A DNA stretch of 37,885 nt from NCBI GenBank assembly GCA_007695015.1, contig REEN01000045.1, forward strand, positions 1-37,885. The letters run 5' to 3'. A program made the position numbers and the translations under genes. This DNA comes from Marinilabiliales bacterium (GTDB lineage: Bacteria; Bacteroidota; Bacteroidia; Bacteroidales; PUMT01). The notes beneath the pieces were generated by a model. The model saw nothing but the letters and a program-made list of their open reading frames with translations, did no database searches and was not told where the DNA came from. Below are positions 1 to 37,885 of this stretch, one piece after another (the first letter of the stretch is position 1; every line of letters starts with the position of its first letter).

Positions 1-72
1 CGAAATCAGAAACGGATTAAGGATCAACTTTACTATATTTACTCCTCAAACCTCAAAAATGATATTTGCAAT

Positions 73-1005
73 ATGACAACAAGAAGAGATTCCATCAAAC
101 TTATCGGGGCGGCTGCAGCGGCAGCTGTTATTCCGGGAATGGCCTGCGGCAGAAAGCCTGCAGAACAGAATCATGAATTCGTGTATTGTTTGAATACCAG
201 CACTATACGGGGGCAGGAGCGGGGACTCACAGGCTCTATCGAAATTGCCGGTGAAGCAGGATATGATGCAGTGGAGCTATGGGTTGGCGAAGTGCAGGAT
301 TACCTTGAGCAGGGAAACAGCCTGCCGGAGCTTAAAAGTGTGATAAGGGCGAGCGGTGTTAAAGTTGCCGGCGCCATCGGTTTTGCCCCCTGGATAGTCG
401 ACGATGATGATCAGAGGCAACAGGGATTCAGGCAGATGGAAGAGGAGATGAACCTGATGGCTGAACTGGGATGCCGCAGGATTGCTGCCCCGCCAGCGGG
501 CTTCCATCACAGGGACGATCTGGACTACAGCAAAGCTGCCGCCAGGTATGGTAAACTGCTTGAACTGGGACGCCGCACGGGTGTAATGCCGCATCTTGAA
601 TTCTGGGGAGCCGCGAGGTCACTGTACAACCTGTCGCAGGCACTTTACATAGCGGCCGCAACAAATGACCCTGATGCCAGGATACTGGCAGATGTTTACC
701 ATCTCTTCAGGGGAGGGTCGGGGTTTAACGGACTCAGACTGGTGAGGGGAAGTGCAATGGAGATATTCCATATGAATGACTATCCCGGTGATGTGCCCAG
801 GGAGGAGCAGACCGATGCTCACCGGGTCTATCCAGGCGATGGCGCTGCCCCGATGGAGCAGATTTTGTCGGAACTGCACCAGATGGGAGGTGTGAAGGTG
901 CTTTCCCTTGAGTTGTTCAACAGGGATTACTGGGCTCAGGATGCCCTTGAAGTGGCCCGTACAGGGCTAACAAAAATGAAGGACCTGGTGAGCCGTGTAA
1001 CCTGA
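73..1005 (+). CDS. Sugar phosphate isomerase/epimerase-like TIM-barrel protein, exported
   Basis: The 310-residue product has the xylose-isomerase-like TIM barrel fold (AP endonuclease 2 family). An early segment reads GYDAVELW, and the likely metal ligands follow in the usual order: E176 (PHLEFW), D207 and H210 (LADVYH), H233 (FHMND) and E280 (SLELFN). The N-terminus carries twin arginines at residues 4-5 followed by an Ala-rich hydrophobic stretch and a lipobox-like GMAC ending at Cys25, so it is probably exported through Tat and lipidated. Such exported members are common in Bacteroidota carbohydrate metabolism, often beside Gfo/Idh/MocA oxidoreductases; two of those lie elsewhere in this window, but not adjacent. 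The substrate cannot be told from sequence. The first 72 bases of the window hold no recognisable gene. Confidence 0.88.
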   Translation: MTTRRDSIKLIGAAAAAAVIPGMACGRKPAEQNHEFVYCLNTSTIRGQERGLTGSIEIAGEAGYDAVELWVGEVQDYLEQGNSLPELKSVIRASGVKVAGAIGFAPWIVDDDDQRQQGFRQMEEEMNLMAELGCRRIAAPPAGFHHRDDLDYSKAAARYGKLLELGRRTGVMPHLEFWGAARSLYNLSQALYIAAATNDPDARILADVYHLFRGGSGFNGLRLVRGSAMEIFHMNDYPGDVPREEQTDAHRVYPGDGAAPMEQILSELHQMGGVKVLSLELFNRDYWAQDALEVARTGLTKMKDLVSRVT

Positions 1006-1035
1006 GGGCCCAGGGAATCCGTCTGATTATCATAC

Positions 1036-1147
1036 CAGCGGGCTGCCCATTCAGCGGGCTGCCCATTCAGCGGGCTGCCCATTCAGCGGGCTGCCCATTC
1101 AGCGGACCATCCATACAGCGGACCATCCATACAGCGGGCTGCCCCCG
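1036..1147. repeat. Tandem repeat, seven units of 16 bp
   Basis: Four exact copies of CAGCGGGCTGCCCATT (starting 1036, 1052, 1068, 1084) are followed by two copies of a variant CAGCGGACCATCCATA (1100, 1116) and a last partial unit of the first type from 1132. The period of 16 is not a multiple of three, and no gene spans it. It fills most of the 231-bp gap between the isomerase-like gene and the DUF4168 gene. The block arrangement of two variants suggests local duplication by slippage. Confidence 0.95.
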
Positions 1148-1236
1148 GCAGGTTATCCTTTCAAAAATCACGGCATTCAGGGAAATAAAGTGCAATATCG
1201 GTCGTTGTACCTGTATGTCAAATTAAAATTCAAATT

Positions 1237-1740
1237 ATGTTATTTACAAAATCCGGCCGTACGGCCATGATCTTCACCCTTTTTGCAACTCTTTTTGTAT
1301 TCTTGTCATTTAATCAGGCCGCCGCACAGCAGCTGCCCCAGCAGCAGATGCAGCAACCGGCCGAATACAGTGATGATGAGCTGCTTGTCTTTATCAATGC
1401 TGCCCTTGTGGTTATGCCTCTTCAGCAGGAGAGCCAGGTAAAGATGGTAGGAAAGATTGAGGATGAGGATCTGACAGTTGAGAAGTTTAATAATATTCTT
1501 GAAGCATTCAGTACCGGACAGGAGGCTGAAGCCACCGAAATCGAGATGGAATCATTTAATAATGCAATGGACGCCATCCAGGATATTCAGCTTGAGTATG
1601 AGGAGATAATCGGCGAGGCGATTACTGATGAAGGAATAACTCCCGCGAAATACGAGGAGATACTTATGAACTATCAGCAGGATCCTGAGCTCCAGATGAG
1701 GGTCAATGTGCTGATGGAAGAAATGGATGAAGAGGAGTAA
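1237..1740 (+). CDS. DUF4168 domain protein, secreted
   Basis: The 167-residue protein begins with a Sec signal peptide (hydrophobic residues 11-27, likely cleavage near Ala30 before QQLPQQ). The mature part is acidic and helical, with a segment SDDELLVFINAAL and a second one DEDLTVEKFNNILEAF, the arrangement seen in DUF4168 proteins, which are periplasmic and of unknown function. A further conserved-looking helix reads ITPAKYEEILMNYQQDPEL near the C-terminus. It stands alone on the plus strand and converges on tamL with only three bases between the stop codons. The family call is by recognition of the pattern rather than a search. Confidence 0.75.
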   Translation: MLFTKSGRTAMIFTLFATLFVFLSFNQAAAQQLPQQQMQQPAEYSDDELLVFINAALVVMPLQQESQVKMVGKIEDEDLTVEKFNNILEAFSTGQEAEATEIEMESFNNAMDAIQDIQLEYEEIIGEAITDEGITPAKYEEILMNYQQDPELQMRVNVLMEEMDEEE

Positions 1741-1743
1741 TCT

Positions 1744-4299
1744 TCAGAAAGGATATCCTATTGCAAGGTTCAGGATTATGTTATCCCTTCTCCATTGTGG
1801 ATCCAGTGGATCCGGTCTCCGGAAATAACCTGCATGGTCATTTTGCCCGGGGATCGCAAGCGGGAAGGCTACATCAAGCCTCAGGAGGAAGAAGGTGAAA
1901 TCAAGCCTGATACCTGCCCCGGTTCCGAGCGCTATCTGACGCAGGAACTGTGATGGAATGAATGCCCCCCCGGGGGCATTTTCCTTTTCCCTGATATTCC
2001 AGATGTTACCTGCATCTGCAAACAGTGCAGCCTTGAATATGTTGCCAAGGTCAATCCGGTACTCCAGGTTCATTTCAAACTTGAGTTCGCCCGACTGGTA
2101 AATGTTGAGCGTTGATACCAGTGTGTCGGGCGGTGAATAGGAACCGGGACCAACTGAGCGCGGATGGAAAGCCCTTATGCTGTTGCTCCCTCCAATAGTG
2201 AAAACCTTTGTATAGGGCAGAGAGGATGAGTTGCCGTAAGGGATCCCGGCACCGGCAATAAGCCTGGCTGCGATCCTGTTGCCGTTTTTAGTTCCAATGT
2301 AATGGCGCACGTCGATGTCAGTCTTGAAGTATTGCGCAAACCCCTGGTTGAAGAAAGTGTACTCGCCGGCAGCTCCTTCCCCTGCAAATCCGCCGTATCT
2401 TCCGGCCAGCCATGCCATGTTACCTGACATGTCGGCGTTTATATTGAAATACCACAGGTTGCGGTCATCGCCTGTTACCAGAGTATTGTAGAAGAATGAG
2501 TATTCAGATCCAAGCAGGAACTGTTCAAACATCCCCCTGCGCAGCAGTGCCTCATCAGAAAAGATCTGCCTGTACTCATCTGAGATCCTGCCCAGTCCGA
2601 ACACATTGAATACAAAGGGGTTGAACCTATGTTGAACATGCTGCGCAGGGTTCCAGTGGTATCCGAACTGCGATTTAAACGATGAGAGGCTGAATGCATC
2701 GGTCCGGTCAAGGTAACTGAATGCAAGTGACATCCTTGTCCTGGGCATATACCCGTGAGATACTGCACTATGCCTGAACGGGATCAGAAGTCCGGGTATT
2801 CCTATTTCCGATGTGAGGCCGGCTTCAATGCTGTTTACCCCTTTCTGGCCGATAAGTGTCTCGAAGGCGCCGTCAAGTCCGATACTGAAATTTTCAGCTC
2901 CCCCCAGCAGGTTCCTGTTGCTGAACGATGCCGTAAAACCCGGACCGGCAAAATTATTCGATTTGGATACTCCGCTGAGTTCGGCGCTGATGTTCTTTTT
3001 CTCCATAGGGGTCAGAATGATCCTGACATCAAGCAGGTTTTCATTGCCGCCATTTCCGGAATTACTGGGGTGCCGGTTAACTCCCACTCCGTTTTCGGGA
3101 TTGCTGGCGGATTGGTTTTCTGACTCTAAGTCTCCGGCAGAAGCCGGTGGGGGGGGCTGGAGAGCATTTCCGGAAGGCCTTCTCTCAAACCGGATGTTGA
3201 CAAACTTAAATACCCCCAGCCCCATCAGGTGGCTTATGGTGAGTAAGTGATCACTGCTGTTGTAGACCTGCCCCTGCTCAAGGAACAGCGAATTGAGCAG
3301 CACACGTTCACTCACGGGGAGCTCTTCAAGGGCTGCTGACACACCATTTTCAATTACCGTGAACCTGTTCCCCGCAGTGGCGCTGCCGTCAAGGCCGGAA
3401 CTTCCTTGTGAGGCGTTACCGGTTCCGGACCTGCTTCCTTGCGAGACTCCGGCGGTCGGCGCAATACCTTCCTGCATGATCATGATATTGCCTATGCGGT
3501 AACTCCGCAGGGCGTACGATGGCACATCAGTTTTAACGGCAAGGTGCAGGTCTACCTCCCTGTTGCCTGCAGTGCTGTCGGCCCTGAAAATGATGTGGTC
3601 GGCATTGAAGTAGAAAAACCCCTCCTCCTTGAGCTGCCTTTCTATTCGCGACCTCTCGCTCTTAAGCCGGGCCAGGCTGTAAATGTCGCCGCTCCGGAGT
3701 TCTGTGTTTTCCATGGCGCGTACAACAGCCTGGCCGGCTTCAGTTGCCGTGCCGGGCAGGATGATCCTGCCGATCCGGTATGGGGCGCTGATGTTTACGT
3801 GGTAATTGATCCTGGTCTGTTTTTTCTTTTCGGCAAGGCTGTATGTAACATCAGTATCAAAATGTCCCATGTTGAAAAGCCGGTTCTGCATAAGTCTGGT
3901 CGTGCGTTCAGGATTGACATCCTCAATCAGGACAGGCGGCCTTCCAATTCTCGTTTTTATCCAGTTACCAATTCCTCTCTCCCTGGTGGTTCCGGTTATA
4001 TGATACACCCAGAGCCTTGGCCTCATGAAAAGGATACTGCTGTTTGGTCGTGGTGAGAGTACCGACTCCAGCTCCCTCTCCATTTCATTGAGGTTTTCTG
4101 CCTGTTCTCCGGGCTCAATATATATCCTGCTTCCGGAATAGAGGCTCTGGTCGTCACCAAGATGCCTGGTACCCGTACACGATGCAACCGCAAAAACCGC
4201 CACAGCGATGAGAAAGGGGCAGAGGAAGGCACCCGCATACCCTCCGCAATCTATGCTGTTCAATAATAGCTTTTTTCCGTGTCTTTTCTGCCTGACCAT
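1744..4299 (-). CDS. tamL: TamL, BamA-superfamily outer-membrane lipoprotein
   Basis: The 851-residue protein has a signal peptide ending in the lipobox VASC (Cys41), followed by the segment GTRHLGDDQSLYSG near the mature N-terminus. POTRA-like regions occupy roughly residues 100-270, and the C-terminal half (about 430-851) is a 16-strand-type barrel with the segment SIRAFHPRSVGPGS near residues 705-720, which sits where BamA proteins carry the conserved loop-6 motif; the chain ends in an aromatic Phe. In Bacteroidota TamL replaces TamA and works with TamB in outer-membrane assembly. It lies 12 bp downstream of tamB on the same strand, so the two are co-transcribed. Two low-complexity Ser/Gly/Asn-rich linkers (about residues 276-313 and 378-420) interrupt the POTRA-to-barrel region and are unusual. 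Confidence 0.92.
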   Translation of the reverse strand: MVRQKRHGKKLLLNSIDCGGYAGAFLCPFLIAVAVFAVASCTGTRHLGDDQSLYSGSRIYIEPGEQAENLNEMERELESVLSPRPNSSILFMRPRLWVYHITGTTRERGIGNWIKTRIGRPPVLIEDVNPERTTRLMQNRLFNMGHFDTDVTYSLAEKKKQTRINYHVNISAPYRIGRIILPGTATEAGQAVVRAMENTELRSGDIYSLARLKSERSRIERQLKEEGFFYFNADHIIFRADSTAGNREVDLHLAVKTDVPSYALRSYRIGNIMIMQEGIAPTAGVSQGSRSGTGNASQGSSGLDGSATAGNRFTVIENGVSAALEELPVSERVLLNSLFLEQGQVYNSSDHLLTISHLMGLGVFKFVNIRFERRPSGNALQPPPPASAGDLESENQSASNPENGVGVNRHPSNSGNGGNENLLDVRIILTPMEKKNISAELSGVSKSNNFAGPGFTASFSNRNLLGGAENFSIGLDGAFETLIGQKGVNSIEAGLTSEIGIPGLLIPFRHSAVSHGYMPRTRMSLAFSYLDRTDAFSLSSFKSQFGYHWNPAQHVQHRFNPFVFNVFGLGRISDEYRQIFSDEALLRRGMFEQFLLGSEYSFFYNTLVTGDDRNLWYFNINADMSGNMAWLAGRYGGFAGEGAAGEYTFFNQGFAQYFKTDIDVRHYIGTKNGNRIAARLIAGAGIPYGNSSSLPYTKVFTIGGSNSIRAFHPRSVGPGSYSPPDTLVSTLNIYQSGELKFEMNLEYRIDLGNIFKAALFADAGNIWNIREKENAPGGAFIPSQFLRQIALGTGAGIRLDFTFFLLRLDVAFPLAIPGQNDHAGYFRRPDPLDPQWRRDNIILNLAIGYPF

Positions 4300-4311
4300 A
4301 TTTTTTTCAAA

Positions 4312-7300
4312 TTACTGCTCCTTGCCGGGAAGATAATCCTGATCCTGTTTGTCGCGTTCACCAGGATACTGAGGACTTGTGCTACCCTGTCCTCCCCGGA
4401 TGCCCTCTTCTTCTCCGTTTTCATGGACCGGCTGGTAATATTCCTCCTCCCGCCGCCTGAAAATTTCCATTAGGTTGTTGTAACTGCGCGAAAAAATCAA
4501 TGAAATACCTGTCCTGGTAAGATCAGGTTCTACAAGGTCACCGTAGTCGCGTGTGCGGAATCCCCGTACAAGAAGGTTTCCCCCGGGAGTCAGCAGATAT
4601 TCCAGGGAGAAGTCCCCCGCTATATCACCGGCACCGGTTCTTCTTCTCATTTCATCTTCCAGTTCGATATTGCCGCCGACTGTTATCCTGAACCTTTCAT
4701 CGAAAAAATTTCGTGAGACCTCCATCTGCAATTCTGTTCGTCCCGTACCGTCGCCATCGGCAAAATCTTCGTATGATTCCATTTCAAAACTTATGTCCAC
4801 TCCTCTTATAAACCTGTCAGACATTCTGTTAAGCTGCTGTGACAGCATCTGGCTCACCGACGATCTGGCTGTAGACGTTATACCACCGCCTGTTCCTGCA
4901 GCTGCCAGGGGGTTCTCATGGATGAAACCTCCCAGCAGCAGTAATGCGAAAACCTGTTTGTTCAGCTCCGATTCATTCCTGTTGATCTCATTGATCCGTG
5001 CCATCAGGGCCCCGTCCATTGCCCGCCTGTGCTCGGGAGGCATGTCAAGCTCAAAACTTATATTGGGGTTCATCAGGTTGCCTGTCATGCCAAGGTATAC
5101 CTGGAAGGGGTACTGTTGCCTCAGGCTGGCCGCATTAGCCTGGTCGGCCGGAATATGGGATCTCATAAGTTCCCTGGCGCCTGTCCTGACATTATAAATT
5201 GCAGTTATGTCCAGATCGGCCCCGAGAGGGTCTCCTGTCCACACAATGCTGCTTCCGGGCCTGATCCTGAAATTTCTCCTTATGACGTCATAGAAGGTCA
5301 GCAGGTATTCTCCCTCGTTTATTTCATATCTGCCGGCAAGGCTGACCGCTCCCCCCTGGTCTATTCCGAAGCTCAGCACTCCGCCACCCCTGAGCACAAG
5401 ATTGTCGCCTGCCAAATCATCAATAACGACCCTGATCTCTGCCTGCCTGTCAAGCTCAATATTGAGGCTCACCTCGGTCCGCTCCAGCGAGGATGTGATC
5501 TCACCGGTTTCAGCCATGCCGGCTGCAAGGGTTAAAAAATCGTTTCCTGCTCCCGGCGTCATGAATTCAACCACGCCCTCGTCACCTATCGCTTCAGGTG
5601 CAGTGCGGGGCACGATGAATGTAAATGCTGATCCCTCGTTGAACTTTATTCTGCCTTCAACCGAAGGGTTGTGGTGGGATCCCCTGAGGCGCAGGTCACT
5701 GTCTACCAGCAGGCGCCCGTGGTAATGGTCGTTATGCTTTCCCTCCAGGTTCATTAACAAAAAGTTGCGTGTGCCCAGGTCGAGACTGAAAAGGATGTTG
5801 CCGGGATCGGAGTAATTGACCGTACCGTTTACTGAGGCGCTTCTGCCCAGGGAATCGTGCAGGGTTAAGTTGTTAAGCCTGATATAGTGCCTGTCGAAGC
5901 TGATTATCTCATTCCGTGCAAAATATCCGGTATTGAGTTCAGGAACCCTGAAAGCAGCATCTGTCAGTTGTATGCTCCCGGTGAACAACGGAGCGCCGGC
6001 TGACCCCGTCATATGCATTTTGCCTTCTGCAAGTCCTGTTATGTGGGTCAGACCTCCTGCAGTAAATGGTTCTGCAACTGAAAGATCTAGCCTGTCAAGA
6101 AAGATGCTGATGTCAAGCGGCATCTCGTCATTCTGGTTATAGGCGCCGTGCACTCTAAGCAGTCCGCCCCGGTGGTTCATGGAGGCGTTCACATGATACA
6201 GTCCCGGAATCTCGTTCTCCAGCAGGATGCTTATGCGATCGATCATCTCGTTTCCGGCGACAAGTTCCCTGATGTCGACTGAAGATGTCAGAGCCGTTTC
6301 ACCGAAAATATTCCTGGCCGTTGCAGTGGCATTCATGGTTCCGGCTGTGACAGGCAGCAGGTTGCCTGTAAGATTGGAGAGAGCTTCCAGTTCTGCTCCC
6401 GAAAGGGTTATGAGCAGGTCGGTCTCATCAGACGGCCTGATGCGGGTAGCAGCAGAAAAGGATGTTTCGCCGTGAGCAAGGTTGAAATTGCTAACCGACA
6501 GCTGCTGCCTGCCTGCGACGATTCTGTTAAGCGGATCAATACTCCAGGGTGTGCCGGCCAGTATGAGTTTGTCGTGTCCGAAAGCCACCCTGAACAGGCC
6601 TTCGTATGTTTCAGCTGAGACAGTTGTATAGAACAGTTCATTTCCTGCAGGCTCTGTTACTGACAGTACCATGTCAAGCATGTCATCTGAGAGAGTGCCT
6701 GAGGTCTCCAGTTTTCCCAGGTCCGCTCCGCCGATTCCCAAGTGCCCTGCTTCAAACCTGAAATCCATCTTCCCGGCGTCGGAAACCAGCCTCCCACTGA
6801 AGTCATGAAACTCAGCTCCCCCATAGCTCAGCTCTTTCATGCCGGCCTGCAGTCCGATCTCCCGGGTCTTCCCGTCGTAGGAAACTGACAGTGAAAGTGT
6901 ATCATAACTCTCAATCGCAGGAAGCAGGAAAAGATTGACTATCTGTTCGGGGAAAAGATTTGCGTTGAGCTGAAATGATGCGTCATCAGGCATGTCATGC
7001 GGCAAAACCGGCGCGGGTACAGTGAAATAATCAGACAGGTGCCCTGCCAGGATGGAGGGTATTCCCGCAGGGGTTACATTACCGTGGTAACGGGCCTCCA
7101 GGAAGTCAGATTCTATTTCTACGAAATAGTCAAGGCTGTCGGATACCGACCGGACTGTTATTTCGGGAATTGTATATATATCTTCTCCCATCGCCAGCCG
7201 GGTTGCCGACAACTTCACCAGTCCGCTGAAAAAGCCTGCCGGGCGCAGAACCAGATCAGCTTCAAGTCCGGTACTTATAAGCAGTTCATCTTCAACCAGT

Positions 7301-9690
7301 CCGAGCCGCCCCAAATCGGCATACTCAATTGCCAGCGTGCCTCCGGCAGATGGCACTGATGTAAACAGCCCGGCCGAAGCCTCGATCCCGGCATTCAGGT
7401 AATCGTCGCTGTACCTGGTTTTAAGGTATGCTACAGAATCTTCAAGCGCAAGGTCTATCAATATGTCATTATAGTCATAATCAGCAATGCTAAGTCCGCT
7501 CACCTTCATGGTGGCCGTAGCCGAAGCAAGTGCAGGATCGGTGCCCCTGCCAGTGATATCAATTGACACTGAGGGCATGCTGGTGAACAGCTCCATTCCG
7601 GTAACCCTGCCTGCATCGAGCCGGCTGCTGTAAATTGTGGCGCTGTAACTTTTTTCTCCTTCCTCGTCACCATAAGACAATGAAGCATTCAGAGAGCCGA
7701 AATCGCTTTCTACATGAGCTCCGGCTGTGAATCCGGAAGCAGATCCCGTGAAGGTACCTTCTGCGCGTATTTGCGACGGCAGCATGAAGCCCGGCATGCC
7801 GGCTGTATCGGGGATCAGTTCCGTACCTGCCAGCAGTTCGTATAGTCTGTCAGGCCCCGCATGCAATTCCAGCCTTCCTGTATCAATGAACATCTCACCC
7901 TGGCCGGCAATATTGGCAACGGAGCCGTTCAGTGCTAAGCCCAGGATGTCACCCACACCAACAGAAAAGTTATCTGCAGCGAACAGGGAAGGGGTTCCCG
8001 ATATGCTTCCGCTGAACCGCACTTCTTCTTCGGCCAGGGAGCGCACATAGCCGGGAAGAGTCCCGGCGTAAAAGAACAGGAGGTCAGGACCGGCCAGACC
8101 CTCTTCCAGGACCAGCGAGAACTCCTTATCCCATATTTCATCTGTTTTAAAATCAAGCACTGCCAGGTTTGTGCTTAACCTGATCCCGGCAGAGCTGTAA
8201 GTGGTGGCCAGATCAAGCAGAGCCGATGCTCCGCTTTTGCCGGCTGAGGCATGCAGCACCATTTTCCTGACACTGAAGGTGTCGGATATGCCAGCGCCGA
8301 GGTTATCAATGTCAAGGTTGAGGCTGTCGGGAGCAATATAAATATTACCGGCGCTCAGGTCAAGTTTCCCAAGAGAGAAGTTCCCGGGATCGAATTTGCC
8401 GGATGAGCCTCCGTACCCGGTCTGCAGTCCGAAACCGGCATTCTCGACAGCCAGGCTGCTTACAGACACAATCCATTCCGTTACCCCTGCAAAACTGAAA
8501 CCTGCCTGCTCCGCCGCCTTCGCTGCCGGGGAGCCGGGTTTGCCGTCACCGGTCTCGCCTTCTCCGGGTGTGCCGTCACCGGTTTCACCGTCACCGGTCT
8601 CACCGTCACCGGTCTCACCGTCACCGGGTTTATCTTCGCCGGGTAGAAATATGTCAGCTTTCATGTTCCTGGAAATGACCGAACGCAGGGATATGGTTCT
8701 CCCGGCCAGATCGGTTATCACGGGATCAATATCGAGCGCGCCCGATTCGAAAACGGCCGATGAGCCGTCATACCCCGAGTAGCTGAAAATAAAATCTCTT
8801 ACTGTGAGAGGCCCGGGCCGTATTTCGGGCAGGACCTGATCTTCGGCAGGCTGCGACGGCGTTGTTGTCCTGCCAGTTTGCAGTAAGGTTACCCGGCCCC
8901 CGTCGATCAGGGTGTGGCCGGTACGGTACCTGCCGCCGAGCAGGTCGGACCCCCTGAGGGTGGTGCTGAAATGGTCAAGCCTGGCATCCAGGTCAGTGCC
9001 GTTGGGCTGGTCAACGAAACGGACTGCTATGTTGTTGAGGGAGACATTATTGAGGATCAGGTGTAGTCCGCCATATGCTTCCGGTTCCGGAGCTTCTCCG
9101 CCATATGCTTCCGGTTCCGGAGTTTCCTTGGCAGTCATATGATCCCTGCCTGCGGTTGCTCCCGGTCCACTCTCCTCTGCGGCCGGTGTGGTATTGATGC
9201 TACTGCCGGAGTTTGCTCCCGGCCCCAAAGCTTCGCCGTCCGGCGCGGCATTGTTTCCGCTGCCTGAACCAAATCTTGCTGCAAGGACCTGCCAGTTAAA
9301 AATGGTGTCGGGATCGCAGCGCGTTATGTTTGCCGTCAGATCATCAATTCTTAATGATCCTATGTACAGGCGGTTGCGAAGCAGGGCCGGCAGCCTTATG
9401 TTCGCACGGATACTCCCGGCGCTCAGCAGGGTGTCACCCCTTGCATCTTCAATGAAGATACCCTGCAGCGATACCTGTCCGGGAAACCTTACCGCTATGC
9501 GGTCCAGGCTGATGGCCGTGCCTGTTCTTGAGCTTATCCGGTCAGTTACAAATCCCCCGACCATTGTCTGTACCGCCGGAAACTGCAGGGAAATCGTGAT
9601 CAGGACGAAAAGCAGGAGAAAGGAAATGATGATACGCAATATGATCCGTATCACTGTTCCTGTGTATTTTACAAGCTTGCCGGGTGACAT
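4312..9690 (-). CDS. tamB: TamB-like translocation and assembly module protein
   Basis: The 1792-residue protein has one N-terminal membrane anchor (about residues 13-35), a very long repetitive beta-rich body of the AsmA/TamB type and a C-terminal DUF490 (TamB) domain, with the segment RFRITVGGNIELEDEM and the typical LLTPGGNLLVRGF close to the end. TamB spans the periplasm from the inner membrane to the TamL barrel and is thought to move phospholipids or assist outer-membrane protein assembly. The pairing with tamL directly downstream supports the call. The length is above that of proteobacterial TamB but normal for Bacteroidota. Two low-complexity repeat tracts lie in the N-terminal third (residues about 190-208 and 350-385), and the last 45 residues are charged and probably disordered. 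Confidence 0.92.
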   Translation of the reverse strand: MSPGKLVKYTGTVIRIILRIIISFLLLFVLITISLQFPAVQTMVGGFVTDRISSRTGTAISLDRIAVRFPGQVSLQGIFIEDARGDTLLSAGSIRANIRLPALLRNRLYIGSLRIDDLTANITRCDPDTIFNWQVLAARFGSGSGNNAAPDGEALGPGANSGSSINTTPAAEESGPGATAGRDHMTAKETPEPEAYGGEAPEPEAYGGLHLILNNVSLNNIAVRFVDQPNGTDLDARLDHFSTTLRGSDLLGGRYRTGHTLIDGGRVTLLQTGRTTTPSQPAEDQVLPEIRPGPLTVRDFIFSYSGYDGSSAVFESGALDIDPVITDLAGRTISLRSVISRNMKADIFLPGEDKPGDGETGDGETGDGETGDGTPGEGETGDGKPGSPAAKAAEQAGFSFAGVTEWIVSVSSLAVENAGFGLQTGYGGSSGKFDPGNFSLGKLDLSAGNIYIAPDSLNLDIDNLGAGISDTFSVRKMVLHASAGKSGASALLDLATTYSSAGIRLSTNLAVLDFKTDEIWDKEFSLVLEEGLAGPDLLFFYAGTLPGYVRSLAEEEVRFSGSISGTPSLFAADNFSVGVGDILGLALNGSVANIAGQGEMFIDTGRLELHAGPDRLYELLAGTELIPDTAGMPGFMLPSQIRAEGTFTGSASGFTAGAHVESDFGSLNASLSYGDEEGEKSYSATIYSSRLDAGRVTGMELFTSMPSVSIDITGRGTDPALASATATMKVSGLSIADYDYNDILIDLALEDSVAYLKTRYSDDYLNAGIEASAGLFTSVPSAGGTLAIEYADLGRLGLVEDELLISTGLEADLVLRPAGFFSGLVKLSATRLAMGEDIYTIPEITVRSVSDSLDYFVEIESDFLEARYHGNVTPAGIPSILAGHLSDYFTVPAPVLPHDMPDDASFQLNANLFPEQIVNLFLLPAIESYDTLSLSVSYDGKTREIGLQAGMKELSYGGAEFHDFSGRLVSDAGKMDFRFEAGHLGIGGADLGKLETSGTLSDDMLDMVLSVTEPAGNELFYTTVSAETYEGLFRVAFGHDKLILAGTPWSIDPLNRIVAGRQQLSVSNFNLAHGETSFSAATRIRPSDETDLLITLSGAELEALSNLTGNLLPVTAGTMNATATARNIFGETALTSSVDIRELVAGNEMIDRISILLENEIPGLYHVNASMNHRGGLLRVHGAYNQNDEMPLDISIFLDRLDLSVAEPFTAGGLTHITGLAEGKMHMTGSAGAPLFTGSIQLTDAAFRVPELNTGYFARNEIISFDRHYIRLNNLTLHDSLGRSASVNGTVNYSDPGNILFSLDLGTRNFLLMNLEGKHNDHYHGRLLVDSDLRLRGSHHNPSVEGRIKFNEGSAFTFIVPRTAPEAIGDEGVVEFMTPGAGNDFLTLAAGMAETGEITSSLERTEVSLNIELDRQAEIRVVIDDLAGDNLVLRGGGVLSFGIDQGGAVSLAGRYEINEGEYLLTFYDVIRRNFRIRPGSSIVWTGDPLGADLDITAIYNVRTGARELMRSHIPADQANAASLRQQYPFQVYLGMTGNLMNPNISFELDMPPEHRRAMDGALMARINEINRNESELNKQVFALLLLGGFIHENPLAAAGTGGGITSTARSSVSQMLSQQLNRMSDRFIRGVDISFEMESYEDFADGDGTGRTELQMEVSRNFFDERFRITVGGNIELEDEMRRRTGAGDIAGDFSLEYLLTPGGNLLVRGFRTRDYGDLVEPDLTRTGISLIFSRSYNNLMEIFRRREEEYYQPVHENGEEEGIRGGQGSTSPQYPGERDKQDQDYLPGKEQ
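8543..8632 (-). repeat. In-frame 15-bp tandem repeat inside tamB
   Basis: Six units of 15 bp, consensus CCGTCACCGGTCTCA on the plus strand, encode a run of five-residue repeats of the GDGET type in TamB (around residues 352-383). Units two and six are diverged (GEGET/GDGTP-like and GDGKP). Because the period is a multiple of three, copy-number change would keep the frame. Confidence 0.9.
9067..9122 (-). repeat. 30-bp direct duplication inside tamB
   Basis: Two copies of a 26-bp core (9067-9092 and 9097-9122, beginning TCCGCCATATGCTTCCGG) are set 30 bp apart. They encode the doubled segment EPEAYGG in TamB near residues 190-208. The copies are identical over the core, which suggests a recent duplication that kept the reading frame. 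Confidence 0.9.
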
Positions 9691-9716
9691 TTACTCGATT
9701 TGATTCTATGTTACCG

Positions 9717-9750
9717 TAAAGATAACATGTTCACGATGCAGTTATTGCAA
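9717..9750 (-). promoter_or_regulatory. Possible Bacteroidota promoter for tamB-tamL
   Basis: On the minus strand a TTG (9750-9748) is followed after 23 bp by TATCTTTA (9724-9717), one mismatch from the Bacteroidota -7 consensus TAnnTTTG, 27 bp upstream of the tamB start. Spacing is at the upper limit and the match is imperfect. Confidence 0.3.
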
Positions 9751-9850
9751 TAATATACTTTTTAGAAATATTTTTTAACTTGCATGCTTGTAATTGCCGC
9801 GGTTTCTTGCCGCCGGTGTTAACTGAACCGAACTTAAAAATACAGATATC

Positions 9851-10456
9851 ATGACAGGAAAAATTGTTTTATTTGCAATTATTGTGCTCGTTGCCGCAGG
9901 ATGCGGCCCACGAAACGGGCAGCAGGAGAGTGCAACTGATGATATGGTTGACAGGATCGAAGCTCTTGAATCGGCCCTGACTGAAACGGAAAGGGCATTT
10001 CTTGACAATCTGGCAAGCCTTTGTGGCAAGTCCTTCCGCGGCGGGGAGGTTTATATGGCGCCCGGAAGGGACAGCTGGGCTCACATGGATTTTGTTATGC
10101 ATGTTACTGTATGCGAGGATGACAGAGTCTATATCCCTTTCCATCTCGACGAGGACAGGTCCCGCACCTGGATGTTCCTGGTCGAGGAGAGGGGACTCCG
10201 GTTCAGGCATGACCATCGCCACGAAGACGGAACTCCGGAGGATCTTACTATGTATGGAGGATATGCCGACGGGAAAGGAACAGAGTTCATGCAGAATTTT
10301 CCGGCTGACGAGTATACCGTAGAGCTGCTTGAGGATGTTTTTAACCGTGAATGGCAGATCATACTGGCGGAGGATATGAGCACTATGACCTATCAGCTCA
10401 GCTACCACGGTGAACCGGTCTTTACCGCCGAATTTGATCTTACAAATCCCATCTGA
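9851..10456 (+). CDS. Uncharacterised lipoprotein
   Basis: The 201-residue protein has a short hydrophobic signal with lipobox VAAGC, Cys18 being the lipidation site. The mature part starts with an acidic helical stretch (residues 27-55) and continues into a compact domain with LCGKSFRGGEVYMAP, then a run of HDHRHEDGT around residues 119-127, and a mixed strand pattern to the end. I do not recognise the family. The plus strand was chosen over a 200-residue reading frame on the other strand because of the lipoprotein signal and the six-base spacing to the next gene, which suggests co-transcription with the Gfo/Idh/MocA oxidoreductase. Its function cannot be inferred from that context. Confidence 0.75.
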   Translation: MTGKIVLFAIIVLVAAGCGPRNGQQESATDDMVDRIEALESALTETERAFLDNLASLCGKSFRGGEVYMAPGRDSWAHMDFVMHVTVCEDDRVYIPFHLDEDRSRTWMFLVEERGLRFRHDHRHEDGTPEDLTMYGGYADGKGTEFMQNFPADEYTVELLEDVFNREWQIILAEDMSTMTYQLSYHGEPVFTAEFDLTNPI

Positions 10457-10462
10457 CATATT

Positions 10463-11557
10463 ATGGAACATTACAGGATTGGTTTTCTTGGTGCCGGGGG
10501 AATTGCAAAATCACATGTCTTCGCGCTCAATTCACTTAAATTTTTCTATCCCTCCCCTCCTGACTTTTCCCTTGCAGCCGTTGCTTCTGCACGGAAAGAG
10601 AGCCGTTCGGTATTTGCAGGTGAATACGGATTTGAGAAAGATGTTACGGCTGAGGAGTTTTTTAATCTCAGGGATATAGATACGGTTTTCATTCTCGGGC
10701 CCAACAACGTCCATTGCGCGCACCTGGAGGCTGCACTGGCGATGGACGGCGTCAGGCAGGTGTACCTGGAAAAGCCTGTATGTTCCAATATTGATGAGGA
10801 GCGCAGGCTGAACGATATAGCCGGCAGGGGTAACCACGGCAAGAAAGTGCAGGTGGGCTTCCAGTTCCTTCTGGGGGCGGCTGTTCGTGAGGCTCTGATT
10901 TTCATGAAAGAAAAGGATTTCGGGAAGCCGGTTCATTTCAGCTTTACCCTGAAACATAGTGACTACCTGAACAAATCTTACAGGGACAAACGGCGCACAC
11001 GGCTGACCCCTGCTCCTGACGGAGGTGCCATGGCCGACCTGGGGTCGCATGCCATAAGCCTGATGGTCGCTTTCCTGGGTAGCGGGGTGAAGATAGTCTC
11101 TGCACTGCAGTCCGGTTCCTACCCCGATGTGCCGGCGGGGTCAGACCTTTATTCAGAGATAGCCCTCTTTGACCCGAAGACGGGGGCAGTGGGCAATGTT
11201 TCAGGCAGCCGTGTCAGCTCGGGAATTGGCGATATGCTTGCCTTCGAGATCCATTTCGAGAAAGGTGCCCTCCGCTACAGTTCTTATTACCCCGACAGGT
11301 TTGAGTATTTCCTGGAGGAGGTGGGGGACTGGTCAGTCAGGTTCACCGGGAGCAATTTCCGGCCCGTGACAAGCTTTCCTTCGGGACATGTGCCTGCGGG
11401 CTGGCTGAGGGCTCTCATCCATGCCCATTATGTTTTCCTTACGGGGAAGGATACGCTGGCTTACGTGCCCGGACTGGATCATGGAGTGGAGGTGCAGAGG
11501 CTTGTGAGGGAGACGGCAGAGCAGATGGCTGTCTTCAGGAAAGGTGCAGGGATTTGA
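10463..11557 (+). CDS. Gfo/Idh/MocA family oxidoreductase (cytoplasmic)
   Basis: The 364-residue protein starts with a Rossmann dinucleotide-binding motif (FLGAGGIAKSH, residues 8-18), has the EKP motif with the family's catalytic-type lysine (K104), and the segment GGAMADLGSHAISLM (residues 187-201) with the Asp and His positions usual in these NAD(P)-dependent sugar dehydrogenases. There is no signal peptide, unlike the second member in this window at 21594-22952. It follows the unknown lipoprotein by six bases and precedes the UDP-GlcNAc 2-epimerase by about 50 bases. A role in nucleotide-sugar or surface-polysaccharide synthesis is conceivable from the epimerase neighbour, but the substrate is not visible. 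Confidence 0.9.
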   Translation: MEHYRIGFLGAGGIAKSHVFALNSLKFFYPSPPDFSLAAVASARKESRSVFAGEYGFEKDVTAEEFFNLRDIDTVFILGPNNVHCAHLEAALAMDGVRQVYLEKPVCSNIDEERRLNDIAGRGNHGKKVQVGFQFLLGAAVREALIFMKEKDFGKPVHFSFTLKHSDYLNKSYRDKRRTRLTPAPDGGAMADLGSHAISLMVAFLGSGVKIVSALQSGSYPDVPAGSDLYSEIALFDPKTGAVGNVSGSRVSSGIGDMLAFEIHFEKGALRYSSYYPDRFEYFLEEVGDWSVRFTGSNFRPVTSFPSGHVPAGWLRALIHAHYVFLTGKDTLAYVPGLDHGVEVQRLVRETAEQMAVFRKGAGI

Positions 11558-11585
11558 ATTGCTTTTCCGCCGTAAGGCATATTTG
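11553..11585 (+). promoter_or_regulatory. Possible promoter for the 2-epimerase gene
   Basis: TTTG (11553-11556) and CATATTTG (11578-11585, one mismatch from TAnnTTTG) are separated by 21 bp and sit 25 bp before the start at 11610. The upstream element overlaps the stop codon of the oxidoreductase gene. Confidence 0.35.
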
Positions 11586-11609
11586 TATTATTATTAACAG
11601 AACCAACAG

Positions 11610-12659
11610 ATGCGAATTATTTCCATAGTCGGGGCAAGGCCCCAGTTTATAAAGCTTGCAGCTTTATCGGCCAGGCTTTCTGACAAGCATGAGGAGATCA
11701 TTGTCCATACCGGGCAGCATTATGATTATGAAATGTCTGAAAAGATATTCTCAGACCTTGGGATCAGGAACCCTGATTACCACCTGGCGATCGGGTCGGG
11801 TACTCATGCCACGCAGACGGGTGAGATGATGAAGGCGATCGAGGAGGTTATTATTAAACGGGATCCCGGACTTGTTGTGATCTTTGGCGATACCAACACC
11901 ACACTTGCCGGAGCAATGGCAGCCTCCAAGATCAATGTTCCCCTGGTGCATGTGGAGGCCGGACTTAGAAGTTATAACCGGAACATGCCCGAAGAGATCA
12001 ACAGGATTGTTGCCGACCATGTGTCCGATTACCTGTTTGCGCCTACAGGGACTGCCGAGGCAATTCTAAAAGGGGAGGGGCTATCTGATAAAACTTATCT
12101 TACAGGTGACATAATGGTAGATACCCTTTCCAAATCACTGCCCGTGGCACTTGAAAAATCGAAGATTACCCGTGAGCTGGAGGTGGAAGGCCGCGAATTC
12201 AACCTGCTTACGCTGCATCGCAACTATAATGTTGATAATCCCGAAATACTGGTAAATATACTCGATCAGCTTGACCTGCTGGGTGAGCTGATCATCTTTC
12301 CGGTGCACCCCCGCACCAGGAAAATGATCGTGCAGACGGATCTTTCATGGAAGAACATATCTCTTGTTGAACCCCTGGGATATCTTGATTTTATTGCCGC
12401 ACAGCATTACAGCATGCGGATCATAACCGATTCGGGCGGGATTCAGAAGGAGGCTTTCATACTGGGCCGGCCCTGCATAACGTTGCGCACCGAGACCGAA
12501 TGGGTCGAGACGGTCGATACCGGCTGGAACCTCCTGGTTGATCCCAGGGGCAGTCATATTGCTGATGTAATTACGTCATTCAGGGTCCCTGAATCACAGG
12601 AGAATGTTTTTGGCGAAGATGTCAGTTCCAAAATGGCAGCAATCATTGATTCAATCTGA
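11610..12659 (+). CDS. wecB: UDP-N-acetylglucosamine 2-epimerase, non-hydrolysing
   Basis: The 349-residue enzyme interconverts UDP-GlcNAc and UDP-ManNAc in the cytoplasm, feeding ManNAc-containing surface polysaccharides. The N-terminus IVGARPQFIKL, HTGQHYDYEMS (residues 33-43), FGDTNTTLAGA (D94), HVEAGLRS (E116), the MPEEINR stretch (E128/E129) and TDSGGIQKEA are all family signatures, and the acidic residues match the known catalytic positions. The length is slightly short of the usual 360-380 residues, but nothing essential appears missing. No polysaccharide cluster surrounds it in the window, so it acts as an isolated gene; the preceding Gfo/Idh/MocA gene is a possible partner. Confidence 0.93.
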   Translation: MRIISIVGARPQFIKLAALSARLSDKHEEIIVHTGQHYDYEMSEKIFSDLGIRNPDYHLAIGSGTHATQTGEMMKAIEEVIIKRDPGLVVIFGDTNTTLAGAMAASKINVPLVHVEAGLRSYNRNMPEEINRIVADHVSDYLFAPTGTAEAILKGEGLSDKTYLTGDIMVDTLSKSLPVALEKSKITRELEVEGREFNLLTLHRNYNVDNPEILVNILDQLDLLGELIIFPVHPRTRKMIVQTDLSWKNISLVEPLGYLDFIAAQHYSMRIITDSGGIQKEAFILGRPCITLRTETEWVETVDTGWNLLVDPRGSHIADVITSFRVPESQENVFGEDVSSKMAAIIDSI

Positions 12660-12697
12660 TCAGAAAACTATTTTTTTGTTAAAATTCTGAAAACTCG

Positions 12698-12728
12698 TTT
12701 GGTTTATTGAGTTTCCATATTACTTTTG
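12698..12728 (+). promoter_or_regulatory. Bacteroidota-type promoter upstream of tetR
   Basis: TTTG (12698-12701), a 19-bp spacer and TACTTTTG (12721-12728) match both elements of the Bacteroidota housekeeping promoter. The start codon at 12846 is about 110 bases past the predicted transcription start, so the efflux operon mRNA would have a long leader that includes GGACACATGTCC (12777-12788), which can fold, and a related GC-rich stretch near 12821-12832. Confidence 0.6.
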
Positions 12729-12845
12729 TGCCTTGTATTAATTTGCAGAAAACAGAGAATACTGCATTTTTTGCCGGGGACACATGTCCGGTGCCCGCTA
12801 GTATGAAGGCCCTGTTGACTGCCCGGGGGACAAAATATCACACCG

Positions 12846-13475
12846 ATGCATGTAAAGGAACGTATTGTTGAAAAGGCTGCTGAGATGTTCATAAAATCGG
12901 GCATTAAGGCGATAACGATGGATGATATATCGAGCGATGCCGGGGTTTCAAAACGTACCATTTATGAAATATTCAAAGACAAGGATGACCTTCTCAGGAG
13001 CTGCCTGAGCCACCTTGATGCGGTTTTCAGTAAGGACAAACTGCAGGCCCGGTCCGAAGCAAAAAACACTATTGATCTTGTATTCAGGTTTATCAAGCTT
13101 GGGGTAGCGGCTATCAAGACCATCAATCCGCTGTTTACCTCAGACCTGAAAAAATATCATTACCGGATATGGAAGGAGACCTACCGTAAATACGGTGATG
13201 AGCACCAGGCCCATATCAGGGGTATACTTGAGAAAGGAATTGAGGAGGGCCTGTTCAGGGGAAGTATTGACGTTGAGATTGTCGGAAAGCTGCTTAATGA
13301 GCAGCTGAGGATTATATCGGATGAGGATGTATTCCCTTCGATCCGCTTTTCGCGGGAGGCGGTGTATGAAAATGTGGTGATAAATTTTTTCAGAGGCATA
13401 GCTACAAAAAAGGGGCTGGACATGATTGAGAAGTATCTGGAGGATGAGGCTGATCAATTTGTTACTGTTGGATAA
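12846..13475 (+). CDS. TetR/AcrR family transcriptional regulator
   Basis: The 209-residue protein has the TetR DNA-binding domain at residues 4-50: a first helix ERIVEKAAEMFIKSG, then ITMDDISSDAGVSKRTIYEIF with the helix-turn-helix and the KDKDDLL segment after it. The rest is an all-helical ligand-binding domain with no recognisable ligand signature. It is the first gene of a row with the outer-membrane factor, adaptor, RND permease and PII-like protein, so it most likely regulates that efflux operon, and probably itself. No operator palindrome was pinned down with confidence in the leader. Confidence 0.92.
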   Translation: MHVKERIVEKAAEMFIKSGIKAITMDDISSDAGVSKRTIYEIFKDKDDLLRSCLSHLDAVFSKDKLQARSEAKNTIDLVFRFIKLGVAAIKTINPLFTSDLKKYHYRIWKETYRKYGDEHQAHIRGILEKGIEEGLFRGSIDVEIVGKLLNEQLRIISDEDVFPSIRFSREAVYENVVINFFRGIATKKGLDMIEKYLEDEADQFVTVG

Positions 13476-13512
13476 GACTTAACAGTTCTGATTTAAAGAA
13501 CGGCATAAAAGA

Positions 13513-13531
13513 CCTGCGCTACTGGCGCAGG
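13513..13531 (+). other. Hairpin between tetR and the tolC-like gene
   Basis: CCTGCGC (13513-13519), loop TACTG and GCGCAGG (13525-13531) form a perfect 7-bp stem. No T-run follows, so it is not a standard intrinsic terminator. It may partly uncouple tetR expression from the pump genes or stabilise the downstream mRNA. Confidence 0.6.
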
Positions 13532-13554
13532 GTAGTTTACACAAATTAATAATT

Positions 13555-14862
13555 ATGAGTATGTTGAAGTGGTTGAAAGAATGTTTTATGATGTTTCTGC
13601 TGCTGCTTGTTTTTGATGGCGGACTTGTTTTTGCGCAGGAGCCTTTGAGACTGGGACTTGAGGATGCCCGGCAATATGCAATCGAGCACAACCGGAACCT
13701 TATCAATGCCGGACTGGCAATTGATGAGGCAGGAGAGAGACTCCGGGAAACTATTGCACAGGGTCTGCCAAGGATTGATGCTACAGTGGATTACAACAAC
13801 TTTTTCGGGTCCACAGCTTCGCTCGGAGCCTTTCCCGGGATGGAGATAGAGTTCAATCCGACCAGTAACCTGCAGCTTTCGGTCGGGCAGCTCATTTTCA
13901 GCGGAAGCTATATTGTGGGTATCAGGACTGCAAGGTTGTTCAGGGAGGTTACTGAGGTAACTAAACAGAGGACCGGACTTGAGATACGCGCCCAGGTGAC
14001 CCAGGCATATTATCTTGCTCTGATCTCGGAGCAATCGGCCGGCATCATAGAGGCAAATCTTGACAATGTAAGAGATATCCTTGAAAAGACACGTGCAATG
14101 GTTGATGCTGGTGTGGCTGAGGAGGTCGACTACGATCAGCTGTCGGTGCAGGTCACCATGCTTGAAAATGCCCTCAGGGCATCGGGAAGGCAGGTTGAGC
14201 TGTCACACAACATGCTCAGGTTGCAGTTGGGACTGGATGCAGATGTGCCGGTCGAGCTGACCGATGGCCTTTCATCTATAGTTGAAAGGTCAGATTTCAA
14301 CGGAAGCCTGCTAAGCCAGTTCAATATAAACGAGAATGTCGATTACCAGCTGATGGAGCTGCAGACCAGCATCGCCGGACAGCAGGTGGACCTGGAACGG
14401 GCGGCTTACCTGCCCACCATCATGGGGTTCTATAACTATACCGAAAAGCTGCTTAAGCCGGAGTTTGATATCACACCTAACCATGTTATCGGCTTTAATG
14501 TCAGCATTCCGATCTTCTCGAGCGGTGCCCGCCAGTCCCGCGTCAACCAGGCCCGGATAAACCTTGAGATGGCCGAGAATCAGAAGGCGCTGCTTTCAGA
14601 ACAGCTCCTGATCCAGGAAAAGCAGTTGCGCTACAACCTGAATAACGCGAAAGAGCAGTATGAGAGTCAGAAGTCCAATGTAGAAGTGTCTCGCAGGGTC
14701 TACCATAATATCAGTAACAGGTATGAGCAGGGAATGGCATCAAGCCTCGACCTGACCACGGCAAACAATAATTACCTGCAGGCAGAGAACAGCTATATTT
14801 CTGCCCTCATGCAGCTTCTTGAGGCTCATGTGGCGATGGACAGGCTGCTTAATGAGATATGA
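13555..14862 (+). CDS. TolC-family outer-membrane efflux protein
   Basis: The 435-residue protein has an N-terminal signal peptide (hydrophobic residues about 11-25, cleavage after VFAQ) and two outer-membrane efflux protein repeats rich in long amphipathic helices. The first repeat opens with LEDARQYAIEHNRNLINAG, and the second carries FNVSIPIFSSGARQSRVNQA, both characteristic of the family. It should trimerise into a channel-tunnel crossing the outer membrane and periplasm. The order tetR, this gene, adaptor, RND permease is the standard tripartite efflux arrangement. Substrates cannot be read from the sequence. Confidence 0.93.
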   Translation: MSMLKWLKECFMMFLLLLVFDGGLVFAQEPLRLGLEDARQYAIEHNRNLINAGLAIDEAGERLRETIAQGLPRIDATVDYNNFFGSTASLGAFPGMEIEFNPTSNLQLSVGQLIFSGSYIVGIRTARLFREVTEVTKQRTGLEIRAQVTQAYYLALISEQSAGIIEANLDNVRDILEKTRAMVDAGVAEEVDYDQLSVQVTMLENALRASGRQVELSHNMLRLQLGLDADVPVELTDGLSSIVERSDFNGSLLSQFNINENVDYQLMELQTSIAGQQVDLERAAYLPTIMGFYNYTEKLLKPEFDITPNHVIGFNVSIPIFSSGARQSRVNQARINLEMAENQKALLSEQLLIQEKQLRYNLNNAKEQYESQKSNVEVSRRVYHNISNRYEQGMASSLDLTTANNNYLQAENSYISALMQLLEAHVAMDRLLNEI

Positions 14863-14943
14863 TACATGCATAAATGGTTTAAACAGTTAAGCCTGGTTAT
14901 TAGATAACAGTAAACGGATAGAAAACAATTAAAAATATTCAAA

Positions 14944-16005
14944 ATGGAATTCAAAAGTAAATTAAAAGGCTTCATGACCGTTGCCGCAGTTATATTGACA
15001 GCTTACGGCTGCTCCTCTTCACCGGGCGATGAAGCGGGTACTGCCACTGAGGCAGGAGACCGTACTGAAGCTGTCAGGGTTCTTGAACTCGGCTACAGTG
15101 AGATAGCCCGGAGCATAAATTATACGGCTAACCTGCGTGCATTCACTGAGGTACACCTTGCCCCGGCCCAGCCCGGCAGGGTTGACAGAATTCATGTGGA
15201 GGCAGGCGACAGGATAGGGCGTGGACAACTGCTGGTGGAGATGGACCGTACACAGCTTCAGCAGGCCAGGTTACAGCTTGCAGGCATAGAGAAGGATTAC
15301 CGGCGGATGGATACACTCAGGAAGGTAGGGAGCGTAACCAGGCAGCAGTATGACCAGGTGAAGACGCAATATGAAATGGCAGAATCGAACGTTGCGTTTT
15401 TGATGGAAAACACAACGCTTACGGCTCCGTTCGACGGAAGGGTGTCGGCAAAATATTTTGAGAACGGCGAGATGTTCTCCGGTGCACCCAACACCCCTGC
15501 CGGCAAGGCTGCGATCATCACCCTGGTCCATACTTCAAGGCTGAAGGTGATGATCAATGTTTCGGAAAGGTATTATCGACATATTTCAGAAGGGATATCT
15601 GTTGAAATAACCACCGACGTATGGCCGGGTGAGGTATTTATGGGGACGGTAAAGACTGTATATCCGACAATTGATCCGGCTACCCGTACCTTCACCGTTG
15701 AGATGGTTGTTCCCAACAGCGATGAACGGCTGAGGCCCGGGATGTTTGCACGTGCCACCATGGAACTTGAGCAGATTGAAGCCTTTGTTGTGCCGGCACT
15801 TGCAGTGCTCAAGCTGCAGGGATCCAATGAGCGGTTCGTTTTTATTGAAGAGAACGGCAGAGCAAGACGCGTTGCAGTCGGACTGGGAGAGAGGTTTGAC
15901 GATATGGTCGAGATCATATCCGATGAGCTAAGTGAAGGCGACAGGCTGATTTTTGCGGGACAGGCAAGGCTGGTTGACGGTGTTGCTGTCGAAGTGCAGT
16001 GGTAA
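14944..16005 (+). CDS. RND efflux periplasmic adaptor (membrane fusion protein)
   Basis: The 353-residue protein is a lipoprotein, with lipobox TAYGC (Cys23). It has the lipoyl-like half motif QPGRVDRIHVEAGDRIGRG (about residues 77-95), a short helical hairpin, then the second half LTAPFDGRVSAKYFENGEM (about 159-177), a beta-barrel domain and a membrane-proximal domain ending near the C-terminus. It bridges the RND permease and the TolC-like channel. It is 81 bp downstream of the channel gene and 45 bp upstream of the permease gene. Confidence 0.93.
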   Translation: MEFKSKLKGFMTVAAVILTAYGCSSSPGDEAGTATEAGDRTEAVRVLELGYSEIARSINYTANLRAFTEVHLAPAQPGRVDRIHVEAGDRIGRGQLLVEMDRTQLQQARLQLAGIEKDYRRMDTLRKVGSVTRQQYDQVKTQYEMAESNVAFLMENTTLTAPFDGRVSAKYFENGEMFSGAPNTPAGKAAIITLVHTSRLKVMINVSERYYRHISEGISVEITTDVWPGEVFMGTVKTVYPTIDPATRTFTVEMVVPNSDERLRPGMFARATMELEQIEAFVVPALAVLKLQGSNERFVFIEENGRARRVAVGLGERFDDMVEIISDELSEGDRLIFAGQARLVDGVAVEVQW

Positions 16006-16050
16006 AGCCCCTTATGCAATAACATTATTATACATGTAATCACTATCAAG

Positions 16051-19000
16051 ATGAGTATATACAAGAGCGCAGTAAACAAACCCATCACCACTTTTATGAT
16101 CTTTACGGCGGTGATCGTGATGGGTATATATTCGCTTATCTACATCCCTGTCGATCTGTATCCGGAGATGGAACCCCCATTCATCTCGGTAATAACCAGC
16201 TATCCGGGCGCCAATGCCAGTGATATTGAAACAAATGTGACACGGCCCCTGGAAGATGCATTCAACAGGGTTGATAAACTTAAGGAGATCACATCGGTAT
16301 CGAGCGATAACCTTTCGGTCATATTTCTTGAATTCGAATGGGAGTCTGACATGAACGAGGCATCGAATGATATCAGAGATGCCATAGACCTGCTTTATGA
16401 CTACCTCCCTGATGAGGTGAGCCGTCCCACCATATTCAAGTTTGACATTAGCATGGTGCCGATAGTTTTCTATGCATTCACTGCAGATGAGAGTTATCCC
16501 GGACTGGCGAAAATACTCGACGAGAGAATTATTAATCCCCTGAACCGTATTGACGGTATAGGGTCGGTAATGGTAATAGGTTCTCCCCAGAGAAGGATAT
16601 ATGTTGAAGCCGATCCCGTGCGCCTCGATGCATACAACCTTACCATTGAGCAGATTGGTAACGCTATAAGGGCTGAGAATCTGAATATGCCGTCAGGAAA
16701 CATCAGGATGGGAATGATGGATTACCAGCTCAGGGTAGAGGGGGAGATAAGTGAGAGTTATGAGCTGGAGGATCTTGTTGTCGGTCATTTTATGGGCAAC
16801 TCAATATACCTCCGCGATGTCGCCCAGGTACGAGACACACTCCGGGATGTATCGATCGACTCCCGTATTACCGGGCGCCAGGGTGTGCGCATGATGGTCA
16901 TGAAGCAGTCCGGCGCCAACACTGTCCGTGTTGCCAGGGATGTCAAGAGCGCCATTGAGGAGCTGCAGAGAGACCTTCCGCCTGATATTGAGGTACAGGA
17001 AATAATAGATACTTCAGTATTCATCAGTAACTCTGTAAGCAACCTGTCACGGACCATGTTGTGGGCACTATTCTTCGTTGTACTGGTGGTACTGTTCTTC
17101 CTGGGCAAATGGAGGGCTACATTCATAGTCGTGCTCACGATTCCGATATCATTGATTGTCTCTTTTATATACCTGTATGTCACCGGCGGCTCACTTAACG
17201 TGATCTCCCTTGCCTCCCTGTCAATAGCGCTGGGTATGGTAGTAGATGATGCCATCGTTGTTCTGGAGAATATATCGCGGCATGTAGAACGCGGAACCAG
17301 TCCCCGTGAGGCAGCCATATATGCCACAAACGAAGTCTGGCTTTCCGTCATAATAACCACCCTGGTCATTGTGGCAGTGTTCTTCCCGCTTACCCTGGTC
17401 GGGGGTATGACCGGTGTGCTTTTCAGACAGCTTGGATGGATCGTGACGATAACCGTAGTCACCTCAACCCTTGCCGCGATAACTCTTACCCCGATGATGG
17501 CTTCGCAGTTGCTGGAGTTGCGGAAAAAAGGCCTTGCACCGGGCCTGATCAGCCATGCGCGGATTGTAAATCCCATTATAGGTGCGATCGAAGGGTTTTA
17601 TGAGAAGAGCCTGCGTGTTGCCCTGCGTAACAAAAGAAAAGTTCTGGCACTCGCTGTCATTGTGTTTGCCGGCTCACTATTCCTTCTGAATTTCATAAGT
17701 ACCGAGTTTATGCCGGAGACGGATGAGAGCAGAATTAATGCTGAAGCAGAGCTGACGACAGGACTGCGTGTTGAAGAGACCATAAAGGTAGCCAGAGAAC
17801 TGGAGAGGATAATCGAAGAGAGGTATCCCGAGGTTCGGCTGTATGCTGTTTCTGCAGGTTCTGATGATGAGGGAGGTATGGCAGGATTGTTCGGGCAGTC
17901 AGGTTCCAATATGATAGACCTGGTAATGCGGTTGTCGCCTGTTGATCAACGAGACCGCTCGGTATGGGAAATTGCTGATGATCTGAGGAGGCAGATGGAG
18001 CAGATACCCGAGATAGTCGAATATTCCGTGACTGCCGGGGGAGGAGGTATGGGAAGCACTACTGTCGATGTCGAGATATTCGGTTACGATTTTGAGGTTA
18101 CAACCAGACTTGCCAATGAGATACACTCCAAAATAGAGGCTATTCCCGGTGCCGAGGATGTTCAGATCAGCCGTAAGGATGAGCGACCTGAGCTCCAGGT
18201 AGTTTTGGACAGGAACAAGCTTGCTGAGAACGGGCTGAACACTGCAATGGTCTCATCTGCCATCCGCAACAGGGTGGCAGGTATGACAGCCTCCATATTC
18301 AGGGAAGAGGGCGAGGAGTATGACATAATTGTAAGGTACGGTGAGGAGTTCAGAAGTTCGGTTTCAGATCTTGAAGCAATTACCATTACCAATCCGATGG
18401 GCAACAAGATAAGGCTTGCCGAGGTGGGCGAGGTGCGGGAATACTGGAACCCACCAAATATAGAAAGGAAAAGAAGGGATAGGGTGGTGACTGTTTCGGC
18501 TGTACCGTCGGGAATAGCACTGGGTGACCTTGCTTCTGAGATCAACTCTATAGTTTCCTCTACTGAGATACCACCCGGGGTGTTGGTAAATGTCGGCGGT
18601 GCCTATGAGGATATGATGGATTCATTCATGGATCTTGGCTTGCTGTTGCTGATAAGTCTCATCCTGGTGTTCCTTGTCATGGCATCCCAGTTCGAATCCT
18701 TCGTAATGCCGTTTGTGATAATGTTCTCCATTCCCTTTTCCTTTACAGGTGTTTTGCTGGCCCTGTTTTTAACCAATACCACACTCAGCGTTATCGCGGG
18801 ACTTGGGGCGGTGCTTCTTATAGGGATAGTGGTCAAGAACGGCATTGTGCTTATTGATTACATTAACCTGATGCGTGACCGTGGACATGCCCTCAACGAG
18901 GCAATAGCCATGTCGGGCAGGTTAAGGCTCAGACCGGTGCTGATGACTGCTATGACGACCATGATGGCCATGCTGCCTCTTGCACTCAGCCGGGGCGAAG

Positions 19001-19176
19001 GTTCGGAAATATGGAGTCCGATGGGAATTACGCTGATCGGGGGACTGCTGTTTTCGACTGCGGTAACCCTGATACTTGTCCCCGTAGTATACGGTATCTT
19101 CTCCCGCAGGGGTGAAAGGGACAAGCTGCAGAAGATCAGGAATAAATTTACTTTTCTTAATTGTGAGGACAAATAA
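16051..19176 (+). CDS. RND efflux permease (AcrB/HAE1-like)
   Basis: The 1041-residue inner-membrane proton antiporter has the usual twelve-helix layout with two large periplasmic loops. The proton-relay pair D399-D400 sits in GMVVDDAIVVLENI (TM4), and K929 in IVVKNGIVLIDYI (TM10), as in AcrB-type pumps; the HAE1-like VDDAIVVLEN pattern argues against a CusA-type metal pump, though this is not decisive. The N-terminus NKPITTFMIFTAVIVMGIYS forms TM1. The length matches the family. The next gene starts nine bases after its stop. Substrate range is unknown. Confidence 0.95.
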   Translation: MSIYKSAVNKPITTFMIFTAVIVMGIYSLIYIPVDLYPEMEPPFISVITSYPGANASDIETNVTRPLEDAFNRVDKLKEITSVSSDNLSVIFLEFEWESDMNEASNDIRDAIDLLYDYLPDEVSRPTIFKFDISMVPIVFYAFTADESYPGLAKILDERIINPLNRIDGIGSVMVIGSPQRRIYVEADPVRLDAYNLTIEQIGNAIRAENLNMPSGNIRMGMMDYQLRVEGEISESYELEDLVVGHFMGNSIYLRDVAQVRDTLRDVSIDSRITGRQGVRMMVMKQSGANTVRVARDVKSAIEELQRDLPPDIEVQEIIDTSVFISNSVSNLSRTMLWALFFVVLVVLFFLGKWRATFIVVLTIPISLIVSFIYLYVTGGSLNVISLASLSIALGMVVDDAIVVLENISRHVERGTSPREAAIYATNEVWLSVIITTLVIVAVFFPLTLVGGMTGVLFRQLGWIVTITVVTSTLAAITLTPMMASQLLELRKKGLAPGLISHARIVNPIIGAIEGFYEKSLRVALRNKRKVLALAVIVFAGSLFLLNFISTEFMPETDESRINAEAELTTGLRVEETIKVARELERIIEERYPEVRLYAVSAGSDDEGGMAGLFGQSGSNMIDLVMRLSPVDQRDRSVWEIADDLRRQMEQIPEIVEYSVTAGGGGMGSTTVDVEIFGYDFEVTTRLANEIHSKIEAIPGAEDVQISRKDERPELQVVLDRNKLAENGLNTAMVSSAIRNRVAGMTASIFREEGEEYDIIVRYGEEFRSSVSDLEAITITNPMGNKIRLAEVGEVREYWNPPNIERKRRDRVVTVSAVPSGIALGDLASEINSIVSSTEIPPGVLVNVGGAYEDMMDSFMDLGLLLLISLILVFLVMASQFESFVMPFVIMFSIPFSFTGVLLALFLTNTTLSVIAGLGAVLLIGIVVKNGIVLIDYINLMRDRGHALNEAIAMSGRLRLRPVLMTAMTTMMAMLPLALSRGEGSEIWSPMGITLIGGLLFSTAVTLILVPVVYGIFSRRGERDKLQKIRNKFTFLNCEDK

Positions 19177-19185
19177 CCGGATATT

Positions 19186-19479
19186 ATGAAGGCTGTAATG
19201 ATAATATTTAACCAGGCGAACAGCGAAAGAGTTGAATTCATACTTGACAGGTTGAAAATTAATGGTTTTACCTGGTGGAGCGAGGTGAAGGGCCGGGGAT
19301 CAGACACCGGCGAGCCGCGCATGGGAACCCATACCTGGCCGGAGCTCAATTCGGCAGTAATGACCATCATACCCGATGATATGGTTGATGAGCTGCTTGA
19401 CTGTGTCAGGAAACTCGATGAGATAAACAAGGAGGTTGGTGTAAGGGCGTTCGTGTGGAACATTGAAAAGAGCTACTGA
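19186..19479 (+). CDS. Small PII-like, RND-associated protein (PG0541-like)
   Basis: The 97-residue cytoplasmic protein begins KAVMIIFNQANSERVEFIL and contains GFTWWSEVKGRGS, GEPRMGTHTWPELN and VKLDEINKEVG-like segments, resembling the small proteins annotated PG0541-family transporter-associated in Bacteroidota, which have a ferredoxin-like/PII-like fold prediction. The start of the strand-helix pattern and the position of a flexible Gly-rich loop (residues about 35-50) fit a PII T-loop. It lies nine bases after the RND permease gene and is the last gene before a strong terminator, so it is co-expressed with the pump and may sense a ligand or gate the permease. The fold assignment is from family memory. 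Confidence 0.75.
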   Translation: MKAVMIIFNQANSERVEFILDRLKINGFTWWSEVKGRGSDTGEPRMGTHTWPELNSAVMTIIPDDMVDELLDCVRKLDEINKEVGVRAFVWNIEKSY

Positions 19480-19494
19480 CCCTCACCTGTTCAT

Positions 19495-19524
19495 AAACCG
19501 GTATTTATTATACCGGTTTTTTTT
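19495..19524 (+). terminator. Rho-independent terminator of the efflux operon
   Basis: AAACCGGTAT (19495-19504), a five-base loop TTATT and ATACCGGTTT (19510-19519) form a perfect 10-bp stem followed directly by a T-run to 19524, 16 bases after the stop of the PII-like gene. Confidence 0.93.
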
Positions 19525-19534
19525 GGTCTTTACC

Positions 19535-19542
19535 TATTTTTG
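19535..19542 (+). promoter_or_regulatory. Possible -7 element for the TPR/PD40 gene
   Basis: TATTTTTG matches the Bacteroidota -7 consensus TAnnTTTG, just downstream of the terminator and 43 bp before the start at 19585. No good upstream TTG element at the expected distance was found. Confidence 0.4.
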
Positions 19543-19584
19543 TTATTATTTGCAGATCAAACAGGAAACAGGGAGTAAAAGAGG

Positions 19585-21600
19585 ATGCTCAGAACCGGGT
19601 TGCTGGCTATATTGTTGCTTGTACGGTTAATTGAACCTGCGGCGCAGAACTGGAACAGGATTCATATGCTGGATCAGGATGGAGGATATATGATCATGAA
19701 CAAGCTCTATGCCGATGCCGCCGCCAATTACATCAGGATACTCAATGAACTGCCCGGAAATGCAAACATAAAGTTCAGGATCGGATACTGTTACTTTAAT
19801 GCAGAGGGACATCTTGAAGATGCCATTACTTACCTGGAAAAGGCCTCAGCCAACTCCTCTGCTGAAGCAGATGTCCTTTCGCTCCGGGAGGACAGGTCCC
19901 CGCCCGAGGTGTGGCTTCTCCTGGGAAAAGCCTATCAGCGTGCCAACCGGTTTGAAGCGGCTACTCAAGCCTATAACAGGTACCGCGGCATGATGCCGGA
20001 AGATGATGAGGGGTACAGGCTTGCCGGCCAGTATATTAAGAGCATTGATAATCTTAAAGGATTTACCGCAAGACCACATCCGGTGGATCAGGAGAATCTC
20101 GGAAGAGGTATCAACAGCAACGATGCCGATGTGAATGCTGTCATCTCAGGTGATGGCACAACCATGGCATTTACACGCATATCTAAAAGAGGTTTTGATG
20201 TTTTTGTTTCCCGCAGGAGAGGCGATGAATGGGGAAGACCGGTAAACATAACCAGGCATCTCAGAAGGGATTTCCTGATGACAACAGGTATCTCCTACAA
20301 TGGCAATGAATTGTACCTTGTCTATTACGTGCCCGATGCATCAGATATCTATACCAGTAGTTTTGAGAACGGAGAGTGGAGCAGGGCAAGGAGTATAGGC
20401 AGGCCCGTAAACAGCAGGCACAATGAGACACACGCCTCGGTGAGCGCCGACGGCAGCAGGCTCTATTTTACCAGTGACCGGCCAGGAGGGTTTGGGGGAC
20501 TTGATATATACCGGGCAACTCTCGACGGCCGTGGACGGTGGAGGGATGTGGTCAACATGGGCTCTTCAATCAACACGTCCTTCAACGAAGAGACCCCCTT
20601 TGTAACCACCGACGGGAGGTTTTTGTTCTTCAGCTCCGAGGGGCATAACAGCATGGGGGGGTATGATGTTTTTTACGTTGACCTTGAGAACCCGGCTGTT
20701 GTTCACAACCTGGGCTACCCAGTCAATGATGCAGGTGATAACCTGTTCTGGTTCCCCGTTGGTGACGGCCGGTCAGGATATGTTTCACTGCATGATGAGA
20801 ACGGAATTGGCAGAAGTGATATACACCGGGTGACCATGACGGAACCGGAGGCTGTGTTTGCACACCTTGGAGCAAAGGATGAACCGGCAGAACCGGTGCA
20901 GGAAAGGCTGCTAGCCGATGAGGCCAGACCTGTTGACGAAGCCGCCGGCGAACCTGTTGGTGATACCCCGCCCGTGGTTATGGATGTACCTGATCCGGAA
21001 TATGACCCGGTGCCTCATGACCCGGCTCCTGAACCCGATATTGCCGGAATTTATGATCCCGTCGATACCTTTGATCCCGCTGATGAAACTGATCTTTATG
21101 AACCTGACATTGATGACCTGAGGGTGCCTTCGGTATTACCGGCCCATATTGCCGAAGGCCGGAGCTACAGTGTTCAGTTCCTGGCACTTGCTGAACCCGT
21201 AAGCGCCGACCTTGCAGGTGCCCGACCTGGCGTTATTATTCATTATGACAGGGATGGCATAAACAGGTTGATAACAGGTTATTACCGTACCGAAGCAGAG
21301 GCCCTTCCCGTACTTACACAGTTACGTGATACAGGATACCCTGAAGCTTTCATACGTATCAACAATATCGTTCCCAATTACACGATCCAGCTAATGGCAA
21401 TGAACAATTACCTCGATGGCAGCCATTTCAGCAACCTTGACGAGGTGATGTGCATCAGGGGGAATGACGGGCTTTACAGGTATTCTTACGGACTCTTCTC
21501 AAGCCGCGATGAGGCGGAAAGTGAAGCCGGAAGATTACGTGAACTCGGCTATGAAGACCTTTTTATCAGGCAGGTCGACTGGCAGGGTGGTAATCAGTGA
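19585..21600 (+). CDS. Periplasmic TPR, PD40 beta-propeller and SPOR-like protein
   Basis: The 671-residue protein has a signal peptide (residues 1-20, cleavage near PAAQ). Residues about 25-150 form TPR-like helices (AAANYIRILNELPGNANIKF and the segment GKAYQRANRFEAATQAYNRY). Residues about 180-425 are PD40/WD40-like beta-propeller blades with SADGSRLYFTSDRPGGFGG and TTDGRFLFFSSEGHN, as in OmpA-linked PorE-type proteins. After a Pro/Asp/Glu-rich linker (about 435-530) come two SPOR-like repeats (about 530-665), each of the form YSVQFLAL...YTIQLMAMN with GYYRTEAEA and GLFSSRDEAE. SPOR domains bind denuded peptidoglycan glycan. A role in envelope or gliding/secretion-related scaffolding is an inference. 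The gene's last seven bases overlap the convergent oxidoreductase gene. Confidence 0.85.
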   Translation: MLRTGLLAILLLVRLIEPAAQNWNRIHMLDQDGGYMIMNKLYADAAANYIRILNELPGNANIKFRIGYCYFNAEGHLEDAITYLEKASANSSAEADVLSLREDRSPPEVWLLLGKAYQRANRFEAATQAYNRYRGMMPEDDEGYRLAGQYIKSIDNLKGFTARPHPVDQENLGRGINSNDADVNAVISGDGTTMAFTRISKRGFDVFVSRRRGDEWGRPVNITRHLRRDFLMTTGISYNGNELYLVYYVPDASDIYTSSFENGEWSRARSIGRPVNSRHNETHASVSADGSRLYFTSDRPGGFGGLDIYRATLDGRGRWRDVVNMGSSINTSFNEETPFVTTDGRFLFFSSEGHNSMGGYDVFYVDLENPAVVHNLGYPVNDAGDNLFWFPVGDGRSGYVSLHDENGIGRSDIHRVTMTEPEAVFAHLGAKDEPAEPVQERLLADEARPVDEAAGEPVGDTPPVVMDVPDPEYDPVPHDPAPEPDIAGIYDPVDTFDPADETDLYEPDIDDLRVPSVLPAHIAEGRSYSVQFLALAEPVSADLAGARPGVIIHYDRDGINRLITGYYRTEAEALPVLTQLRDTGYPEAFIRINNIVPNYTIQLMAMNNYLDGSHFSNLDEVMCIRGNDGLYRYSYGLFSSRDEAESEAGRLRELGYEDLFIRQVDWQGGNQ

Positions 21601-22952
21601 CCGGCAGGCTTTACCGCCATAGGTTCAAGGTCGGTAAGGCTGGCAATATCAACAGGCCTTTTCTCTGCGATGCTTTTTCTTGCCGCAACGCCTATCAGGA
21701 TTGACATCACCCCGTCCCTTACTCCTGCCTGCTGTCCCAGCGGATCAGGCATGTCAGGATCCTTGAACAGCTTGTCGTTCATGATCGGATCGCCGCCCCA
21801 GTGGCCGCCTCTTGCAAATTCAGCCCTGATGATCTCGGACTGGCGGCTGTTATAAATGCCTACAGGAGTGAACACCAGGTCGACGTGGTCTTTTCGCGGG
21901 TATCCAAGGACCCTGGCCTCAAGTCTCCCTTTGGTTCCGTTGAAGGCTATCCAGTAACCGTCGAAATCGGTGTCTGCAGTCAGCGAATAGTTGAGGTAGG
22001 CACCATTGGCATATTCCACAATTGCCGAGTGTTTCTCATGTATGTCTATCTGATGCCTGAACACGCAATTATCCCTTATGTAGCCGTCGTAATGCTCATT
22101 GTCGGCATAAAGCCTTTTCAGGTAGTCACTTTCATTTATATTCCAGTAGTACGGGCATTCAGAAGTGTAGGCACAGTTCCTGCAGTTCTTCCCCCGGAAG
22201 GGGCCCTTACTCCCGAACCTTTCGAGTGCGCCGAATGCCTGCACCCGGGCCGGCTCTGAGTTGATGAACCAGTTGGCCATGTCAAAATGATGGGTTGATT
22301 TGTGCACCCAGAGTGTGCCACCCCTGTTGCTCTCGCCGTGCCATCTCATCATGTACTGCTGAAGGTGCGCATGGTGAATCTGCCAGTGAAACTCAACCGA
22401 CCTTATATCGCCAATCATCCCGTCCATTATCAGTTCTTTCATTTTTGCACGGTAGGGCGGATAACGGTAGTTGAAAGTGACTATCACCCTCTTGCGGTAT
22501 TTTCTTTCGGCGTCTATGATCGCCTGGGCCTTATTCTCGTCAATGGTAAGCGGCTTCTCTGTTATGATGTCACAACCCATCTCCATCCCCTTGATTATCA
22601 CTTCATGGTGGGATGAATCCTCTGTTGTCACAATCAGTGTTTCAGGCTTCTGCCTTCTTATCATCTCTTCAAGGCTGGTAAAGGTGGGACAGCCGGCGCC
22701 TATTGCTTCGCTTGCCACTCTCAGCCTGCCCGGGTTTATGTCGCACAGCCCGACAAGTTCAACATAATCAGAATAGTCCCTTAACAGATCCCTTCCGAAC
22801 ATTCCGATGCCCCTGACACCCGTTCCCACCAGTCCGAGTCTCTTCCTGGTCGCCGAAGAGCCTGCCGGCGGGGTCATGGCTGTGACCGGGTTTACAAATA
22901 ATGCGCCTGCTGCTGCGGCTCCTGTACGTGTTATGAATTTCCTCCTGTCCAT
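21594..22952 (-). CDS. Gfo/Idh/MocA family oxidoreductase, Tat-exported
   Basis: The 452-residue protein opens with MDRRKFITRTG, a clear twin-arginine signal with an Ala-rich core to about residue 27. The mature enzyme has the Rossmann motif RLGLVGTGVRGIGMFG, the TEKPLTIDENKAQ active-site motif and a C-terminal substrate domain. A cysteine-rich insert CRNC-x6-C, inside FRGKNCRNCAYTSECP (about residues 253-268), could bind a metal or form disulfides in the periplasm. Related exported Bacteroidota enzymes act on sugars, including GH109-type NAD-dependent glycosidases, but the exact subfamily is unclear here. It converges on the TPR/PD40 gene with a seven-base overlap and faces the YhaO-like gene divergently across an 81-bp gap. 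Confidence 0.9.
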   Translation of the reverse strand: MDRRKFITRTGAAAAGALFVNPVTAMTPPAGSSATRKRLGLVGTGVRGIGMFGRDLLRDYSDYVELVGLCDINPGRLRVASEAIGAGCPTFTSLEEMIRRQKPETLIVTTEDSSHHEVIIKGMEMGCDIITEKPLTIDENKAQAIIDAERKYRKRVIVTFNYRYPPYRAKMKELIMDGMIGDIRSVEFHWQIHHAHLQQYMMRWHGESNRGGTLWVHKSTHHFDMANWFINSEPARVQAFGALERFGSKGPFRGKNCRNCAYTSECPYYWNINESDYLKRLYADNEHYDGYIRDNCVFRHQIDIHEKHSAIVEYANGAYLNYSLTADTDFDGYWIAFNGTKGRLEARVLGYPRKDHVDLVFTPVGIYNSRQSEIIRAEFARGGHWGGDPIMNDKLFKDPDMPDPLGQQAGVRDGVMSILIGVAARKSIAEKRPVDIASLTDLEPMAVKPAGH

Positions 22953-22974
22953 ATTGTTGATATTTAAGCGTTGA

Positions 22975-23008
22975 TTTGGTGGTTAATCTTGCAGAGAATA
23001 TATATTTT
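22975..23008 (+). promoter_or_regulatory. Possible promoter for the nuclease-ATPase operon
   Basis: TTTG (22975-22978) followed after 22 bp by TATATTTT (23001-23008), one mismatch from TAnnTTTG, 25 bp before the start at 23034. It lies in the short divergent gap with the oxidoreductase gene. Confidence 0.35.
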
Positions 23009-23033
23009 AGTTGCAATTATATGCCGGTTCTGA

Positions 23034-24344
23034 ATGAGCAACCAATATAGCACAAAATCAACATTGAAACAATTAAAATTCGTTCATACCGCCGACCTGC
23101 ACCTTGATACCCCTTTCAAGGGCCTTGCCACGTGGAACCCCTCGCTGGCTGAAAGGATGAGGGATGCCACCTACCGCAGCCTTGTCAGTATAATTAACCT
23201 TTGCATCAACGAGAAGGTTGATTTCCTGCTTGTCGCCGGCGATATATTCGATAGCGAGAATGCCAGCCTTGCTGCACAGATAAAATTCCTGGATGAACTT
23301 AAGCGGTTAACGGAACAAAATATTCCCGTCTATTTCATTTGCGGCAATCACGACCACCTGGGTGCATGGGACAGCAGCTTTGTTCTGCCGGAAGGTGTTT
23401 ACCGTTTCGGATCATCACACGTTGAAAAGATTACCTTCTCCAGGGGCGGTAAGCCGGCGGCCGACATTTACGGGATCAGCTACGGTTCAAGCCATATAAG
23501 GGAGAGCCTTGTACCCCTATACAAAAAAACAGGGGGTGCCGCACCTGTATCGATTGCTATGCTGCACGGAATGGCTGATGTTGTTGGATATGATGAGAAA
23601 TATGCACCTTTCAGGCTTGGTGAGCTGCTGGAGACTACCTTTGATTACTGGGCACTGGGCCATGTCCACAAACACAGGGTTCTGAGCCGGGACCCGCTGG
23701 TAGTCTATCCCGGGAATCCGCAGGGAAGGGATTTTGGTGAAACAGGTTCCAGGGGTTGCTATCTCGTTGAGATGAAAGAAGGGGGTAAGCCTGAGGCCCG
23801 GTTTGTGCCCGTTCATCATATCAGGTTTGAGGAGGTTGATATAGACCTGAACGGAGTGGATAGTTTATATGATATGAATGACCTGATCGGCGCTGAGCTG
23901 GATAAGGTTTTTCATTTGCAGGAGGCGGGGCGCTTCATGGTCAGAATACGGCTTACCGGCCGTACTGAACTGCACCGGAGGCTGATGCGCAGCGGAGAAA
24001 CTGAACAGATGGCCGAAGAGCTCAACAGCAGGTACGGCGAAGGCGAACATTTCCTGTTTGTTGACAGTATCGAGCTGTTGACTTCACTTCCTGTTGATGT
24101 TGAAAAACTTGCCGGGGGGAAAGATTTTACCGGCGAGCTGGTACGCACCATCAGGCATTACGAGGCTGATGAGGCAAGACTTGAAGGGCTGGTTGAGAAG
24201 ATTGTCAATGAGCTGCCTGCTGCCCGCATATTCAGGGAGACAGGCGAACTGTCCATGCAGGATAAACGTGATGCGCTTGAAAGGGCAAAATGGTTATTGC
24301 TGGAAAGGCTTGCCGGTGGCCCGGACAATGAACCGCCGGTGTGA
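23034..24344 (+). CDS. YhaO/SbcD-like metallophosphoesterase, DNA repair nuclease
   Basis: The 436-residue protein has all five Mre11/SbcD-type phosphoesterase motifs: DLH (D21, H23), GDIFD (D70), GNHD (N105-D107), a histidine in MLHGM, and GHVH near residues 208-211, so it should bind two metal ions and cleave DNA. The overall arrangement matches the YhaO group more than classical SbcD. The partner ATPase gene follows after a 97-bp gap. It probably acts with it as a Rad50/Mre11-like pair in processing broken ends. Its C-terminal residues LAGGPDNEPPV are encoded inside a degenerate repeat that continues past the stop codon, so the tail may have been added by repeat growth. Confidence 0.93.
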   Translation: MSNQYSTKSTLKQLKFVHTADLHLDTPFKGLATWNPSLAERMRDATYRSLVSIINLCINEKVDFLLVAGDIFDSENASLAAQIKFLDELKRLTEQNIPVYFICGNHDHLGAWDSSFVLPEGVYRFGSSHVEKITFSRGGKPAADIYGISYGSSHIRESLVPLYKKTGGAAPVSIAMLHGMADVVGYDEKYAPFRLGELLETTFDYWALGHVHKHRVLSRDPLVVYPGNPQGRDFGETGSRGCYLVEMKEGGKPEARFVPVHHIRFEEVDIDLNGVDSLYDMNDLIGAELDKVFHLQEAGRFMVRIRLTGRTELHRRLMRSGETEQMAEELNSRYGEGEHFLFVDSIELLTSLPVDVEKLAGGKDFTGELVRTIRHYEADEARLEGLVEKIVNELPAARIFRETGELSMQDKRDALERAKWLLLERLAGGPDNEPPV

Positions 24345-24417
24345 GACGGGCAATAATGCCGGTGCGGGCCGGGAAATGAAACACCGGAACGACCCGGACA
24401 ATGAACCGCCGGCAAGA
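24320..24417. repeat. Degenerate tandem repeat across the yhaO-like stop codon
   Basis: CCCGGACAATGAACCGCCGG occurs exactly at 24320-24339 and again at 24393-24412. Between them lie two weaker copies, from about 24345 (GACGGGCAATAATGCCGGTG) and 24368 (GCCGGGAAATGAAACACCGG), giving a period of 23-25 bp. The first unit encodes the C-terminus of the nuclease; the rest fills the gap to the ATPase gene. Confidence 0.85.
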
Positions 24418-24441
24418 CAGGTTGAATATTAATCATAATGA

Positions 24442-27117
24442 ATGCACATAAGGGAAATACATATTGACGGTTTTGGTATTTACAGTGATTTCAGGCTGCA
24501 GGGACTGGAACAGGGGGTCAATGTGATACTTGGCAGGAATGAAGCGGGCAAGAGTACGCTTCACCGGTTTCTCAGGTATACGCTTTTCGGGTACCCGCAT
24601 TACAGGGACCAGAGAATGGCTCCTTTAAAGGGGGGAGGCCACGGGGGAAGGATCATTGCAACCCTGGCCACGGGCGATGAGCTGGTGGTTGACCGTAAAG
24701 GAAACGGACAATTATCGGTATATACCGGGGGACAGGAGTTTGGAAGTGAAAGCGTACTGAGCCGGTTGCTGGGGAATACAAATGAATCTATCTATAATAA
24801 GGTGTATGCCTTCACACTCGATGAGCTGGTTAGTCTTGAATCTCTTACCCAGTCCGGCGTGGAGGACAGGATGTTCAGCATTGGCATGGGTCTGGGTGAT
24901 ATATCGCTGGCAGATTTAGAGGATGGGATCAGAAGCCGCATTGACAAGGTACATAAGCCGGGAGGCAGGGGAAGGATGATCAGTGAAATATTGAAAAGCA
25001 ATGGCGGGCTTAAGGAGGAGATAGCATCCAGGCAGGCACTTTTGCCCAGGCGAAGGGAGCTAAAGGAAGAGCTCGAGAGGACCCAAAGGGAGGCAGGCCG
25101 GGTGCAGGAACTGGCCAGGGAGAAAACGGCAGCTGCCGGCAGAGCCGGGAACCTTCTCAAATGCCACGAGAGCTGTGTAAGGTACCTGAAGGCAGCAGCG
25201 GAGCTGGAAAAACTGCCCGGGCCGCTTCCATGGCCGGAAAGGGGAATGGAGCTGATGGGAAAACTTGAGGAAAGGAAAGAAGAGTATGCCGGCAGACTGC
25301 ATGCTCTCATTAAAGGGGAAGCCGGGAACATGGGCATTGATGAGCTAAAGGATCTTGTTGCAGGGACGGAATTTAACAGTAAAATTGTTAATGAGACGGG
25401 CAGGGTTGAATACCTTAAAAGCAACCTGTCTATGTATACTGGTTTGGTCACTGATTACAGGAAAGAAGCCACTTCTGTTTCCGCACTCAAAGACAGGCTG
25501 AACGGACTGGTAACGGGAATAGACCGGTCATGGACACCGGAAACAATAACCGATATCAGTGGTGGAGATATTCACAGGTCTGCCATAAGCTCTTTTATAT
25601 CAGATCTTGAAGAGGTAAGAAACAAGATTATTAAGGCTGAGGCACTAGCCGGCGCAAACCGGCGGGGACTGAGCATTCGGGATATCCGTATTATAGCGGT
25701 GCTGATATCGGCGGTACTTTTAATAGCTGCCATACCTGCATTTTATTATTCTGTTCATGTTGCAGGAGGGGCTCTTGTTTTGGCAGCGTTGGCTGTCCTT
25801 GCCGGCAGCAGGATGGCAATGTCACGAAGACCGGATGCAGATCCTTCTGATGAGGTCAATCAACTCCGGGAGCAGGAGAAGAAGATCATCTCCCTGTATA
25901 ATGAATACATGTCGGGCAGAATTGGAATAAAGGGAACTATTCCGGCAGGGACCGCATTGCGGGTACTGGATGAAATTGATAATGCAGCCGGAATACTTGA
26001 ACGCATAAGGGAAACGGAAGCTAAACAGGAGGAGAGGAAACAGTTTATTGATGAGTATGAAAAGGTTGTAATGTCGGTTGCTCCTGTCGCCGGCATCGAT
26101 GCTGTAGCGGAAGGAAGTATGGATTTTCACGCCAGCAGGATAATAGAAATTTTCAAGGATGCTGACGAAAAGCGTAAACTGAAGGAGAAGTATAGCGAAG
26201 AGCTGGAGCGGAGGACTAAAGAGATCGATGCTATTGAGAAAAGAGTTGCAGCCACTGAAAAAGAGATAGCCCGGTTACTGGATGCTGCAGGGGCCAAAGA
26301 TCCTGAAGATTTCAGCCGGAAACACCGGTTAAACGAGCGAATAGGGGAGTTGACCGCTGAGAGGGACAGGACAGCAGATAACATAGAAATCATTATGGGG
26401 TCAGGACGGCTTGAAGAGGTCGTGGAGTGGTTCTCCGGCAGAAGCAAAGAAGAGACTGAGGCTGAGGTTCGTGAGCTGGAACTAGCCGTTTCGGAACTTG
26501 ATGCCGCTATCAGGCAGCTTAATGTTAAAAGCGGAGAGATCACGGCCGAGATAGCCCGTATTGAAAAGGAGAGTGATATGGCCTCGCTTTTGTCAGCTCT
26601 TGAAACAGGGAAAACCATGCTGGGCAAGGCTGTCGGGGACTGGCTGGCGGGGCGCATGGCCATTGAACTTCTTACCGGTGTAAAGACCAGCTATGAAGAG
26701 GAAAAGCAGCCTGCTGTAATAAGCAGTGCAGCCGGTTATTTTTCAGATGTTACCGGAGGTGAATATGCCAGGCTGCAGGTATCTGCTGATTCAAAGGAGA
26801 TGCGTGTTTACCACAGGGAAGGGATGTACAAGGCTATCGGTGAACTTAGCAGGGGGACCAGGGAGCAGCTGCTCATCTGCCTGAGGCTGGGTTTCATTGA
26901 AGAATACGAAAAGCAGTCCGAGCCCCTTCCCCTGGTCATGGACGAAGTGCTTGTAAATTCTGATCCTGACCGGGTGGCACGGATGGCCGGTTTGCTTCAT
27001 AAATTCTGTACAGAAAGGCAGATGATCGTATTCAGTTGCCACCCTGGGGTCGCAGGACTTTGGGAAAATAAAAAGATAAATGTCATTGAATTAGATAGCA
27101 GTTTAAAAAGACATTGA
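24442..27117 (+). CDS. YhaN-like Rad50/SbcC-type ATPase with membrane hairpin
   Basis: The 891-residue protein is an SMC-like ABC ATPase. Walker A is GRNEAGKSTL (residues 31-40, K37). The ABC signature ELSRGTREQLLICLRLG and Walker B LVMDEVLVNSDPDR (about residues 828-845) lie at the C-terminus, with an H-loop FSCHPG. Long charged coiled coils occupy about 165-390 and 470-760. Two adjacent hydrophobic segments (about 413-458: IIAVLISAVLLIAAIPAFYY and VAGGALVLAALAVLAG) sit where Rad50 has its zinc hook, the feature of the YhaN group, and probably anchor it to the inner membrane. The start at 24442 gives the expected MHIREIHIDGFG beginning. Together with the nuclease gene upstream it should form an end-processing complex. 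Confidence 0.92.
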   Translation: MHIREIHIDGFGIYSDFRLQGLEQGVNVILGRNEAGKSTLHRFLRYTLFGYPHYRDQRMAPLKGGGHGGRIIATLATGDELVVDRKGNGQLSVYTGGQEFGSESVLSRLLGNTNESIYNKVYAFTLDELVSLESLTQSGVEDRMFSIGMGLGDISLADLEDGIRSRIDKVHKPGGRGRMISEILKSNGGLKEEIASRQALLPRRRELKEELERTQREAGRVQELAREKTAAAGRAGNLLKCHESCVRYLKAAAELEKLPGPLPWPERGMELMGKLEERKEEYAGRLHALIKGEAGNMGIDELKDLVAGTEFNSKIVNETGRVEYLKSNLSMYTGLVTDYRKEATSVSALKDRLNGLVTGIDRSWTPETITDISGGDIHRSAISSFISDLEEVRNKIIKAEALAGANRRGLSIRDIRIIAVLISAVLLIAAIPAFYYSVHVAGGALVLAALAVLAGSRMAMSRRPDADPSDEVNQLREQEKKIISLYNEYMSGRIGIKGTIPAGTALRVLDEIDNAAGILERIRETEAKQEERKQFIDEYEKVVMSVAPVAGIDAVAEGSMDFHASRIIEIFKDADEKRKLKEKYSEELERRTKEIDAIEKRVAATEKEIARLLDAAGAKDPEDFSRKHRLNERIGELTAERDRTADNIEIIMGSGRLEEVVEWFSGRSKEETEAEVRELELAVSELDAAIRQLNVKSGEITAEIARIEKESDMASLLSALETGKTMLGKAVGDWLAGRMAIELLTGVKTSYEEEKQPAVISSAAGYFSDVTGGEYARLQVSADSKEMRVYHREGMYKAIGELSRGTREQLLICLRLGFIEEYEKQSEPLPLVMDEVLVNSDPDRVARMAGLLHKFCTERQMIVFSCHPGVAGLWENKKINVIELDSSLKRH

Positions 27118-27118
27118 A

Positions 27119-28660
27119 ATGGTTATTAACAGGGATAACACCAGCCGGGTTTCTACTAATGGACATTACCCGTTGTACAACTCATCAGCGTTGAATGTGG
27201 TTAAGTATGGCGCACTTGCCGCCGCCGTGGTAATGCCGGCAGCTCACATGGTTTCATGCGGGCCTTCAGGTGACAAGGCCCGCTTGCCTGTCCGCCCCAA
27301 CCTTATCTATATAGTAGCCGATGACCTCGGGTACGGGGACCTGGGATGCTACGGGCAGGAGCATATTAAAACACCCAATATTGACAGGATGGCGGAGATG
27401 GGTATGCTCTTTACACAGCACTATTCGGGAAGCACAGTGTCGGCCCCGGCCAGGTCGTCGCTCATGACAGGCCTTCATACCGGTAAAACCCAGATACGCG
27501 GTAACAGGGAAATACTTCCCGAGGGACAGTTTCCGCTTAGGGCAGGCACCGTCACCATCCCATCGCTTTTGAAAGAGGCAGGATATGTGACCGGCGCTTT
27601 CGGGAAATGGGGTCTTGGTTATCCGGGTTCTGAAGGAGATCCGCTGAACCAGGGTTTTGATCTGTTTTTCGGGTACAACTGCCAGCGTTTCGCCCACCGC
27701 TACTACCCGGAGTATATATGGGATAATGACAGCAAATACTATCTGGAAGGCAACGACTGGCACAATACTGTTACCTTTGCACCTGATGTAATTCACGACC
27801 GGACACTTGATTTTATCAGGGATAACGCCGATACCAGTTTCTTCCTTTTTGTGCCCTCGCTTATTCCTCATGCTGAGCTTATTGTGCCTGAAGACGATAT
27901 CCTTGAAATGTACCGGGGCAGGTTTGAGGAGACCCCTTGGGAAGGAGTGCCCTATGGAGCGGACAGGTCTCATCTTGCACCCGGATTTTTCGGTTACTGT
28001 TCGCAGGATGAGCCAAGAGCGGTCCTTGCCGCGATGATAACAAGGCTGGACCGGCAGGTGGGGGAAATACTTGACCTGGTACAGGAACTTGGAATTGGAG
28101 AAAACACCTTTGTGATCTTTACAAGCGATAACGGGCCCCATTCAGAGGGAGGCGCCGACCCGGAATATTTTGACAGCAGCGGGGGACTCAGGGGACAGAA
28201 ACGTGACCTCTATGAAGGCGGTATAAGGGTCCCGTTCATCGCCTGGTGGCCCGGTGTGGTTGAGGCAGGGTCGGTAAGCGGACACATCTCTGCTTACTGG
28301 GATATGATGCCAACCTATGCCGAACTGGCCGGTATTGAAGTCCCCGATGATACCGACGGTATTTCTATGGTCCCCGAGTTAACAGGAAAAGGTGTGCAGG
28401 AGGAGCATGAGTACCTTTACTGGGAGTTCCATGAGCACGGAGGCCGCCAGGCGGTCAGGATGGGCAACTGGAAAGCAGTCCGCCTGAACATGGGCAACAA
28501 CCCGGATGCTCCCATCGAGTTGTACGACCTTGCGGCCGATCCGGGAGAGGAGAACGATATCGCCCCCATGCATCCTGAGATCGTTGCCATGGCCGGTTCA
28601 ATAATGCAAAACGCGCGTACTCATAACCCCGAATTTACTTTTGCTTTCGAGAGAGAATGA
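27119..28660 (+). CDS. Sulfatase, serine type, lipoprotein
   Basis: The 513-residue enzyme hydrolyses sulfate esters, probably on a glycan outside the cytoplasm. The first metal site is VADDLGYGDLGCYG (D68, D69), the modification motif is S108-A-P-A-R112 followed by SSLMTG, and the C-terminal metal site reads FTSDNGPHSEGG. With Ser in place of Cys, formylglycine formation would need an anaerobic sulfatase-maturating enzyme (anSME), and none is in this window. A lipobox-like MVSC (Cys47) lies after a hydrophobic segment; the 30 residues before it are longer than usual, so the true start may be a TTG or GTG near codons 25-27. The ATG is one base after the stop of the ATPase gene, suggesting co-transcription despite unrelated functions. 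Confidence 0.9.
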   Translation: MVINRDNTSRVSTNGHYPLYNSSALNVVKYGALAAAVVMPAAHMVSCGPSGDKARLPVRPNLIYIVADDLGYGDLGCYGQEHIKTPNIDRMAEMGMLFTQHYSGSTVSAPARSSLMTGLHTGKTQIRGNREILPEGQFPLRAGTVTIPSLLKEAGYVTGAFGKWGLGYPGSEGDPLNQGFDLFFGYNCQRFAHRYYPEYIWDNDSKYYLEGNDWHNTVTFAPDVIHDRTLDFIRDNADTSFFLFVPSLIPHAELIVPEDDILEMYRGRFEETPWEGVPYGADRSHLAPGFFGYCSQDEPRAVLAAMITRLDRQVGEILDLVQELGIGENTFVIFTSDNGPHSEGGADPEYFDSSGGLRGQKRDLYEGGIRVPFIAWWPGVVEAGSVSGHISAYWDMMPTYAELAGIEVPDDTDGISMVPELTGKGVQEEHEYLYWEFHEHGGRQAVRMGNWKAVRLNMGNNPDAPIELYDLAADPGEENDIAPMHPEIVAMAGSIMQNARTHNPEFTFAFERE

Positions 28661-28672
28661 AATGACTGCAAT

Positions 28673-28696
28673 ATTGTTGCCGGCGGCTGCAACAAT
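28673..28696. terminator. Hairpin between convergent sulfatase and lipoprotein genes
   Basis: ATTGTTGC (28673-28680), an eight-base GC-rich loop and GCAACAAT (28689-28696) form a perfect 8-bp stem in the 63-bp gap between the two stop codons. There is no long T-run, so termination is likely but not certain, and could serve both strands. Confidence 0.5.
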
Positions 28697-28723
28697 TTGT
28701 GAGACTGTATCCCGGGGGCATTT

Positions 28724-29269
28724 TCAGCCTTCACATTCACACCCTTCGATATTTATAACGAATCTTTGAGAAATCTCAGTAGGTCCGTTAAAAGCAGCTC
28801 TGGCTTTAACGATAATAAAATATTCCATATCCAGCCACTCAAGGTCTCCGGTTAGCTCTTTGGGTGTTTTGTCATTGTCGTAAGTTGCACCGGTTACAAT
28901 TCTTGCATCAAAATCAACAAGGCCGGGATCCTCAAACTCAGTCTGGTTAAGCATGGTTATTGAATTATGAGAATTAATCTCTGCGTCGGATAATTCAGAG
29001 TTACCCCGTACCAGTCCGATATACAACTGCGCAACAGCAGTTGAATGGCTTACAGTCCCCGCAATATTGATCGTATAGCCTTTCATGAAAGACTGCCCGT
29101 CTTCCGGTGATCTGGTAATGGTTATTACAGGTGCTTCTGTTACATCAGGTGCCAGGATTTCAGAACTGATATTTTCAGGATCCATCATCTCTTCTTTCTC
29201 GCATGCTGCCAGGAAGAAGGTGACCGACAGTAAAACAATAAGTGATCTGAGGTAGTTTGCAGCTTTCAT
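28724..29269 (-). CDS. Uncharacterised lipoprotein with Ig-like C-terminal region
   Basis: The 181-residue protein has a lipoprotein signal ending LAAC (Cys23, followed by EKEE). The mature chain begins with a flexible acidic part and continues with ITITRSPEDGQSFMKGYTIN and alternating strands, which suggests an Ig-like beta sandwich, and ends with a short GCECEG tail with two cysteines. The lipobox-EKE pattern and strand pattern resemble the DUF4625 lipoproteins found further right in the window, but no clear His cluster is present, so I do not assign it to that family. It is divergent from the DUF1684 gene across 170 bp. Confidence 0.7.
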   Translation of the reverse strand: MKAANYLRSLIVLLSVTFFLAACEKEEMMDPENISSEILAPDVTEAPVITITRSPEDGQSFMKGYTINIAGTVSHSTAVAQLYIGLVRGNSELSDAEINSHNSITMLNQTEFEDPGLVDFDARIVTGATYDNDKTPKELTGDLEWLDMEYFIIVKARAAFNGPTEISQRFVINIEGCECEG

Positions 29270-29349
29270 AGACTTTATGGTTTAGGGTGGTAACGCAATT
29301 TAAATTTGTTTAATATAATAAACACATATATGGATATTTATGTTCAACG

Positions 29350-29384
29350 TTTGTTTATATTTTGTTTTAAAATGGGTAATTTTG
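29350..29384 (+). promoter_or_regulatory. Bacteroidota-type promoter for the DUF1684 gene
   Basis: TTTG (29350-29353), a 23-bp spacer and TAATTTTG (29377-29384), a full match to TAnnTTTG, lie about 55 bp before the start at 29440 in the AT-rich divergent gap. Confidence 0.5.
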
Positions 29385-29439
29385 TACCTGTTAGCAATCA
29401 TTGGATTAAGATAAATTCAATACTTAACAGGAAATTTAT

Positions 29440-30333
29440 ATGTTACGAAATATAATTTTGCTTTCTGCGGTTGTATTCCTTTTCTTATCCGTCAGCCGCG
29501 GGAAAGACATGAGTCAATCTGAGTATGCCCGGCATATTGCCGAATGGGATTCGGCCAGGTTGCACAATCTTAAGTCCCCCACCGGATGGGCAAACCTGGC
29601 GGGACTTTTCTGGCTTCGCGAGGGTACGAACACCATAGGGTCGGCATCGGGCAATACTATTGTTTTTCCGAGGGGGCCGGAAAAAATCGGGAGCATGACC
29701 CTGGATGACGGGAATGTTTCTTTTGCTCCTGCTGCAGGAGTCAGCATCAGCGCTGACGGAAGTGCTGTTGACGGCAATATTGTTATATTCGGAGAGGGAA
29801 GCGATGCCGGACTTCTGACAGTCGATTCCCTTGGTTTTTTTATTATAAGCCGGGGTGAAAGAGTTGGAATAAGGCTGCGGGACTATATCCATCCAAGGCT
29901 CGATTCCCTTCAGGTGATCGAAAGGTTTGCAGCGGACAAAGAATGGATCATACGTGCAAAATTTATTGAAGCGGAAAAGGATATGACGATCAATGTGCCC
30001 GACGTGCTGGGAGAGATATCAAGGGAGAGTGTGCCGGGAGTACTCGAGTTTGAAATGGATGGAGAAAATGTCAGGCTCTATCCGACCGGGAGCAGGGAGC
30101 GGCTGTTCGTAATCTTTGCCGATGAAACCAATGGTTTGGAGACATATGGCGGAGGGCGTTTTCTTTATGCAGACGGGCCTGATAAAGATGGCTACGTATA
30201 TCTGGATTTCAACAAGGCGTACAATCCGCCCTGCGCATTCTCACCATACGCCACCTGTCCCCTTCCCCCGGGAGAGAACTACCTCACCTTCGGGATATAT
30301 GCAGGCGAGAAGGCGGTACCATTCATCTTCTGA
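29440..30333 (+). CDS. DUF1684 domain protein, secreted
   Basis: The 297-residue protein has a short signal peptide (LLSAVVFLFLSVSRG) and then the DUF1684 pattern: HIAEWDSARLHNLKSPTGW, LAGLFWLREGTNTIGS, and near the end FNKAYNPPCAFSPYATCPLP, all hallmark segments. DUF1684 proteins are common in Bacteroidota and some actinobacteria, with no established function. The two Cys in the NPPCAFSPYATCPLP segment are part of the conserved motif. It is a single-gene unit. The coding end at 30333 is followed by a strong hairpin near 30380. Confidence 0.88.
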   Translation: MLRNIILLSAVVFLFLSVSRGKDMSQSEYARHIAEWDSARLHNLKSPTGWANLAGLFWLREGTNTIGSASGNTIVFPRGPEKIGSMTLDDGNVSFAPAAGVSISADGSAVDGNIVIFGEGSDAGLLTVDSLGFFIISRGERVGIRLRDYIHPRLDSLQVIERFAADKEWIIRAKFIEAEKDMTINVPDVLGEISRESVPGVLEFEMDGENVRLYPTGSRERLFVIFADETNGLETYGGGRFLYADGPDKDGYVYLDFNKAYNPPCAFSPYATCPLPPGENYLTFGIYAGEKAVPFIF

Positions 30334-30379
30334 TAATACACAAACACCTCATCGCCTGAATGACATTGTCTGGCATAAA

Positions 30380-30409
30380 GGGGCCGGTTCTTATCAAGGC
30401 ACCGGCCCC
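30380..30409. terminator. GC-rich hairpin in the DUF1684 / DUF4625 convergent gap
   Basis: GGGGCCGGT (30380-30388), a 12-base loop and ACCGGCCCC (30401-30409) form a perfect 9-bp stem about 45 bp past the DUF1684 stop. A T-run is lacking on the plus strand. It could terminate transcription from either side. Confidence 0.5.
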
Positions 30410-30434
30410 CATAAAAGCTTTGACCCTTTAAACG

Positions 30435-30490
30435 GTGCTGCTCTTCATCACAGTGCCGCTCTCCATCGAGGTGCCGGCCCCCACAACGAG
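30435..30490. repeat. Degenerate 18-bp tandem repeat
   Basis: Three units start at 30435 (GTGCTGCTCTTCATCACA), 30453 (GTGCCGCTCTCCATCGAG) and 30471 (GTGCCGGCCCCCACAACGAG), with period 18-20. The last shares GCCGGCCCCCA with the right arm of the nearby hairpin. It lies in the gap between the convergent DUF1684 and DUF4625 genes and ends ten bases before the latter's stop codon. Confidence 0.7.
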
Positions 30491-30500
30491 CCTTTCCCCG

Positions 30501-30998
30501 TCATGGCCTGACAGCCAGCTTGATGCTTATACCCCTGATAGCCTGCCAGCCCGTTTTGTCGGTAAGCCTGACCATCAGGTGATAGTCCCCGTCATCAACA
30601 CCTTCAGGCACCATGATCTCCTGTTCAGCTTGATACCCGGTTTTCCCTTCAGGAATGTCAAACTGCTCTATGAACAGGAAGGGGTTTGCCGGTGTTTTAA
30701 CGGGATCCATCGGACAATCGGACATTTCAGTACTATGCGAATGGTGATCAAAATTGTGGTGAATGTCTATTGAATAGGAGCCAAGCTCAAAATTGTCAGT
30801 AAAACGGGCACTGAATCTAAAAGCTTCGCCAATATAGACCGTATCACAGTTTTGGGGAAAATGGTTTGCACCGGTCATATCTATGACAGGTAACTCAGTG
30901 TCCTTTTCTTCCTTTTCGCACGACGCAATTATTACTGAAACCACAAGACAAATAACTGAGATCCATCTGCCATTAATCGGTTTGTTGTACCAATCCAT
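30501..30998 (-). CDS. DUF4625 lipoprotein with His cluster
   Basis: The product (165 residues from this start) has a lipoprotein signal ending IIASC followed by EKEEKD, then a DUF4625 domain: a first part LPVIDMTGANHFPQNCDTVY, a second FRFSARFTDNFELGSYSIDI followed by the cluster HHNFDHHSH, and a later GDYHLMVRLTDKTGWQ. The family is a periplasmic/outer-membrane beta sandwich. I use the ATG at 30998 because it leaves a 27-residue lipoprotein signal; an upstream ATG at 31040, three bases after the previous stop, would add 14 residues. The gene is the last of a four-gene minus-strand row with the TonB-dependent receptor, and the histidine cluster suggests a metal-binding role. Confidence 0.85.
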   Translation of the reverse strand: MDWYNKPINGRWISVICLVVSVIIASCEKEEKDTELPVIDMTGANHFPQNCDTVYIGEAFRFSARFTDNFELGSYSIDIHHNFDHHSHSTEMSDCPMDPVKTPANPFLFIEQFDIPEGKTGYQAEQEIMVPEGVDDGDYHLMVRLTDKTGWQAIRGISIKLAVRP

Positions 30999-31042
30999 AA
31001 TCACTAATTTAGAGTTTTCTGCACGCTTATGCCGCTTCACAG

Positions 31043-31504
31043 TTACCCTGCAGCCGGTTCGAGTACCTCAAGGTCTTCTTCAATTTCAGCCGTGTAGCCT
31101 TCCATGTCGATCACCTTAAAATGGAAATGGTATTCGCCGGGTTCGGCGTCTGCCGGCACATCAATATGTTCATGGAATGAGGTATTTTTCAGGCCCCTGA
31201 ACTTGTCCATGGTTATATCAACTTCCCATTCATGATGGTGGTCGCCATTGCCAATAATGATGGTTTTTTTGTGATACCCTTCAAAATGGATCTCTATTAC
31301 GATAACATCTATCCCGTTTTCAGCCCGTATATCGGCATCAATATGAAGTTCACTGCCTGCATGGACCGTCTTGCTGTTATCATGGCCCAGTTCAAAATTC
31401 CGGATCTCGGGCATCTTTATTTCATCCTTCTCGCATGAAACTGCAGCCATTGTGATTGCAAGTATTATAAAGAATCTTGTCATATCTGATATTCTGTTTT
31501 GCAT
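31043..31504 (-). CDS. DUF4625 lipoprotein with His clusters
   Basis: The 153-residue protein has a lipoprotein signal with lipobox AAVSC (Cys24) followed by EKDE. The DUF4625-like domain contains VHAGSELHIDADI, VIEIHFEGYHKKT, then GNGDHHHEWEVDITMD and HEHIDVPADAEPGEYHFHFK, a remarkable concentration of histidines on predicted strands and loops. A second possible start, Met8 (31483), would still give a lipoprotein signal. It is paralogous in pattern to the downstream gene and sits 45 bp downstream of the TonB-dependent receptor, so a surface or periplasmic metal chaperone is likely. Which metal it binds is unknown. Confidence 0.87.
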   Translation of the reverse strand: MQNRISDMTRFFIILAITMAAVSCEKDEIKMPEIRNFELGHDNSKTVHAGSELHIDADIRAENGIDVIVIEIHFEGYHKKTIIIGNGDHHHEWEVDITMDKFRGLKNTSFHEHIDVPADAEPGEYHFHFKVIDMEGYTAEIEEDLEVLEPAAG

Positions 31505-31549
31505 CTCTATTGAATTTAGTTTGTTAGTAAAATCATTTTTAAAATCATG

Positions 31550-33967
31550 CTAATTTGCGACGGATAACGGCACCTTAACCGACAAAATAAAGTTCCTGCC
31601 GGACTCGGGTGCATTTATCAGCCTGTAATAGCTTACGTGATTGAAGTACTTTCTGTTCAGGAGGTTCTGAACCCTTATGTTGATATCCAGCTCCGTGTTG
31701 TTAAACTTGAAAGTCCCTCCTGCCGAAAGGTGAAGAAGCTCATAAGCCGGAGTCTCCTTTTCAGGGGGTACTATTCTTGACTGTTTGAGTGTATACACCA
31801 ATTCAACTCCTGCATACGGGTCATTTAATAGGCCTTTCCCTTTCGGGGAATATAACAGATTCAGCCTTACAGACGGAGCAGGGGAGAAGGGTATGGTAAA
31901 TCCCTTTTTGTTTCCCGAGAGCTGCTCAGCATAAATGTAGTCGCCAGTCAGCTCTGCAACAAGGAAGCGCAGCGGCCTGTATCTCAGCCTCACTTCCCCT
32001 CCGGTCCTCAACACCTCATTCTGAACATATTCAAATATCTGGTTGCCCGCTCCGTAAAGAAAATCATGCCTGTATGTCGGGTCCAGGTAAATATAATCCG
32101 GCGAATAGCTGACAAACGGACTCACCTCTGCACGAAAATCACCTGCATCATAGCCGGCATTCAGATCCAGTTGCCAGGACACCTCGGCATCAAGTGAGCT
32201 GTCGCCCTTTTCATATCTGAAATAGTGGTAGTTGACACCGTTTGCCGCAAGCTCTTTCGGAGTTGGCATCCTGAACCCTTTGCCGGCGTTTGCCTTCAGA
32301 AAAAGGTTGCTGCCACTGTAGATAAAACCTGCCGACAGGCTGAGACTGCCGAATTCCCTGTCAAGAGCTTCCGCCCTCGTAAGAAACACCTCCTCATACT
32401 CACCAGTTCCAGGGTTCTCAACGGGAGTAGCGAACCAGTCCACGTCCTCCCGGGTCTGCACCCTCCCGTAATCGTACCTTATCCCCGTGTGCAGACTTGT
32501 ATGCCTGCCTGTATTTATCCTGTTATAAAGGTACACGCCGGTATTGAATTGCGTGAAATCAGGAATAATAAAGGCGTACCCTCCCGTGCTGTTATCCTGG
32601 TACCCTGCATTGAGTCCCAGTGAAACACTGTGCCGGTTACCAGCCTCAAAGAAATTCCTGACATTAAGCGAAAAAATATCTTTTTCGAACTCCCTCTCCA
32701 GGTGGGGCGGCCCGTCTGGAGTACCGGGAAAAACAGCCGGCATATAACCGTGATTTACATAATGGTTATTCTCCTGCCTGAAGTTTTTCTGGTAACCAGC
32801 TTCGCTTTCCAGCCTGTATATGCCTTTTTCCCAGGTAGTATGTCCCATCAACTTGAGATGGCTTACATTCTGTGACGGAAACAGAATGTCCCTGTCCGAC
32901 TCGTCATACAGGTCAGTATCCACCCTCCTGGGCTCCAGTCCGTGCGCATTGGCAAAAAAGCCGCTTCTGCTGGTTACGGCCGAGGCAGATAACCGCGCTA
33001 ATAAACCCGGAACAAGATACCCGGCCGAAGCGTGCAGATTCATCTCTTTTCCCGCCGTATTCCTGAGCCTCCGGTCATTCAGCATTACGTGGTACGAATA
33101 AATTTCGACGCTGTCAGCCGGTATCCTGTAGTCGGCATAGTCCAGAGCTGTAAAGCGTGATGTAATGAAAAACCGCTTACTCCTTCCCGCCAGCCAGGCC
33201 GAACCGCCAATCAGGTTATTGTTGCTTCTGCCGGTCAGCTCTATACTCCCCGAAAGGGTGCCGGCAGCAGGTACCGGGTCCTGGTGAATACGCAGCACCC
33301 CGCCTATGGCATCTGATCCGTACAATACCGAAGCGGGACCTTTAACTACCTCTATCCTCTCAACCGCATACTGGTCAATTTCCAGTCCGTGATCCGCTCC
33401 CCATTGTTGCCCCTCATGTCTTATGCCGTTTTCAACCACCACTATACGATTGAAACCCAAACCTCTGATAAGTGGTTTCGAGTGTCCTGACCCGATCTCT
33501 ATCGAACTGATACCTGGTATGGCCGACAGTGAGGTCATCAGGCTGCCTCCCCTGTTCATCTCAAGATAAACCCTGTCGGCCGTTTCGGTAGTAACCGGCT
33601 CATTTCTTCTTCTTAAATCTGAGAAATTGTTCACGATGGTTACTTCAGGCAGAACCCCGGGCTGCCGCTCCATGACAATCAATATTTCCGTATCCGCCTG
33701 CGGTATCTCTATCTTTTCAACAGTTTCCCTGTAGCCAAGGTGCGAAACCGACAAATACAGACTGTCGCCGGCAGTGGCAGAAAAACCAAAACGGCCGTCA
33801 GGGCCGGAAACGGCAATAAGAATGCCGTACCCGTCAGAAACGACGGCTCCTGAAAGGGGCTGCAGATCGCTGTCCAGCACCCTTCCCCTTATATAAACCT
33901 TTTCCTGTGCCGCTGTGTATGCAAGTAACATACCAGATGCCAGCACAAGGCATAGCAACCTTCTCAT
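31550..33967 (-). CDS. TonB-dependent receptor with carboxypeptidase-like N-terminal domain
   Basis: The 805-residue outer-membrane receptor has a signal peptide (cleavage after TAAQ, residue 21), a carboxypeptidase-regulatory-like beta sandwich (about 25-100: VYIRGRVLDSDLQPLSGAVV), a plug with SLMTSLSAIPGISSIEIGSG and GHSKPLIRGLGFNRIVVVEN, VERIEVVKGPASVLYGSDAI, and a 22-strand-type barrel to the C-terminus. The plug segment IRHEGQQWGADHGLEID is typical of receptors for small or metal cargo, and no SusD partner is present, arguing against glycan import. A loop with NNHYVNHGY may be a metal-contact region. It is co-directional with two His-rich DUF4625 lipoproteins and a His/Cys-rich membrane protein. 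The likely cargo is a metal ion or chelate (inference). Confidence 0.93.
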   Translation of the reverse strand: MRRLLCLVLASGMLLAYTAAQEKVYIRGRVLDSDLQPLSGAVVSDGYGILIAVSGPDGRFGFSATAGDSLYLSVSHLGYRETVEKIEIPQADTEILIVMERQPGVLPEVTIVNNFSDLRRRNEPVTTETADRVYLEMNRGGSLMTSLSAIPGISSIEIGSGHSKPLIRGLGFNRIVVVENGIRHEGQQWGADHGLEIDQYAVERIEVVKGPASVLYGSDAIGGVLRIHQDPVPAAGTLSGSIELTGRSNNNLIGGSAWLAGRSKRFFITSRFTALDYADYRIPADSVEIYSYHVMLNDRRLRNTAGKEMNLHASAGYLVPGLLARLSASAVTSRSGFFANAHGLEPRRVDTDLYDESDRDILFPSQNVSHLKLMGHTTWEKGIYRLESEAGYQKNFRQENNHYVNHGYMPAVFPGTPDGPPHLEREFEKDIFSLNVRNFFEAGNRHSVSLGLNAGYQDNSTGGYAFIIPDFTQFNTGVYLYNRINTGRHTSLHTGIRYDYGRVQTREDVDWFATPVENPGTGEYEEVFLTRAEALDREFGSLSLSAGFIYSGSNLFLKANAGKGFRMPTPKELAANGVNYHYFRYEKGDSSLDAEVSWQLDLNAGYDAGDFRAEVSPFVSYSPDYIYLDPTYRHDFLYGAGNQIFEYVQNEVLRTGGEVRLRYRPLRFLVAELTGDYIYAEQLSGNKKGFTIPFSPAPSVRLNLLYSPKGKGLLNDPYAGVELVYTLKQSRIVPPEKETPAYELLHLSAGGTFKFNNTELDINIRVQNLLNRKYFNHVSYYRLINAPESGRNFILSVKVPLSVAN

Positions 33968-34019
33968 TATACTGGAAGAATTACACTAAGTGGTGAGGAA
34001 TTTTTTGAGTAAGATGTTT

Positions 34020-34490
34020 TCAGGAGAGGAGTGGAGGGGCACGCAGCAGTTTGTGGTTGCCTGTATATAGAATGGCAGGCTCCCGGTAAAAGAAAGGATA
34101 TATTACAGATATTATATCTTCAGTAAAGAAGATATATACGGAATAATCAAGGCTGAATTTTGCAAGTTCAAAATCACATAGAGGACACTCCTCATGCAAA
34201 TGAGTAAATTCCTGCCCGTTAAAAACAGGTGAAACCGGCTCATGGAGAGTATCATTTTCGCCGGCTCTATCTGTACCGGCCAGCGTATGATGTTTTTGGC
34301 CGTGTCTGATGGTATGGCTGCAACAACCTGCATGTGCCGGACACGAATTACTGCTTTCCTGAGCTATTCCATGAATATGGCCGGCATCATGATGGTGGTC
34401 ATGGAAGATAATATGCAGCGTTTGTGAAACAAACGGGAACATTATCAGTGCCGTGAGCAGAAGTGCCTTGTGCCGGGTGAATTTATCCAC
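34020..34490 (-). CDS. His/Cys-rich membrane-anchored protein, putative metal-binding
   Basis: The 156-residue protein begins with a hydrophobic segment (residues 9-28) followed directly by HIIFHDHHHDAGHIHG (residues 26-41). It then has CPAHAGCCSHTIRHGQKHH (residues 50-68), a segment HLHEECPLCDFE (97-108) that looks like half of a zinc-ribbon site, and a second hydrophobic region near 115-135. There are five cysteines and more than fifteen histidines in 156 residues. I do not recognise a named family. It is the first gene of the minus-strand receptor operon, 52 bp upstream of the receptor gene. A zinc, nickel or copper role is inferred; the protein could be a metallochaperone or a sensor. Confidence 0.8.
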   Translation of the reverse strand: MDKFTRHKALLLTALIMFPFVSQTLHIIFHDHHHDAGHIHGIAQESSNSCPAHAGCCSHTIRHGQKHHTLAGTDRAGENDTLHEPVSPVFNGQEFTHLHEECPLCDFELAKFSLDYSVYIFFTEDIISVIYPFFYREPAILYTGNHKLLRAPPLLS

Positions 34491-34518
34491 GCTTCAAATT
34501 AATTCAGGTATGCAGATG

Positions 34519-34526
34519 CAAAATTA
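34519..34526 (-). promoter_or_regulatory. Possible -7 element for the receptor operon
   Basis: On the minus strand TAATTTTG (34526-34519) matches TAnnTTTG 28 bp upstream of the His/Cys-rich protein start (34490). No upstream TTG at the expected distance was seen, which would fit an activator-dependent or weak promoter. Confidence 0.45.
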
Positions 34527-34559
34527 TACAAAGAAAACTTATCTGCCTACCATTCATGC

Positions 34560-34591
34560 ACAATAATACATGTACACTATTGTTATCAATA
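34560..34591. promoter_or_regulatory. Nested inverted repeats, candidate operator
   Basis: ACAATA (34560-34565) pairs with TATTGT (34578-34583) across a spacer that contains the perfect palindrome TACATGTA (34567-34574). TATTG (34578-34582) also pairs with CAATA (34587-34591) as TATTG-TTAT-CAATA. The dyads lie between two divergent -7 boxes and would overlap the -33 region of the plus-strand promoter. The binding regulator is unknown. Confidence 0.45.
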
Positions 34592-34609
34592 TAATTTGAA
34601 GGATATTCC

Positions 34610-34617
34610 TATCTTTG
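34610..34617 (+). promoter_or_regulatory. -7 element for the hemerythrin-like gene
   Basis: TATCTTTG is a full match to TAnnTTTG, 65 bp before the start at 34683. Its upstream -33 position falls on the CAATA end of the inverted repeat rather than a TTG, so regulation there is plausible. Confidence 0.5.
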
Positions 34618-34682
34618 CTTTTAAATATCAAGATATGTACAATTATGTGTGGCCGTAGCACACCTGATAACCTGATACACTT

Positions 34683-35390
34683 ATGATAAATTATAAGATT
34701 ACCGGAGAGATGAAGCTTTCCGATATAGTTGACAGCGACAAGAGGGCGCTCGTTTTATTCCCGAGGTTCGGTATCGAGCCTGGTTTCGGCGACCATAATG
34801 TTGAAGAGGTATGCCTGAAAAGAGGCGTTGACCTGCAGTTTTTTTTGTTGATGGTCAACACCTTTCTCAACCCTGATTACTTCCCTGACAAACAGCTGAA
34901 GCGGGTTGATGTGGATATGCTGATCAGCTACCTTGCTGAATCGCACAATTACTATCTTGAAGAGAAAATTCCATACCTTCAGTCACTTATAAATAACTTT
35001 AAAAACAGGGTCGATCACCCTGCTGTATTACAGCTTGAAAAATTTTTCGACCAGTATATCGATGAGGTCAGGGATCACCTGGCGTATGAGGATGAGACGG
35101 CCTTCCCCTATATGGAACGGATATCCGCTTACGGCAAGTCACGCCTGCCTCTTGAGAAGATTGACTACTCGGTAGATGTATTTGAAGAGAGGCATGACAA
35201 TATCCAGGAGAAACTGTCTGATTTGAAGAATCTCCTCGTAAAATACTTTCCTCCGGCGGGAGACCGGTATATACGTATCAGGTTGCTGAACGAGCTGATT
35301 GATTTCGAGGAGGACCTGATAAACCATGCAAGGATTGAAGATAAGGTCCTTATCCCTGTTGTCAGGCAGCTCGAAAAACAGGTCAGGTAA
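34683..35390 (+). CDS. Hemerythrin-domain protein resembling RIC/ScdA, Cys-Cys motif absent
   Basis: The 235-residue cytoplasmic protein has an N-terminal DUF542-like region (residues 8-60: MKLSDIVDSDKRALVLFPRF) and a C-terminal four-helix hemerythrin-like domain. Likely diiron ligands are H88, H132/E136 (DHLAYEDE), H171 (ERHDN) and H215/E219 (NHARIEDK). In RIC/ScdA iron-sulfur repair proteins the DUF542 part carries a Cys-Cys-Gly-Gly motif; here the position reads PGFGD (residues 33-37), so iron delivery in the usual way looks unlikely. The LuxR-type regulator follows after 20 bp, so it may serve as an oxygen, nitric oxide or iron sensor for that regulator. The family call is by motif pattern. 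Confidence 0.82.
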   Translation: MINYKITGEMKLSDIVDSDKRALVLFPRFGIEPGFGDHNVEEVCLKRGVDLQFFLLMVNTFLNPDYFPDKQLKRVDVDMLISYLAESHNYYLEEKIPYLQSLINNFKNRVDHPAVLQLEKFFDQYIDEVRDHLAYEDETAFPYMERISAYGKSRLPLEKIDYSVDVFEERHDNIQEKLSDLKNLLVKYFPPAGDRYIRIRLLNELIDFEEDLINHARIEDKVLIPVVRQLEKQVR

Positions 35391-35410
35391 CACCTTGTAA
35401 TTAATGAAAT

Positions 35411-36103
35411 ATGAGCCAAACCATTCTCATAGCAGAACAGTCTGAGATAATCAGGAAAGGGTTGGTCCAGATAACCGGAAATTTCAACCTGTTTGACAAT
35501 ATCCATGAAATTTCCTGTAGCTCGAGACTTAAAACTTCCCTGACAAGGCTTGAACCTGATGTGCTGGTTATAAATCCTGCGCTGATTGATCCTGAAATGC
35601 AGCAGTGGCTTGCCGGTTACCGTGACCGGAAGAACGGGTCAGGCGCAGTTGATACGGATGACGGCAATGAATATGGAGATAATCGTGAAAATACCGGAAA
35701 ATATGAAATTAAGCCGGGCTACTTCAGGATTGCTGCGATTATCCACACCCTCATTGATGATGAATTAAAAGATCTGTTTGATGAGGTGATCCAGGTAGGT
35801 GATACCGGCCTGAAGATCAGGGGTAAAATCAACTCTATGCTAAGCAGGCCCGCTTCACCGGGCAGTCCCGTACATGATGATACATTGTCCAGCCGCGAAA
35901 AAGACGTTGTCAGGCTCCTGGCCAGGGGTTTGAGCAACAAAGAGATCTCCGAAGAGCTGTTTATCAGTCCCCACACAGTCATAACCCACCGCAAGAACAT
36001 AACCCGCAAACTCAATATTAAGTCCGTCGCCGGACTGATTGTATATGCCATCATCAACGGGATAGTCAATGTTGATGAATTGCATGATAATGGAAATGTA
36101 TAG
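35411..36103 (+). CDS. LuxR-type regulator with degenerate receiver domain
   Basis: The 230-residue protein has a receiver-like N-terminal domain and a C-terminal LuxR helix-turn-helix (about residues 157-215: LSSREKDVVRLLARGLSNKE and ISPHTVITHRKNITRKLNIK). In the receiver, the usual acidic pair reads E9-Q10 (ILIAEQSE) and the phospho-acceptor aspartate is replaced by Asn55 (DVLVINPAL). It therefore probably does not take part in normal phosphotransfer. An acidic, Gly/Asn-rich insert of about 30 residues follows near 72-100. No histidine kinase is nearby; its operon partner is the hemerythrin-like protein, and control of it through protein contact is an inference. Confidence 0.87.
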   Translation: MSQTILIAEQSEIIRKGLVQITGNFNLFDNIHEISCSSRLKTSLTRLEPDVLVINPALIDPEMQQWLAGYRDRKNGSGAVDTDDGNEYGDNRENTGKYEIKPGYFRIAAIIHTLIDDELKDLFDEVIQVGDTGLKIRGKINSMLSRPASPGSPVHDDTLSSREKDVVRLLARGLSNKEISEELFISPHTVITHRKNITRKLNIKSVAGLIVYAIINGIVNVDELHDNGNV

Positions 36104-36112
36104 ATGTTTATA

Positions 36113-36120
36113 TATATTTG
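36113..36120 (+). promoter_or_regulatory. Possible -7 element for the barrel-like gene
   Basis: TATATTTG matches TAnnTTTG, ten bases after the LuxR-type gene's stop and 40 bp before the ATG at 36160. No upstream TTG at suitable spacing was seen. Confidence 0.4.
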
Positions 36121-36159
36121 AGGCTGGAAAGAGTACCCTGTAATTATAAAAATTGCTTT

Positions 36160-37149
36160 ATGAGAACCCTCTGTTTCATATTCTTTTTGATGCTTATTGC
36201 TGAAACTGGCCTTTATTCTCAACCATGCTGTGGTGCAATAGCCGGCGGGATGGGTACTGCCGGAGCAAGAATGGGCCTGGGTACTGCAGCTCCCGGTAAT
36301 TTTCAGATGCAGTTTGCATATGATTTCAATTATATGGACCGCCTGTATGATGGCACTGTAAGGCTTGAGAACAATGACCTGATCAGGGTAATTCATACCG
36401 GTGTACTTGAGGTCAACTATGGGATAAGCCGGAGGCTGTCTGTTGCTGCGATGGGTGCATATACGGGACAGGAGATCGGATCGCGGAGGATAGACGGCAG
36501 CAGGCAGGTTGACTATATATGGGGGTTCGGCGACATCATACTGATGGCCAAATACAGGCTTATGAACCCTCTTGCCTGGAGTGGCTGGGAAGTTGCTGCC
36601 GGGATAGGTCCGAAACTTCCGACCGGAAGCTACAGGCTTGCCGGTTCAGAGGGAGAGGAGTTCGGCATGGAAATACAACCCGGTACAGGTTCTTTTGACG
36701 GTATCTCCTGGCTCAGTATTTCCAAAACACACCTGTTCATTCCCAATCTCAACCTCAGATCTGGTGTTACTTTTCGTTATGCCGGGAAAAACACCGGTTA
36801 CCAGGGCTCCAGGGTTTACGATTTCGGCAATGAGATACAGGCAAGTGCAGGCCTCAGTTACAGTTTTTATGCCGGGATTAACTGGGACCTGTTCGGTTTT
36901 ACCAGGTACCGGTACCAGGGTACTGACATGCTTGACGGCGATCGCGTTGAAACAATCGGAGGGCAATGGCTTTTTGCTTCCCCGGGCATCGGTGCTGCAG
37001 TTACGCCGAACCTCTCACTCATGGTGCTTGCAGACATGCCCCTTTACCATGATATTAAGGGGCCACAGCTTACCTCATCTTTCAGGGTTTCAGCGGGAAT
37101 TGTTTACAATATATCTGCCCGGCAAACGGTTACCTTAGCAAACCATTGA
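36160..37149 (+). CDS. Outer-membrane beta-barrel-like protein with N-terminal Cys pair
   Basis: The product (329 residues from the ATG at 36160) starts with a good signal peptide (MRTLCFIFFLMLIAETGLYSQ). An upstream in-frame TTG at 36118 would put 14 polar residues before it and is rejected. The mature N-terminus reads PCCGAIAGGMGTAG, then the chain alternates short strands with Gly and aromatic residues (QMQFAYDFNYMDRLYDG; GISRRLSVAAMGAYTGQE; WGFGDIILMAKYRL; FRVSAGIVYNIS), as in small outer-membrane barrels of the phenol-degradation MetA-like or transporter group. Function is unknown. It converges with the ArsF-like gene with a 20-base overlap; the adjacent cysteines at the mature N-terminus and the CxxC of that neighbour may be functionally linked (inference). 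Confidence 0.75.
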   Translation: MRTLCFIFFLMLIAETGLYSQPCCGAIAGGMGTAGARMGLGTAAPGNFQMQFAYDFNYMDRLYDGTVRLENNDLIRVIHTGVLEVNYGISRRLSVAAMGAYTGQEIGSRRIDGSRQVDYIWGFGDIILMAKYRLMNPLAWSGWEVAAGIGPKLPTGSYRLAGSEGEEFGMEIQPGTGSFDGISWLSISKTHLFIPNLNLRSGVTFRYAGKNTGYQGSRVYDFGNEIQASAGLSYSFYAGINWDLFGFTRYRYQGTDMLDGDRVETIGGQWLFASPGIGAAVTPNLSLMVLADMPLYHDIKGPQLTSSFRVSAGIVYNISARQTVTLANH

Positions 37150-37717
37150 GGGAGTTCATAAGAGATTGTTCGAACCGGTCAGGATCACGCTCAACAAACC
37201 GGAAGGCGTCTCTTGTAAGGTTTACCGTCTCTTCTTCTGAAACCAGGAGGAGCAGTTGCCGCCTGACCCGCAGATCCCTGATAATTTCCTGTTCCTGGCT
37301 GTCAGGATCACTCAGATTTATTCTTCTGAATATCAGCCGTCCGTTCTCAATTTCTTCCAGGTAATGCTTGTCCAGTAATTCGCCGAGTGCTTTGTCCAGT
37401 ATCAGGCATTCATCACAACGGGGCACAAAGTAGAAGTAGTAAAGATAAGCCTGGTTATTACCGGCCGGAAGAGCTGCCGGCGTGGTGACAGATGAGATGG
37501 TGCTGCCGGCTGATATGTCTGTAAACCCGTTAGTAGCCCCGTTTGCAATTCCGACTGTATATCCGCCGGCATTGGAGCATGCAGGTCTGACCGGCACCGG
37601 AAGGGTTATCAGAAAGACAAAGAACAGTGCAGAAACCGCTATCCTGAACGCGGTAACCGGAAGAGGCGTCACGGACTGCTTCCCGGATGTGGTTATATTG
37701 TATATGTATTTCATCAT
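37130..37717 (-). CDS. Periplasmic thioredoxin-like protein of the ArsF family
   Basis: The 195-residue protein has a signal or anchor segment (residues about 25-47) and then a thioredoxin-like core with the segment LYYFYFVPRCDECLILDKAL, in which C101-D-E-C104 is the active-site CxxC motif, followed by helices and the strand GRLIFRRINLSDPD. The pattern resembles the family annotated as nitrophenyl compound nitroreductase subunit ArsF, whose biochemical role is poorly defined. The 30-residue Gly/Ser/Thr-rich segment (about 50-85) is a linker. It is transcribed toward the barrel-like gene, and its start is preceded by a -7-like box at 37764-37771. Confidence 0.75.
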   Translation of the reverse strand: MMKYIYNITTSGKQSVTPLPVTAFRIAVSALFFVFLITLPVPVRPACSNAGGYTVGIANGATNGFTDISAGSTISSVTTPAALPAGNNQAYLYYFYFVPRCDECLILDKALGELLDKHYLEEIENGRLIFRRINLSDPDSQEQEIIRDLRVRRQLLLLVSEEETVNLTRDAFRFVERDPDRFEQSLMNSLNGLLR

Positions 37718-37763
37718 CTTATGGAATTAGTTCCTGTTAATGAGGGACCTTTTTATTAATCTG

Positions 37764-37771
37764 CAAATTTA
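37764..37771 (-). promoter_or_regulatory. Possible -7 element for the ArsF-like gene
   Basis: On the minus strand TAAATTTG (37771-37764) is a full match to TAnnTTTG about 47 bp upstream of the start at 37717, in an AT-rich stretch. The rest of the gap to the window end (to 37885) shows no gene. Confidence 0.4.
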
Positions 37772-37816
37772 ACAAGGACTTGCAATATTTATTCTGAAAT
37801 TTCCAATATTCCTATA

Positions 37817-37824
37817 TATATTTG
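37817..37824 (+). promoter_or_regulatory. Possible plus-strand -7 element near the window end
   Basis: TATATTTG matches TAnnTTTG in the plus direction. Any gene it serves would begin beyond the window, so this rests on the consensus match alone. Confidence 0.25.
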
Positions 37825-37885
37825 TAAATATAATTATATGTGGCTAATATTTTGAATAGAAATAGTTTGTCTGACAGGTTTCTGA

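Follow-up and report, generated by a model that had tools for sequence, protein, structure and literature searches.

The window analysed here, the whole 37,885-nucleotide stretch of the Marinilabiliales contig REEN01000045.1, carries four minus-strand open reading frames that span 34490 to 30501, are separated by intergenic gaps of 52, 45 and 2 bp and can be read as one operon (Table 1). A preliminary description of this DNA had proposed such a four-gene unit, comprising a TonB-dependent receptor unaccompanied by SusD and two DUF4625 lipoproteins bearing the clusters HHNFDHHSH and GDHHHEWE, and these points hold. Plug and barrel domains are recognised in the receptor, no SusD match appears in Pfam at E 0.1 among the ten scanned genes from 28724 to 37717, both clusters are present, and both lipoproteins score above the gathering cut-off of 27 bits for DUF4625 (PF15418).

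Table 1. Features of the operon and its surroundings in the window
Feature	Coordinates	Strand	Remarks
Small His/Cys-rich protein gene	34020..34490	-	156 aa, GTG start, first in operon
TonB-dependent receptor gene, ZnuD-like	31550..33967	-	805 aa; Pfam plug and barrel
DUF4625-N lipoprotein gene	31043..31504	-	153 aa; Pfam DUF4625 74.9 bits
DUF4625-C lipoprotein gene	30501..31040	-	179 aa, GTG start; Pfam DUF4625 142.5 bits
Lipoprotein gene, possible fifth member	28724..29269	-	181 aa; putative operon membership
Operon upstream region	34491..34682	-	common to divergent hemerythrin-domain gene

Histidine enrichment had been claimed for three of the four products. Histidine accounts for 17 of 156 residues in the small protein (10.9%), 12 of 153 in DUF4625-N (7.8%), 8 of 179 in DUF4625-C (4.5%) and 20 of 805 in the receptor (2.5%). 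The baseline, drawn from 788 other proteins of 81 receptor loci (best 80 of 238 kept) and including the relatives' small proteins, averages 2.6%, with its 95th percentile at 6.6%. The enrichment is thus strong in two products and modest in a third, and the receptor itself is not histidine-rich.

By sequence comparison and predicted fold, the receptor is a distant relative of the neisserial zinc receptor ZnuD (PDB entries 4rdr, 4rdt and 4rvw). A single-sequence search of the PDB placed ZnuD first (4rdr, E 4.6e-14) and ShuA next (1e-7), and a 20-sequence receptor profile again returned ZnuD first, with E 5.6e-31 against 1.1e-18 for the following match. Foldseek, run on the receptor model, filled its top three rows with ZnuD, the closest entries being 4rdr and 4rdt. 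The zinc ligands of ZnuD include the plug residues Asp99-His100 according to the available text of PMC4557270, and D192-H193 of the receptor align with this pair. Across the 81 receptor loci (best 80 of 238 kept), H193 is present in all 81 and D192 in 78, with Glu in the other 3; the heme receptor ShuA has Leu-Asn at these columns. The invariant H581 lies two residues off the column of the barrel ligand His499, and the region of Glu340 falls outside the alignment. Residue numbers in alignment A1 and in the receptor model are one below the protein numbers, since both start after the first Met. The loops of the model around the site are of low confidence (pLDDT below 50 for model residues 185-194). 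The distance from ZnuD is considerable: identity in the fold alignment is about 17%, the score of 102.4 bits on the NCBIfam ZnuD model (cut-off 950) lies below the membership threshold, and the window receptor, unlike ZnuD, has an extra N-terminal carboxypeptidase-regulatory-like domain, which scores slightly below its Pfam cut-off. The window operon also has tightly linked lipoproteins and a small CxxC/RAPP protein, of which the available descriptions of ZnuD make no mention. With the SusCD systems the operon shares an outer-membrane TonB receptor accompanied by lipoproteins in Bacteroidota; it differs from them in lacking SusD and in a receptor that scores far under the SusC/RagA cut-off (35.2 bits against 368).

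In DUF4625-N the lipobox Cys is followed by E-K-D-E, and the protein carries the clusters GDHHHEWE and YHFHF; in DUF4625-C the lipobox Cys41 is followed by E-K-E-E. The optimal surface-export signal of Bacteroidota is a lipobox of the form C-X-K-(D/E)2-X (PMC5080379), which both lipoproteins match (C-E-K-D-E and C-E-K-E-E). This signal suggests that the two proteins probably sit on the cell exterior and capture metal as partners of the receptor. Capture had been envisaged both at the surface and in the periplasm; the export signal of the lipoproteins favours the former, and nothing was found to place them in the latter. In an alignment of 33 orthologues that we selected, C65, H94, H100, H102, C109 and H154 of DUF4625-C are invariant, and among 84 single-domain proteins, a broader sample that mixes in other DUF4625 types, H94 is kept in 77, H100 in 72, H102 in 71 and H154 in 76. 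Conservation of these histidines appears to exceed chance. The model of DUF4625-C (mean pLDDT 88.5) predicts an Ig/PKD-like beta sandwich, and its fold matches are Ig, PKD and FnIII-like domains with Z up to 10.2, none of them specific. Among the matches listed, no metalloprotein stands out as the clear best, and BtuG and XusB are absent; the PDB yielded no significant sequence relative (best E 0.14). We found no paper on DUF4625. One paper on ZnuD in Bacteroidetes mentions no DUF in its accessible parts. Judged by titles and the beginnings of abstracts, none of the literature matches listed concerns DUF4625 or a Zur system of Bacteroidota, and the accessible parts of PMC10957091, PMC12574912 and PMC2770081 do not cover these subjects.

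The small protein combines an N-terminal hydrophobic segment, a histidine-rich middle, the motif ECPLC (C-x2-C) and a C-terminal RAPP, and matches no Pfam family. Its 70-sequence family alignment is nevertheless highly regular at a few positions: H26, C102 and P152 are found in 70 of 70 sequences, H30 and P153 in 69 and C105 in 68. DUF2946, whose members occur beside copper receptors, was considered as a relative and rejected, since a Pfam scan of 17 family members matched it in 2, non-significantly (best E 0.29), and the window protein gave no match.

The arrangement of these genes is conserved. Among 81 receptor loci (best 80 of 238 kept), DUF4625-like lipoprotein genes neighbour the receptor in 79, the two exceptions (L041 and L042) being explained by contigs that end at the receptor, and a gene for a small CxxC...RAPP/GPP protein is present in 72. 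In 39 of the 81, an AztD-like gene lies near downstream; one of these products retrieved AztD (6cmk) first in a PDB search at 2.3e-21, and 35 of the 39 retain HGDHxD, the zinc site of AztD in the available text of PMC6689063. AztD (6cmk, 6ck1) is known as a partner of the AztABC transporter; its homologue accompanies the receptor in relatives, and the window, which lies outside the 39 loci, has no AztD-like gene beside its operon. When the survey starts from DUF4625, 14 of 296 genomes of the phylum score above the Pfam cut-off, and in 12 of the 14, including the window's own, the gene adjoins a homologous receptor; the co-occurrence on which the preliminary description had staked its reading is therefore borne out. 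In a class-wide set of 30 receptor loci, taken with flanks of 1.5 kb, 19 have DUF4625-like genes nearby. In two genomes (G182 and G191) a Fur-family gene, a MerC gene and a GTP cyclohydrolase I gene adjoin the operon, joined in G182 by a cobW/COG0523 gene. The Fur-family regulator of G191 finds its best PDB matches in M. tuberculosis FurB and in metal-uptake regulators of S. coelicolor, which we take to be Zur. Linkage to genes of zinc starvation among the relatives of the window receptor is a further similarity to ZnuD. Metal acquisition, with zinc as first guess, had been the earlier suggestion; this reading has good support, and zinc now leads over nickel, cobalt and copper because of the ZnuD relationship, the AztD-type chaperones and the COG0523, ZIP, MerC and GTP cyclohydrolase neighbours.

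In relatives the operon is preceded by the palindrome ATTTGCAACAnTGTTGCAAAT, which also occurs upstream of Fur-family, COG0523, MerC and ZIP genes. This distribution makes the TTGCAACAnTGTTGCAA palindrome look like a Bacteroidota Zur box and a predicted operator. In the 81 loci (best 80 of 238 kept), box matches scoring 18 or more have a density of 4.4 per 10 kb (92 matches) in the 2.6 kb leading up to the receptor, compared with 0.16 per 10 kb (14 matches) over the remainder. In 53 of these loci the best match of the real motif lies no more than 300 bp ahead of an operon gene; 30 column-permuted palindromic motifs achieved this in 5.6 loci on average, one reaching 25. Since the motif was learned from the same loci, 27 further loci outside its training provide a fairer test than the permuted motifs: 29 matches occur in 22 of them against 2.2 expected, and 28 of the 29 stand where a gene of the receptor, DUF4625, Fur-family or small type begins. 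L195-L197 were left out of this set because they stand for the window and for two genomes that had been analysed before. The further loci match the 80 training loci over at most 257 bases, and four close pairs among them leave fewer than 27 independent cases.

Elsewhere the box precedes a Fur-cobW-MerC-cobW-ZIP run (L179), Fur/MerC (L177), MerC-cobW (L183) and MerC (L174); Pfam confirms the families behind these boxes, the Fur protein of L177 scoring 22.9 bits, slightly under the cut-off of 23.1. These cases come from at least about 150 listed sites, of which 20 stretches in six of eight genomes (G359 and G361 left out) were read, those with 0-1 mismatch being taken first. Of the 20, four contain Fur, MerC, COG0523 or ZIP genes, another five a receptor or the system itself and two an oxidoreductase-like gene, and nine have neither a zinc-type nor a receptor gene behind the site. 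One stretch, L171, was counted as beside the system by eye. Searches with TTGCAACANTGTTGCA on both strands of the eight genomes, allowing up to 2 mismatches, gave 18/7, 37/1, 26/2, 25/7, 21/3, 13/1, 31/10 and 31/9 for pattern and reversed pattern, a control that flatters the pattern because CpG occurs in the reversed form alone. Given this and the 11 rows against 1 obtained at 2 mismatches in the window's own genome, the operator claim rests on the position counts. The gene content of Zur regulons, including folE2, is tabulated in PMC6103462, and the relatives' boxed or adjacent genes (Fur family, COG0523, GTP cyclohydrolase, TonB receptors) fit the part of that table available, with the difference that the relatives' cyclohydrolase gene is of PF01227 type. 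The accessible main text of the same review contains no mention of Bacteroid-, so that zinc control seems little mapped in this phylum, which makes up a large share of gut and soil communities.

Linkage to Zur/Fur-type sites, which the preliminary description had put forward for checking, exists in relatives, in the form of regulator genes and of a conserved operator; the operator is missing in the window's own clade. No TTGCAACAnTGTTGCAA box lies upstream of the window operon (best score -3.5), and none with 0-1 mismatch occurs in the whole genome. The 11 two-mismatch rows represent nine distinct places and were discarded as operators, the five that were read all lying inside predicted coding frames. 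A single Fur-family gene was found, beside purA (identified by eye), with no Zur-like paralogue in the genome. The operon upstream region contains TATAATTTTGCAT, which fits the Bacteroidota -7 element of consensus TAnnTTTG, and the upstream regions of the nearest relatives have little in common beyond a -7-like element in some. An operator common to the window operon and the genome's znuA was also sought and rejected, the sole common 9-mer being the promoter-like ATAATTTTG. The genome encodes ZnuABC, no ZIP, and one strong and three weak cobW-family matches.

Taken together, we consider it likely that the operon serves to acquire zinc by TonB-powered import. Both DUF4625 lipoproteins would be exported to the external face of the outer membrane; there the histidines conserved in them may bind or present Zn(II) and then hand it to the receptor. 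The receptor would take zinc into a buried site including D192-H193, and the pull of TonB on the plug would admit it to the periplasm. There the small His/CxxC protein, which is made first and probably faces the periplasm, may buffer the metal or pass it on, and the genome's ZnuABC would move zinc into the cytoplasm. In many relatives a Zur-type regulator is predicted to repress the operon at the TTGCAACAnTGTTGCAA box; control in the window's own clade would differ. Weighing against the zinc reading are the missing box and the single Fur-family gene of the window's genome, the receptor's low score on the ZnuD model, the low-confidence loops of its structure model, the ordinary fold of DUF4625-C, the class-wide loci with no DUF4625-like gene nearby and the nine boxed stretches with no zinc-type or receptor gene.

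A variant of this scheme would have the lipoproteins bind a zinc carrier, either a zincophore or else a protein or peptide that bears zinc, and not the ion, with the receptor importing or stripping the complex. Surface lipoprotein-receptor pairs of Bacteroides do bind whole ligands, and the fold matches of the receptor include two such pairs, BtuB with BtuG and XusA with XusB; like the window operon they join a receptor without SusD to surface lipoproteins, presumably with the same capture-and-hand-over logic, and they differ in having B12 and siderophore as ligands. Ig-like folds, moreover, would usually be expected to bind macromolecules. Against this, the invariant residues of DUF4625-C include four His and, not counting the lipobox Cys, two Cys, and we regard the carrier variant as unlikely.

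Import of copper, nickel or cobalt, whether free or bound in a small complex, is very unlikely in our estimate. Histidine clusters bind all of these metals, the copper receptor OprC is among the receptor's top fold matches, and the small CxxC protein recalls DUF2946 at the non-significant level given above. The metal site of OprC is built of Cys and Met, however, and the window receptor has a single Cys, C6, in its signal region; the AztD and Zur-type neighbours point to zinc. Highly improbable, too, is import of heme or iron(-siderophore) under Fur control, with hemophore-like lipoproteins. The receptor's plug and barrel motifs occur in heme receptors as well, the generic hemin model scores 109.3 bits, slightly above the ZnuD model and likewise under its cut-off, the folds of PhuR, ChuA and ShuA match not far under ZnuD, and the one Fur-family regulator of the genome would suit such a reading. 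ZnuD itself was initially misread as a heme receptor, according to the available text of PMC4557270. Nevertheless, ZnuD stands above the heme receptors in both sequence and fold searches, ShuA has no D-H pair, and the identified neighbours in relatives are of zinc type (AztD, COG0523, MerC, ZIP), with no heme or siderophore gene noticed among them. That the small protein and the lipoproteins serve zinc or mercury tolerance by sequestering excess metal, as MerC-domain neighbours or boxed genes and the buffering that His-rich proteins could provide might suggest, is scarcely credible, given that TonB receptors import and that the boxed genes include the zinc-starvation genes COG0523 and ZIP.

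Beyond the zinc-uptake reading of this one operon, we speculate, with as much doubt as confidence, that DUF4625 proteins are phylum-specific zinc-capturing lipoproteins of the outer membrane, a protein zincophore docking on a ZnuD-type receptor, and that many Bacteroidota use the operon, CxxC/RAPP partner included, as their standard high-affinity route for zinc under an undescribed Zur box, TTGCAACAnTGTTGCAA, the window's clade having kept the machine and lacking Zur control. This offers a testable job for DUF4625 and for the unnamed CxxC/RAPP family, a proposal for zinc passage through the outer membrane in many Bacteroidota, and a predicted Zur operator for the phylum. Zinc-holding surface lipoproteins would also matter for competition among gut commensals, pathogens and host zinc-withholding proteins.

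The operon may extend further than its four genes. Its DUF4625-N product is 41% identical to the first domain of a two-domain lipoprotein at a relative's locus, L043, in which a DUF4625-N domain is fused to a second domain. A DUF1684 gene on the plus strand lies between the operon and the 28724-29269 gene, whose product is homologous to that second domain (residues 145-281; 36% identity over 137 residues, E 5e-31).

The four minus-strand genes are open reading frames at the places, and with the motifs, given in the preliminary description, and are separated by intergenic gaps of 52, 45 and 2 bp. The histidine-rich products claimed there for a metal acquisition operon, with zinc as the first guess, hold for the small protein (10.9% His) and the first lipoprotein (7.8%); the last lipoprotein is only modestly rich (4.5%) and the receptor is not enriched (2.5%), because 788 other proteins encoded at the 81 loci have a mean of 2.6%; these loci are the window and the best 80 of 238 relatives retrieved in a receptor search of genome contigs. 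The operon shares its upstream region with a divergent hemerythrin-domain gene, which is followed on the same strand by a LuxR-type regulator gene.

Features of the operon, its surroundings and the boxed stretches of relatives
Feature	Location	Coordinates	Strand	Remarks
Four-gene operon	window	34490-30501	(-)	
Small His/Cys-rich protein	window	 	(-)	first gene; 156 aa; no Pfam family
TonB-dependent receptor	window	 	(-)	second gene; 805 aa; Pfam
DUF4625 lipoproteins (N, C)	window	 	(-)	third and fourth genes; 153 aa and 179 aa; Pfam
Related lone lipoprotein	window	28724-29269	(-)	
DUF1684 protein	window	29440-30333	(+)	opposite strand, between operon and lone lipoprotein
Hemerythrin/RIC-like protein (iron-sulfur repair type) and LuxR-type regulator	window	34683-36103	(+)	divergent pair adjoining operon, first gene starting at 34683; RIC-like protein under NCBIfam cut-off
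ArsF match (nitrophenyl nitroreductase subunit family)	window	37130-37717	(-)	NCBIfam, 50.3 bits, under cut-off of 60
Fur beside MerC	L177	 	 	behind box
Fur-cobW-MerC-cobW-ZIP	L179	 	 	behind box
MerC-cobW	L183	 	 	behind box and short Fur-like frame
MerC	L174	 	 	behind box
Receptor-like gene	L168	626-3537	 	by eye
Receptor-like gene	L173	651-3563	 	by eye
Receptor-like gene	L172	3534-6948	 	by eye
NAD(P)/FAD-oxidoreductase-like gene	L167	3637-4545	 	
NAD(P)/FAD-oxidoreductase-like gene	L176	3601-4509	 	
NAD(P)/FAD-oxidoreductase-like gene	L177	4020-4931	 	
Repeated peptide VSIPVWCDYK	L184 (G356 C29)	256-5202	 	many short frames

Among solved structures, ZnuD of Neisseria meningitidis comes closest to the receptor: the single sequence matches it at E 4.6e-14 and a 20-sequence profile at 5.6e-31, and in the single-sequence search the heme receptor ShuA follows (1e-7). 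Foldseek, queried with the predicted receptor model (mean pLDDT 76.7), returns ZnuD in its first three rows, then PhuR, OprC and ChuA. The ZnuD paper names Asp99, His100, Glu340 and His499 as buried zinc ligands (PMC4557270); its numbering was transferred to the chain with an offset of 14, deduced by hand from the fit of both the Asp-His pair and His499. This plug pair aligns with D192-H193 of the window receptor, where all 81 loci (best 80 of 238 plus window) have H193 and 78 have D192, the other three having Glu; ShuA carries Leu-Asn at these columns. The invariant H581 lies two residues off the His499 column, and the Glu340 region gave no aligned counterpart. Formal membership of NCBIfam ZnuD fails at 102.4 bits against a cut-off of 950, and the generic hemin-receptor model, at 109.3 bits, is likewise under its cut-off. 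We infer that the receptor functions like ZnuD, and do not class it as ZnuD.

Gene calls around the receptors followed a simple longest-ORF rule, genes at most five places away were clustered, and a protein counted as DUF4625-like if it matched a profile of single-domain proteins at E 1e-3. Among the 81 loci (best 80 of 238 plus window), the receptor has DUF4625-like neighbours in 79, the contigs of the two others (L041 and L042) stopping at the receptor; a protein with the motif H(H/N)NF(D/N)xHxH occurs in 76, and 72 encode a small protein with CxxC or CxxH whose C-terminal end is RAPP- or GPP-like. A receptor-independent survey of 296 genomes drawn from the phylum finds DUF4625 above the Pfam cut-off in 14, and a homologous receptor adjoins it in 12, the window's genome counted; the two exceptions, genomes G022 and G033, hold the weakest matches (43.1 and 27.8 bits). 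In 11 of the 12 there is, in addition, an adjacent small gene of matching shape (nine by profile match, two by shape only); in G162 and G182, DUF4625 also occurs in copies with no adjoining receptor (L132 and L133). Both counts bear out a linkage of DUF4625 to TonB receptors across Bacteroidota. In a third draw, of 247 genomes of the class, the receptor profile matches at E 1e-100 or better in 66; the 30 best loci, with flanks of 1.5 kb only, include 19 with DUF4625-like genes, seven with Fur-family genes and five with the small gene, under a strict pattern that missed several visible ones. The bond to DUF4625 is therefore close among near relatives of the receptor and loosens with distance.

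Neighbours in the relatives also point at zinc. A gene for a protein like AztD, a zinc chaperone, lies one to three places downstream in 39 of the 81 loci, and one or two places in 32 (best 80 of 238 plus window). For one member the match to NCBIfam AztD extends over nearly the full length (E 1e-22), though at 80.4 bits it stays below the strict cut-off, 400; for another, AztD 6cmk is the top PDB match (2.3e-21). The AztD transfer site comprises His99, His102, Asp104 and a C-terminal His (PMC6689063); HGDHxD is retained in 35 of the 39 proteins, and a His within the last eight residues in all 39. Fur-family genes lie near the receptor in 11 loci (best 80 of 238 plus window), in eight of which they precede it by one or two genes in the same orientation. 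Together with a palindromic box before the operon in relatives, they uphold the suspected linkage to Zur/Fur-type control. An NCBIfam scan of seven of these Fur-family proteins gave no separation into Fur, PerR or Zur. The best PDB matches of the regulator in genome G191 are the metal-uptake regulators 3mwm and 7vo0, presumably Zur of S. coelicolor, and then the M. tuberculosis zinc uptake regulator FurB, whereas the L081 regulator matches Fur and PerR. Beside the operon in G182 and G191 are a Fur-family gene, a MerC protein and GTP cyclohydrolase I, with a cobW/COG0523 gene in addition in G182. Typical Zur-regulon members include COG0523 proteins and GTP cyclohydrolases (PMC6103462); the Zur-regulon table of that source has folE2, whereas the gene in the relatives is of the PF01227 type.

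The box common to upstream regions in relatives is the palindrome ATTTGCAACAnTGTTGCAAAT. A weight matrix was built from 45 sites, which come from 42 loci. At scores of at least 18 it has 92 matches within 2.6 kb upstream of the receptor (207,674 bases in all) against 14 in the remaining 896,371 bases of the 81 loci. In 27 further loci from other genomes, reached via the receptor profile and outside the matrix training, it gives 29 matches in 22 loci against 2.2 expected at the outside rate, and 28 of the 29 fall between 300 bases before and 60 bases inside the start of a gene for a receptor, a DUF4625-like, a Fur-family or a small protein. Among 20 boxed stretches taken from six genomes, four have zinc-control genes behind the box (table); MerC, cobW, ZIP and the Fur of L179 exceed their Pfam cut-offs, and that of L177 falls just short, with 22.9 bits against 23.1. 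Stretches L168 and L173 show, by eye, receptors behind small CxxC-like proteins, and nine have neither a zinc-control nor a receptor gene, these being mostly two-mismatch sites, with one mismatch in L169 and L170. In much of the phylum the box is, on our reading, a putative operator for Zur. The receptor-like genes of L168, L173 and L172 each follow a small His/CxxC-like protein under the same box, and receptors of this kind may generally be paired with such a protein.

The window's own operon has no box upstream, and none with zero or one mismatch occurs anywhere in its genome; the nearest relatives, L039-L041 (62-65% receptor identity), are also without it. The genome's single Fur-family gene lies beside purA. 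That a second regulator and the operator are missing together fits a box that belongs to this regulator; the assembly, however, is a draft (98.5% complete, 118 contigs), and the regulator could be among the genes it lacks. No ZIP was found in this genome, which holds a ZnuABC-type set (ZnuA 203 bits; ATPase and permease read from sequence).

Following the lipobox Cys, the two operon lipoproteins have E-K-D-E and E-K-E-E and thereby fit C-X-K-(D/E)2-X, the optimal export signal in Capnocytophaga (PMC5080379). The 81 loci hold 172 DUF4625-like neighbours; uncontrolled counts from a crudely placed lipobox Cys give 159 of these one or more acidic residues at positions +3 to +6, and 114 of them two or more. 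In DUF4625-C, C41 (lipobox), C65, H94, H100, H102, C109 and H154 are invariant across 33 hand-chosen aligned orthologues, which suggests one disulfide plus a His site; its model is an Ig/PKD-like sandwich (mean pLDDT 88.5), for which the fold search gave no specific relative among the structure matches. Relatives often have longer versions, with a DUF4625-like protein above 210 aa in 66 of the 81 loci (best 80 of 238 plus window). Since the first domain of a two-domain lipoprotein in L043 matches DUF4625-N (41%) and its second is 36% identical to the lone lipoprotein of the window (E 5e-31), the latter may be a split-off fifth part of the system.

In the mechanism that we propose, the DUF4625 lipoproteins would bind zinc outside the cell and hand it to the buried site of the receptor, which would release it to the periplasm at the expense of TonB energy; there the small His/CxxC protein, in other genera also AztD, would buffer it, and ZnuABC would import it. 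The main alternative would be that the lipoproteins hold a zinc-bearing carrier rather than the ion. ZnuD-type receptors, AztD, COG0523 and Zur are already known. As far as our searches reach, there is apparently no earlier description of DUF4625 lipoproteins in a zinc system, of the CxxC/RAPP family or of the box: outside most subscription journals and all preprints, no publication on DUF4625 was found, and no DUF4625-type zinc system among the literature matches listed.

Just downstream of the box in three genomes, once behind MerC, lies an oxidoreductase-like gene with an HSHNF motif (by eye), a possible new member of the zinc-starvation regulon. At gene starts in L213, L216, L173 and L177 the box, read in frame, translates as LQHCC at the 5' end of over-extended open reading frames, so that a mechanical gene finder may place protein starts inside the operator. 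The peptide repeats of stretch L184 look like a translated direct-repeat array, CRISPR-like in kind.
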